A program made the translations under genes and the position numbers. Under the pieces are notes generated by a model. It made no database searches. It was not told the origin of the DNA and was given only the letters and a program-made list of their open reading frames with translations. From NCBI GenBank assembly GCA_016278415.1, contig JADQBV010000201.1, forward strand, positions 1-43,514: a stretch of 43,514 bases of DNA, written 5' to 3'. Positions 1 to 43,514 of this stretch are shown one piece after another. The DNA is from Halanaerobiales bacterium (GTDB taxonomy: Bacteria > Bacillota_F > Halanaerobiia > Halanaerobiales > DTU029). Positions within the stretch are counted from its first letter, which is position 1. Each line of letters starts with the position of its first letter.

Positions 1-1367
1 CAAAGGTGATTGTAAATACAGATATTACAAGGGAAAAAGAATTAAGTGATAATTACAACACTATACTCAATAATATACCAGAAATAATTACATATTTTAA
101 TGATGAACTAAATTTAGATTTTATAAATAATGCCTTTGCTAATCATTTAGGCTATGATAGTGACATCTTATTTAGTGGTAATGCTTCGCATTTCTTATCT
201 GAAGATATCATAAATTTATGGCATGACAAACTAGACTTTGTTTTTAAAAATAGAGAAAGAAATGATTTTGAATATTGTTTTGATATTAGTGATGAAACCC
301 GTTATTTTCATACTAGATTAATCCCGACAAATTCTAATGAAGATAAAGCTGATAAATTATCTAGTATTCTTGGTATTACAGAAGATATTACGAAAAAAAA
401 AGCATTACACCATCAACTTGAAGAGCAAAAAGCAAATATGCAGCAGCTTTTTGAGAATTCACCACTTGCTGTTGTTTTACTAAGTCATAATAACGAAGTA
501 CTTAAACTGAATAACAGTTTTTCTGAACTTTTCGGTTATAATTATGAAGAATTAAAAAACCTAAACTATTTTGATACAATAATACCGGAAAAAATTATCC
601 CTTCTAATCTGGAGGAAATAGAACAAGTTAGTATTGGTAAAGAGATTTATCTAGAAAGTAAGCGTGTGAAAAAAGATGGAGATGAAATTGAGGTCTCTGT
701 AACGGCTTTTCCTGTTTTATTAAAGGAAAGCAAGATAGGGAAGTATATTATTTATGAAGACATTAGTGAGAGAAAAGAAAATGAACGCTTACAGAATGAA
801 TTTTCCAATGCCTTAATAGATTCCCTAATAAAGGTACTGGAGTTACATGATGAATATACCGGTGGACATTCTTATAGAGTAGCTGAACTAGCAGGGCAGA
901 TTGCCATGGATATGAATTTAACAGAGAAAGAGGTAGATGATTGTTACAAGGCAGCACTCCTGCATGATATAGGGAAGATATTAATACCTAAAGAGATATT
1001 ACACAAAAAAGGGGAACTGACTTCTGAGGAATATGCAATAGTCAAAAGACACCCTATTTTTGCCTGGGAAATATTAAAGACCTCAGGCTATTTGGATCAA
1101 ATTGCCCTTTATGTCAAACATCATCACGAGTCATGGGGAGATACTGGCTATCCTGATAATTTGAAGGAGGATAATATCCCTCTGATATCTCAGATTATAC
1201 GGGTCGCTGATTTCTGGGACAGTTTATTATCTGACCGTTCTTATCGTCCGGCCCATAATAAAGATAAGGCTAGGGAAATAATGATAGAAAATGGTGGAAA
1301 GGCGTTTTCGTTAAACTTACTCAAAGTCTTCCTCAAGATACTGGACAAGAACCAGGAAGAGGGGTAG
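1..1367 (+). CDS. PAS-domain HD-GYP c-di-GMP phosphodiesterase, 5'-truncated by window edge
   Basis: Probable cyclic-di-GMP phosphodiesterase with PAS sensor domains. The frame is open from the first bases; the GTG at 6 lies inside what looks like the closing PAC segment of a PAS domain (VNTDITREKE), so the true start is probably upstream of the window. Two further PAS/PAC units follow (about residues 15-130, closing with EDITKKK, and 145-260, closing with YEDISERKEN). A C-terminal HD-GYP domain (about 270-445) has the metal and signature motifs GGHSYR, LLHDIGK, KRHP, HHHE and TGYP, all intact. No transmembrane segment is visible in the part present, so the sensing part seen is cytoplasmic. 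A DUF342 gene starts 6 bases after the stop, so the two are probably co-transcribed. The domain call is firm; the signal sensed is unknown. Confidence 0.9.
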   Translation, partial: KVIVNTDITREKELSDNYNTILNNIPEIITYFNDELNLDFINNAFANHLGYDSDILFSGNASHFLSEDIINLWHDKLDFVFKNRERNDFEYCFDISDETRYFHTRLIPTNSNEDKADKLSSILGITEDITKKKALHHQLEEQKANMQQLFENSPLAVVLLSHNNEVLKLNNSFSELFGYNYEELKNLNYFDTIIPEKIIPSNLEEIEQVSIGKEIYLESKRVKKDGDEIEVSVTAFPVLLKESKIGKYIIYEDISERKENERLQNEFSNALIDSLIKVLELHDEYTGGHSYRVAELAGQIAMDMNLTEKEVDDCYKAALLHDIGKILIPKEILHKKGELTSEEYAIVKRHPIFAWEILKTSGYLDQIALYVKHHHESWGDTGYPDNLKEDNIPLISQIIRVADFWDSLLSDRSYRPAHNKDKAREIMIENGGKAFSLNLLKVFLKILDKNQEEG

Positions 1368-1373
1368 TGTAAA

Positions 1374-3134
1374 ATGTTTCTAGATAATAATAATTCCGAT
1401 GGAACTGTAGCAATAAAAAATGGAGAACTTATCATAAACGATCCCCGTGATCTAGGTCGGTACCCTCGTATTAGTCCTGGGGAAAATGTAAATCTATATA
1501 TTAATAATAGAATACTTGAAGACGAAGTAGTAGTTAGTGAAGATGTTCAAGAAAACATAAAAATAGAAATTAACTGTCCAAGGTCTGGCATAGATTTTTC
1601 ATTAAAGATATCTGAAGATAAATTAAAGGCCTATTTAAAAATAGACATTCTTCCTGAACTTAAGTTAATATTAAAAGATAAAGAAGCAAGTAACCACCTT
1701 ATAATTGAAACGGAAGTAAAAGAAAGTAAAAGTCCTGTTCTTCTAAAGGATGATGTAAACTCATATCTACAGGAAAAAAATATTGTCTATGGAATAAAGG
1801 AAGAAAATATTAATCAATTAATTAATGATAATAAAAGTTCAAAAACACTTATTGCAGAGGGAAAAGAACCTGTCAAAGGAGAAGATGCCCGCATAATAAA
1901 TACTAGTCTCTATAAGCGTCATGATATTAAGGACTTTACTAATATTGAATCCTTTGTTAAAGGTGATATGATCGCTTACAAAGTATCTGCAAACACAGGT
2001 GAAGAGGGCATTGATATATACGGCAATAGCATCAAACCTAAACCAGCAAAGGAGATTAATTTGAAGGCTGGTGATGGTGTTATAATCAGCAAAGATGGAT
2101 TGAAGGCTGTTGCCCAGAAAAGCGGTAGAGCAAGCTTTGATGAATATAATAATACAACTAAAATATCTATAATATCTGAATATATAATTAAAGGTAATGT
2201 TGATAAAACCACAGGCAATATAAACTATCAGGGAGATTTATTTATCACTGGTAATATCAATGACTACTTTGACATTAATGTAAGTCATAATATTCAAGTT
2301 GGTGGGAATATTGCTAATGCTAGGATTGTCTCAGCTAGCGGTAATCTCAAGGTTAGAAATAATATAATAGCCAGTTATATTAATCTAGGTAATCATTTAA
2401 ATCCAGATTTATTATCTGATTTTAAATTAATCAAAAAACAAATTTCAGATTTCTTAGACGCTATTGAGCAAATAATAGGGGAGATAGACAAACGACAGGC
2501 CCAGATCAACAATTTTAAAGTAGGTAGGATTTTAAGACTACTTATTATTAATAAATTCTCCGGATTACCAGAGCAATTTAAGGATATTAATAAAAAAATT
2601 GACCCTAAAAATAAAGTCATAAAAAATAAGTTTAATGAGATCACTTCTTTAATATCAAATACTTCCATACTTGAAAAGATGGAAAATGAACTTCCCTTTA
2701 AAGATTTTTTCAGCTGGCTTGATGATATAATTATTAAACAAAGTAAAAATGAGCAAAAGCTAGATATCATTACTGGATATATTCAAAGCTCAACTATAAA
2801 TATCCTAGGGGATGTTACTATAAATAAACTTGGATGTGTAAATTCCACTATCTCAGCACTAGGGAGTATCATTGTTAAGAATAAGAAAGGGTTTCTGCGG
2901 GGAGGAAAATATAGTTCTGGGAAATTAATTTATACTTATGAGATGGGTTCTAGATTAAGCCCTACTATAGCAATAATAGGAACAAGAATCTATATTGAAA
3001 AAATTACAGGTGAATTAAAAATAATTGCACCCAAAGAAACCAGGGAATATGAAGCTTACAATAATGTCATTAATCTAAAGGTAAATGAGATGGGAAAATT
3101 TGAGGAAATGAGTAATCCTCCCCAGATAGATTGA
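1374..3134 (+). CDS. FapA family protein (DUF342)
   Basis: A 586-residue protein of the DUF342/FapA family, described in other bacteria as polymer-forming and linked to flagellar assembly or surface functions. The family is recognisable from the N-terminal SPGENVNLYI-type segment, the KGE(D) turn before the central domain, repeated short beta-helix-like strands (for example NINYQGDLFITGNI and VHVGGNI-like repeats at residues 280-340), and a long charged coiled coil (about 355-470) between two halves of the beta-helix. The ATG at 1374 is 6 bases after the preceding stop, with a GAGGGG ribosome binding site inside the end of the HD-GYP gene, so translation is likely coupled. A strong terminator follows at 3165. 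No signal peptide or membrane segment is seen. The exact role here is unknown; the pairing with a c-di-GMP enzyme suggests a motility or surface output (inference). Confidence 0.85.
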   Translation: MFLDNNNSDGTVAIKNGELIINDPRDLGRYPRISPGENVNLYINNRILEDEVVVSEDVQENIKIEINCPRSGIDFSLKISEDKLKAYLKIDILPELKLILKDKEASNHLIIETEVKESKSPVLLKDDVNSYLQEKNIVYGIKEENINQLINDNKSSKTLIAEGKEPVKGEDARIINTSLYKRHDIKDFTNIESFVKGDMIAYKVSANTGEEGIDIYGNSIKPKPAKEINLKAGDGVIISKDGLKAVAQKSGRASFDEYNNTTKISIISEYIIKGNVDKTTGNINYQGDLFITGNINDYFDINVSHNIQVGGNIANARIVSASGNLKVRNNIIASYINLGNHLNPDLLSDFKLIKKQISDFLDAIEQIIGEIDKRQAQINNFKVGRILRLLIINKFSGLPEQFKDINKKIDPKNKVIKNKFNEITSLISNTSILEKMENELPFKDFFSWLDDIIIKQSKNEQKLDIITGYIQSSTINILGDVTINKLGCVNSTISALGSIIVKNKKGFLRGGKYSSGKLIYTYEMGSRLSPTIAIIGTRIYIEKITGELKIIAPKETREYEAYNNVINLKVNEMGKFEEMSNPPQID

Positions 3135-3164
3135 ATGAAACTCCATATTGCCCTATAAAGATAT

Positions 3165-3190
3165 ACCCGCTCGTACCAGAGCGGGTTTTC
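3165..3190 (+). terminator. Rho-independent terminator after the FapA gene
   Basis: Perfect 8-bp stem ACCCGCTC / GAGCGGGT around the loop GTACCA, followed by a T-rich run. It ends the HD-GYP-FapA unit. Confidence 0.85.
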
Positions 3191-3245
3191 AACATATTAT
3201 ATAAATAATTATACAAACCACCTTAATATTAATTAGTTTTTTTTG

Positions 3246-3274
3246 TTGAATTATCATAGATATTACAGTATAAT
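3246..3274 (+). promoter_or_regulatory. Sigma-A-type promoter for the transporter-etf-glcD operon
   Basis: TTGAAT (3246-3251), a 17-base spacer, then a perfect TATAAT (3269-3274). Transcription should begin near 3281, about 50 bases before the transporter ATG. This also argues against the in-frame start at 3243, which would sit upstream of the -35 box. Confidence 0.75.
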
Positions 3275-3332
3275 AATAGCTAACTACAACCTTGTGAGTA
3301 TGGAGTATGTAGAAAAAAGGAGTGTAAAAAAA

Positions 3333-4439
3333 ATGATTAAAAAGAAGAGATCTTTGTTTCCCGCGTATTTTGCTGTTGCTTTTGTCTGGTTTACTACTCA
3401 TTTTGGAGGAGGGTTTGCCTCAGGGCGCCAGGTAGCTGAGTTTTTCGTTCAGTATGGCTGGTATTCAGTCTTTACACCTTTAGTAGCCATGGGTATCAAT
3501 GCCCTTGTTTTCTATTATGTATGGGATTTTAGTGTAGTCAACAAGACTTATGATTATCGCAGTTGGACAGATGAGTTTTATAAGCCATATGAAAAGATAT
3601 TCTCAAACTTATATGAAATAATATTTGTTATGACAATGTGTATCGCTACAGCTGTTGCCTTTGCAACAGGTGGAAACGCTATTAAGGCTGCAGTGGGCAC
3701 ACCATATATTCTCAATACTATCATTATTGCTGCTGCAATTTTCTTACTTACTATCTTTGGAGCAAATATAGTAAGAAAAGCCGCTACTGCAGTTGCAGTT
3801 TTATTAATTATCGGTGTAGCAATTGTTTATGGAGTAAATGCAATTGCAAGTTTCCCTCAAATAATTCAGGTTATTAGTTCACAGACAACACAATCCCAGT
3901 TTTGGCCAGCATTATGGAGGATGTTACTATATGCAAGTTTTCAATCACTTGCTATTGGAGCCTATATTGCTGTAGCAGATGTTTTGGAAACTAGAAAAGA
4001 TGCTACTAAAGCAGCTATTACAGGATTTGTTGTTAATGGTGCTTTATTAACTTTGGCTGGTTTAACAGTTCTGGCATATTATCCAGATATACTGGATATC
4101 CCTGTACCTACAATTTTTGTGGTTAATAATGGTATTGGTGGTGCATTTGCTGAAGGCCTAATTTCTGTCTTGATTGTCTTAGGTGTAGTATCAACAGGGG
4201 TGAATTTTGTTTTTGGTGGAGTAAAAAGGATAGTTTCCTGGTGGCCTGGAGATGAGGCTAAGGAAAAAAGTCATTCTAAAATTGTTTCACTACTATTTGT
4301 CCTACTTACCTGGTCTATAGCCTTATTTGGTTTGATTCCTCTAGTAGCTAAGGGATATAACTTCCTTGGATATATAGGAATACCTATGATAATCATTCCA
4401 GTTTTTTATAAATTAATCAAAAGAAGAATTACAAAATAA
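3333..4439 (+). CDS. YkvI family membrane transporter
   Basis: A 368-residue polytopic membrane protein, about ten hydrophobic segments, of the YkvI type (APC/LeuT-fold superfamily). The N-terminal hallmark is the glycine-rich motif GGGFASGRQ in the first membrane helix, where this family binds substrate or ions. The ATG at 3333 is chosen because AAAGGAG (3316-3322) precedes it at normal spacing and because a promoter covers the longer alternative. It is the first gene of an operon with EtfB, EtfA and a GlcD-type dehydrogenase (gap of 41 bases). By context it probably imports the 2-hydroxy acid or related organic or amino acid oxidised by the enzymes downstream; the substrate cannot be read from the sequence. 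Family confidence is good, substrate is inference. Confidence 0.8.
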   Translation: MIKKKRSLFPAYFAVAFVWFTTHFGGGFASGRQVAEFFVQYGWYSVFTPLVAMGINALVFYYVWDFSVVNKTYDYRSWTDEFYKPYEKIFSNLYEIIFVMTMCIATAVAFATGGNAIKAAVGTPYILNTIIIAAAIFLLTIFGANIVRKAATAVAVLLIIGVAIVYGVNAIASFPQIIQVISSQTTQSQFWPALWRMLLYASFQSLAIGAYIAVADVLETRKDATKAAITGFVVNGALLTLAGLTVLAYYPDILDIPVPTIFVVNNGIGGAFAEGLISVLIVLGVVSTGVNFVFGGVKRIVSWWPGDEAKEKSHSKIVSLLFVLLTWSIALFGLIPLVAKGYNFLGYIGIPMIIIPVFYKLIKRRITK

Positions 4440-4480
4440 ATTACAAAGTAAAAATATAGAAGTCAAAGGAGGTATTATCT

Positions 4481-5296
4481 TTGCATATCATTGTTCTAGT
4501 AAAACAGGTACCAGAGATGGAGAAGGTAAAATTTGATACTGATAAAGGCGTAATCGACAGGAAATCTGCAGGTGTAGAAATAAACCCCTTTGATCTAAAT
4601 GCATTAGAAACCGCTGTTCAGATAAAGGAAAGGGTAGGGGGTAAGGTCACCGCCTTGAGTATGGGTCCCCAAAGGGCAGAAGCAGTATTACGAGAAGCTG
4701 TTTCCAGAGGGGTTGATCAAGGGATTTTGCTAAGTGATAGGAAATTCGGTGGTTCTGATACCATAGCAACCTCTACTATTCTAGCTGCTGCTATCAGGAA
4801 AATTGATGAATTTGACTTGGTAATTGCAGGTGAGATGACTGTTGATGGGGATACAGCTCAGGTAGGACCACAAACGGCAGAGTTTTTGAATATCCCTCAT
4901 ATCTCATATATTACTGAACTCAGTAATATAAACGACAGTAATCTGGAAGTAGTCTGTAATGTTTGGAATGGCAGCTATAAGAAACAAATTGCCTTCCCTG
5001 GTTTAATTACAGTAACTAAGGATATAAACACCCCCCGATTACCGTCATTTAAGGACAAGATGAAATCTAGAAAAATAGAAATTACCCAATGGGACTATGA
5101 TAGTATAAAAGATGAATTAGAATCAGAGTTAATTGGTATAAAAGGCTCTCCAACCAGGGTAAAGAAAATAGTAATACCTGAAACCAATACTCGCCAAGGT
5201 AAAGTATGGCGTGATTCAGATATTGGAGAGGGATTAAAGGAAATAAGTAATCTCTGTAGGGAGAAGAATATAATTGGGGGTGAAGGAGATGTCTGA
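4481..5296 (+). CDS. etfB: Electron transfer flavoprotein subunit beta (EtfB/FixA)
   Basis: A 271-residue EtfB, which with EtfA carries electrons between the dehydrogenase encoded downstream and an acceptor such as NAD or ferredoxin. Motifs are the N-terminal HIIVLVKQVPE strand, the NPFDLNALE segment, and the MTVDGDTAQVGPQ loop. The DGDTAQVGPQ sequence is the form found in EtfB subunits of electron-bifurcating or confurcating complexes such as the lactate dehydrogenase of Acetobacterium. The start is TTG at 4481, with a perfect AAAGGAGGT at 4465-4473 and 7 bases of spacing; no ATG fits. The stop overlaps the start of etfA by 8 bases, which implies coupled translation. Bifurcation itself is inference. 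Confidence 0.9.
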   Translation: MHIIVLVKQVPEMEKVKFDTDKGVIDRKSAGVEINPFDLNALETAVQIKERVGGKVTALSMGPQRAEAVLREAVSRGVDQGILLSDRKFGGSDTIATSTILAAAIRKIDEFDLVIAGEMTVDGDTAQVGPQTAEFLNIPHISYITELSNINDSNLEVVCNVWNGSYKKQIAFPGLITVTKDINTPRLPSFKDKMKSRKIEITQWDYDSIKDELESELIGIKGSPTRVKKIVIPETNTRQGKVWRDSDIGEGLKEISNLCREKNIIGGEGDV

Positions 5297-6284
5297 GGAA
5301 AATTTTAGTGGTATATTAATTTTTGCAGAACAGCAGGATGGTATAATCCATCGTGTAAGTTATGAACTATTAAATAAAGCCAGGGAATTAGCTGACAGGC
5401 TTCAATGTCAGGTTTTTGCTGCGGTTCTAGGACCTAATGATATGAATGTTGATGAGTTAATTTACCATGGTGCTGACAGGGTTTATTATATGGCCTCTGA
5501 TGTCTTTAATCAGCCCCTTGAATTTCAATATCAAAAAAACTTATTGTTACTAATAGAAGATATAAGACCGGAGATAATATTATTTGGAGCAACTCCATTT
5601 GGACGTTCACTTGCCCCACGTATATCAGCAGCACTGGGAACAGGATTGACTGCTGATTGTACAGGGTTAGAGATAGATGAAAGTGATAATTTTATTCAGA
5701 TTCGACCAGCCTTTAGTGAACATATTCTAGCACATATTAGTACAGAGACATATCCTCGAATAGCTACAATTAGATACAAGGAATTCCCTGAAGGATTAAG
5801 AGATACATCCCGAAAAGGTGAAATAGTAAAGAGAGAACCTGTAGTTGTAGAAGGTGATTCTGTTAAAATCATTGAAAAGTTAAAAGAACAGCAGGTAAAT
5901 ATTACTGAAGCTGAAGTAATTGTTGCTGGTGGTAAGGGTATTAAAAGGGCGGAAGACTTTAAATTATTAAAGGAATTAGCAGAATTACTAGGAGGGACAA
6001 TAGCTGCTTCTAGGGATTTAGTGGATGAGGGATTTATTTCTAGAGAATACCAGGTTGGCTATAGTGGTAATAGAGTAAAACCAAAGATATATTTTGCCTG
6101 TGGAATATCTGGTGCACCACAGCACCTTGCAGGTATGAAAGATTCAGAAACAATTGTGGCTATTAATACTAATCCTTCTGCACCTATTTTAGCTATTGCT
6201 GATTATGCTATTATAGGGGATTTATATCAGGTACTACCAGCATTAATTGAAGAGATTAGTAGTTCAAGTAAGGAGGCATTTTAA
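5289..6284 (+). CDS. etfA: Electron transfer flavoprotein subunit alpha (EtfA/FixB)
   Basis: About 331 residues with the EtfA layout: an N-terminal alpha/beta domain and a C-terminal FAD-binding domain with the motifs ASRDLVDEGFI, QVGYSGNRVKPKIYFACGIS and the NTNPSAPI segment. It starts directly with the flavoprotein fold; the extra N-terminal iron-sulphur segment of some bifurcating EtfA proteins is absent. The ATG at 5289 was chosen because GGGGGTG lies 6 bases upstream. In-frame TTG (5274) and GTG (5280) are possible alternatives. The stop TAATG overlaps the next ATG by one base, so etfB-etfA-glcD form a tightly coupled unit. The partner is the GlcD-type dehydrogenase. Confidence 0.9.
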   Translation: MSEENFSGILIFAEQQDGIIHRVSYELLNKARELADRLQCQVFAAVLGPNDMNVDELIYHGADRVYYMASDVFNQPLEFQYQKNLLLLIEDIRPEIILFGATPFGRSLAPRISAALGTGLTADCTGLEIDESDNFIQIRPAFSEHILAHISTETYPRIATIRYKEFPEGLRDTSRKGEIVKREPVVVEGDSVKIIEKLKEQQVNITEAEVIVAGGKGIKRAEDFKLLKELAELLGGTIAASRDLVDEGFISREYQVGYSGNRVKPKIYFACGISGAPQHLAGMKDSETIVAINTNPSAPILAIADYAIIGDLYQVLPALIEEISSSSKEAF

Positions 6285-7690
6285 TGAAACAGGAAATAAT
6301 TGATGAATTAATTAAAATAACGGATAGTGATTGGGTAGATACAGATAGTGAAAGGGTAATGACATATAGTAAGGATAGTACCAGCAATGCTTATAGTATG
6401 ATTGCTCCAGACCCTGTAGAGGGTAGTGTAATAGTAAAACCTGCAGATGCCGAGGAAGTTTCAGCCATCTTGAAGCTTGCTAACAAAGAAGGTGTTTCTG
6501 TAATCCCACGAGGTGGTGGGACCGCTATTTCAGCTAATGCAATAGTTACTGAACCGTCTATTATACTATCTGTAGAGAGAATGAATAAGATATTAGAGAT
6601 TGATGAAGGGAATTTGATGATAAGTTGTGAAACCGCTGTCACCCTAGGAGACTTAATAGAAGCCCTCAAGGAGAAAGATAATCTCTATTTCCCACTTCAT
6701 CCAGGTGATGAGGGTGCTCATGTTGGTGGTATGGTTAGTATGAATGCCGGTGGTGTGAGAGCAGTAAAACATGGTATTATGCGCAACCAGGTACAGGGCA
6801 TGGAAGTTGTATTACCAACAGGAGAAGTTGTTATGTACGGTGGTAGTAAAGGTAAATTAATTAAAAATAATGCTGGTTATGATCTGATGCAACTCTTAAT
6901 TGGGAGTGAGGGTACCTTAGGTGTTATAACAAAGGTAGTCTTAAAGCTGTATCCAGAGCCTAAAGCCAGTGGTACCTTGATAATCTCCTATGATGACAGA
7001 CATGATGCCTTTAAAACTGTTACGAAAATCTTACAAGCAGGTATAATTCCCATGGCCATAGAATATGTTGAGAAACGGGAGATCGAAATGGCTGCAGAAG
7101 ATGTATCAATGGAATGGCCGGCTAAAAGTGGTAACTGCTATTTGATGGTTATCCTATCTGAAGATAATGAAGATGACCTCTTTGAAAAGGGCGGTATGAT
7201 AGATGAAATATGTAGTGAATTTAATGCTAAAGACATGTTAATAGCTCAAACCCTGGCTGAACAAAGGGATATATTGGATATTAGGAGTCATATCTTACCT
7301 GCAATACAGGATGGAATAGTGGATAGTCCTGATGTGACAGTACCACGCGGAAGCCTTGCTGACTATCTTGATATACTTGAGGAATTGGAAGAAAAGTATA
7401 ATACTAAAATACCAGTCATCGCACATGCTGGTGATGGTAATCTTCATACAGTGATAATGAAAGATAATGGTGAAATTCCACCTTATTATAATGAACTGAA
7501 GAGTGAATTATATTTAAAGGCAATAGAGCTTGGTGGTACTATAACAGGAGAACATGGTGTTGGTAGCTTACGATTAAAAAATTTACCGATGATGTACTCT
7601 GAAAGAGAACTGGAAATAATGTGGAAGATTAAAGAGGCCTTTGATCCCAATAATATCTTGAATCCTGGGAAATCTGTCTTGAAGAGGTAA
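6284..7690 (+). CDS. glcD: FAD-binding 2-hydroxyacid dehydrogenase, GlcD/LctD type
   Basis: A 468-residue FAD oxidoreductase of the glycolate/D-lactate dehydrogenase family (PCMH-type FAD domain plus FAD-oxidase C domain). Motifs in order are PRGGGTAISANAI (about residue 75) and HPGDEGAHVGGMVSMNAGG (about 142-160) for FAD binding, HAGDGNLH (about 383) and GEHGVG (about 422) around the active site, and the C-terminal DPNNILNPGK. It oxidises a D-2-hydroxy acid such as lactate, passing electrons to EtfAB. AAGGAGG at 6270-6276 precedes the ATG. Gene order etfB-etfA-dehydrogenase matches lctBCD of Acetobacterium woodii, where lactate oxidation is driven by ferredoxin. Substrate specificity (lactate, glycolate or another acid) is not decided by sequence. 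Confidence 0.88.
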   Translation: MKQEIIDELIKITDSDWVDTDSERVMTYSKDSTSNAYSMIAPDPVEGSVIVKPADAEEVSAILKLANKEGVSVIPRGGGTAISANAIVTEPSIILSVERMNKILEIDEGNLMISCETAVTLGDLIEALKEKDNLYFPLHPGDEGAHVGGMVSMNAGGVRAVKHGIMRNQVQGMEVVLPTGEVVMYGGSKGKLIKNNAGYDLMQLLIGSEGTLGVITKVVLKLYPEPKASGTLIISYDDRHDAFKTVTKILQAGIIPMAIEYVEKREIEMAAEDVSMEWPAKSGNCYLMVILSEDNEDDLFEKGGMIDEICSEFNAKDMLIAQTLAEQRDILDIRSHILPAIQDGIVDSPDVTVPRGSLADYLDILEELEEKYNTKIPVIAHAGDGNLHTVIMKDNGEIPPYYNELKSELYLKAIELGGTITGEHGVGSLRLKNLPMMYSERELEIMWKIKEAFDPNNILNPGKSVLKR

Positions 7691-7816
7691 GTATGTTTTT
7701 AGTGATAAATATGAACAGAGATGAAGATTAGTAAGTTGAATTAGATATTTAGTAAATATAAAGAGAATATTGTTTAGGTGAGCTGTAAGCATTTGTATTT
7801 GCTCGGTTCTATGGTA

Positions 7817-7840
7817 GGGGGGAGAAATCTCCTCTTTTTT
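7817..7840 (+). terminator. Terminator after glcD
   Basis: GGGGGGAG - AAAT - CTCCTCTT forms an 8-bp stem including G-T pairs, followed by TTTT. The 125 bases between glcD and this hairpin hold no gene. Confidence 0.65.
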
Positions 7841-7909
7841 ATTTGTCTAAATAATTTTGATTATTTCTCAAATGTTGAAAATCATAAGAATACAAAACTA
7901 TCGTGTTCA

Positions 7910-8075
7910 AGACGGATTGGATGTTAAATGGAAAGATGTAAAACGGTATAGCGGTTTTTTACTTTTTATACAGGACATAGTAACTATTTAGCGAAATATA
8001 TTATTATATTATAGAACATTAGTAATTTAGATTATTAACTCTAACTGAGTTCGGTAATATTAGATAATGTGGAAA
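7910..8075 (+). pseudogene. Decayed second copy of a phage holin-like gene tail, its terminator and the promoter beyond it
   Basis: The stretch TTGGATGTTAAATGG(A)AAGATG matches the end of the holin-like gene at 36.12 kb (residues LDVKW). About 40 bases are then missing relative to that copy. A damaged version of its terminator follows (CGGTATAGCGGTTTTTT against CCGCAGAAATGCGGTTTTTTT), then the shared strings CTTTTTAT.CAGGA and, 110 bases on, TCGGTAATATTA. In the other copy the last string is the -10 region of a promoter that drives a nuclease gene. Beyond these matches I see no gene in 7841-8094. Confidence 0.6.
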
Positions 8076-8094
8076 AAATTTTAAAACAAACTAT

Positions 8095-8440
8095 TGATAG
8101 TTAGGTAGTAGGCGGTAAGCATTTAGTTGAAGGGCTTGAGCCTCGAAATCATAGGCATTGGGCAAGGCCGATGCTGTCGACTGAGCAGAAGGCAACATTA
8201 TTGTAATCGATAAGCAAGAATACAATAACACCCTGGGGTCGGAGACCTCCGCATGCTATACTTAGATATGATATTGATAACTTGGGAGACCCTGTGATTT
8301 TTACTCAGAGAGATAGGATGTTTTCAAGCGATAACAAAGTAAGGGCATCTAATATTACAGGTAGTCGGATGACCGCATAGTACCGAGGAAGCGGAGACGG
8401 TTACACGAGATTGATCTTAAAAGAGAAACATATTCTGTAC
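8095..8440 (+). mobile_element. Group II intron fragment (domain I-like RNA, no reverse transcriptase)
   Basis: Several strings look like the conserved 5' half of bacterial group II introns: GACTGAGCAGAAGGCAAC, CGATAAGCAAGAATAC, AACACCC, CTTGGGAGACCC, and GGTAGTCGGAT...CATAGTACCGAGGAAGCGG just before the point where the intron-encoded protein normally starts. No reverse transcriptase reading frame follows, and I see no domain V hairpin or clear GTGYG 5' end. The element is therefore a truncated remnant that runs directly into an NTPase gene fragment. Recognition is from memory of the intron family, not from an alignment; the boundaries are approximate. Confidence 0.6.
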
Positions 8441-8446
8441 ACATAG

Positions 8447-8942
8447 AGATTATCACACTTAGCAAATATGAATAGTACAACTGTGGTTATTTTTATAGAT
8501 GCTATTGATGAAATACCCTATAAAGGTAGAAAATATGATTTAAATAATTTATGTGAAAAAATCAATTTATTCCAAAATATAAAGTTATGTGTTACATGCA
8601 AACAAAATGATTTGGATTGCTGAGGTTTACTCCGAAAAAAAATTGTCAGATAAAATTAATGATATTGATTTGTTAAGAGAATACTTAAATAAAAAGATTA
8701 ATAGAATGAGTGATAATAGCTCCGAGATTGCTAAAAGTGTTTTAATAACACTAGCAAAATGTATTATTGAAGAAGAAAATAAAGAAAGAAGTTTCTCAGG
8801 GAAAATAGATGAGGACATATTAAAAAAACAGTTGGGTTTATCTGTACTTGATCAGATTCCAAAAGAATTGTTTTCCTTTAATATATTAACAAAAGATGAA
8901 TTAGATAGTGGGTTAATAGTAGTTGGATTTTATTTTGAATAA
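8447..8942 (+). pseudogene. Fragment of a NACHT/STAND-like NTPase, frameshifted
   Basis: From 8447 one frame reads through a Walker B-like segment VVIFIDAIDEI and a following sensor-like strand KLCVTCKQND, then stops at TGA 8618-8620. The adjacent frame continues WIAEVYSEKKLSDK... to a TAA at 8940, ending GFYFE. Removing one T near 8611 joins the two into a continuous protein of about 165 residues. There is no Walker A, no start codon with a ribosome binding site, and the 5' side abuts the intron fragment. The DAIDEI Walker B and T-C-(K/R) strand are typical of NACHT-type STAND ATPases, including antiphage proteins. Family assignment is moderate; that it is non-functional is fairly sure. The 200 bases after it carry no gene. 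Confidence 0.45.
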
Positions 8943-9143
8943 ACAGAAGTATTTTTATCGAGTATTGTATCTGGAAGAAACAGCAGATGCAGCGAAAAGA
9001 TTTACCCGATGAGTATCTAAACTAGATGGAACCTGCTATTCTCCCCGTATTTTCCGGCCATTTCCATCTCTCCCCATATAAACAAAGAATTCAAAACTTC
9101 CTGACTTGGTCTTACGATAATATGCCATTTAAAACCCCTTTCT

Positions 9144-9743
9144 TTATAATATTCTAATAACCTCAATAGCCTTACCAATAATCTCGACCTCTCCATGATT
9201 AAGAAATTTAAGTTTATATTTAGGGTTTGCTGCTTCTAAGATATATTGATCTTCAGTAGAGTAGAGGTATCGTAAAATAACCCTATCTTCAAATTTAATT
9301 AAAGCAATATCTCCATCTTTTACTTCATCCTGCTTTTTAATAAATACTAGATCATTATCCTCTATGCCAGTATTAATCATGGAGTCATCCCTATTCATCC
9401 GTAGATAAAAATATTCACCTCCTTCCAGATCTTTCTCGGGAACCTTTTTATATCCAATAATATTATTTTGAACCAATAATGCCTGTCCACTAGTCATATA
9501 AAAAATTGGAACTAATTCAATTTTTTCGGGTTCTTCTTTTAACTCTTCCTCCCTGCCCAGTAAAAAATCTACACTAACTTCAAAAAAGTCAGCCAGGTCT
9601 TTAACTAGATTCATATTAGGTTTTCGGTAATTATTCTCATAATTAGAAAAGGCTGTCCTACCCCGGTCAAATCTATCTTCCAGATCAGCCAGAGTTAAGC
9701 CTTTACCTTTACGTAATTTTTTAAGTCTATCCCCAAAAGTCAT
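9144..9743 (-). CDS. Phage CI-like repressor: XRE HTH plus S24 peptidase-like domain
   Basis: A 199-residue repressor. Residues 1-62 form an XRE helix-turn-helix (FGDRLKKLRKGKGLTLADL...). Residues about 78-199 are an S24/LexA-like domain with a cleavage-like Ser85-Gly86 and the catalytic Ser121 in RDDSM. The position of the catalytic lysine, 37 residues after the serine as in E. coli LexA, is Arg158 (VILRYLY), so RecA-stimulated self-cleavage may be lost or altered. The ATG at 9743 follows AAAGGATGG on the minus strand; a longer reading upstream has no support. Its promoter overlaps a palindromic operator, and a short Cro-like gene diverges on the other side, the layout of a temperate phage immunity region. 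No other phage early genes remain nearby. Confidence 0.85.
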   Translation of the reverse strand: MTFGDRLKKLRKGKGLTLADLEDRFDRGRTAFSNYENNYRKPNMNLVKDLADFFEVSVDFLLGREEELKEEPEKIELVPIFYMTSGQALLVQNNIIGYKKVPEKDLEGGEYFYLRMNRDDSMINTGIEDNDLVFIKKQDEVKDGDIALIKFEDRVILRYLYSTEDQYILEAANPKYKLKFLNHGEVEIIGKAIEVIRIL

Positions 9744-9804
9744 ACCATCCCATCCTTTTAAAAAAATATAATATGTAACAAAAAGGAAACTTGTATCCAT
9801 TACT

Positions 9805-9833
9805 ATTATACACAATATTAGGAATAATGTTCA
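9805..9833 (-). promoter_or_regulatory. Promoter of the CI-like repressor
   Basis: On the minus strand: TGAACA (9833-9828), 17-base spacer, TATAAT (9810-9805). The -35 box lies inside the palindrome at 9824-9837, which suggests autoregulation. Confidence 0.6.
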
Positions 9834-9857
9834 TTATAAACCAAATAAATTTTTGGT
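9824..9857. promoter_or_regulatory. Two candidate operators between the CI-like and Cro-like genes
   Basis: ATAATG-TT-CATTAT (9824-9837) is a perfect inverted repeat over the repressor's -35 box. ACCAAA-N6-TTTGGT (9840-9857) is a second one just beyond it. Their different sequences suggest two regulators (for instance CI and Cro) or one true operator. Confidence 0.5.
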
Positions 9858-9874
9858 AAATGTTAATAAACTCC

Positions 9875-9904
9875 TTTATATTCTATAAAATGGTATATTA
9901 TAAT
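9875..9904 (+). promoter_or_regulatory. Possible rightward promoter for the Cro-like gene
   Basis: A perfect TATAAT (9899-9904) with a weak -35 TTTATA (9875-9880), 18 bases apart. It would place the start site about 35 bases before the Cro-like ATG. Confidence 0.4.
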
Positions 9905-9948
9905 CTTAATATACACAAAAATAGGATATTAGATTGGAGGTGAATTAG

Positions 9949-10130
9949 ATGCCTGAACCTAACAGGAAAATAAAAGCAGCCAGGGTTGAGTTGGGAAAGA
10001 CGCAGACAGATATGGCTGAAATACTGGGAATCTGTCCTAAGTCATATGTATCCAAAGAAAATAATGACAAAGACTTTACAGAAACAGAAATAAATAAGCA
10101 TTAAGTTATTTCGACCGAAAATATGAATGA
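9949..10130 (+). pseudogene. Cro-like XRE regulator, probably frameshifted near its end
   Basis: The ATG at 9949 has an excellent GGAGGTG six bases upstream. The 51 encoded residues, to TAA 10102-10104, form an XRE-type helix-turn-helix (KIKAARVELGKTQTDMAEILG, then SYVSKE). The reading ends at INKH, but the neighbouring frame continues LSYFDRKYE to TGA 10128-10130, a natural extension for a small phage HTH protein; a one-base shift at about 10100 would restore it. It faces the CI-like repressor across 200 bases and is probably the other half of the switch. The shorter product may still fold, so loss of function is not certain. Confidence 0.55.
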
Positions 10131-10268
10131 ATCAATATTGGATTACTGCAGTGGCATTATAAAAAAATATTAATAAAATGGAAAGGATATCTCAATATGT
10201 TATTGAATAATTAATATATGGGTAATTTGCAAATACTATTATCTAAGAGAAAAGGAGGCCGAGGACTA

Positions 10269-12788
10269 ATGTTATATAAAAAGACTGGATTTGAGTTTGG
10301 TCTTCCTGTAGATGTTTCTATTGATTCTTTGCCTGTCGAAAATACTTTCAGTAGGGATTTGAAAATAATCTGGGTATTGAGGGGTCAACTATCCCTGGAG
10401 TTGGAGGTCCCTACTGTAAATGAAAGTAATAAAAAACAAATTTTTCTGAAAGATAATAATATTTTTTTAATAAATAGTTTGATTCCTTACAAATTACTAA
10501 AAAAAGAACTTAATAGTGGAAAGGCCGAGTATTATGTAGTAACTATTAAAAATTCGGTCTGTCGTAAACATATCTCTGAATTTGACAATAAAATTTTCTA
10601 TATTACCAGGACTAATAGCGAAGAAGATAATTTAAAACAGCTAAGGTTAGAAGATATACGCTATCTTTTAGCAAATCTGATTAAGAATTATAAAGAAGAC
10701 TATATTATTCTGCAAAAGATTGAATTTATTATTCAGGAGATATTAAGGATTATTAGTGAAAATTTCTGTATAAATAATAAGAGGAATGATGACTTTTTTA
10801 ATAAATATTATAATGATATAATCTTTACCGTTTTATATGATCTAGATGATAAATATAGAGAAAAGATAAATTTAAAGGATCTTGCAGAAAAATATCATTA
10901 TAATACATCCTACATTTCTGAAAAGTTTAAAAAGATGCTCGGGTTAAACTTCAAAGACTACTTAGACCAACTTCGCTTATATGGAGTTATGCAGTCTTTA
11001 CTTTATACAAATAAAAATATCAGTCAAATTTCATTAGAAAATGGTTTTAGTAGTTTAAAGAGTTTTTATAGAGCATTTAATATTTATTACAATTATAGTC
11101 CTGTAGAATATAGAGATAATTTTGAAAAAATAAAAGATAAGATGATTATGAAGATGTATTCCAATGTAGGATTTCAGGACAATAAAGTTAATGAATATTT
11201 AAATAAGGATATATCATTTCAGGGTAATTCCGAAAAAAATATTGAAAAAGAAGTTATAGTTAATTGTAATGAAACTCACGGAAATTTCAGTAATGTATGG
11301 AGGAAAGTTATTAATATTGGAACTGCTTTCAGTATATTAGATTCAAATAAAAGAGCACAGATTGAAGAAATACAAAAAGACATTGGTTTTAAGTATCTTC
11401 GCTTTGAAGGTGTATTTAATGATGAAATGGAAGTTTGCTCAGGTGATAGTGTTGAAGACATCAATTATAGCTGGAAACTTGTAGATAAGGTCTTTGACTT
11501 TTTATTGAAAGTAAATTTAAAGCCATTTATATCTCTCAGTTTTATGCCTAAAATACTTGCCAGTAAGGATAAAACTATGTTCTACTACCAGGCTAATTTT
11601 TCTCCTCCTGTAAGTATGACCGCCTGGTTAAATCTTGTTCATGCCTTTATAATACATTTGATAAATAGATACGGTATAGGTGAAGTAAATCAATGGTATT
11701 TCCAGATCTGGACCGAGTTTTCCCATAATGGCTTTCACTGGGCGGGAACCGACGAAGAATATTTTCAGTTTTATGAAAAAACAGTTCAAAAAATTAAGGA
11801 CATATCTCAACAATTAAAGGTTGGACCTGCCTCCGAAAACTTTTTTCTTGGATTTACTAAATCCACTAATTTTTTGGAGTACTGTAGTAAAAAAGATCTC
11901 CCGGTGGATTTTTATAATCTCAATATATATCATAATTTGATACCAAAACGTGATAAGAATATAGATTTAAATGAATTTTATAGAATCAGTACACTTAATA
12001 GTGGTAAGTTCACATTTGAAGAAAAAGATCATAGTGTAATTACTAGTAAGAGAATGAAAGTACTTATTGATAATTACTATCCAGACTCTGAAATTATCGT
12101 CACACGCTGGAACTTTAGTTGGAATACAAAAGAGTATATCCATGATACAGTCTTTATGGCAGATTTCATTATTGATAATGTTCTCAAAATACAAAACTAT
12201 GTAGATGCTTTGGGCTATTTAACCCTATCTGATAATATTTCTGAGTGGCCTATAGATGAATCTCCTTTTTTCGGTGGAAGGGGTCTTATAAATACTGAGG
12301 GTATTAAAAAAGCAGCCTACTATGCCTTTATGTTTCTATCAAAGTTAGGCAGTAATATAGTTGATCAGGGCGAGAACTATATAATAACCAGGAATAATAA
12401 TGATATACAGATTCTTTTATATAATTATACTTATATTAATGAAAGTTATAAATATGCTGATTATAGTATGATTGATGAAAAAAATAGATATGATGTATTC
12501 ACAAAAAAGAAAAAAATAGATCTAGAGATTACTTTAAACCATTTAAAAGGAAAGTATAAAATTACACAGTATTATTTAAATAGAGAAACAGGATCAGCCT
12601 TTGATGAATGGGTTAAGATGGGCTCTCCATATGAACTAAACAATGAAGAAATACAGTACCTAAAATATAAATCCTATCCAGAGATGAGGGTTGATTATTT
12701 AGATTTAATGGGGGATATCCAATTGTCTTCTCAACTTGATGTGCATCACATTAAGCTAATAACACTAAAGAAAATGTATGAATTGTAA
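10269..12788 (+). CDS. AraC-family regulator fused to a catalytically degenerate GH39 domain
   Basis: An 839-residue regulator for the sugar island downstream. Residues about 1-120 look like a cupin-type AraC sensor, about 175-285 are two AraC helix-turn-helix units (LAEKYHYNTSYISEKFKK and ISLENGFSSLKSFYRAF), and about 340-839 is a GH39-like barrel with its C-terminal beta domain. The acid/base motif, WNEPN in the active GH39 enzyme at 22.6 kb, is here WTEFS (Glu483 kept, preceding Asn lost). The nucleophile motif TEWN is TRWN, with Arg613 in place of the glutamate. The barrel is therefore probably a ligand sensor rather than an enzyme. The ATG at 10269 follows AAAGGAGG (10250-10258); the in-frame ATG at 10218 lacks such a site. 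A terminator follows, so it is transcribed alone. Confidence 0.85.
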   Translation: MLYKKTGFEFGLPVDVSIDSLPVENTFSRDLKIIWVLRGQLSLELEVPTVNESNKKQIFLKDNNIFLINSLIPYKLLKKELNSGKAEYYVVTIKNSVCRKHISEFDNKIFYITRTNSEEDNLKQLRLEDIRYLLANLIKNYKEDYIILQKIEFIIQEILRIISENFCINNKRNDDFFNKYYNDIIFTVLYDLDDKYREKINLKDLAEKYHYNTSYISEKFKKMLGLNFKDYLDQLRLYGVMQSLLYTNKNISQISLENGFSSLKSFYRAFNIYYNYSPVEYRDNFEKIKDKMIMKMYSNVGFQDNKVNEYLNKDISFQGNSEKNIEKEVIVNCNETHGNFSNVWRKVINIGTAFSILDSNKRAQIEEIQKDIGFKYLRFEGVFNDEMEVCSGDSVEDINYSWKLVDKVFDFLLKVNLKPFISLSFMPKILASKDKTMFYYQANFSPPVSMTAWLNLVHAFIIHLINRYGIGEVNQWYFQIWTEFSHNGFHWAGTDEEYFQFYEKTVQKIKDISQQLKVGPASENFFLGFTKSTNFLEYCSKKDLPVDFYNLNIYHNLIPKRDKNIDLNEFYRISTLNSGKFTFEEKDHSVITSKRMKVLIDNYYPDSEIIVTRWNFSWNTKEYIHDTVFMADFIIDNVLKIQNYVDALGYLTLSDNISEWPIDESPFFGGRGLINTEGIKKAAYYAFMFLSKLGSNIVDQGENYIITRNNNDIQILLYNYTYINESYKYADYSMIDEKNRYDVFTKKKKIDLEITLNHLKGKYKITQYYLNRETGSAFDEWVKMGSPYELNNEEIQYLKYKSYPEMRVDYLDLMGDIQLSSQLDVHHIKLITLKKMYEL

Positions 12789-12837
12789 GATTAAATTGAT
12801 TAATTATAATAAAATATTAAGCATGTTGTATAAATCT

Positions 12838-12882
12838 AAGGAAACGAAATATTATGCTTTCGTTTCTTTGGGTTTTCTTTTT
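12838..12882 (+). terminator. Terminator after the AraC-GH39 regulator
   Basis: AAGGAAACGAAA (12838-12849) pairs with TTTCGTTTCTTT (12858-12869) around an 8-base loop, a 12-bp stem with one G-T pair, followed by a T-rich tract. Confidence 0.8.
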
Positions 12883-12905
12883 ACTTAATTTATTTAATAA
12901 AAACG

Positions 12906-12986
12906 GCTAAATGAATATCCTTTTTTTTGCAAAAAAAAAGAAAAGATAAAATTATTAAATTATTTTATAATAGTGTCAATGTTGGG
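12906..12986 (+). promoter_or_regulatory. Repeated promoter block, copy 1 (upstream of the carboxylesterase)
   Basis: This block is nearly the same as that at 14918-15000: GCTAAATGAA, a T-run then GCAAAA, AAAAGAAAAGATAAAA, TATTAAATTATTTTATAAT, and TGT...TTG. Here the T8-GC-A9 centre is an 18-bp palindrome. A perfect TATAAT sits at 12966-12971 but no -35 box is found 16-18 bases upstream, as expected for an activator-dependent promoter. The remaining 150 bases up to the esterase ATG form an untranslated leader with no clear reading frame. Confidence 0.55.
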
Positions 12987-13139
12987 AAAATGGTAGGAAT
13001 TAATCTACGATGTTGAATTATATTTCCAGACATTAAAATTATGGGAGAAAGGAGGTGAATCACCAGTATAAAATTACCGTTAATTAGTGCTTAAGTAATA
13101 AAATAATTAGGTGTAATTTAGTATGAGGAGGATAAAAAT

Positions 13140-14762
13140 ATGTCAAAAGAAGGAAAAATGTTAAAATCATTGATTACTATTATTATTTCTGGAGTTTTTT
13201 TGCTTTCAATAACTACAGCCTATGTTTTTGCTGCAGATTCCAATGTAGTAATAACCAGACCATCTGACCCTATAAAAGTTGATGGTGGTGAAATAGTCGG
13301 CATCTCGTCTGCTGATGGGGAAGTTACAATATATAAAGGTATACCATTTGCTGCACCACCTGTTGGAAACCTAAGATGGAAAGAACCACAACCAGTAGTT
13401 CCCTGGGATGGAATTCTCGATTGTAAAGATTATGCAAATTATGCTTACCAGGCTAAAGCAAAAACCATGGGGCCATATACAACAGAATTTAGACCTGAAA
13501 CAGATAAAGACCCCTCTGAAGATTGCCTGTATCTTAACGTCTGGACAAAAAAAATATCTACAGAAAAACGCCCTGTTATTGTCTACATACATGGTGGGGG
13601 TAATACAACTGGATATGCAGGTAGCTTTGTTTATGAAGGGGAAAATATCGCAAGAAAAGATGTTGTTTATGTAAGTATCGCCTATAGACTGGGTATATGG
13701 GGCTTTATGGCACATCCTGAGTTGTCAGCTGAATCACCCTATGGCGTGTCAGGGAATTATGGTATATTAGATCAGATTGCTGCTTTAAAATGGGTTAAAA
13801 ATAATATAGCTAAATTTGGTGGAGATCCTGATAACATAACAGTGGTAGGACAATCAGCAGGAGCACTGGATATCCAGGCTCTTATTATATCGCCTATGTC
13901 TAAAGGTCTCTTTAAGAACGCAGTTACGATGAGTTATAACATTATAACCGACAAAATGCAGCCCTTAGCAGAAAAAGAAGCTGAAACAGCAGAACAATTT
14001 AAAGGTAAAACTTTAGCCGAATTACGTCCAATGTCATCTGAGGAATTACTGAATTATAGATATTCATCTAATTTGGTTCTAGATGGAAAGGTATTACCAA
14101 ACAATATGCTTGACGCATATAAAACAGGATCTGCAAACGATGTTAACCTTATTACAGGTGTGGTTAGTCAAGATGCTGTATTATTTTCATTCTTACCTAA
14201 AAGTGACAATATACCATTTTATATGCCGATGACTGCTGTATCAAAGGAAGACTATATCTCAATTGTAAAAAAGGTTTTTGGTAATCTGGCTGACAAAGCC
14301 CTTGAAGTATATCCTGCAAATTCGTTCGAATGTATAGATAAATACAATCAAATAAATCAAGATGCCACAATAGCTTTGCAGAATTTTGTTGGCAAAGCGA
14401 GGGAACTTAAATCAAATAAACCAACATATATTTATAAATTTACTCATTTGATGCCTGGTCCTGAATCATTAGCAAATGGGGTATTTCATACCTCAGATGT
14501 TCCATACTGGATGAATAATTTTTCTCCTGTTAAAGCTGATTACTGGGCTGGTATAGATTATAAGATTGGTGACAAAATGTCATCATATCTTGTGAATTTT
14601 GCAAAAACAGGGAATCCAAATGGACCTGACCTTCCAAAATGGGATTCATACAATAGTGCAGAAATATCATATCTGGAAATTGGAGACCCATTTACTACTG
14701 TTAAATTCAGCAAGGAAAAATATGAGTTCTGGCAAGAATACTATAAAACTATAGGTTTATAA
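13140..14762 (+). CDS. Secreted type-B carboxylesterase
   Basis: A 540-residue alpha/beta-hydrolase of the carboxylesterase type-B family. Residues 1-31 are a Sec signal peptide (charged start, hydrophobic core, VFA-AD cleavage), so it acts outside the membrane. Family motifs are FAAPPVGNLRW, SEDCLYLNVW, the oxyanion-hole HGGG, NYGILDQIAALKWV, and the nucleophile elbow GQSAG with Ser239. The acidic residue of the triad, usually Glu, seems to be Asp here (SQDAVLF), and the histidine lies in FHTSDVPYW. AGGAGG at 13127-13132 sets the start. It lies between the regulator and the glycosidases, each side closed by a terminator. By context it may remove acyl or methyl esters from the glycan or its uronic acids (inference). 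Confidence 0.88.
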   Translation: MSKEGKMLKSLITIIISGVFLLSITTAYVFAADSNVVITRPSDPIKVDGGEIVGISSADGEVTIYKGIPFAAPPVGNLRWKEPQPVVPWDGILDCKDYANYAYQAKAKTMGPYTTEFRPETDKDPSEDCLYLNVWTKKISTEKRPVIVYIHGGGNTTGYAGSFVYEGENIARKDVVYVSIAYRLGIWGFMAHPELSAESPYGVSGNYGILDQIAALKWVKNNIAKFGGDPDNITVVGQSAGALDIQALIISPMSKGLFKNAVTMSYNIITDKMQPLAEKEAETAEQFKGKTLAELRPMSSEELLNYRYSSNLVLDGKVLPNNMLDAYKTGSANDVNLITGVVSQDAVLFSFLPKSDNIPFYMPMTAVSKEDYISIVKKVFGNLADKALEVYPANSFECIDKYNQINQDATIALQNFVGKARELKSNKPTYIYKFTHLMPGPESLANGVFHTSDVPYWMNNFSPVKADYWAGIDYKIGDKMSSYLVNFAKTGNPNGPDLPKWDSYNSAEISYLEIGDPFTTVKFSKEKYEFWQEYYKTIGL

Positions 14763-14844
14763 GCAGGGGAAGTATATGTTTAGTAATATTAGTTGAACCA
14801 GGAACTTTGAAGAAACCGTGTATTTAATTTGTATTACATTGAAG

Positions 14845-14892
14845 AACCCAAAAAAACGCAATATATAGTTATCGTTTTTTTGGGTTTTGTTT
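14845..14892 (+). terminator. Terminator after the carboxylesterase
   Basis: A 14-bp perfect stem, AACCCAAAAAAACG (14845-14858) with CGTTTTTTTGGGTT (14873-14886), 14-base loop, then TTGTTTTC. The A-run on the 5' arm could allow function in both directions. Confidence 0.8.
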
Positions 14893-14917
14893 TCTTATAT
14901 AATTATTTTTCTAAAGT

Positions 14918-15000
14918 GCTAAATGAAAATGATTTTTTTGCAAAAGAAAAGAAAAGATAAAAATATTAAATTATTTTATAATTGTATTAACATTGAGAGA
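14918..15000 (+). promoter_or_regulatory. Repeated promoter block, copy 2 (upstream of the HAD-GH3-ABC operon)
   Basis: Second copy of the block at 12906-12986, with TTTTGCAAAA (a perfect palindrome, about 14936-14945) 30-odd bases upstream of TATAAT (14977-14982) and no matching -35 box. The two copies probably bind the same regulator, most simply the AraC-GH39 protein encoded upstream (inference). Confidence 0.55.
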
Positions 15001-15059
15001 TTGGATTCATAAAAGATATATATATGTATCTTTAATATTGTATAAAAGTAGGTTTGATA

Positions 15060-15929
15060 ATGAAAGCAAGTCTAAATACTTATAAAAAAGAAAAAGATTT
15101 TTTGGTTTGTATAGACTCTGATGGTTCTGCAATCGATACTATGACAGAGAAACACAAAAGGTGTTTTGGACCGCAAACTGTAGAAACTTGGAATCTCTAC
15201 AATATAGAAAAGGAATTCTTAAAAACCTGGAATTGGGTTAATCTTTATTCTAATACTCGTGGAATTAACCGCTTTAAAGGACTTATCAGGACTTTTGAAG
15301 TACTTGCTGATAAAGGTTTTGATGTTCCAGATATAATTGGCTTAAAAGATTGGACTAAAAATGCTTCAGAGCTGTCAAATGATTCTTTATTAAAAGAAAT
15401 TGAGATAAAAGAAGAAAGTAGAGACCTGTGCCTGGCTTTACAATGGAGTCAGGAAGTTAATGAGAGAATCTCTAAATTAGGGAAAGCAGACAAGAAGGTT
15501 TTTGCCGAGGTTAAAAATACCCTGGAGCATATCTCCATAAAAGCAGATGTTGTAGTTGTATCTTCGGCTAATTATGAGGCTCTTCTTGATGAATGGCATT
15601 ATTATGGACTTTTCTCATATGTTAAAGAAATACTGGGACAGGAATCGGGGTCAAAAGCCTATAATATTTCTCGTCTGAAAAAAATTGGTTATAAAGAAAA
15701 CCATATTTTAATGATCGGCGATGCACCCGGGGATATCGCTGCCGCAAGGTCTAATGATGTAATGTTTTATCCCATTATACCTCAAAAGGAAAACCAATCC
15801 TGGAGTAGATTAAACGAAAAATATCTTTTACTCTTTTTTGAATTAAATTATCAGGGAGAGTATCAGAATAAGCTTATTGAGGAATTTGAGTTATACTTAA
15901 ACGAAGAAAGTGAGGATATAGGATGGTAG
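15060..15929 (+). CDS. HAD-superfamily hydrolase
   Basis: A 289-residue HAD hydrolase. Motif I is CIDSDGSAID (the nucleophile Asp and the +2 Asp, with Ser in place of the usual Thr), motif II is the serine in VVVSSAN, motif III a lysine after GSKAYN, and motif IV IGDAPGD. A large cap region (about 35-170) sits between motifs I and II, as in phosphatases acting on small phosphorylated metabolites. The ATG at 15060 is preferred over TTG at 15054. Its end overlaps the GH3 gene by 7 bases, which ties it to sugar use; it may dephosphorylate a sugar phosphate or relieve sugar-phosphate stress. The substrate is unknown. Confidence 0.8.
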   Translation: MKASLNTYKKEKDFLVCIDSDGSAIDTMTEKHKRCFGPQTVETWNLYNIEKEFLKTWNWVNLYSNTRGINRFKGLIRTFEVLADKGFDVPDIIGLKDWTKNASELSNDSLLKEIEIKEESRDLCLALQWSQEVNERISKLGKADKKVFAEVKNTLEHISIKADVVVVSSANYEALLDEWHYYGLFSYVKEILGQESGSKAYNISRLKKIGYKENHILMIGDAPGDIAAARSNDVMFYPIIPQKENQSWSRLNEKYLLLFFELNYQGEYQNKLIEEFELYLNEESEDIGW

Positions 15930-17620
15930 ATTTAAGAGAAAAACCATTTTACCTAAGTGATGATGATATAGAATGGGTTAATGAAACAATAGATAAGATG
16001 ACACTGGAAGAGAAAATTGGACAATTATTCGTAAATCGTTTTCATGCCCTTGATAATCCTGCCAATAAGGAGATTATTGAAAAATACCATATTGGTGGAG
16101 TAAGGTATAATAATAAAACATCTGCTGAGGTTTATGACTTCATTAAGGAACTACAGGAGACAAGTAAAATACCTTTATTGGTAGCAGCTAATTGTGACAA
16201 TGGTGGTGATGGCACCTGTACTGATGGGACATATATTGCCTCAGCTGCGCAGTGTGAAGCCTCAGGGAATGAAAAATTAGCTTACAATGCTGGACTTGTA
16301 AGCGGCCGGGAAGCTACTGCAGTAGGATGTAACTGGAATTTTGATCCCTGTTCCGATATACTGTTGAACTGGAGAAATACAATCATTAATACCAGGGCAT
16401 ATGGTACAAATGCTGATGATGTAATAAGATACGCCAGTGCTTATATTGAAGGGTTAAGGGAAAGCAATATGGCAGCCTGTGCAAAACACTTTCCAGGGGA
16501 TGGATATGAGGAACGTGACCAGCACTTAGTTCTTGGTGTAAATGAATTAAGTTGTGAGGAATGGGACGCAAGTTATGGAAAAGTCTACAAACACTTAATT
16601 GATCAGGGCCTTATGACTATAATGGCTGGTCATATAGCACTACCAGAATATCAATATAAACTGAATCCTGATTTGAAATACGAAGACATATTACCAGCAA
16701 CCCTATCTGAAGAGCTAATAAATGTTCTATTAAGAGAAAAGTTAGGCTTTAATGGATTAGTTGTTACAGATGCATCACATATGGTTGGTCTGGCTGCCGC
16801 TATGAAGCGGAAGGATTATGTGCCAGGAACAATTGCTGCTGGATGTGATATGTTTTTATTCTTTAATGACTTTGATGAAGATTTTTACTTTATGATAGAT
16901 GGATATAAAAATGGTATAATAACAGAGGAACGTCTACATGATGCCTTACTTAGGATTTTAGGATTTAAAGCTTCATTAAAGCTACACATTAAGCAAAAGG
17001 AAGGCAGATTGTTGCCTTCGAAAGAAAGACTGGAAGTTGTTGGTTGTCAGGAACACCTGGAGATGGCAGCAGAGGCTGCAGATTTAGGTATTTCTTTGAT
17101 TAAAGATACCCAGAATCAACTGCCAATAAAGCCGGAAACTCATAAGAAAATAAGACTCCATACCCTATTTGGAGACGGTGGTTTTGCAGGGGGTCCTGAT
17201 ACCAGTGTGGAAAAGATAATTAAAGAAGAACTTGAAAGGGTAGGATTTGAGGTTACTTTAAATGATGGTATGACCAGAGAAAAAGGTAAAACTGAAGACC
17301 TGGCAGAAAAATTTGATGCGGCTTTTATCTTTGCTGATGTCGTTGGATATGCAGCTGAAAATAACTATCGTATAAGATGGAAATGTCCAATGTCTACAGA
17401 TATACCGTGGTTTGTATATGAGTTGCCAACTATATTTGTATCACTTAATTTTACTACTCATCTTACAGATGTTCCTATGGTGAAGACTTATATAAATGCC
17501 TATAAGGATACAAGAGAAATTATCCGGCAGACCATAGAGAAGATTATGGGAGAGTCTGAATTTAAAGGGACTCACTTTAACGAAAATGTCTGGTGTGATT
17601 TATGGGAAACCAGGAGATAA
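15923..17620 (+). CDS. Glycoside hydrolase family 3 protein
   Basis: A 565-residue intracellular GH3 enzyme (no signal peptide) that would release terminal beta-linked sugars from imported oligosaccharides. The barrel (about 15-345) has MTLEEKIGQLF, the KHFPGDG motif, a D-Q-H triplet as in the His/Asp dyad of NagZ-like GH3 enzymes, and the nucleophile Asp283 in VVTDASHM. A shorter C-terminal alpha/beta domain (about 375-565) follows. The KHFPG...DxH arrangement is typical of the beta-N-acetylglucosaminidase branch, but substrate range in GH3 is broad and not fixed by motifs. The ATG at 15923 overlaps the HAD gene and follows GAGG. The ABC transporter genes begin 80 bases downstream, probably in the same operon. 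Confidence 0.85.
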   Translation: MVDLREKPFYLSDDDIEWVNETIDKMTLEEKIGQLFVNRFHALDNPANKEIIEKYHIGGVRYNNKTSAEVYDFIKELQETSKIPLLVAANCDNGGDGTCTDGTYIASAAQCEASGNEKLAYNAGLVSGREATAVGCNWNFDPCSDILLNWRNTIINTRAYGTNADDVIRYASAYIEGLRESNMAACAKHFPGDGYEERDQHLVLGVNELSCEEWDASYGKVYKHLIDQGLMTIMAGHIALPEYQYKLNPDLKYEDILPATLSEELINVLLREKLGFNGLVVTDASHMVGLAAAMKRKDYVPGTIAAGCDMFLFFNDFDEDFYFMIDGYKNGIITEERLHDALLRILGFKASLKLHIKQKEGRLLPSKERLEVVGCQEHLEMAAEAADLGISLIKDTQNQLPIKPETHKKIRLHTLFGDGGFAGGPDTSVEKIIKEELERVGFEVTLNDGMTREKGKTEDLAEKFDAAFIFADVVGYAAENNYRIRWKCPMSTDIPWFVYELPTIFVSLNFTTHLTDVPMVKTYINAYKDTREIIRQTIEKIMGESEFKGTHFNENVWCDLWETRR

Positions 17621-17701
17621 CAAAGATAGTATAGTTAAATTTATTAGCTAGAAAATAGGATGGTATTCTTAATACTCTTATCGTAGAAAGTGGTGGTTAT
17701 T

Positions 17702-19210
17702 ATGGATATGGGTTATTCTCATCAGAAGATTTTAGAAGTTAAAAACATGAGTAAATCCTTCGGCCCTACTGTTGCCCTAAAGAATGTTGGAATAGAGGTT
17801 AACAGGGGTGAGATACGAGGGCTAGTAGGTGAAAATGGTTCGGGTAAATCTACATTGACCTCAATTATTGCAGGTATGCAGAAAGCAGACAGTGGTGAAA
17901 TGTATTTTCTAGGAAAGAAGTGGGAACCATCATCAATGATTGAGGCCCAGCGAAGGGGAATAAGTATGATACTTCAGGAGATGAATACAGTTTCCGGGGT
18001 TTCTGTTGCTGAGAATCTTTTTGCTGGTCAGGAAGAAAGATTTACTAAATGTGGAATATTTTCTAAAAAAAAGATGGAAAATGCCGGGAATGCACTTTTG
18101 AAGAGATTTGAAATAGGGCACATTAATGCCTCAGATCCAATAGACTTATACAGCATTGAAGACCGTAAGTTGATTGAGATTATAAGAACTCTTAAAGAAG
18201 ATACCCAGATATTTATTGTTGATGAAACAACTACTGCCCTGTCACATTCCGGGCGTGAATTTTTATATAATATTGTGCACAAACTGGCTGATGAAGGTAA
18301 AGCAGTAATTTTTATCTCACACGATCTTGATGAAATATTGGAAATATGTAATGTCATCACAGTTTTACGTGATGGTGATATTATTGGCAGTCTAACTAAG
18401 GAAGAAATGGAGCCGAAAAAGATTAGATATATGATGGTTGGTCGAGACATAGGGGATGCATATTATCGTAATGATTATGATCACAGCCATACCGAAGAGG
18501 TTGTTCTGGAATTCAAAAATGCTTCTTTTTCCGCAATCAATGATTTTAATCTAAAATTGCATAAAGGGCAAATTATAGGAATAGGTGGTTTATCAGGTAG
18601 TGGAATGCATGATATAGGGCGTGCAGCATTCGGCATGAAAAAAATTACTTCAGGAACAGTGGAATGTAATGGTCAGCAAGTAAAAGATAGCAATGATGCG
18701 ATACAGAAAGGCATTGCCTATATATCAAAAAATAGTGATGAAGAGGCATTAATTCTTAATGCTTCAGTAACACATAATATTATACTTCCATCTATACCTG
18801 ATCTAACGGGGCCTGCACTTTTCGTGAGCCCTCCGGCAGAAAAGAAACTGGCCCAGGAACAGATAGATAGATTTAGTATTAAATGCAGTAGTAGTAGGCA
18901 ATATGTATCTGACTTATCAGGTGGGAATAAACAGAAGGTTTCGTTTGCCAAGTGGATTGCTAAAGGTAGTGAGGTTTTTGTAATGGACTGCCCTACAAGA
19001 GGTGTTGATGTTGGAGTAAAACAGTCTATGTATCAACTGATAGCAGAGATGAAAAAAGAAGGCAAATCAATCTTGATGATAAGTGAAGAGTTAGCTGAAC
19101 TAATTGGTATGTGTGACGAAATAATGATAATGAGAAACGATGAGGTAAGTGGTATGGTAACACGTTCAAAAGATCTGGAAGAAACAGACCTTATCGAATA
19201 TATGATATGA
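17702..19210 (+). CDS. Sugar ABC transporter, double ATPase subunit (RbsA/MglA type)
   Basis: About 502 residues with two ABC domains, the layout of ribose/galactose/xylose importers. Domain 1 has an intact Walker A (GENGSGKST), a degenerate signature (YSIEDRKLIEI) and Walker B IFIVDE. Domain 2 has a degenerate Walker A (GGLSGSGMHD), an intact LSGGNKQK signature and Walker B VFVMD. This asymmetry is normal for the family. Several in-frame starts exist (GTG 17690, ATG 17702, ATG 17708); GGTGG just upstream favours 17702. It energises the two permeases encoded downstream. The next gene starts 13 bases after the stop. Confidence 0.92.
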   Translation: MDMGYSHQKILEVKNMSKSFGPTVALKNVGIEVNRGEIRGLVGENGSGKSTLTSIIAGMQKADSGEMYFLGKKWEPSSMIEAQRRGISMILQEMNTVSGVSVAENLFAGQEERFTKCGIFSKKKMENAGNALLKRFEIGHINASDPIDLYSIEDRKLIEIIRTLKEDTQIFIVDETTTALSHSGREFLYNIVHKLADEGKAVIFISHDLDEILEICNVITVLRDGDIIGSLTKEEMEPKKIRYMMVGRDIGDAYYRNDYDHSHTEEVVLEFKNASFSAINDFNLKLHKGQIIGIGGLSGSGMHDIGRAAFGMKKITSGTVECNGQQVKDSNDAIQKGIAYISKNSDEEALILNASVTHNIILPSIPDLTGPALFVSPPAEKKLAQEQIDRFSIKCSSSRQYVSDLSGGNKQKVSFAKWIAKGSEVFVMDCPTRGVDVGVKQSMYQLIAEMKKEGKSILMISEELAELIGMCDEIMIMRNDEVSGMVTRSKDLEETDLIEYMI

Positions 19211-19223
19211 GGAAGATGTGACT

Positions 19224-20174
19224 ATGGAAAATAAAAATCTAGGTTCTATAAAAAAGGTTTTGAGACCTCTTGTACCATTTATGGGACTGATATTGGTTAT
19301 TTTGATATTCTACATTAGTTCAAAAGGAAGATTATTCAGTCCATACAATATTCGTATTCTTATACAGCAAACTACAGCCCTTGCGATAATCTGTCTTGGT
19401 GCAGTATTTGTATATTCACTGGGTGAACTAGATGTTAGTATAGGTGCAACTGTAGGTGTTTCGACATTAATTGTAATAAGTATCATTAATGCAGGATATC
19501 CACTTTTTGTAGGATTTTTAGCCGCATTAGCTCTGACTCTGTGTTTTGGTTTGATCAACGGGGCTGCCAGTTACTGGTTAGGTCTTCCTTCAATCATTAC
19601 TTCTCTTTTTCTGATGTTTGTTGGTAGTGGTATTCAGGCTTTAATTACCTTAAAAACAAATACGATTACTACTGATTATGATTTCTCCTTATGGATGCAA
19701 ACCTGGTTTCAAGTTCTGGTCCTGCTTGTTGTTTCAATTATCGTAGCATATCTATTTAAATATACTCGTATTGGTAAGTATACCAGCTCAATTGGTGCAA
19801 ATAGAGTTTCTGCTGGTGAATCTGGTGTAAATGTCTTTAAATACAGGAATATTGCCTTTCTTATAATGGGTAGTTGTATTGCTCTGGCTAGTATTTTTAT
19901 TCTTGCTCGTTCTGGAAGTTCATCCAGGGCAACCGGGAACGGAATGCATATGAATGTTATGATAGCACTGATCCTGGGAGGTATGCCTCTTAGCGGAGGT
20001 ATGAAGAGTCGTTTTTCTGCAGCACTGGTAGGTTCTTCAATTTATATTCTTTTAACAAATGGTCTTACCTTATCTGGTGTAGATATAACTTATGTACCAC
20101 TGGTAAAATCAATTATTTTCATTGTTGTTGTGGTTATTACTGTTCGTAAGAAGGGCGGAGTATTACCAAGATAG
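19224..20174 (+). CDS. Sugar ABC transporter permease 1 (RbsC/BPD_transp_2 type)
   Basis: A 316-residue membrane protein with 8-10 hydrophobic segments and the family pattern GELDVSIGATVGVSTL near residue 70 and the cytoplasmic LGGMPLSGG turn near 250, which docks on the ATPase. The ATG at 19224 follows GAGGA; GTG 19218 is possible. It is one of two different permeases in this transporter, so the channel is probably a heterodimer. Confidence 0.9.
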   Translation: MENKNLGSIKKVLRPLVPFMGLILVILIFYISSKGRLFSPYNIRILIQQTTALAIICLGAVFVYSLGELDVSIGATVGVSTLIVISIINAGYPLFVGFLAALALTLCFGLINGAASYWLGLPSIITSLFLMFVGSGIQALITLKTNTITTDYDFSLWMQTWFQVLVLLVVSIIVAYLFKYTRIGKYTSSIGANRVSAGESGVNVFKYRNIAFLIMGSCIALASIFILARSGSSSRATGNGMHMNVMIALILGGMPLSGGMKSRFSAALVGSSIYILLTNGLTLSGVDITYVPLVKSIIFIVVVVITVRKKGGVLPR

Positions 20175-20224
20175 TCTGAAATAAAGCCATTTGGCTTTAT
20201 ATAAAAAAATAGGAGGAAAAAAAT

Positions 20225-21361
20225 ATGAAGAAATTATTTATTGCTTTAATTATGTTTGGGCTTGTATTAAGTACAGCTGGAATCAGTAGCAGTAATATCT
20301 ATGCGGCTGAAGGGAAATTAAGTGATCTTACTATTGGTATTGTTGGATATGATGATTCAGGAACTGCTTTTGAGGCGATCAGGGCTACTTATAATCAAAT
20401 ATCTAGAGCCACAGGAATAAACTTTAAGTTTGTCAAGGGTAGTAATTACGATGAAGCAGCAAATGTTACAGCAGTACAGAATCTGATTGCTGCAGGAGCC
20501 AATGGAATTATTATGACTATGGATTCCGGTATGCAGAGTATATTAAGAGAGGCCAAGTTTGCAAACGTTTATGTAGCCGGTTTTCTGAATTCCATGGGTC
20601 AGAGTCATGATAAAATTAAGGATAATGAGCATTATCTGGGAACAGTAAGTGATGGTTATCTTGATGGTGCTAAAATAGGTGAAAAGGCAGCAGAGTTAGT
20701 TATTGAAAATAACCAGAAAAACATTGGCCTTATTACCTTCCCCCATATTTATTTTCCCAGTCACGCTGAGGCAGATAAAGCTTTCCGTACTGCCATAGAT
20801 GAGTATAACAAAAGTTCAGATGATAAAGATAAAATTACCGTACAAGATTCGATTCAGCTAAGTTTTGAACCCTTGGATCCAACTTACTTTAATAAATATC
20901 CTGATCTTGATGCTATATTTGGAATGGCTCTTACTTTCGTATATCCAACAATGGTCTCTTCTAATGTAAATGACGTAACACTATATGCAACTGGCTTTGA
21001 TACTTCAGAGTCTTATATGGAAGGTTTTAAGAAAGGTACCATCGGAATGGAAACCTGTTCCAATCCAGAAGCCTTGATTTATCCAGTAGCACTCATTGCT
21101 AATGCAGTTGAAGGTACACGATTTGCTGATAAACCTGCAGTTGCAGAAGCTGTTTACACAAATACTGTGTTTTTAACAAATGAAAAAGAGTTAAATGCTT
21201 TTAAAGAAAATGCTATTTTCTATACCGCTGACACAAGTCATTCGCTTTTAACAGATGAAGATATTCGCAATCTAATAAAGGCATTTAATGAAGATGCGAC
21301 ATATGAAAACTTAGTTAATACTATACAAAATTGGAGTATAGAAAACATTATGGCAAAATAA
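20225..21361 (+). CDS. Sugar ABC transporter substrate-binding protein
   Basis: A 378-residue periplasmic-binding-protein type I (Peripla_BP_4-like) receptor with a Sec signal peptide (residues 1-27, cleavage near IYA-AEG; no lipobox cysteine, so it may be free or held otherwise in this presumably Gram-negative-type or Firmicute envelope). The mature part has the two-lobe pattern: TIGIVGYDDSGTAFE at the start, AAGANGIIMTMDS in the first lobe, and a second lobe from about residue 165 (NIGLITFPH). AGGAGG precedes the ATG by 7 bases. A long hairpin after the gene may protect its mRNA and give the usual excess of binding protein. The ligand is unknown; cluster context suggests a uronic acid-containing oligosaccharide or its monomer. 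Confidence 0.88.
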   Translation: MKKLFIALIMFGLVLSTAGISSSNIYAAEGKLSDLTIGIVGYDDSGTAFEAIRATYNQISRATGINFKFVKGSNYDEAANVTAVQNLIAAGANGIIMTMDSGMQSILREAKFANVYVAGFLNSMGQSHDKIKDNEHYLGTVSDGYLDGAKIGEKAAELVIENNQKNIGLITFPHIYFPSHAEADKAFRTAIDEYNKSSDDKDKITVQDSIQLSFEPLDPTYFNKYPDLDAIFGMALTFVYPTMVSSNVNDVTLYATGFDTSESYMEGFKKGTIGMETCSNPEALIYPVALIANAVEGTRFADKPAVAEAVYTNTVFLTNEKELNAFKENAIFYTADTSHSLLTDEDIRNLIKAFNEDATYENLVNTIQNWSIENIMAK

Positions 21362-21371
21362 AATCTATGAC

Positions 21372-21413
21372 AGGATTACCGCTGTATATATTAATATATG
21401 GCGGTCTAATCCT
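21372..21413 (+). other. Long intra-operon RNA hairpin after the binding-protein gene
   Basis: AGGATTACCGC pairs with GCGG-TC-TAATCCT, with an inner TATAT stem. There is no T-run, so it looks more like an mRNA-stabilising hairpin between the binding-protein and permease 2 cistrons than a terminator. Confidence 0.55.
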
Positions 21414-21483
21414 AAAAGCTTTATTACTGAATTTAATAAATCATTACTATATGGCTTAAAGGCAAGGATATGGGGAGATGGAT

Positions 21484-22470
21484 ATGAATAAAACAATAAA
21501 AAACACCATAGCTACAATAGCATTGCCTGCAGGAATGTTTTTGTTTATGCTGATATTAACTAGAATTAACGGCATAAGATATTATGGCAGTTTTGACATG
21601 TGGCGGATAATCTTGAATAATTTAGGACTTTCTATAACCGTGTCCTTAGGTATTGCGACGCAGCTCCGTAATGGACGTATGGATTTTAGTGGTGGAATTA
21701 CTATGTATTTATCAGGATTTGCTGGTGTACTTGTAGCACAGACCTTTGGGAATGACCCTCTTATAATGCTGGCTGTCAGTGTTTTATGCGGCCTAATTAT
21801 AAGTATGGTTACAGCTTCTGTTTATACAATTGCAAGACTGCCAATAATTATATGTAGTGTAGCATTAACACTTTTTTATGAATCGCTTACCAAGATTATT
21901 GGCGGTGGTAAAGGTGTCGATATTATGGGGATTGGATCCTTAAATATATTTGGGAGAATGCCAGTAGTTTTTATAGTCCTGGCAGTTGCTATTGCTATCT
22001 ATCATTTTGTAATTTCCTATACAGTATCAGCACGTCAGTCAATATTACTAAAGAATGGACAACAGATAGCTGTTAATATTGGTATCAATGAAGAAAAAAA
22101 TGTATATATGTCTTATATATTTTCAGGAATATTATTTGGTTTAGCTGGAGTTGTTTTTGCTTCTCAAAATAAAATTGTCACACAATCAAATCTGTCAACT
22201 GCCAGTATAATGTTTAGCTATATTGTGCCAGTTTATATAGGTTTCTTCCTTGGTAAATATAGTCGCGAAGTAATAGGAATTATTGCCGGGGCTTTCACAA
22301 TTCAATTTATGAATTACGGACTTAGTGCACTTGGTTATGGAAGTGGTGGATGGAGTACCATTTTATTTGGAGTATTCATGATGTCTTTCTGGGTATTCAC
22401 AACTAAGATTAATGCGATTAAAAATATGCTGAGTTTTGGTAATAGTTCCAGGAAGAAAGCTACTAATTAA
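21484..22470 (+). CDS. Sugar ABC transporter permease 2
   Basis: A 328-residue membrane protein of the same family as permease 1 but clearly divergent. It has about nine hydrophobic segments, GRMDFSGGITMYLSG near residue 77 (equivalent of GELDVSIGA in permease 1), and a C-terminal amphipathic tail. GGGGAG at 21472-21477 fits the ATG at 21484; the ATG at 21478 is too close. It is the last transporter gene. Confidence 0.88.
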   Translation: MNKTIKNTIATIALPAGMFLFMLILTRINGIRYYGSFDMWRIILNNLGLSITVSLGIATQLRNGRMDFSGGITMYLSGFAGVLVAQTFGNDPLIMLAVSVLCGLIISMVTASVYTIARLPIIICSVALTLFYESLTKIIGGGKGVDIMGIGSLNIFGRMPVVFIVLAVAIAIYHFVISYTVSARQSILLKNGQQIAVNIGINEEKNVYMSYIFSGILFGLAGVVFASQNKIVTQSNLSTASIMFSYIVPVYIGFFLGKYSREVIGIIAGAFTIQFMNYGLSALGYGSGGWSTILFGVFMMSFWVFTTKINAIKNMLSFGNSSRKKATN

Positions 22471-22482
22471 CGCTCGATTTAT

Positions 22483-22511
22483 TTGACAAGTATACAACCA
22501 ACTATTCTAAT
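22483..22511 (+). promoter_or_regulatory. Promoter-like sequence after permease 2
   Basis: Perfect TTGACA (22483-22488), 17-base spacer, TCTAAT (22506-22511). A transcript from here would meet the hairpin at 22534 at once, so it may be attenuated, or it may drive the GH39 gene by read-through. Confidence 0.45.
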
Positions 22512-22533
22512 GGCGTTAAAATACAAGTATGAT

Positions 22534-22568
22534 AAAACAGAACAGGAAAATACTGTTCTGTTTTATTC
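22534..22568 (+). terminator. Terminator or attenuator before the GH39 gene
   Basis: A perfect 12-bp stem, AAAACAGAACAG (22534-22545) with CTGTTCTGTTTT (22553-22564), 7-base loop, then ATTC. The T-run is within the 3' arm. Confidence 0.65.
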
Positions 22569-22594
22569 TATACTAGAGTGGAGTAAAGACCATT

Positions 22595-24083
22595 ATGGAA
22601 TTTATAATAAATAATAAGGAAAATGGTAGTAGATTTGAACATTACTGGGAACTTTGTGTTGGCAGTAGTCATGCATATACTGCTTTACGAGCAGATTATA
22701 GAAGACAATTGACGAGGGCACATGATGAGTTGGGCTTCAGATATGTAAGATTTCATGGGATTTTTAATGATGATATGTGTGTCTGTGTAGAGAAAAAAAA
22801 CCCATCAAGGAAAGTCTTTAGGCATAGTTTACAATTTTGCTAATATAGATAATATTTTCGATTACTTACTTAGTATAGGTATGAAACCCTATGTGGAGAT
22901 TGGTTTTATGCCCTCGTGTCTGGCTTCAGGAGACAAGACATGTTTTCATTATAAAGGCAATATTACACCTCCTGGGGATTATTCAGAGTGGAATCGTCTT
23001 ATAGAGGCCTTTACTGAGCATTTAGTTGAGAGATATGGGATAGATGAGGTACGTTCATGGTATTTTGAAGTATGGAATGAGCCCAATCTATTTTTCTTTT
23101 TTGATGGTACACAAGAAGATTATTTTAAGCTATATGAGCATACGGCGCAGACAATTAAGAGTGTTGATGAAAAGCTTAGAGTAGGAGGACCAGCTACTTC
23201 TATAAATGCCTGGATTCCAGATATGATAGATTATTGTGAGCAAAATAAGCTACCCCTTGATTTTATTTCTACTCATCAATATCCTTCAGATGACCCTCTC
23301 TGGAAAAATTCTGATCTGGAGTTAGAAGTTATTTTTAAAAAAATGGGAAATATGAAAAGAAAATATGATAGAGGCATACTAAAAAGAATGACCAAAAAGG
23401 CAAGACAGGAAGCAGGTGGTTATCCCTTAATTTACACAGAATGGAATACATCTGCAACTCTAGAAGAAGATCAGCATGATGAAAGCTATGCTGCAGCTCT
23501 GGTGGCAAAAACATTAGCAGATAATGATGGCCTTGTTGAAGGCTATGCTTTCTGGACTTTTTCGGATATATTTGAGGAGAAATCTCAGATTCCAGGGGTA
23601 TTTCATGGAGGATTTGGACTTCTATCATATAACGGTATAGCAAAACCAACTTACAGATTATTTGAGCTTTACCATGAATTAGGCTATGAGCGATTATCAG
23701 TAGACAATAATGCCAGTAAAAAAGATACTGTTGAAATACTGGCTACCAGAGTAAATGATGGTTTAAAAATAATCGTCTATAACCACAATGTTTTTGATGA
23801 AAAAATTAAAGACGAAAGTATAGCAATCATTATTAAAAATATAGAAGGGGTAAAGGAAATTTGTTTAAAAAGAATTGATGAGAACCATACAAACCCTAAA
23901 GAAGCATGGATTGAGATGGGAAAACCAGAATATCTGAATGCAGATCAGCTCGAAAAACTCCATCAGGTTTCAGAAATGAGAGTAGAGAACTATGATTTTG
24001 AGATTTTAGATAATAACAATATTAGAGTATCATTAAGTATACCTGCCCATGGTGTCTGTGGTATACATGTAAAAACTGTGTAG
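22595..24083 (+). CDS. GH39 beta-xylosidase-like glycosidase, interrupted by a frameshift at an A8 run
   Basis: The frame from ATG 22595 runs 82 residues to a stop at 22841. The remaining 400 residues follow in the next frame, listed from 22881. The two join if the A8 run at 22793-22800 is read as A7, giving VEKKTHQGKSLGIVYNFANID and a normal-length GH39 protein of about 495 residues. The N-terminal part has the family segments HAYTALRADY and VRFHGIFNDDM. The second part has the acid/base motif VWNEPN (Glu codon 23079) and the nucleophile motif YTEWN (Glu codon 23439), both intact. No signal peptide, so cytoplasmic. It probably removes xylosyl or related residues from imported oligosaccharides. 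The gene may be a pseudogene, a sequencing error, or expressed through slippage at the A-run. Confidence 0.8.
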
Positions 24084-24145
24084 ATAATATAGAGATTACG
24101 TAGATCATACTAATACTATTTAAATAATGGCAGTCCAGTGCAAGA

Positions 24146-24192
24146 TTCCTGCTGCAATTGAATTATCCAATAGTGGTATTTCGAAGCAGGAA
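24146..24192 (+). other. Leader hairpin before the GH2 gene
   Basis: TTCCTGCT (24146-24153) pairs perfectly with AGCAGGAA (24185-24192) around a 31-base loop. It has no T-run and lies just upstream of the GH2 ribosome binding site. Role unknown. Confidence 0.35.
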
Positions 24193-24231
24193 ACTGTTTA
24201 ATATAGTTAATAGAAATTGAGGTGATTTAAA

Positions 24232-26523
24232 TTGAAAATAATTAATTTTAATAATGATTGGGTCTTTTCAAAAGAGAATAAATCGAAGTATAGAGACGAA
24301 GAAATCACAGGAGGAGAATCTATTACTTTACCTCACTCCTGGAATGCAGAAGATGGACAGGGAAATGGCGAAGGACTATTTAAAGGGGAATGCTGGTATC
24401 AAAGAAATTTAAATCTTGACAGTGAGGATCTAAAGAAATATATTTTCCTGGAAATAGGAGCTGCCGGGAATGTATCAGAAGTTTATATAAACGGGAAAGT
24501 AGCAGGTAGTAGTAAATGTGGCTATGCAATGTATAGAGTCTCATTAACACCTTTCCTAAAAGAAGGAGATAATCTTATCTCTATATTGGTAGATAACAGT
24601 CAGCATGAAGATGTATATCCGCTAATGGCTGATTTTACATTCTATGGTGGATTATATCGTGATGTGAAGCTTATATTTGGCGATGCCCTTCATTTTGACT
24701 TGCTAGATAATGGAAGAGATGGAGTGTATTTGACACAAAGACACCTTGATAAGAAAACATTTGAACTAAACATAAAAGGTAGAATAATTAATGAGTTTAG
24801 TTCTGTGAGTAAAGGAAAGTTGAAGCTAGATTTATATAATCAAGAGAATAATAAAATATTTGCTAAAAGTATCAGTATAGAAGTGTGCGATAAGTTTGAA
24901 TTTAATATAAGTGAGAAAATCTCAGAACTTACTCTCTGGCAGGGAGTAGAGAACCCTTACTTATATATATTGAAGGCAGATATATTAATTGATAGAGAAA
25001 TATGTGATTCAAGAAGTATTGAAATCGGATTTAGAGATATTCAAATTACTCCAGATGAAGGGTTATTTCTGAACGGAAAACATATAAAATTAAAAGGGGT
25101 AAGCCGTCATCAGGATTTTGCCGGGGTGGGTAATGCCCTGAGCAGAGAACATATGGAGTTGGATATGTCTCTGATAAAAGAGATAGGAGCAAATAGTGTA
25201 AGACTTGCTCATTATCAGCATGATGATTATTTTTACACTCTCTGTGATCGTGAGGGTCTACTTGTCTGGGCAGAGATTCCTTTTATAAGTGTACCATCTA
25301 CAGTTGATGAAAATAATCAAAACGCAAAAGACCAGTTAGAGAGATTGATTAAACAGGCCTATAATCATAGTTCTATTTACTGCTGGGGAGTTCAGAATGA
25401 AATTACCATTGCTGTTGAAAATGAAAGTATATATGAGAAGGTAGAGGAGCTTGAATCGATGGCGAAAGACCTGGATCCAGGCAGATATACAGCTCAGGCA
25501 AATATTCATTCGGTGAGAGATGAAAGTCCACTAAACCAAATAACAGACCTGCTCGGTTATAATCTATACTATGGCTGGTATTATAAAGAAATGCAGGATC
25601 TTGCTAAGAGACTTGACACATTACACAAAGCGAGACCAGGTATACCGGTATTGATTTCTGAATATGGAGTTGATACGAATCCTCAATATCATTCATATAA
25701 TCCTACAGTTAGGGACTACACAGAAGAATATCAACTGCTTTTCCATGAGAATGCTATAAAGACAATAAAAGAAAGGCCTTTTGTTTTAGGCGGATATATG
25801 TGGAATATGTTTGACTTTGGAAGTGATAACAGGGAAGAAGGTGGAGTACAGGGCCTGAATATAAAAGGATTGGTAACTATAGATAGAAAGTTGAAAAAGG
25901 ATGCTTTTTATTTATATAAAGCTTATTGGTCCAATTCCCCTTTTGTTCACCTTGCTGGGAGGCGATTTGCTAATAGACACAAGAAATCAAATGATATAGT
26001 TATATTATCCAATCTGAATGATATTAAGCTATTTGTTGGTGAAGAGATTGTTGACCATTTTACTAACAATAAAGCCCTTAAAGTAGTGAAAGGAGTCAAA
26101 CTATCTCCAGGAGAGAATCTGTTAAGAGTTGAAGGATATGACGAAGATGGAAATATTTATAGTGATGAGATGATTCTTAATCTTGTTGACGAAAAGGACC
26201 AGAACTATATTGTAGAAAAAAACGAAGAGGATGAAAATGCCTTTAACTGGTTTGAAAAATTTGATCTAAGCAATGTTCAGGAAGTAACACTAAAAGAAGG
26301 TTATTATTCAACTTTTGATATAATACGAGATATTTATGAAAATGAGGAAGCAAAGGCAGTTTTTATGAAGTACTTTGCAGATATTTCAAAACATCCAAGG
26401 TTTCAGGCAATGATCGATGTATCTACTATTAATGCTATGTCAAAGATTTCGCAGCTTAACATTCCTAAGGAGCTACTAACTGTAATAAATAGAGAATTAA
26501 ATAGTATACCCAAAAATGACTGA
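24232..26523 (+). CDS. Glycoside hydrolase family 2 (beta-galactosidase/glucuronidase-like)
   Basis: A 763-residue GH2 enzyme with the standard order: N-terminal sugar-binding jelly roll (HSWNAEDGQGNGEGLFKG, then WYQRNL), immunoglobulin-like domain (about 190-280), TIM barrel (about 290-580), and a C-terminal extension of about 180 residues with a beta domain and a short helical tail. The acid/base is Glu390 in VQNE and the nucleophile Glu477 in SEYGVD. No signal peptide. The start is TTG 24232 with GAGGTGA six bases away. GH2 covers beta-galactosidase, mannosidase and glucuronidase; the mannonate pathway genes immediately downstream make a beta-glucuronidase-like activity attractive, but this is inference. 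Confidence 0.85.
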   Translation: MKIINFNNDWVFSKENKSKYRDEEITGGESITLPHSWNAEDGQGNGEGLFKGECWYQRNLNLDSEDLKKYIFLEIGAAGNVSEVYINGKVAGSSKCGYAMYRVSLTPFLKEGDNLISILVDNSQHEDVYPLMADFTFYGGLYRDVKLIFGDALHFDLLDNGRDGVYLTQRHLDKKTFELNIKGRIINEFSSVSKGKLKLDLYNQENNKIFAKSISIEVCDKFEFNISEKISELTLWQGVENPYLYILKADILIDREICDSRSIEIGFRDIQITPDEGLFLNGKHIKLKGVSRHQDFAGVGNALSREHMELDMSLIKEIGANSVRLAHYQHDDYFYTLCDREGLLVWAEIPFISVPSTVDENNQNAKDQLERLIKQAYNHSSIYCWGVQNEITIAVENESIYEKVEELESMAKDLDPGRYTAQANIHSVRDESPLNQITDLLGYNLYYGWYYKEMQDLAKRLDTLHKARPGIPVLISEYGVDTNPQYHSYNPTVRDYTEEYQLLFHENAIKTIKERPFVLGGYMWNMFDFGSDNREEGGVQGLNIKGLVTIDRKLKKDAFYLYKAYWSNSPFVHLAGRRFANRHKKSNDIVILSNLNDIKLFVGEEIVDHFTNNKALKVVKGVKLSPGENLLRVEGYDEDGNIYSDEMILNLVDEKDQNYIVEKNEEDENAFNWFEKFDLSNVQEVTLKEGYYSTFDIIRDIYENEEAKAVFMKYFADISKHPRFQAMIDVSTINAMSKISQLNIPKELLTVINRELNSIPKND

Positions 26524-26627
26524 TAATATCTCAAGGTATATAATTGTTTTACCATGAATGCAATTGTATGGAATTTTATTATTTAACTATTGATATAAAT
26601 TATATTGACTTAATGAGGTGATAAGTA

Positions 26628-27671
26628 ATGAATATGGTTTTTAGGTGGTATGGTGATGACGATAAAGTAACATTGGATGAAGTACGTCAGATACCTGGAA
26701 TAAGCGGTATCGTATCTGCAATTTATGATATACCTGTAGGGGATGTCTGGCCTCTAGAAAAAATTAATGAGTTGAAACAGAAGATTGAAGCAAAAGGTCT
26801 GGACTTTGAGGTTATTGAAAGTGTACCTGTACATGAAGATATTAAACTTGGACTGAATACTAGAGACAAATATATTAAGAATTACAAAGAAACACTCAAT
26901 AATTTAGGTAAGACAGGTATTAAAGTAGTCTGTTATAACTTTATGCCAGTCTTTGATTGGACCAGATCGGAATTGAATTACCAACTCCCAGATGGATCTA
27001 ATGCTTTAATATATGAAGAAAATACTGTTCAAAAGATGGATCCTCTTATAGGTGAAATGGATCTGCCTGGCTGGGATACGAGTTATGAAAATAATGGACT
27101 GAGGGAACTATTGGAAAAATACCAGGATATTTGTGAAGAAGATCTATGGTCAAATTTAAAATATTTTTTAGAGCAGATTATTCCAGCAGCTGAACTTGCT
27201 GATATTAAGATGGCAATACATCCTGATGATCCACCCTGGTCTATTTTTGGTTTACCCAGGATTATAACTAATAAAGAAAATTTACAAAGATTTATTAATC
27301 TTATTGACAGTCCTAATAATGGATTAGCACTCTGTACCGGATCACTTGGGGTAAATCCAGATAATGATCTCCCTGAATTAATAAATTATTTTGCAGGAAA
27401 AGGTAAAATACACTTTGCTCATATAAGAAATATTAAGATAACCGGTGAGAAAAGCTTTGAGGAAGCAGCTCACTTAAGTTCTGCCGGTTCATTAGATATA
27501 TATAAAATATTAAAGGCCTATCATGATAATGGATTTCTTGGCTATATACGCCCAGACCATGGAAGAATGATCTGGGGAGAAACAGGACGTCCTGGATATG
27601 GTCTTTTTGACAGGGCCCTGGGGGCAACCTATATAAATGGTCTCTGGGAAGCACTGGAAAAGAGTAACTAA
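26628..27671 (+). CDS. uxuA: D-mannonate dehydratase
   Basis: A 347-residue UxuA, which converts D-mannonate to 2-keto-3-deoxygluconate in glucuronate breakdown. The family N-terminus [12 protein letters not shown], the metal-site regions AIHPDDPP and FAHIRNI, and the C-terminal [11 protein letters not shown] are intact, and the length is near that of other UxuA proteins. GAGGTGAT precedes the ATG. It is followed by the SDR gene for the preceding step. The isomerase (UxaC) and the later KDG kinase/aldolase are not in the window. Confidence 0.95.
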
Positions 27672-27807
27672 TTGATATTATTACAGGATATTATATTAGA
27701 TTTGAGGAACCATTTATAATTTGCTTATGTAGTTTAAACTTATAGAATATAAAAATAGTAGAAATTGTGATAAATTATTAAAACCATAAAGAGGAGAGTG
27801 ATAAATA

Positions 27808-28665
27808 ATGAATGTGCCTTTTGAAATTGATTTAAAGGATAAAGTAGTAGTTGTGACTGGTGGTGGTGGAGTACTGGGTAGTATGTTTGCTAAAGCCCTG
27901 GCTAATTGTGGTGCTAAAATAGCAATATTAGATCTTAGAGAAGAGCAGGCAGATAAGGTTGCAGATGTCATAAACGAGGCAGGAGGTATTGCTATTGGTG
28001 TAGAAGCAAATGTGTTAAAAGTGGAAAGCTTAAGAGATGCTAGAAAAGTTGTTAATGAAAAACTTGGTCCCTGTGACATTTTACTAAATGGTGCTGGTGG
28101 TAATAATCCAAAGGGAACCACTACAAAAGAATATCTATTTCTTGAAGACCTGGAAGAATCTAAGGAAGAGATAACTACCTTCTTTGATCTTGACCCAGAA
28201 GGAGTACAGTTTGTATTTAATCTGAATTTTATTGGAACACTTTTACCTACACAGGTATTTGCGAAAGATATGGTCAAAAGGGAAGGCGTTACAGTCATTA
28301 ATATTTCTTCAATGAATGCCTTTACTCCATTAACGAAAATACCAGCATATAGTGGTGCCAAAGCAGCTGTAAGCAATTTTACCCAGTGGTTAGCAGTGCA
28401 TATGTCTAAGGTAGGTATTAGAGTCAATGCTCTAGCACCAGGATTTTTCTTGACAGAACAGAACCGTACTTTATTAACAAGTGAGGATGGTTCATATACT
28501 GAGCGGGCAGAGAAAATATTGAATCAGACACCAATGGGGAGATTTGGAGAACCCGAGGAACTTGTGGGAACATTACTATGGTTAGTCAGTGAAAAGGGTT
28601 CAGGCTTTGTCAATGGTACAGTTATCTCCGTAGATGGTGGGTTCTCAGCTTATTCTGGTGTCTAG
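27808..28665 (+). CDS. uxuB: SDR-family D-mannonate oxidoreductase (fructuronate reductase)
   Basis: A 285-residue short-chain dehydrogenase with the cofactor loop TGGGGVLGSMFA, the NGAGG motif, catalytic Ser in NISSMNAF and the Tyr-Lys pair YSGAK, and the usual C-terminal GTVISVDGG. It is of the Bacillus YjmF type, which reduces D-fructuronate to D-mannonate; it is unrelated in fold to the E. coli UxuB protein. The insert around residues 105-125 (NNPKGTTTKEYLFLE) is typical of this subgroup. It follows uxuA in the same direction and closes the sugar island. Confidence 0.88.
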   Translation: MNVPFEIDLKDKVVVVTGGGGVLGSMFAKALANCGAKIAILDLREEQADKVADVINEAGGIAIGVEANVLKVESLRDARKVVNEKLGPCDILLNGAGGNNPKGTTTKEYLFLEDLEESKEEITTFFDLDPEGVQFVFNLNFIGTLLPTQVFAKDMVKREGVTVINISSMNAFTPLTKIPAYSGAKAAVSNFTQWLAVHMSKVGIRVNALAPGFFLTEQNRTLLTSEDGSYTERAEKILNQTPMGRFGEPEELVGTLLWLVSEKGSGFVNGTVISVDGGFSAYSGV

Positions 28666-28701
28666 GCAAATATAAATTTTATTAGAAATTAAACACCCCA
28701 A

Positions 28702-28746
28702 CAGAAAGTGGGAAGATATGTAGTAAACATATTCTACCACTTTCTG
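28702..28746. other. Long perfect-arm hairpin after uxuB
   Basis: CAGAAAGTGG (28702-28711) pairs with CCACTTTCTG (28737-28746), with an inner ATATGT/ACATAT stem. No T-run follows on the plus strand, so it may be a 3'-end processing hairpin. From here to about 29040 the sequence is A/T-rich with no reading frame of note. Confidence 0.5.
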
Positions 28747-29040
28747 GTAATTAGGAAATCTGGAAACTGCTAAAAGCAATACAAATAAAGATATTAGATT
28801 TATTATTTCTCACATATTTTATCTTTAACAGTATTAATTCCATGCTTAACCAATAGTTTTCCCCCAATTAATTTCATTCACAGTATTCTATAACAATTCA
28901 TAAGAGTAGTCAGTAAATAGTCACATCAATCCCAAATTCTTCATATTAACGAGTCTTCTTTTTTGGTAAGGTAAAAAACTCATATAAAAAGTCTTATTTT
29001 TGATTAATATCGAAATACATTTATACTTTAATAAGGTAGA

Positions 29041-30170
29041 GCCTTCCTTCCGGACTAACTGGCTGCCTTATAATTTTGCCTAAATATGACCCCCAGTAAA
29101 TCCTCCAGCAAGCCAGTTTGCTCCCATGTCCGTCCTTATTCCCTACACTGTGCCGCGTTTTCTCCCATATCCCTTCCCCCAAAACCCTATCCCAACAATC
29201 CTCTTTCGAGACAGGCCGGCACAGACAAGGCGACCAAATAAGGTTGCATTGAAAATGGGGGAAGGGAACTTGGTAGACAACCCTTGGGACCATCTAAAAT
29301 GACGCATCAGTTTTAGATGTGTTCCCACACCGCTCCGGGAATAAGGACTGGTATTATAATTGTTCGAGGGGTTGGAATTCTGTCCGCTGCACTAACGTGC
29401 TCCCCGCTGACAGCCTTCCAACAGTCTCTATCGTAATCTGATTTTATCCCCCTCTTGCAGTACCCTCCAATCCTTCCTCCCGGAGTAAGGCCTTACGGGT
29501 ACCACCCCCAGGGGTTCTGCGCTAAATACTATTTACCGCCCAGTGGGAAAAAACCATCCACTGACCTCAGCAGACAGATAACCGGCCGCCGGTAAAATTA
29601 ACCACCGACCTGAGCATTTACTATTAGCCACCAGGGCAAATACTTTCATACTGTTTATAATTCTGGTCATAAATATCAAGTTCTTAACGCGACTAGTCTT
29701 ACTCGAACTGCAAAAAGCGCAGTACCAGTAAGTCTTAATTATGTAGGCCTATCTTTATTCCGATATTACCAGGGTAGTCCATCAGGTCAAACCAGATAAT
29801 TTATGAAGGCTATATATGAAGGCATCTGGTTTCACCTTAGTTTTCTCACTTTAATCACTTACTTAATATATGATCTATTCAAAAAAGACTATTCAAGTCT
29901 ACATTCCATGCGCACATCAAGAGCACGGCAGCCATTCCCGGCAAAGTAGTAGTATTATTACTTAGTCAAACTAATATATTATCATCATAATTTTAGGAAT
30001 AAAGCTGTCTCAGTCTTCAGGTTCCAGACAAAAGAGCACTGTCTTACACATCCTCATTGGTGAGCCAGCTTTAAGATGATCTCCTGTATGGCCGGGATTA
30101 GCTACCTAAGTAACCCCCGCCCAACCAGCCCATCTGCCCCCAGGGGGCTCCCTTTCTATTTCTTATGCCT
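29041..30170 (-). ncRNA. Candidate large structured non-coding RNA, family not recognised
   Basis: About 1.1 kb without a credible gene, visibly more G/C-rich than its flanks, and G/purine-rich when read on the minus strand. Nested perfect inverted repeats cover it: 29057-29064 with 29111-29118 (AACTGGCT), 29132-29143 with 29337-29348 (12 bp) enclosing 29171-29180 with 29257-29266 (10 bp), 29366-29371 with 29449-29454 enclosing 29371-29377 with 29416-29422 and 29380-29384 with 29409-29413, and 29460-29465 with 29497-29502. Further pairs (AAAGCTG/CAGCTTT and GCCCC/GGGGC) lie at 30.0-30.15 kb. Strand is inferred from purine bias only; boundaries are rough, and I found no convincing promoter or terminator. 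Large RNAs such as OLE, ROOL and GOLLD are of this kind, but I do not recognise their signatures. The rest of the gene-free interval (30171-30331) is A/T-rich with one 9-bp inverted repeat (TATTTCTTA/TAAGAAATA). Confidence 0.5.
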
Positions 30171-30331
30171 AAGAAATAAGAAACAAAAAGAATGTCATAG
30201 AAAGAACAATTATGTATGATTAATATTTTTATATATAATGTTTAATGCAACTAAATAACGAAACACTCCCATATTGTTGAGTAATATAAAAATGCACTTG
30301 ATAATAATATCTAACGATTTAAGGTGATAAT

Positions 30332-30380
30332 ATAACAAATATAATAAAATAATAACAAAAACGTTGACAAAAATAACAAA
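30332..30380. repeat. Three phased direct repeats ATAACAAA
   Basis: ATAACAAA occurs at 30332-30339, 30352-30359 and 30373-30380, spaced 20 and 21 bases. The third lies between the -35 and -10 boxes of the ietA promoter and the second just upstream of the -35, so they look like a helically phased regulator-binding array. Confidence 0.55.
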
Positions 30381-30393
30381 ATCGTGATAAAAT
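30364..30393 (+). promoter_or_regulatory. Promoter of the ietAS operon
   Basis: TTGACA (30364-30369), 18-base spacer ending in a TGN extended -10, then TAAAAT (30388-30393). Confidence 0.75.
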
Positions 30394-30421
30394 TAATAAT
30401 ATCTAAGGGGGTAATCAAAAA

Positions 30422-31516
30422 ATGTACACAGAAATAATTAAAATAATTGAAGGCGGTATAAAAGGTGATAAAGAGAAAGTATATAATTATTCAAAGGTCT
30501 TAGCAGACAATCTTGAAAAAACCGGAGATGCTTCTTTATCAAAAAAAATAAAATCTCTTCTAACAAATAAACGAACAAGGATGGTATCCTTAGATGAGTT
30601 TTCTACTAAACCTGTTGATACAGAAAGTCGTATGGATATGGTAGATATTTTTTTGGCAGATAAAAACTTCGAGAAACCTATCTTAAAACCATTTATTGAA
30701 GACGAAATTGAAGAGTTTATTAATAGTTATGATCATAGGGATGAAATACTTAAAGCGGGAATAGAAATGATTAGTTCTCTACTTTTATATGGACCTCCGG
30801 GTTGTGGCAAAACAACAGCAGCTAAATATATTGCATATAAGACAGGACTTCCTCTTGTAACTGTAAGGCTTGATGGACTAGTCTCTTCTTTATTAGGAAG
30901 CACAGCTAAAAATATAAGAAGAATATTTGAATATGCATCTAAAAGAGATTGTATTCTTTTTTTAGATGAATTTGATGTAGTAGCAAAGGTCCGTGATGAT
31001 AAGCATGAATTGGGCGAACTTAAGAGGGTGGTTAATAGCTTATTGCAAAATATAGACGACTTTAGTCAAAACAGTATACTCATCGCAGCGACTAATCACC
31101 ATGAACTATTGGATCCTGCTGTCTGGAGAAGATTTTCAAAAATTATTACTTTAGAGAAACCTGACAAAAATGAGATTAATCTACTATTAAAATCCTTAAT
31201 AAAAAATTCAAAAAGTAATGTGATAGAAAACGAGAAAAAGTTAGAATTAGTTGCATTAGCATTTGAAGGAATTAGTCATGCTGATATAAAAACAGTAGTA
31301 AATAATGCAATGAAAAAAGCCATTATTAATAATAGGGAAACAGCACATAACTGGAACTTTTTACATGAACTATATTTATATAAAAATCATAAAATTATTA
31401 GCGATAATGACTTTATAAAATTCTTGTTACAGTATGGGGTAACTCAAAAAGAAACTAATGAGAATTTTGATTACTCCATGAGGAAAGTAAGGGAAGTATC
31501 AAAGTTACCAGAATAA
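30422..31516 (+). CDS. ietA: AAA+ ATPase of an IetAS-type defence pair
   Basis: A 364-residue AAA+ protein. The Walker A is GPPGCGKT (residues 124-131), Walker B CILFLDEFD (about 178-186), sensor 1 AATNHH and arginine fingers WRRFSK follow, and there is an N-terminal helical region of about 95 residues. It is paired with a subtilisin-like protease 21 bases downstream. This ATPase/subtilase pairing matches IetA-IetS, first described as a plasmid-stability toxin-antitoxin pair in Agrobacterium and later reported among antiphage systems. AAGGGGG precedes the ATG. The ATPase probably controls the protease, but its trigger and targets are unknown. Promoter with phased repeats upstream, terminator after the protease. 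Confidence 0.82.
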   Translation: MYTEIIKIIEGGIKGDKEKVYNYSKVLADNLEKTGDASLSKKIKSLLTNKRTRMVSLDEFSTKPVDTESRMDMVDIFLADKNFEKPILKPFIEDEIEEFINSYDHRDEILKAGIEMISSLLLYGPPGCGKTTAAKYIAYKTGLPLVTVRLDGLVSSLLGSTAKNIRRIFEYASKRDCILFLDEFDVVAKVRDDKHELGELKRVVNSLLQNIDDFSQNSILIAATNHHELLDPAVWRRFSKIITLEKPDKNEINLLLKSLIKNSKSNVIENEKKLELVALAFEGISHADIKTVVNNAMKKAIINNRETAHNWNFLHELYLYKNHKIISDNDFIKFLLQYGVTQKETNENFDYSMRKVREVSKLPE

Positions 31517-31537
31517 TTATGGAGGGTGGTTTATATA

Positions 31538-33898
31538 ATGGTAGATGAAAGATTACCAATTAAATTTTTTGCAAAAAGAGAAGTAGATAATCAGAGGGTA
31601 GAGGGAGGAGGCAGTAGTGATCTTCCGGGGTTTGTTTTGACAGGAGAAGAATTAGTCAATAAATCAAGAGAATTGGTCAGTACGTTTAAAGAATTCAAAG
31701 AAAAAGTAATTAGAAAGGAGAAAGCGGAATCAATAATACCGGTTATTTTTAAAACAAAAATAATTGATGATGCTTCAGCTAAGACTCATAGACGTGAAGT
31801 AACTAATCTTTTTAGGATTGGAGCAGATGATAATAATATATTAGGTCTTGCTGAAGAGGACGAATTAATAATTAAATTGGATGATTTAAAGGAAACTGAA
31901 AAAATCATTGAAAAACTTAGTAATACACAAAGGTACGCCCACGCACTATCTAGTATTGATAGGATTGAGGAATTTAAACCTTTAATTGAGAAAGTTGAAA
32001 CTGAAGAGCTAATCGATTATAAGGTAAAGTTAGTTAATTTTCAAAATTATGAACAAAACAATGCTATTAGAAACTATTTTGAAAAGTCCATGAAAAATAT
32101 GGGTCTTAAAGTAAGGAAAACCAATTATACAGATAATCATATTATTTACAATATTCAATCTGTAAGTCTTGATACTTTCGAAGTTATAAATACAAATGAA
32201 GCATTCGAAGCAGTTTTTTCTATTGAACCAATGCCCAAATATATAGTCACTCTAGATATGGAAGAAGAGGAAGCAACGATTGATATTTCAACTCCGAAAA
32301 CAGGGGAGAAGTACACAACTGTAGGAATATTGGATAATGGAATTACTGATATCCCACATTTGAAACCATGGCTTACAGAAGAAAGTTATACGGCATACCC
32401 TGAACCATATATGAAAAAAAATCATGGAACATTTGTATCTGGTGTTGTTTTATATGGAGATAAACTTGAAGGTGAAGAATGGGTTGGGATAGAAGGCGTA
32501 AAGATATTAGATGCTTGCGTTTTCCCAGACACTGACAAAGAAGGTATTGATGAGGATGAACTGATTCGAAACATACAAGAAGCAATACATGCCCATCATG
32601 AAGAAGTTAAAATATGGAACTTATCTATAAGTATAAAAAGACCTGTAGATGAATATAGTTTTTCAGATTTCGCTATAGCTTTAGATGATTTGCAGGATAG
32701 GTATGATGTATTGATATGTAAATCTGCTGGTAACTGTAAAAATTTTATAAATGGTCGTCCAAAAGGTAAAATACATCATGGAGCTGATAGCGTTAGATCA
32801 ATAGTAGTTGGTTCAATTGCGCATAAGAAGGCATTATTAGACCTTGCCGAAGTAGATAACCCTTCTCCTTTTACTCGAATTGGTAGAGGGCCATCTTATA
32901 TCATTAAACCTGAAGTTGTTCATTATGGTGGTAATGCTGGAGTTAATGAAGAAGGAAAACTGCAAACAACAGGCGTGAAGTCATTCGGTATAGATGGTGC
33001 AATCAAACAATCTGTAGGAACTAGTTATTCTACTCCTCGTGTTGCTGCTCTTGCTGCTGGGTTATATCAAGAAATGGAAGAAGAATTTGATCCATTGTTA
33101 CTAAAAGCTTTGATGATACATTCATCCAGTTATTCAGAAAACTTAACAGTTCCCAGTACTGAAAGGGCAAATCAATTAGGGTTTGGAAAGCCACAATCAA
33201 CAAGAGAAATTCTTTATAATTCACCAAGTGAAGTGACTTTGATTTTAAGAGATGAGATTTCAAGAGGTGAATACATAGATATAATGGACTTTCCAATGCC
33301 TGATTGCCTTGTGGATGGGGATTATTATACTGGACAAGTAATTGTAACTTTAGTTTATAACCCGATATTAGATTCTTCTCAAAGGGCAGAATATTGTCAG
33401 TCAAATATTGATATAAAAATGGGAACTTATGATAAAAAGAAAGATAGGGATACAGCAAAAAGAAATATTCTTAATCCTGTAGGAAGAGATGGGTCACAAA
33501 ATTTATTGTTAGAAAGATGTTATAGTAAAAGAAAAATGAGAAAAAGCAATGATGATTTTGCTTTAAAAGAAAGACTTCTTATTAAATATGGTGATAAATT
33601 TTATCCAGTTAAGAAGTATGCGATTAATTTATCGGAGATGACAGATTCTAACCAGGTTAAGTATTTAAGCAAAGATAGAAGATGGTATTTATATCTAAGA
33701 AGTCTTTTTAGAGAACATATTGAAAAAAAATCACAAATAGAGGGAACAAATCCAAGCCAAGAGTTTTGTTTAGTGGTTACAGTAAAAGACCCAACAGGTA
33801 CAAAACCAGTCTATAATGAAGCAAATCAGAAATTAAATGAATATAACTTTTGGCATAACAACATTAAGCTCCACACAGATATTGCAATTCACAACTAG
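31538..33898 (+). CDS. ietS: Subtilisin-like serine protease of an IetAS-type defence pair
   Basis: A 786-residue S8 peptidase without signal peptide, thus cytoplasmic. The triad is complete: Asp266 (GILDNGI), His296 (NHGTFVSG) and Ser496 (GTSYSTPRVA), with the oxyanion Asn in KSAGN. About 260 residues of its own precede the peptidase domain, and about 230 follow it, including a jelly-roll-like region. Large N- and C-terminal parts and pairing with an AAA+ gene are typical of IetS rather than of secreted subtilases. ATG 31538 was preferred over GTG 31526; GGAGGGTGG lies upstream. The two genes form a two-cistron operon ending at the terminator at 33930. Confidence 0.85.
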   Translation: MVDERLPIKFFAKREVDNQRVEGGGSSDLPGFVLTGEELVNKSRELVSTFKEFKEKVIRKEKAESIIPVIFKTKIIDDASAKTHRREVTNLFRIGADDNNILGLAEEDELIIKLDDLKETEKIIEKLSNTQRYAHALSSIDRIEEFKPLIEKVETEELIDYKVKLVNFQNYEQNNAIRNYFEKSMKNMGLKVRKTNYTDNHIIYNIQSVSLDTFEVINTNEAFEAVFSIEPMPKYIVTLDMEEEEATIDISTPKTGEKYTTVGILDNGITDIPHLKPWLTEESYTAYPEPYMKKNHGTFVSGVVLYGDKLEGEEWVGIEGVKILDACVFPDTDKEGIDEDELIRNIQEAIHAHHEEVKIWNLSISIKRPVDEYSFSDFAIALDDLQDRYDVLICKSAGNCKNFINGRPKGKIHHGADSVRSIVVGSIAHKKALLDLAEVDNPSPFTRIGRGPSYIIKPEVVHYGGNAGVNEEGKLQTTGVKSFGIDGAIKQSVGTSYSTPRVAALAAGLYQEMEEEFDPLLLKALMIHSSSYSENLTVPSTERANQLGFGKPQSTREILYNSPSEVTLILRDEISRGEYIDIMDFPMPDCLVDGDYYTGQVIVTLVYNPILDSSQRAEYCQSNIDIKMGTYDKKKDRDTAKRNILNPVGRDGSQNLLLERCYSKRKMRKSNDDFALKERLLIKYGDKFYPVKKYAINLSEMTDSNQVKYLSKDRRWYLYLRSLFREHIEKKSQIEGTNPSQEFCLVVTVKDPTGTKPVYNEANQKLNEYNFWHNNIKLHTDIAIHN

Positions 33899-33929
33899 AT
33901 TTTAATTCTCTATATAGAATACTATAATA

Positions 33930-33975
33930 CCTCTAAGTAATCATATAATTATGATTACTTAGTGGCTTTTTTATT
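33930..33975 (+). terminator. Terminator after ietS
   Basis: A 12-bp perfect stem, TAAGTAATCATA (33934-33945) with TATGATTACTTA (33950-33961), loop TAAT, followed by GGC and a T-rich run. 33976-34200 is A/T-rich with no gene seen. Confidence 0.88.
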
Positions 33976-34212
33976 TTTGTAAGACTGTTGAAGTCAATGG
34001 GTTTAACATTTAGTAGATGTTAAGAATTAACCTTTCCAGAATCTGATTAATTTTAAAATATAAATTAACTTTTTTTGGTCTTTAATTGAAGGTGAAACAG
34101 TATTATCTATATAAATTGATTTTGCTGATAATCTAAGTAGCATTATTGACTTTGGTTGATAACAAAGATTATTCGAGCTCCTTTTCCCGTTCTTTCTATT
34201 ATACTGCCAACT

Positions 34213-34488
34213 GAGTAGCCAATTCCTTTATTTAAAAGAACAGGCGAAGCCCGTTTTCTGTAGGAATTGTCCACTCTACGCCCTGTCAAATGTTAAAAAC
34301 AGCACTTTTCCTTTAAGATTCACTAAACAGCATTCCCTCCAGACCGGCCGTTCCTCCTGCTGTTAACTTCATCTAAAAGATAAAGTCCAAGGGGATAGTA
34401 GAAAAGAAAATTCTAGTATTACTTATTATATTATTGTTTGTTTTTCTTTTAACTACCCCTAAGACATTTGACAGGGCTAACGCTGTCA
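34213..34488. other. Structured non-coding region upstream of the RadC-like gene
   Basis: GAGT...CAATTCC (34213-34226) pairs with GGAATTG...ACTC (34263-34276), a 4-bp and a 7-bp stem around a symmetric 3x3 internal loop, enclosing AACAGGC/GCCCGTT (34239-34245 and 34249-34255). The one mismatch of that inner stem becomes a G-U pair if the minus strand is the RNA. A 14-bp perfect inverted repeat joins 34280-34293 to 34464-34477. The latter competes with a local hairpin, 34469-34474 with 34483-34488, just before the RadC ribosome binding site. No gene is convincing here. Confidence 0.4.
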
Positions 34489-34526
34489 GTCTTCCTTTTG
34501 GCAAAATTTAAAGGAGCTGATTTTTG

Positions 34527-34955
34527 ATGAAGAAAGTTAGTATTAAGTTAGTTAAAGAAGCAGAATTAGATTATGGTGTAGACAGGCTTACATCACCGGC
34601 AGATGCAGCCAGGGTTGTAAGGAAATACATAGGAGATGTTGACCGTGAGATGTTTATAGTTATCTGTCTAGATATTAAGAATCAACTTAATTCTATCAAT
34701 ACAGTGAGTATTGGTACCTTGACATCATCCTTGAGTCATCCCAGGGAGATATTTAAGACTGCGATACTTTCAAATGCTGCAGCAATCCTAATTGCACATA
34801 ATCATCCCTCCGGAATTCCAGATCCAAGTAGAGATGATATTAATATTACTAAGAAGGTGGAAAAAGCTGGTGATATATTGGGTATAGAACTACTTGATCA
34901 CATTATTATTGGAGATTCATCTTTTCATAGTATGAAAGAACATAGTGATTTCTAA
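34527..34955 (+). CDS. RadC-like JAB/MPN domain protein
   Basis: A 142-residue protein consisting of the RadC (JAB/MPN+) domain only. It keeps the metal-binding signature HNHPSGIPDPSRDD (about residues 90-103) and the ending DHIIIGDSSFHSM. Chromosomal RadC proteins carry an additional N-terminal helix-hairpin-helix region, absent here; short versions are common in prophages and mobile elements. The family's biochemical role is unsettled despite the repair-based name. ATG 34527 was chosen with AAAGGAG at 34511-34517; TTG 34524 is possible. It sits next to phage lysis genes. Confidence 0.85.
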   Translation: MKKVSIKLVKEAELDYGVDRLTSPADAARVVRKYIGDVDREMFIVICLDIKNQLNSINTVSIGTLTSSLSHPREIFKTAILSNAAAILIAHNHPSGIPDPSRDDINITKKVEKAGDILGIELLDHIIIGDSSFHSMKEHSDF

Positions 34956-34980
34956 GCCGGCTTAGTCCGGTTATTTTTTT
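34953..34980 (+). terminator. Terminator after the RadC-like gene
   Basis: CCGG-CTTAGT-CCGG with flanking A/T pairs, followed by a run of seven T. Confidence 0.7.
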
Positions 34981-35001
34981 GTCAAAAGAGCTATATAAAG
35001 C

Positions 35002-35025
35002 AAAGCTTTTTTGTAAAAAAGCTTT
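35002..35025. repeat. Perfect 11-bp inverted repeat
   Basis: AAAGCTTTTTT (35002-35012), GT, AAAAAAGCTTT (35015-35025). It could be a bidirectional terminator arm or an operator; the surrounding 200 bases carry no gene. Confidence 0.5.
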
Positions 35026-35234
35026 AGCAAAAAACTAATATTTGAACCCTGTGGATAACTATACAATAAAAAATATTTTTTTACGCATAAATAGAACAAA
35101 ATAATAAATTTCTATTTATTAACAATTTACTAACAGCTTATTAACAGATATATTGTAAATCAACCTCATTGAAATAGTTAGAAACAGTACTATAAAATGG
35201 TAGTAAGAACAAATGATTGGGTGGTGGGTAAATA

Positions 35235-35783
35235 GTGAAAAATAAAATCATTGTTTTAGACCCTGGCCATGGTGGCCGGGACCCGGGAGCAACAGCAGAT
35301 GGCATTAATGAAAAAAATTTAAATCTAAGAATTACTGCCAGGTTATTTATTTTACTTAAAAATCTCGGATTTAAAGTGAAGATGACCAGATCTGATGATA
35401 GATATCTTTCTTTAGGAGATAGAGTTAAAATAGCTAACAATGTAAAAGCAGATATTTTTATCTCTATCCATTGTAATGCTGCCATTTCTAATAAAGCTAA
35501 TGGCATAGAAACATTATATTATCCTGGTAGTGATAAAGGAAAGATACTGGCTAAAGAAATTCAGAATACTTTAATTGATAAATTAAATAGGACTGATCGT
35601 GGGATTAAGACTAGACCTGATCTTTTTGTTTTGAAATATACCTCAATGCCAGCTGTATTGATTGAATGTGGATTTATAACTAATGCTGAAGAAAGGAAGT
35701 TATTAACTGCCGATAGATATAGAAATGATATTGCAGCTGCGATATCTGATGGAGTAGGTGAGTATTATAAAAAAATTAAATAG
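35235..35783 (+). CDS. N-acetylmuramoyl-L-alanine amidase (phage-type endolysin)
   Basis: A 182-residue Amidase_3 enzyme, which cuts the bond between N-acetylmuramic acid and L-alanine in peptidoglycan. Zinc ligands and catalytic residues are visible: His in DPGHGGRDPGA, Glu in INEKN, His in SIHCNA and Glu in IECGF. It is the bare catalytic domain with no signal peptide or wall-binding repeats, as expected for an endolysin that needs a holin. The start is GTG 35235 after a GGTGGTGGGT purine-rich stretch. The next gene, 15 bases on, has one N-terminal membrane segment, so the two form a lysis cassette, probably left from a prophage. Confidence 0.9.
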   Translation: MKNKIIVLDPGHGGRDPGATADGINEKNLNLRITARLFILLKNLGFKVKMTRSDDRYLSLGDRVKIANNVKADIFISIHCNAAISNKANGIETLYYPGSDKGKILAKEIQNTLIDKLNRTDRGIKTRPDLFVLKYTSMPAVLIECGFITNAEERKLLTADRYRNDIAAAISDGVGEYYKKIK

Positions 35784-35798
35784 AAAAGAGGTGAGATG

Positions 35799-36173
35799 AT
35801 GGATATTAATTGGAATATAATTAGTAATGTTGTATTAGCTTCAATACCAGCATTATCACTCTTATTTTTCTTTCTTAAACACTTTTTCCCTGGTACTGAT
35901 CCTTATTTACGAAAAGGAGCAGTTATCCTGGCAGAGGTTGATGATATTATTGATGGGGTTTTATTGAAATTGCCGGATAATAAATATATCAATACTATTA
36001 ACGATATTATCGACCAGGTATTAAAAGAACTTGAAGAGGCTGGCTATAAAGTAAGTAATCAGGATAAAAAGAAACTTTCATATCACATTAAGGGGAAAGT
36101 GAAGAAAGAAGAGGGACTGGATGTTAAATGGGAAGATGGTAAATTGAAATTAGGATATAACAAGAAGTTTTAG
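35799..36173 (+). CDS. Holin-like phage protein with one membrane segment
   Basis: A 124-residue protein with one hydrophobic segment at residues about 9-28 (SNVVLASIPALSLLFFFLKHFF) reduced to its core, then a charged, helical cytoplasmic tail ending LDVKWEDGKLKLGYNKKF. Position directly after the amidase suggests a holin or lysis accessory protein; the sequence alone does not prove it. GAGGTG lies 5 bases before ATG 35799 (ATG 35796 is also possible). The last codons, terminator and spacer recur in decayed form at 7.9-8.07 kb. Confidence 0.65.
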   Translation: MDINWNIISNVVLASIPALSLLFFFLKHFFPGTDPYLRKGAVILAEVDDIIDGVLLKLPDNKYINTINDIIDQVLKELEEAGYKVSNQDKKKLSYHIKGKVKKEEGLDVKWEDGKLKLGYNKKF

Positions 36174-36181
36174 TGATAGAG

Positions 36182-36204
36182 ACCGCAGAAATGCGGTTTT
36201 TTTC
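36182..36204 (+). terminator. Terminator of the lysis cassette
   Basis: ACCGCA-GAAA-TGCGGT (36182-36197) followed by a run of T. GNRA-type loop. Confidence 0.88.
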
Positions 36205-36336
36205 TTTTTATGCAGGAAATGGTACTTTTTTAGAGTATTATAATATTATAAAAAAGTACATAATTAAATGAAGTATATGTAATTTGATATACATTTTTAA
36301 TTATTTTAAGTAAATATAATAAAATATTTATAGTTA

Positions 36337-36365
36337 TTGACTGATTCTTAGGTCGGTAATATTAC
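36337..36365 (+). promoter_or_regulatory. Promoter of the nuclease gene
   Basis: TTGACT (36337-36342), 17-base spacer, TATTAC (36360-36365). The -10 region lies in TCGGTAATATTA, which is also kept at 8.05 kb ahead of the NTPase and intron fragments. Confidence 0.55.
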
Positions 36366-36404
36366 GTAAGACAAAATACCTAATAAAAAAACTGAGGTGA
36401 AAAA

Positions 36405-38675
36405 ATGATAGATAAAGATAAAGACTTAGGATTACAATTTATTGAATATACCTCTCCTTTTAAAGATTTATCTAGTGAAGAAATAAATAAATTACTGGAG
36501 GAAATAAGCCAAAAAGCAGAGAATGAATTAAAACAGTCAGTAGAACAGACTTTAACACTTATAAAACCATTTAGTATTGAAAATTTAGTTGGATGGTTTT
36601 CACTTTATTGTTTAACTCAACCTTATGGGGATGTAATTAATGAGTTCAATGATAATAGATTAAAACAATTTCAAGTTGAATTACTCCAAGCATTAGCTTT
36701 AAAAAAAGAAATAAATAATGATATTGACTGGCGTCCAATTTTACCTCCTGATGTTGAGAAAGTAAGTAATCTTTTAATAAGTATATCTGAATCCTTTGCT
36801 TTATGTAGATTGAACAGTATTAATTCTAAAGATGAAGAAGAAAAAAAACAATTATTCATAATGGAGACAATTAGATCATCTACAATGGCTGTAAGAAATT
36901 GGGCTTACCCTGACCAAATCATAAAAGTTCTCAAGGGCTTATTTATAAATATTGATAACGATGTAGAAGAATCTTATGGATATAGTATATTAGGATTAAT
37001 AGTTATGAACATAAATATCATTAAAAAAATAGAAGAAAGAACTACAAAACATACTAAAAAATCAAGTAGAATTTATAATTCAAAAAATGTAGAAGAAGTA
37101 ATAGATAATTATATTTCTGCATACCCCGATATAGAAACAACTAAGAAAGATTTAATACAATTAAGCAATAAATTTAATAGTAAAGAAGATTTCACTAATG
37201 CCTTAATATTACATACAGATTTATTTATAGAAGAAATATATAAATTAAGTGTTTCTGATTTTATTGAAGCTTATCCTAAAGATATTGAAGAAAAAGTTAT
37301 AAAAAAAGTCTTAAATATTTGGTCTTTTGAAAAAGGAGAATTAGTTGATTATCCATATGAATATTTATTTTTGGGAAATCCTATATGGGAAAAACCTTTA
37401 ATTAAATTAGAAGAAAACTTATATTTCTGGCCTATACCAGGATTGTTTTATCATAGTAATATGAGACTAATGGAAAAGGTTTTTGAGAAAGATTTGAAAT
37501 TAAAAGAAAAATATGAGAAATATAGAGGAAAATACTTAGAAGACACAGTAGAAAAGCTTTTTAATGAAACTTTTCCAGAAGCAAAAATATATAAAGGTAG
37601 TATTTGGCATCATGAAGAAACGGATAAGGATTTTGAAAATGATTTGTTAGTTATTATTGAAAATTATGCAATTGTTATTGAAGCTAAAGCAGGAAAAATC
37701 ACAGATTCAGCAAGAAGAGGAGCACCAAAAAGATTAAAAAATGAGATAGAAAAATTACTAGTTGATCCTTCAATTCAAGCAAGAAGGTTTGCTAAGTTTT
37801 TAGAAAATAATTCAGGAATACACGAATTTTCTAATATTAATGGAGAAACCTATTCTGTTGATTTATCAAATACAAATAATATTTTAACATTAGGTGTTAC
37901 ACTAGAATTATTTGGTCCGTTAGCAACTAATATGCCTGAATTATATAAAGGTGGTTTTATTGAAAATAAAGAAGATCTGTCACCTAACATGTCTTTAACA
38001 GATTTGGAACTAATATTTGATTTATTAGAAACTTCTATAGAAAAACTTCATTATTTTATTAGAAGAGATCAGTTTGAAAGAAACGCTAATTATTTTGCTG
38101 ATGAAATAGATTTACTGGCTTTTTATTTAAAAACTGGGTTTAATATTGGAAGTAGTGAGTTTGAAGAAAAAGAGTTAAATTTTTACGGGTTATCAAAAAC
38201 CGAAGAACTAGAACACTATTTATTATATAGAAATGATGATAATGTAGAAACTGAAAAGCCTAAACCATTAAGAACTAAATGGTGGAACGATATCATATTA
38301 AAACTAGAACAGAAAAAAATATCTCATTGGACAGATTCAGCATATATGTTATTAAATGTTAGCTATGAAGATCAAATTGAATTTGAAGATATGTTTAGTA
38401 AAGTAAAAGAGAGTGTGAAAATAGAGTGGAAAAAAGAAGGACATCTTAACTCAGTTATATTGTTTAATGGACCGGAGGAACGAAAAGATTTAATTATTGG
38501 ATTTGCATATAAAAGAAAAAGTAGAGAAAAAAGAAATAATATGATCAAAGATATTGCAACAGAACAAATGGAAAAATACAATCAAGATAAAGCCTTAATA
38601 ATTGGGATTGATGTCGATAAATCTGATTATCATTATCCATATAGCATTTTAGCACTAGTTGCACGTGATTATTAG
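36405..38675 (+). CDS. Uncharacterised 756-residue protein with a PD-(D/E)XK nuclease core
   Basis: I do not recognise the full-length family. Residues 375-430 show a restriction-nuclease-type core: Glu379 in KYLEDTV on the first helix, Asp413 in ENDLLV, and Glu426-Ala-Lys428 in VIEAKAG, spaced as in NERD/Mrr-like PD-(D/E)XK folds. About 370 residues, mostly helical, precede it and about 320, also helical and charged, follow. No membrane segment or HTH is obvious. GAGGTGA sits before the ATG and a promoter lies 40 bases further up. It lies between a phage lysis cassette and genes of restriction type, suggesting a DNA-targeting defence effector. DNA cleavage and target choice are inference. 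Confidence 0.7.
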   Translation: MIDKDKDLGLQFIEYTSPFKDLSSEEINKLLEEISQKAENELKQSVEQTLTLIKPFSIENLVGWFSLYCLTQPYGDVINEFNDNRLKQFQVELLQALALKKEINNDIDWRPILPPDVEKVSNLLISISESFALCRLNSINSKDEEEKKQLFIMETIRSSTMAVRNWAYPDQIIKVLKGLFINIDNDVEESYGYSILGLIVMNINIIKKIEERTTKHTKKSSRIYNSKNVEEVIDNYISAYPDIETTKKDLIQLSNKFNSKEDFTNALILHTDLFIEEIYKLSVSDFIEAYPKDIEEKVIKKVLNIWSFEKGELVDYPYEYLFLGNPIWEKPLIKLEENLYFWPIPGLFYHSNMRLMEKVFEKDLKLKEKYEKYRGKYLEDTVEKLFNETFPEAKIYKGSIWHHEETDKDFENDLLVIIENYAIVIEAKAGKITDSARRGAPKRLKNEIEKLLVDPSIQARRFAKFLENNSGIHEFSNINGETYSVDLSNTNNILTLGVTLELFGPLATNMPELYKGGFIENKEDLSPNMSLTDLELIFDLLETSIEKLHYFIRRDQFERNANYFADEIDLLAFYLKTGFNIGSSEFEEKELNFYGLSKTEELEHYLLYRNDDNVETEKPKPLRTKWWNDIILKLEQKKISHWTDSAYMLLNVSYEDQIEFEDMFSKVKESVKIEWKKEGHLNSVILFNGPEERKDLIIGFAYKRKSREKRNNMIKDIATEQMEKYNQDKALIIGIDVDKSDYHYPYSILALVARDY

Positions 38676-38708
38676 GTACTTCCTTTAACAGCAAGGTTTC
38701 TGGCTCCA

Positions 38709-38788
38709 CTAACGTTTCACCCAAATCCAAGGGCCTAACATAAGAGCTATGTAAGGCCCTTGAACTTCAAAAACCTGCGGGACGTTAG
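38709..38788. repeat. 80-bp element with inverted ends and a 15-bp hairpin
   Basis: CTAACGT (38709-38715) and ACGTTAG (38782-38788) form the ends. Inside, CAAGGGCCTAACATA (38728-38742) pairs with TATGTAAGGCCCTTG (38748-38762) with one mismatch around AGAGC. It recalls an integron attC or a small palindromic mobile element, but arm spacing is uneven and the core sites do not fit the attC consensus well. It lacks a T-run, so it is not an ordinary terminator. Confidence 0.5.
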
Positions 38789-38833
38789 CCATAATGGTAC
38801 TTGAATAAGCCAGTATTTTAGAAAGGAGATAAA

Positions 38834-39403
38834 ATGACAGATCTAAGTGAAGCTATAAAAAAATCATCAGATGAGTATAAAAAGTGGTTTAATAAAAACA
38901 AAAAATTAATAGAATTACTTGGATTAGAATGGAATGATGCAGCACAATATCGTAATCAAATTGATAAAATTCAGGAAGATATTAATAGATTTAATAAAGT
39001 TATAATTATGTTTATTAGTATAACTCTTAGTTTGCTATTAATACTTTCCATTGCTAACTTTATAATACGAAGAGATATTATTAAAATGTCTTATTTTATA
39101 GCTTATTATTTAGGATTAATAGGATCCTTTCTAGTTTCTTATGGTTACTTATTACAATTAAAAAATATTAATACACAAAAAAAGAACAGAAACATGAGTC
39201 TGCCAAACATACCACTGAATAATAATGAGATGCCCATATATGCTTCTCGACTTAATGAATTTTTGGTAAATTATATTAATAATGAATTTAGAAGTAATTG
39301 GCCTAGGCTAAAAATCGAAATTAGAAAGCAGAAATCATTATTTTGGGGATTTATAATTATTTCTATTAGCTTTTTGATTCAGTTAGTTTTGCAATTCTTT
39401 TAA
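38834..39403 (+). CDS. Uncharacterised protein with three membrane segments
   Basis: A 189-residue protein of unknown family. A charged N-terminal helix (residues 1-50) is followed by hydrophobic segments at about 55-75, 84-104 and 168-187, with a hydrophilic stretch of about 60 residues between the second and third. AAAGGAG precedes the ATG at 38834. It stands alone between hairpin elements, with 158 bases before and 120 after. Small multi-TM proteins next to nuclease or ATPase genes are often membrane-perturbing effectors of defence systems, but nothing in the sequence proves this. Confidence 0.65.
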   Translation: MTDLSEAIKKSSDEYKKWFNKNKKLIELLGLEWNDAAQYRNQIDKIQEDINRFNKVIIMFISITLSLLLILSIANFIIRRDIIKMSYFIAYYLGLIGSFLVSYGYLLQLKNINTQKKNRNMSLPNIPLNNNEMPIYASRLNEFLVNYINNEFRSNWPRLKIEIRKQKSLFWGFIIISISFLIQLVLQFF

Positions 39404-39524
39404 TTAATTAAGGTGTATAGTATTTGGGTAATGACTACCCGATAAAATGGAACTAAAGATTCCAATATGGTTTTATTAAAATTTCTGGACGCCATACTAC
39501 ATCTAAACAAAGGGGGATAACTTT

Positions 39525-40175
39525 ATGGCTGAAAAAGAAAAAAATAAATTATTAGAATGTGGACATTGTTGTAATAAAGCTCCAATGAAGGTTGTCACTG
39601 AATATAATGATACAGTTGAAGTTGGTACTCCTCCTTATACAGATGCTTTCCATAAATTATGGCAAATATTATTATGCCCAGTTTGTCACAAACCAATATT
39701 ATATGAAACTAGTTGGAATACTTTTGATTTAGATTTTGAGACAGGTCCAGAATATAATAAAAAAATTTTATACCCAAATTCAAATGTGACTACAGATGGG
39801 TTACCAGAAAAGGTAAAAAAATCATATGAGGCAGCTTTAAGTGTAAGAAATATTGAGCCAAATGCTTTTGCAGTATTAATTGGACGAACATTAGAATTTA
39901 TATGTAAAGATAGAAAAATAACCGGTAATAATTTGTATAATAAAATCGATGAACTTGCTCAAAAAAGAGAGATACCAGGAAGGTTTGCAGATATGGCACA
40001 TAAGTTAAGAGTATTAAGAAATATAGGTGCCCATGCAGATGAAGATGAAATAACAGAAGTAGATGTACCAATTTTGCTGGAATTTACTGAATCAATTCTG
40101 GATTATATTTATAGACTTCCAGCAAAATTAGAAAAAATAGAAAAACGAATTGAACAAAAAAATAACAGAAATTAA
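39525..40175 (+). CDS. DUF4145 protein with N-terminal zinc ribbon
   Basis: A 216-residue protein. Cys12-x2-Cys15 and Cys51-x2-Cys54 form a zinc ribbon. The helical part, about residues 95-200, carries the DUF4145 pattern (AFAVLIGRTLEFICKDRKI... KLRVLRNIGAHADEDEIT). DUF4145 proteins are of unknown activity and are often encoded beside restriction-modification or other defence genes. AAAGGGGGAT lies before the ATG. The next gene starts 39 bases after the stop, so these two may be co-transcribed. Confidence 0.85.
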   Translation: MAEKEKNKLLECGHCCNKAPMKVVTEYNDTVEVGTPPYTDAFHKLWQILLCPVCHKPILYETSWNTFDLDFETGPEYNKKILYPNSNVTTDGLPEKVKKSYEAALSVRNIEPNAFAVLIGRTLEFICKDRKITGNNLYNKIDELAQKREIPGRFADMAHKLRVLRNIGAHADEDEITEVDVPILLEFTESILDYIYRLPAKLEKIEKRIEQKNNRN

Positions 40176-40214
40176 GTGTAATGGAAGATTGCAAAGTTTT
40201 TAGAAGAAAGAGTG

Positions 40215-40781
40215 ATGACAATTAAACAACAAATTATTCTTTTATTAATTGGTGCTGCTATTGGTTTTATATCTAGTATAGGAACTACTATAGTTGCTGA
40301 AATACTTAAAAGACAAGGAAAAGTAAAAATTTATTATAAAATAGTTTTTTCTAAGGAGCGCAATGATAAAACATGGGGGTTTTTCAGAAGTAATAATGAA
40401 ATAATTTTTGAAATCCCTATGTGGGTAGAATTGCAAAACACTTCAAATGCTGTTCATGTAATTAGGGATTTGAATATATTACTTTTTAAAGGTGAAAAGC
40501 AAATTACTCAAATGACTCAAATTAACAAAGTCAATGATACCTGGTATGGGAATGATGGGGCATATTCGTTTGTTCTTCAACCAAGAAGTATTAAAAAATA
40601 TGACTTACATTTTTCCATTAAAAAAAGTGAACTGATTGATAATTATAATTTTGATAAAATAAAATTGAGATATTTTGATGAAAAGGATAAAAAACATATT
40701 TTTACATTAACTAAATTGGAAAAATGCTGGGATTTGGGTAATTTAAATAGAAATAGTAAGTGGAAACTTGCAATTCATTAA
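40215..40781 (+). CDS. Uncharacterised membrane-anchored protein
   Basis: A 188-residue protein with one N-terminal hydrophobic segment (about residues 6-28, with few positive charges before it) followed by a basic stretch and a beta-rich domain of about 150 residues. No family recognised. ATG 40215 and GTG 40212 are both possible; the AGAAAGAG upstream is a weak ribosome binding site, which fits translation following the DUF4145 gene. The 190 bases after it hold only imperfect inverted repeats (AGCTTAG...CTAAGCT). Confidence 0.6.
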   Translation: MTIKQQIILLLIGAAIGFISSIGTTIVAEILKRQGKVKIYYKIVFSKERNDKTWGFFRSNNEIIFEIPMWVELQNTSNAVHVIRDLNILLFKGEKQITQMTQINKVNDTWYGNDGAYSFVLQPRSIKKYDLHFSIKKSELIDNYNFDKIKLRYFDEKDKKHIFTLTKLEKCWDLGNLNRNSKWKLAIH

Positions 40782-40973
40782 TGTTAATCTCCTAATTATT
40801 TTATATTATTTATCTGTATCAAATGTAATTGTGCCTAAATTACTTTAAACGTGAGCTTAGTTTTCGCTACACTGCACTCATTCAAGGATCTAAGCTAAGT
40901 TATAACTAGGGTTCATGAATTTCTTAAGCACGCGTGATGCTGTATTTAAAAATTACTAAAGTGGAGGTCTATT

Positions 40974-41222
40974 ATGAAAGGTAAAATAACAAAAATCAAT
41001 TCAAGAAAAGGCTTTGTAGCTATATTGACTGAGAATAATGATTATACTGTTATTGAAATATTAGGAAATTATTATCTTGAGGTAGGCGATATTATTAAAG
41101 GTAATCTTGACTCACTAGGGCGTGAATCTTTATATAATGTATCTCAAGATGAAGAAATTGATGTTTTTGTTCAAGAAATTTATGCGTCAAAGGAAATATT
41201 GGAAAGTTTAATGAATAGGTAG
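40974..41222 (+). CDS. Small OB/S1-like uncharacterised protein
   Basis: An 82-residue protein whose strand pattern (GKITKINSRKGFVAILTENNDYTVIEILG, here shortened in meaning to a beta-barrel start, then VGDIIKGNLDSLG) resembles short OB-fold or S1-like nucleic-acid-binding proteins. GGAGG at 40963-40967 and normal spacing support the ATG. Family not known to me; the fold is inference. It lies alone, 81 bases before the first Nudix gene. Confidence 0.6.
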   Translation: MKGKITKINSRKGFVAILTENNDYTVIEILGNYYLEVGDIIKGNLDSLGRESLYNVSQDEEIDVFVQEIYASKEILESLMNR

Positions 41223-41303
41223 TAAAAGTGTCATTATGTATTAACCATATCCATAAATCTAATCAGTCACTTATACAATTATATTAGAAAGGACACAATT
41301 CAC

Positions 41304-41687
41304 ATGATTTCAGTAAATTTTTATGATAAAAATGAAATAGATGAAGAACAAATAAAGTTTTCTGTTATAACAGCATTTTATCAGGACAAACTGATTGTTG
41401 TTAGGCATAAAGACCGATTAACCTGGGAAATACCAGGTGGCCATAAAGAAGAGGATGAGACCAGCGAAGAAACTGCAAAGAGAGAATTATTTGAAGAGAC
41501 TGGTGCTACAACATTTGACTTAGAGTGGATATGTACTTATTCGGTTAATAGAGATGGAGAAGAAAAATCATATGGACAGCTTTTTTTAGCCCATGTAAAT
41601 GAACTTGGCGAATTACCAGAATCAGAAATAGTAGAGATTAAACTTGTTAATGATTTACCAGAAGATCTAACTTATCCTGCAATATAA
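41304..41687 (+). CDS. Nudix hydrolase 1, probably truncated by a nonsense change
   Basis: A 127-residue Nudix protein with a full Nudix box at about residues 44-67 (GGHKEEDETSEETAKRELF, then EETGA), so metal-dependent hydrolysis of a nucleoside diphosphate derivative is likely. The reading ends DLTYPAI and TAA (41685-41687). The same frame goes on PHLYKKVSNYIGKY to TAA 41730-41732, just as expected for the C-terminus of the YtkD-like group where a Gln normally follows the Ile. A single C-to-T change (CAA to TAA) would explain this. Activity may survive, since the catalytic box is intact. AAAGGA precedes the ATG. Confidence 0.82.
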   Translation: MISVNFYDKNEIDEEQIKFSVITAFYQDKLIVVRHKDRLTWEIPGGHKEEDETSEETAKRELFEETGATTFDLEWICTYSVNRDGEEKSYGQLFLAHVNELGELPESEIVEIKLVNDLPEDLTYPAI

Positions 41688-41742
41688 CCACATTTATATA
41701 AAAAAGTTTCTAACTATATTGGTAAATATTAAGGATGATATA

Positions 41743-42153
41743 ATGACTAGTACAAAAAGAGAACCTTATAGATATCCAGTCTCAATTAAAGGGATAATAT
41801 CATTTAAAAATAAAATACTGCTTTTGAAAAATGAAAGAGAAGAATGGGAGTTGCCCGGAGGAAAATTAGAGTTGAATGAAGATCCAAAAGAATGTCTAGA
41901 AAGAGAGATATTGGAAGAGGTTAACATTAAAATAAAAGTTACTGATATTATTGATTCCTGGGTATATACAATTTTTGATAAAAAACATGTTTTAATTATA
42001 ACTTATGCTTGCTCTAAAATTAAAAGTGATAAGTTTCAGATTAGTAATGAGCATAATGGAGGAAAATGGTTCACATTAGAAGAAATAGAAGAGATAAATA
42101 TGCCCACTGGATATAAAAAATCAATTAAAACCTGGTACGAAATAAATAATTAA
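41743..42153 (+). CDS. Nudix hydrolase 2
   Basis: A 136-residue Nudix protein; the box is GGKLELNEDPKECLEREIL followed by EEVNI (about residues 43-66). It differs enough from the preceding Nudix gene not to be a recent duplication. ATG 41743 follows AAGG eight bases upstream and lies only 10 bases after the second stop of Nudix gene 1, so the two are translated from one message. Substrate unknown; possible roles are nucleotide-pool cleaning or breakdown of nucleotide signals. Confidence 0.85.
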   Translation: MTSTKREPYRYPVSIKGIISFKNKILLLKNEREEWELPGGKLELNEDPKECLEREILEEVNIKIKVTDIIDSWVYTIFDKKHVLIITYACSKIKSDKFQISNEHNGGKWFTLEEIEEINMPTGYKKSIKTWYEINN

Positions 42154-42245
42154 TCTTACATCAGAAATAGAAAGATATTCAAACAAACTACTATTTCATA
42201 AAATGATTTATCTTTTCCTTAAAGTTCCTATCAGTTTATTTCCCT

Positions 42246-42272
42246 TTCCTGCTATAAAAAGCAGGAATTTTT
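42246..42272 (+). terminator. Terminator after the Nudix genes
   Basis: TTCCTGCT (42246-42253) with AGCAGGAA (42260-42267), loop ATAAAA, then five T. Confidence 0.85.
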
Positions 42273-42325
42273 CACTTTATATATAATTTTATATATGTAT
42301 ATTGTAATTTAGGGGGCAGAATTAA

Positions 42326-43514
42326 ATGGAGAATAAAATAAGATTACAGAAACTGCTTAAAGAACTATTTCAGTTTGATAATGCTGATCTGGACTTTGGC
42401 ATATATAGAATTATGAATCAAAAACATGATGAAATAGAAGAATTTATTAATAAAGAATTAATTGATTATATAGAAGAACAATTATCTCAAATTGAGAGCA
42501 AAGATAAAGAAGATTTAGAAGTAGAATTAGAAAAAGTAAAAGAAGAAGCAAGTCATTTAGGTTTTGATTATACCCAGTCACCCAAATATATAAGTATAAA
42601 AGAAAAAATGGCTCAGTATAAAATTGGTGAAAATCTGGAATCTGAAATTTATAATGATATTTATACGTTCTTCAAACGTTATTATGATAATGGCGATTTC
42701 CTATCAAAACGACGTTATTCCAGCAAAGACAAATATGCTATTCCCTATAATGGTGAAGAGGTACATTTGCATTGGGCTAATTACGACCAATATTATATTA
42801 AAACAAGCGAAGATTTCAACAATTACAGTTTTAAGAAAAACAATATAACTGTTAATTTCAAAATTAAAAATGCAGAGGTAGACAAAAATAATAATAAATC
42901 TGATGAAGACCGTTATTTTGTTCTTAAAGAAAAAGAATATCTCAATTATGATGATAATTTAAAAGTTTTGAATATATATTTTGAATATCGTAATCTAACA
43001 AGTAAAGAGAAGAAGAGATATAAAACGAGAAATACTCAGGCAGATATTAGAGAATCCATAGAAAAGGATATCAGTAATAAAATAAAAAAGGATAATGAGC
43101 TTTTCCAGAAACTAAGCTGGTTATTAAGTGATAATAATAAAGTAAAATCTATACTGGCTAAACATCTATATAAATACACAATTAAGAACAAATCAGACTA
43201 CTTTATTCATAAAGATTTAAAGGGTTTCCTGGAAAGAGAATTGGATTTCTTTATAAAAAATGAAATATTAGATGTCGATGCCATTGGTTCTGCAACCGAA
43301 AAGAATATCAGTACATATATTACCAGAGTAAGGGTAATTGAAGCAGTTACTCAGAAGATTATTAACTTTCTGGCTCAAATAGAGAACTTTCAAAAGAAAC
43401 TCTTTGAGAAGAAGAAAATAGTTTTACAGGATGAATATTGTTTAACTCTGGATAGGATCCCAGAAAAAATTAGAGAAAAGATCCTAAACCAAGTGTTAAA
43501 TAACGAGGGCCAAA
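42326..43514 (+). CDS. Large adenine-specific DNA methyltransferase (type III RM Mod-like), N-terminal part
   Basis: The frame from ATG 42326 (GGGGG at 42312-42316) stays open to the window edge, 396 codons. The opening LKELFQFDNADLDFGIYRIMN, here in two conserved blocks (FQFDNADLDFG and IYRIMN), the segment VHLHWANYDQYYIKT and the segment KNKSDYFIHKDLKGFL are characteristic of the roughly 1000-residue methyltransferases of type III-like restriction-modification systems. The catalytic NPPY-type motif would lie beyond the window, as would any restriction (helicase-nuclease) partner. It closes the visible part of the defence island. Confidence 0.8.
   Translation, partial: MENKIRLQKLLKELFQFDNADLDFGIYRIMNQKHDEIEEFINKELIDYIEEQLSQIESKDKEDLEVELEKVKEEASHLGFDYTQSPKYISIKEKMAQYKIGENLESEIYNDIYTFFKRYYDNGDFLSKRRYSSKDKYAIPYNGEEVHLHWANYDQYYIKTSEDFNNYSFKKNNITVNFKIKNAEVDKNNNKSDEDRYFVLKEKEYLNYDDNLKVLNIYFEYRNLTSKEKKRYKTRNTQADIRESIEKDISNKIKKDNELFQKLSWLLSDNNKVKSILAKHLYKYTIKNKSDYFIHKDLKGFLERELDFFIKNEILDVDAIGSATEKNISTYITRVRVIEAVTQKIINFLAQIENFQKKLFEKKKIVLQDEYCLTLDRIPEKIREKILNQVLNNEGQ

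Follow-up and report, generated by a model that had tools for sequence, protein, structure and literature searches.

Prophage hot spots for defence genes hold varying cargo between conserved blocks with phage-type genes. GOLLD and ROOL are phage-borne RNAs that are often found near tRNA islands and form RNA-only cages, according to passages of a study (PMC12286853) that describe the functions of GOLLD, ROOL and OLE as poorly understood.

Positions 29041-30170 of the window, i.e., of the whole stretch of 43,514 nucleotides analysed here, had been described in an earlier note as a possible unrecognised large structured RNA that resembled the OLE, ROOL and GOLLD class in raw sequence but could not be assigned to any of them. 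The host, a Halanaerobiales bacterium, is a salt-loving anaerobe. Judging from comparisons of sequences, it is essentially right that this stretch holds one copy of an unlisted large structured RNA family, so the suggestion is supported as regards the family, but only about 220 of the 1130 bases are shown to be homologous to its wider membership.

The new RNA resembles GOLLD in its carriage by phages and prophages, in the combination of a conserved 3′ region with a variable 5′ region and in a length of up to about 900 nt (features given for GOLLD in passages of PMC12286853), as well as in the tRNA array that lies beside one copy (G664:C4 only). Unlike GOLLD, it was found only in Halanaerobiia and one viral contig, has no Rfam match up to E 5 and has, in addition, been retained at a locus of a bacterium where cargo is exchangeable. 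With ROOL, as portrayed in the same passages (PMC12286853), it shares the carriage by phages and prophages, the large size, the many helices and the lack of a known protein partner; unlike ROOL, it has a dispensable 5′ half and, again, no Rfam match. OLE is likewise a large structured RNA, mainly of extremophile Gram-positive bacteria (PMC12286853, in part), but the new RNA has no Rfam match that would join it to OLE. As at the prophage defence hot spots, the cargo at the window site varies, a defence pair being one example, and is flanked by conserved blocks that contain phage-type genes; unlike in those hot spots, the site is bordered on both sides by structured non-coding blocks.

Searches for Known RNA Families

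The earlier failure to assign the RNA to a known class was borne out by the Rfam 15 scan, which gave no match at gathering score in positions 28660-30430 and, up to E 5, only two matches, both far below gathering. Hits to snoRNA, miRNA and small-RNA families, which appeared when E values as high as 5 were allowed, were rejected because their scores were far below the gathering scores. The scanned relatives contained no large-RNA family of Rfam at gathering score. The covariance models of GOLLD, ROOL, OLE and HEARO found no match at gathering score in the window and the scanned relatives, and no match up to E 5 in 28660-30430, L150:8795-10060 and L188:2690-3230. Among the papers listed on GOLLD, ROOL, OLE and large RNAs and on noncoding RNA of Halanaerobium and its relatives, with few subscription journals covered, none was seen to describe the family.

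The phage and prophage carriage, the tRNA islands and the conserved 3′ and less conserved 5′ regions reported for GOLLD (PMC12286853, in part) could suggest that the RNA belongs to GOLLD or ROOL but has diverged so far that the Rfam models miss it. This seems highly improbable, as no match up to E 5 was obtained for the window, G661 and G662 sequences, a comparison made on model scores only and not on helix connectivity.

Group II intron models found nothing in 28660-30430, and their sole match in the window was a group II intron D1-D4-6 hit at 8023-8248 on the plus strand (73.6 bits, Rfam), far from the RNA; no other Rfam family reached its gathering score in the window. Positions 7909-8025, just before this match, resemble positions 36109-36267, beyond a gene for a 125-aa protein described below.

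Composition and Folding of the Stretch

The G/C content of 29041-30170 is 45.4%, compared to 32.6% for the whole window, which places the stretch first among 4239 stretches of the same length and confirms the raised G/C noticed before. The purine richness reported for one strand is present on the minus strand, but it is a mild bias of 55%. The claim of more than 1 kb free of genes also held: the sole open reading frame of at least 80 aa (29021-29293, minus strand, 90 aa) has a counterpart in the genome G567 with 51% protein identity over 45 residues, compared to 80% DNA identity over 732 columns, and, since the protein identity is below the DNA identity, the frame does not look coding. On the same grounds, a decayed coding element, one of the outcomes that the earlier note had proposed to look for, was rejected.

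Two nested perfect 12-bp inverted repeats are present, with the arms 29132-29143 and 29337-29348 enclosing the arms 29170-29181 and 29256-29267; the nesting had been recognised earlier, with the inner pair taken as 10 bp instead of 12 bp. Dinucleotide-preserving shuffles contained on average 0.022 such 12-bp pairs within 300 nt, and two pairs were reached in 2 of 500 shuffles. The minus strand of 29025-30180 folds with an energy of about -400 kcal/mol, and an excess of folding, the absence of which had also been looked for, is found on both strands (z -5.9 for the minus and -4.8 for the plus strand, 40 shuffles each). With 60 shuffles of the minus strand, the excess is concentrated in 29130-29350 (z -5.4) and is weaker in the flanks (z -2.0 for 29352-29600 and z -2.5 for 29752-30180).

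Relatives of the RNA

The class sampled comprises 59 genomes, and we infer it to be Halanaerobiia from the Halanaerobium saccharolyticum loci L002 and L003 in genomes G634 and G635. The relatives were reached through a protein of the sugar island near the RNA and then through a FapA-domain protein, which led to genomes G587 and G567, both with strong DNA matches. The window DNA matches six of the 59 genomes; the G661 copy used as a query matches eight, and the covariance model R1 finds the same eight. The union of the searches places the RNA family in nine of the 59 genomes (G402, G567, G587 and G661-G666). The IMG/VR contig L153 also carries it and is the only viral contig found.

In a sample of 398 genomes from the phylum, only G567 and G402, both Halanaerobiia, were matched. 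Among 391 genomes of the class of G001, one weak R1 match was obtained (G685, 27.4 bits), which was missed by a second model, R2. Both searches used strict filters and scored seven candidates per genome, so weak relatives may have been missed. The G685 match (L237, 1321-1487, minus strand) lies in repeat-rich non-coding DNA and has C- and G-runs arranged as in helix P3, described below.

The model R2, whose E-values are rough, was built from ten copies with the window and G567 excluded. Its score is 106.1 bits (E 1.8e-23) for the window, at 29157-29329 on the minus strand, and 118.3 bits for G567; further matches outside the training set are G665:C4 (79.5 bits) and the two halves of the copy in G664:C8 (left 70.5 and right 47.2 bits). 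Thus, the core of the window copy is shown to belong to the RNA family.

BLASTN searches of phages and plasmids with the window RNA, and with the G661 RNA, yielded no match. In the order of G001, 40 of 225 genomes were matched with E up to 0.01; among the matches listed, these were short (about 24-50 bases) and were judged to be due to chance. Among the viral contigs suggested by pattern searches, only L153 is a relative, three others having the pattern within open reading frames, and 13 more (9 + 4) shared at most about 20-26 matching bases.

Structure of the RNA Family

The fuller members are about 450-900 nt long and comprise a variable 5′ half, a conserved core with helices P1-P4, and helices P5 and P6. 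The following elements were distinguished in the window copy, all on the minus strand:

29130-29350, minus strand: core, containing helices P1-P4; this stretch has homology to the wider family (R2 match, alignment, consensus fold, z -5.4)
29132-29143 and 29337-29348, minus strand: arms of P1, the outer perfect 12-bp pair (inverted repeat)
29170-29181 and 29256-29267, minus strand: arms of P3, the inner perfect 12-bp pair, enclosing the hairpin P4 and a G-run segment
29285-29327, minus strand: hairpin P2 (coordinates obtained by counting alignment columns)

The stem of P2 varies between copies, the loop ACTGATGCGTCATT being largely kept; 8 of its 15 pairs show a two-sided change and 98.6% of the cells are paired. 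The RNAalifold consensus of 13 aligned cores contains 48 pairs, 19 of which show a two-sided change that keeps the pairing (kinship being ignored). In the alignment A4, consisting of 14 copies and leaning towards the structure of R1, to which it was fitted, 95.6% of the cells pair, compared to 88.8% in shuffles, and two-sided changes occur in 13 of 41 pairs, compared to 6.8 (sd 1.4) in shuffles, none of 500 shuffles reaching this number. With slid partners, 43-61% of the cells pair. The number of further pair types, 27, shows no excess over the shuffles (26.6). A lack of covariation among homologues had been another outcome to look for, and two-sided changes that keep the pairs are present.

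The cells of the core contain 44 G.U and 7 A.C combinations, and the pairs that alternate between Watson-Crick and another combination number 12 for G.U and 6 for A.C; this excess of G.U over A.C favours an RNA of the minus strand. It also argues against an explanation in which the pairing serves the DNA, for instance where single-stranded DNA folds up to provide a site for recombination, packaging or replication. Folded single-strand DNA sites usually need less than 450-900 nt, and the RNA, with its internal insertions, is large for such a site; its 3′ end is also terminator-like. The exchange of cargo beside the RNA and the equally strong folding excess of the complementary strand would fit a DNA site, and we nevertheless consider such a role very unlikely compared to that of a minus-strand RNA.

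The 3′ domain that follows the core contains, in eight relatives, 38 pairs, 24 of which show a kept two-sided change (kinship again ignored). The P5 stem is rewritten between copies, but its internal loop (TAC...GTAG sides) stays; P6 is a terminator-like stem with the nine-base loop GTGGTTGTG or a close variant. A BLASTN comparison with G661 found nothing credible corresponding to P5 and P6 in the window. The 5′ half of the long form, compared in six copies, covaries only slightly, in 7 of its 74 pairs (covariation term +2.59). It includes a nearly invariant stretch (GGAGGAACGCAAGNATGAGTAGTCC; GTCAAGGAGGAACGCAAGNATGAGTAGTCC) at about 9250-9650 of L150 and at the counterpart positions, which could be the loop of a hairpin or, alternatively, a site where ribosomes bind before a tiny reading frame. 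The relatives fold with z-scores of -8.3 (G661, 831 nt) and -8.6 (G662, 451 nt), and the opposite strand scores similarly.

A pattern of G-runs that fits the standard G-quadruplex motif occurs in 12 of 13 cores. In the window, G-runs surround a TTT on the 3′ side of P3 (about 29157-29190). From the G-runs beside P3, a quadruplex could arise, or a purine triplex that includes the C-run of P3; a quadruplex could compete with P3.

Phage and Prophage Settings

By the genes around them, several copies of the RNA family reside in phages or prophages. In G661, the RNA follows the portal gene, with the terminase upstream and the major head protein downstream; in G666, it also follows the portal gene, and in L153 the terminase and portal genes. 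Holin and endolysin genes come directly after the RNA in G402. In G664:C4, the RNA lies between the gene for the 125-aa protein and an integrase gene, beyond which seven tRNA genes are located. The prophage RNA of G663 has lysis-side genes on one flank and replication-side genes on the other; the prophage includes integrase, DnaD-like and holin genes, and the integrase gene adjoins one tRNA gene. Scanning a few proteins in G662 and G665 revealed no phage gene next to the RNA. The short forms, two in G662 and one in G663, have nearly identical interiors and different flanks, which is expected for a mobile gene.

The RNA in G664:C8 lies in two halves separated by 47.6 kb, and the contig encodes terminase, portal, tape measure, Rep_3 and partition proteins. 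A prophage may have inserted into this RNA, but none of the ten scanned proteins is an integrase and the Rep_3 and partition genes are present, so that a rearranged phage-plasmid is equally likely.

The location of the RNA within the morphogenesis operon and on the same strand in G661, G666 and L153, as well as its place directly before the holin gene in G402, could be read as signs of a cis-acting RNA of phage late operons, involved in antitermination, processing or translation of the adjoining genes; the invariant GGAGGAACGCAAGNATGAGTAGTCC could then be the ribosome-binding site of a tiny reading frame. The neighbours, however, vary between copies (head, lysis, integrase and replication sides), the window RNA points away from the genes for the ATPase IetA and the RadC-like protein, and the end of P6 resembles a terminator, so that a cis-acting role appears unlikely. 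The varied positions in phage genomes, the terminator-like end and the conserved loops suggest a trans-acting accessory RNA.

The Locus in the Window

The RNA had been placed between a sugar island and a defence island, which is not simply so: it borders a prophage-derived locus (RadC, amidase and the 125-aa protein) with exchangeable cargo, here IetAS. The features of this locus are as follows:

29027-29142, minus strand: 3′ block of the RNA, kept in G567 (two copies) and G587
29352-29736, minus strand: middle block, kept in G567 copy 1, with 29455-29521 also in copy 2
29752-30220, minus strand: 5′ block, kept in G587, with 30123-30205 also in G567 copy 1
30341-30370, minus strand: promoter-like site for a minus-strand transcript (consensus match only)
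30422-31516, plus strand: IetA (PADLOC E 1.7e-139)
31526-33898, plus strand: IetS (PADLOC E 0)
34176-34500, no strand assigned: a further non-coding block with strong folding, preceding the RadC-like gene (z -4.5 minus, -5.0 plus)
34524-34955, plus strand: RadC-like JAB-domain gene (Pfam PF04002, PHROG 10276)
35235-35783, plus strand: endolysin-type amidase, Amidase_3 (Pfam PF01520, PHROG 435 endolysin)
35796-36173, plus strand: gene for a 125-aa protein (no Pfam, PHROGs or NCBIfam match)

The promoter-like site is overlapped by a plus-strand site before ietA (TTGACA-18-TAAAAT, 30364-30393), so that divergent sigma-70-like sites overlap in 30341-30393; these are consensus matches only, with 16 sites found and 5.8 expected from shuffles. 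A terminator-like site, also a consensus match only, precedes the core on the minus strand (29577-29554). The adjacent IetA ATPase and IetS subtilase constitute an IetAS defence pair, with NCBIfam matches below the equivalog cut-offs.

IetAS is absent from G587, where a block matching 29752-30220 is followed by 11 bases and then by a block matching 34176 onwards. An insert of 4.2 kb splits the RNA of G567 copy 1 between the matches to 29736 and 30123 and contains two DUF3231 genes and a COQ7/rubrerythrin-like gene, and G567 copy 2 has a gene for a 774-aa beta-propeller-repeat protein between the RNA blocks and the block matching 34177. These differing inserts indicate that the site exchanges cargo and that the RNA there is sometimes incomplete. 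The non-core blocks of the window RNA are common to only two relatives, in which they assort independently; neither G587 nor G567 copy 2 has the core, and the remainder in G587 has no folding excess (z -0.06).

Between the window and G567, the changed pairs of the core comprise seven kept and five broken pairs in the window fold, and six kept and nine broken pairs in the G567 fold; in the other RNA blocks, more changed pairs are broken than kept in comparisons with the relatives. As core pairs are kept about as often as they are broken and the others are mostly broken, a pairing constraint on copies of the window type is unsupported. Together with the blocks lost in G587 and G567 copy 2 and the cargo interrupting G567 copy 1, this broken pairing outside the core would be expected if the window copy were a non-functional remnant and only the phage copies worked. 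The window core nevertheless has a z-score of -5.4 and 106 bits with the independent model R2, and P1, P2 and P3 are kept perfectly or nearly so; we regard the remnant explanation as a serious one that falls somewhat short of an even chance.

The block at 34176-34500 is present in 3 of the 59 genomes (twice in G567, in G587 and as a short piece in G500). It contains a 14-bp long-range pair. Of the pairs changed between the window and G567 copy 2, 10 are kept in this block and 6-8 are broken, and the block may represent a separate RNA. Homology of this block to the 5′ half of the long form, suggested by one shared word, was not borne out by BLASTN. In G567:C6, the block leading into the RadC-like gene occurs at 55777-56334 and 72994-73551, two sequences 17 kb apart and 99.6% identical, which suggests a recent duplication or conversion at the site.

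The gene for the 125-aa protein has relatives in, among other named organisms, Orenia, Natroniella and a Halanaerobiales bacterium. It was found in 17 of the 59 genomes: in all nine with the RNA and in 8 of the 50 others (Fisher p 1.9e-6, kinship ignored). In six of the nine (G402, G567, G661, G662, G663 and G664), it lies on the same contig as an RNA block and at most 8 kb from it. Positions 36405-43513 of the window likely contain more defence genes, including one for a NERD-domain protein; others encode a weakly PD-T7-4-like protein (39525-40175) and a type III methyltransferase-like protein (42326).

Discussion

On the ground of the demonstrated core homology, base pairing, phage context of several copies and exchange of cargo, we consider it probable that the minus strand of about 29030-30200 represents one member of a family of large RNAs that is not yet listed, which would be a phage accessory of Halanaerobiia kept here at a prophage-derived locus. 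Phages and prophages of Halanaerobiia carry the RNA at several places in the genome, like accessory genes, and the window copy sits at a locus of prophage origin, with the cargo, presently IetAS, exchanged beside it. The RNA itself would be transcribed on its own and, as we infer, act in trans while the phage grows or is maintained as a lysogen. Its most probable mode of action, by analogy with what is reported for GOLLD and ROOL, would be that of a structural RNA, as a scaffold or by self-assembly; taken alone, this step is tentative, and we would rather bet against it than on it.

A bolder and more doubtful proposal is that the family represents a new class of self-assembling phage RNA, perhaps forming a closed multimer in the manner of GOLLD and ROOL, and has also been retained by the host at the locus of prophage origin; the RNA there would be oriented divergently from anti-phage genes and may share a control region with them, and the conserved hairpin loops and the G-runs beside P3 would then be contact or switch elements.

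Classes of large complex bacterial RNAs are few, and the family would add a candidate to those of poorly understood function. Its short form, with about 450 nt, has a convenient size for probing and structural work. The site in the window shows defence genes being exchanged beside a large structured RNA, and a phage-borne class without a detectable relation to GOLLD, ROOL and OLE but with a similar lifestyle would lead to the question of what such RNAs share.
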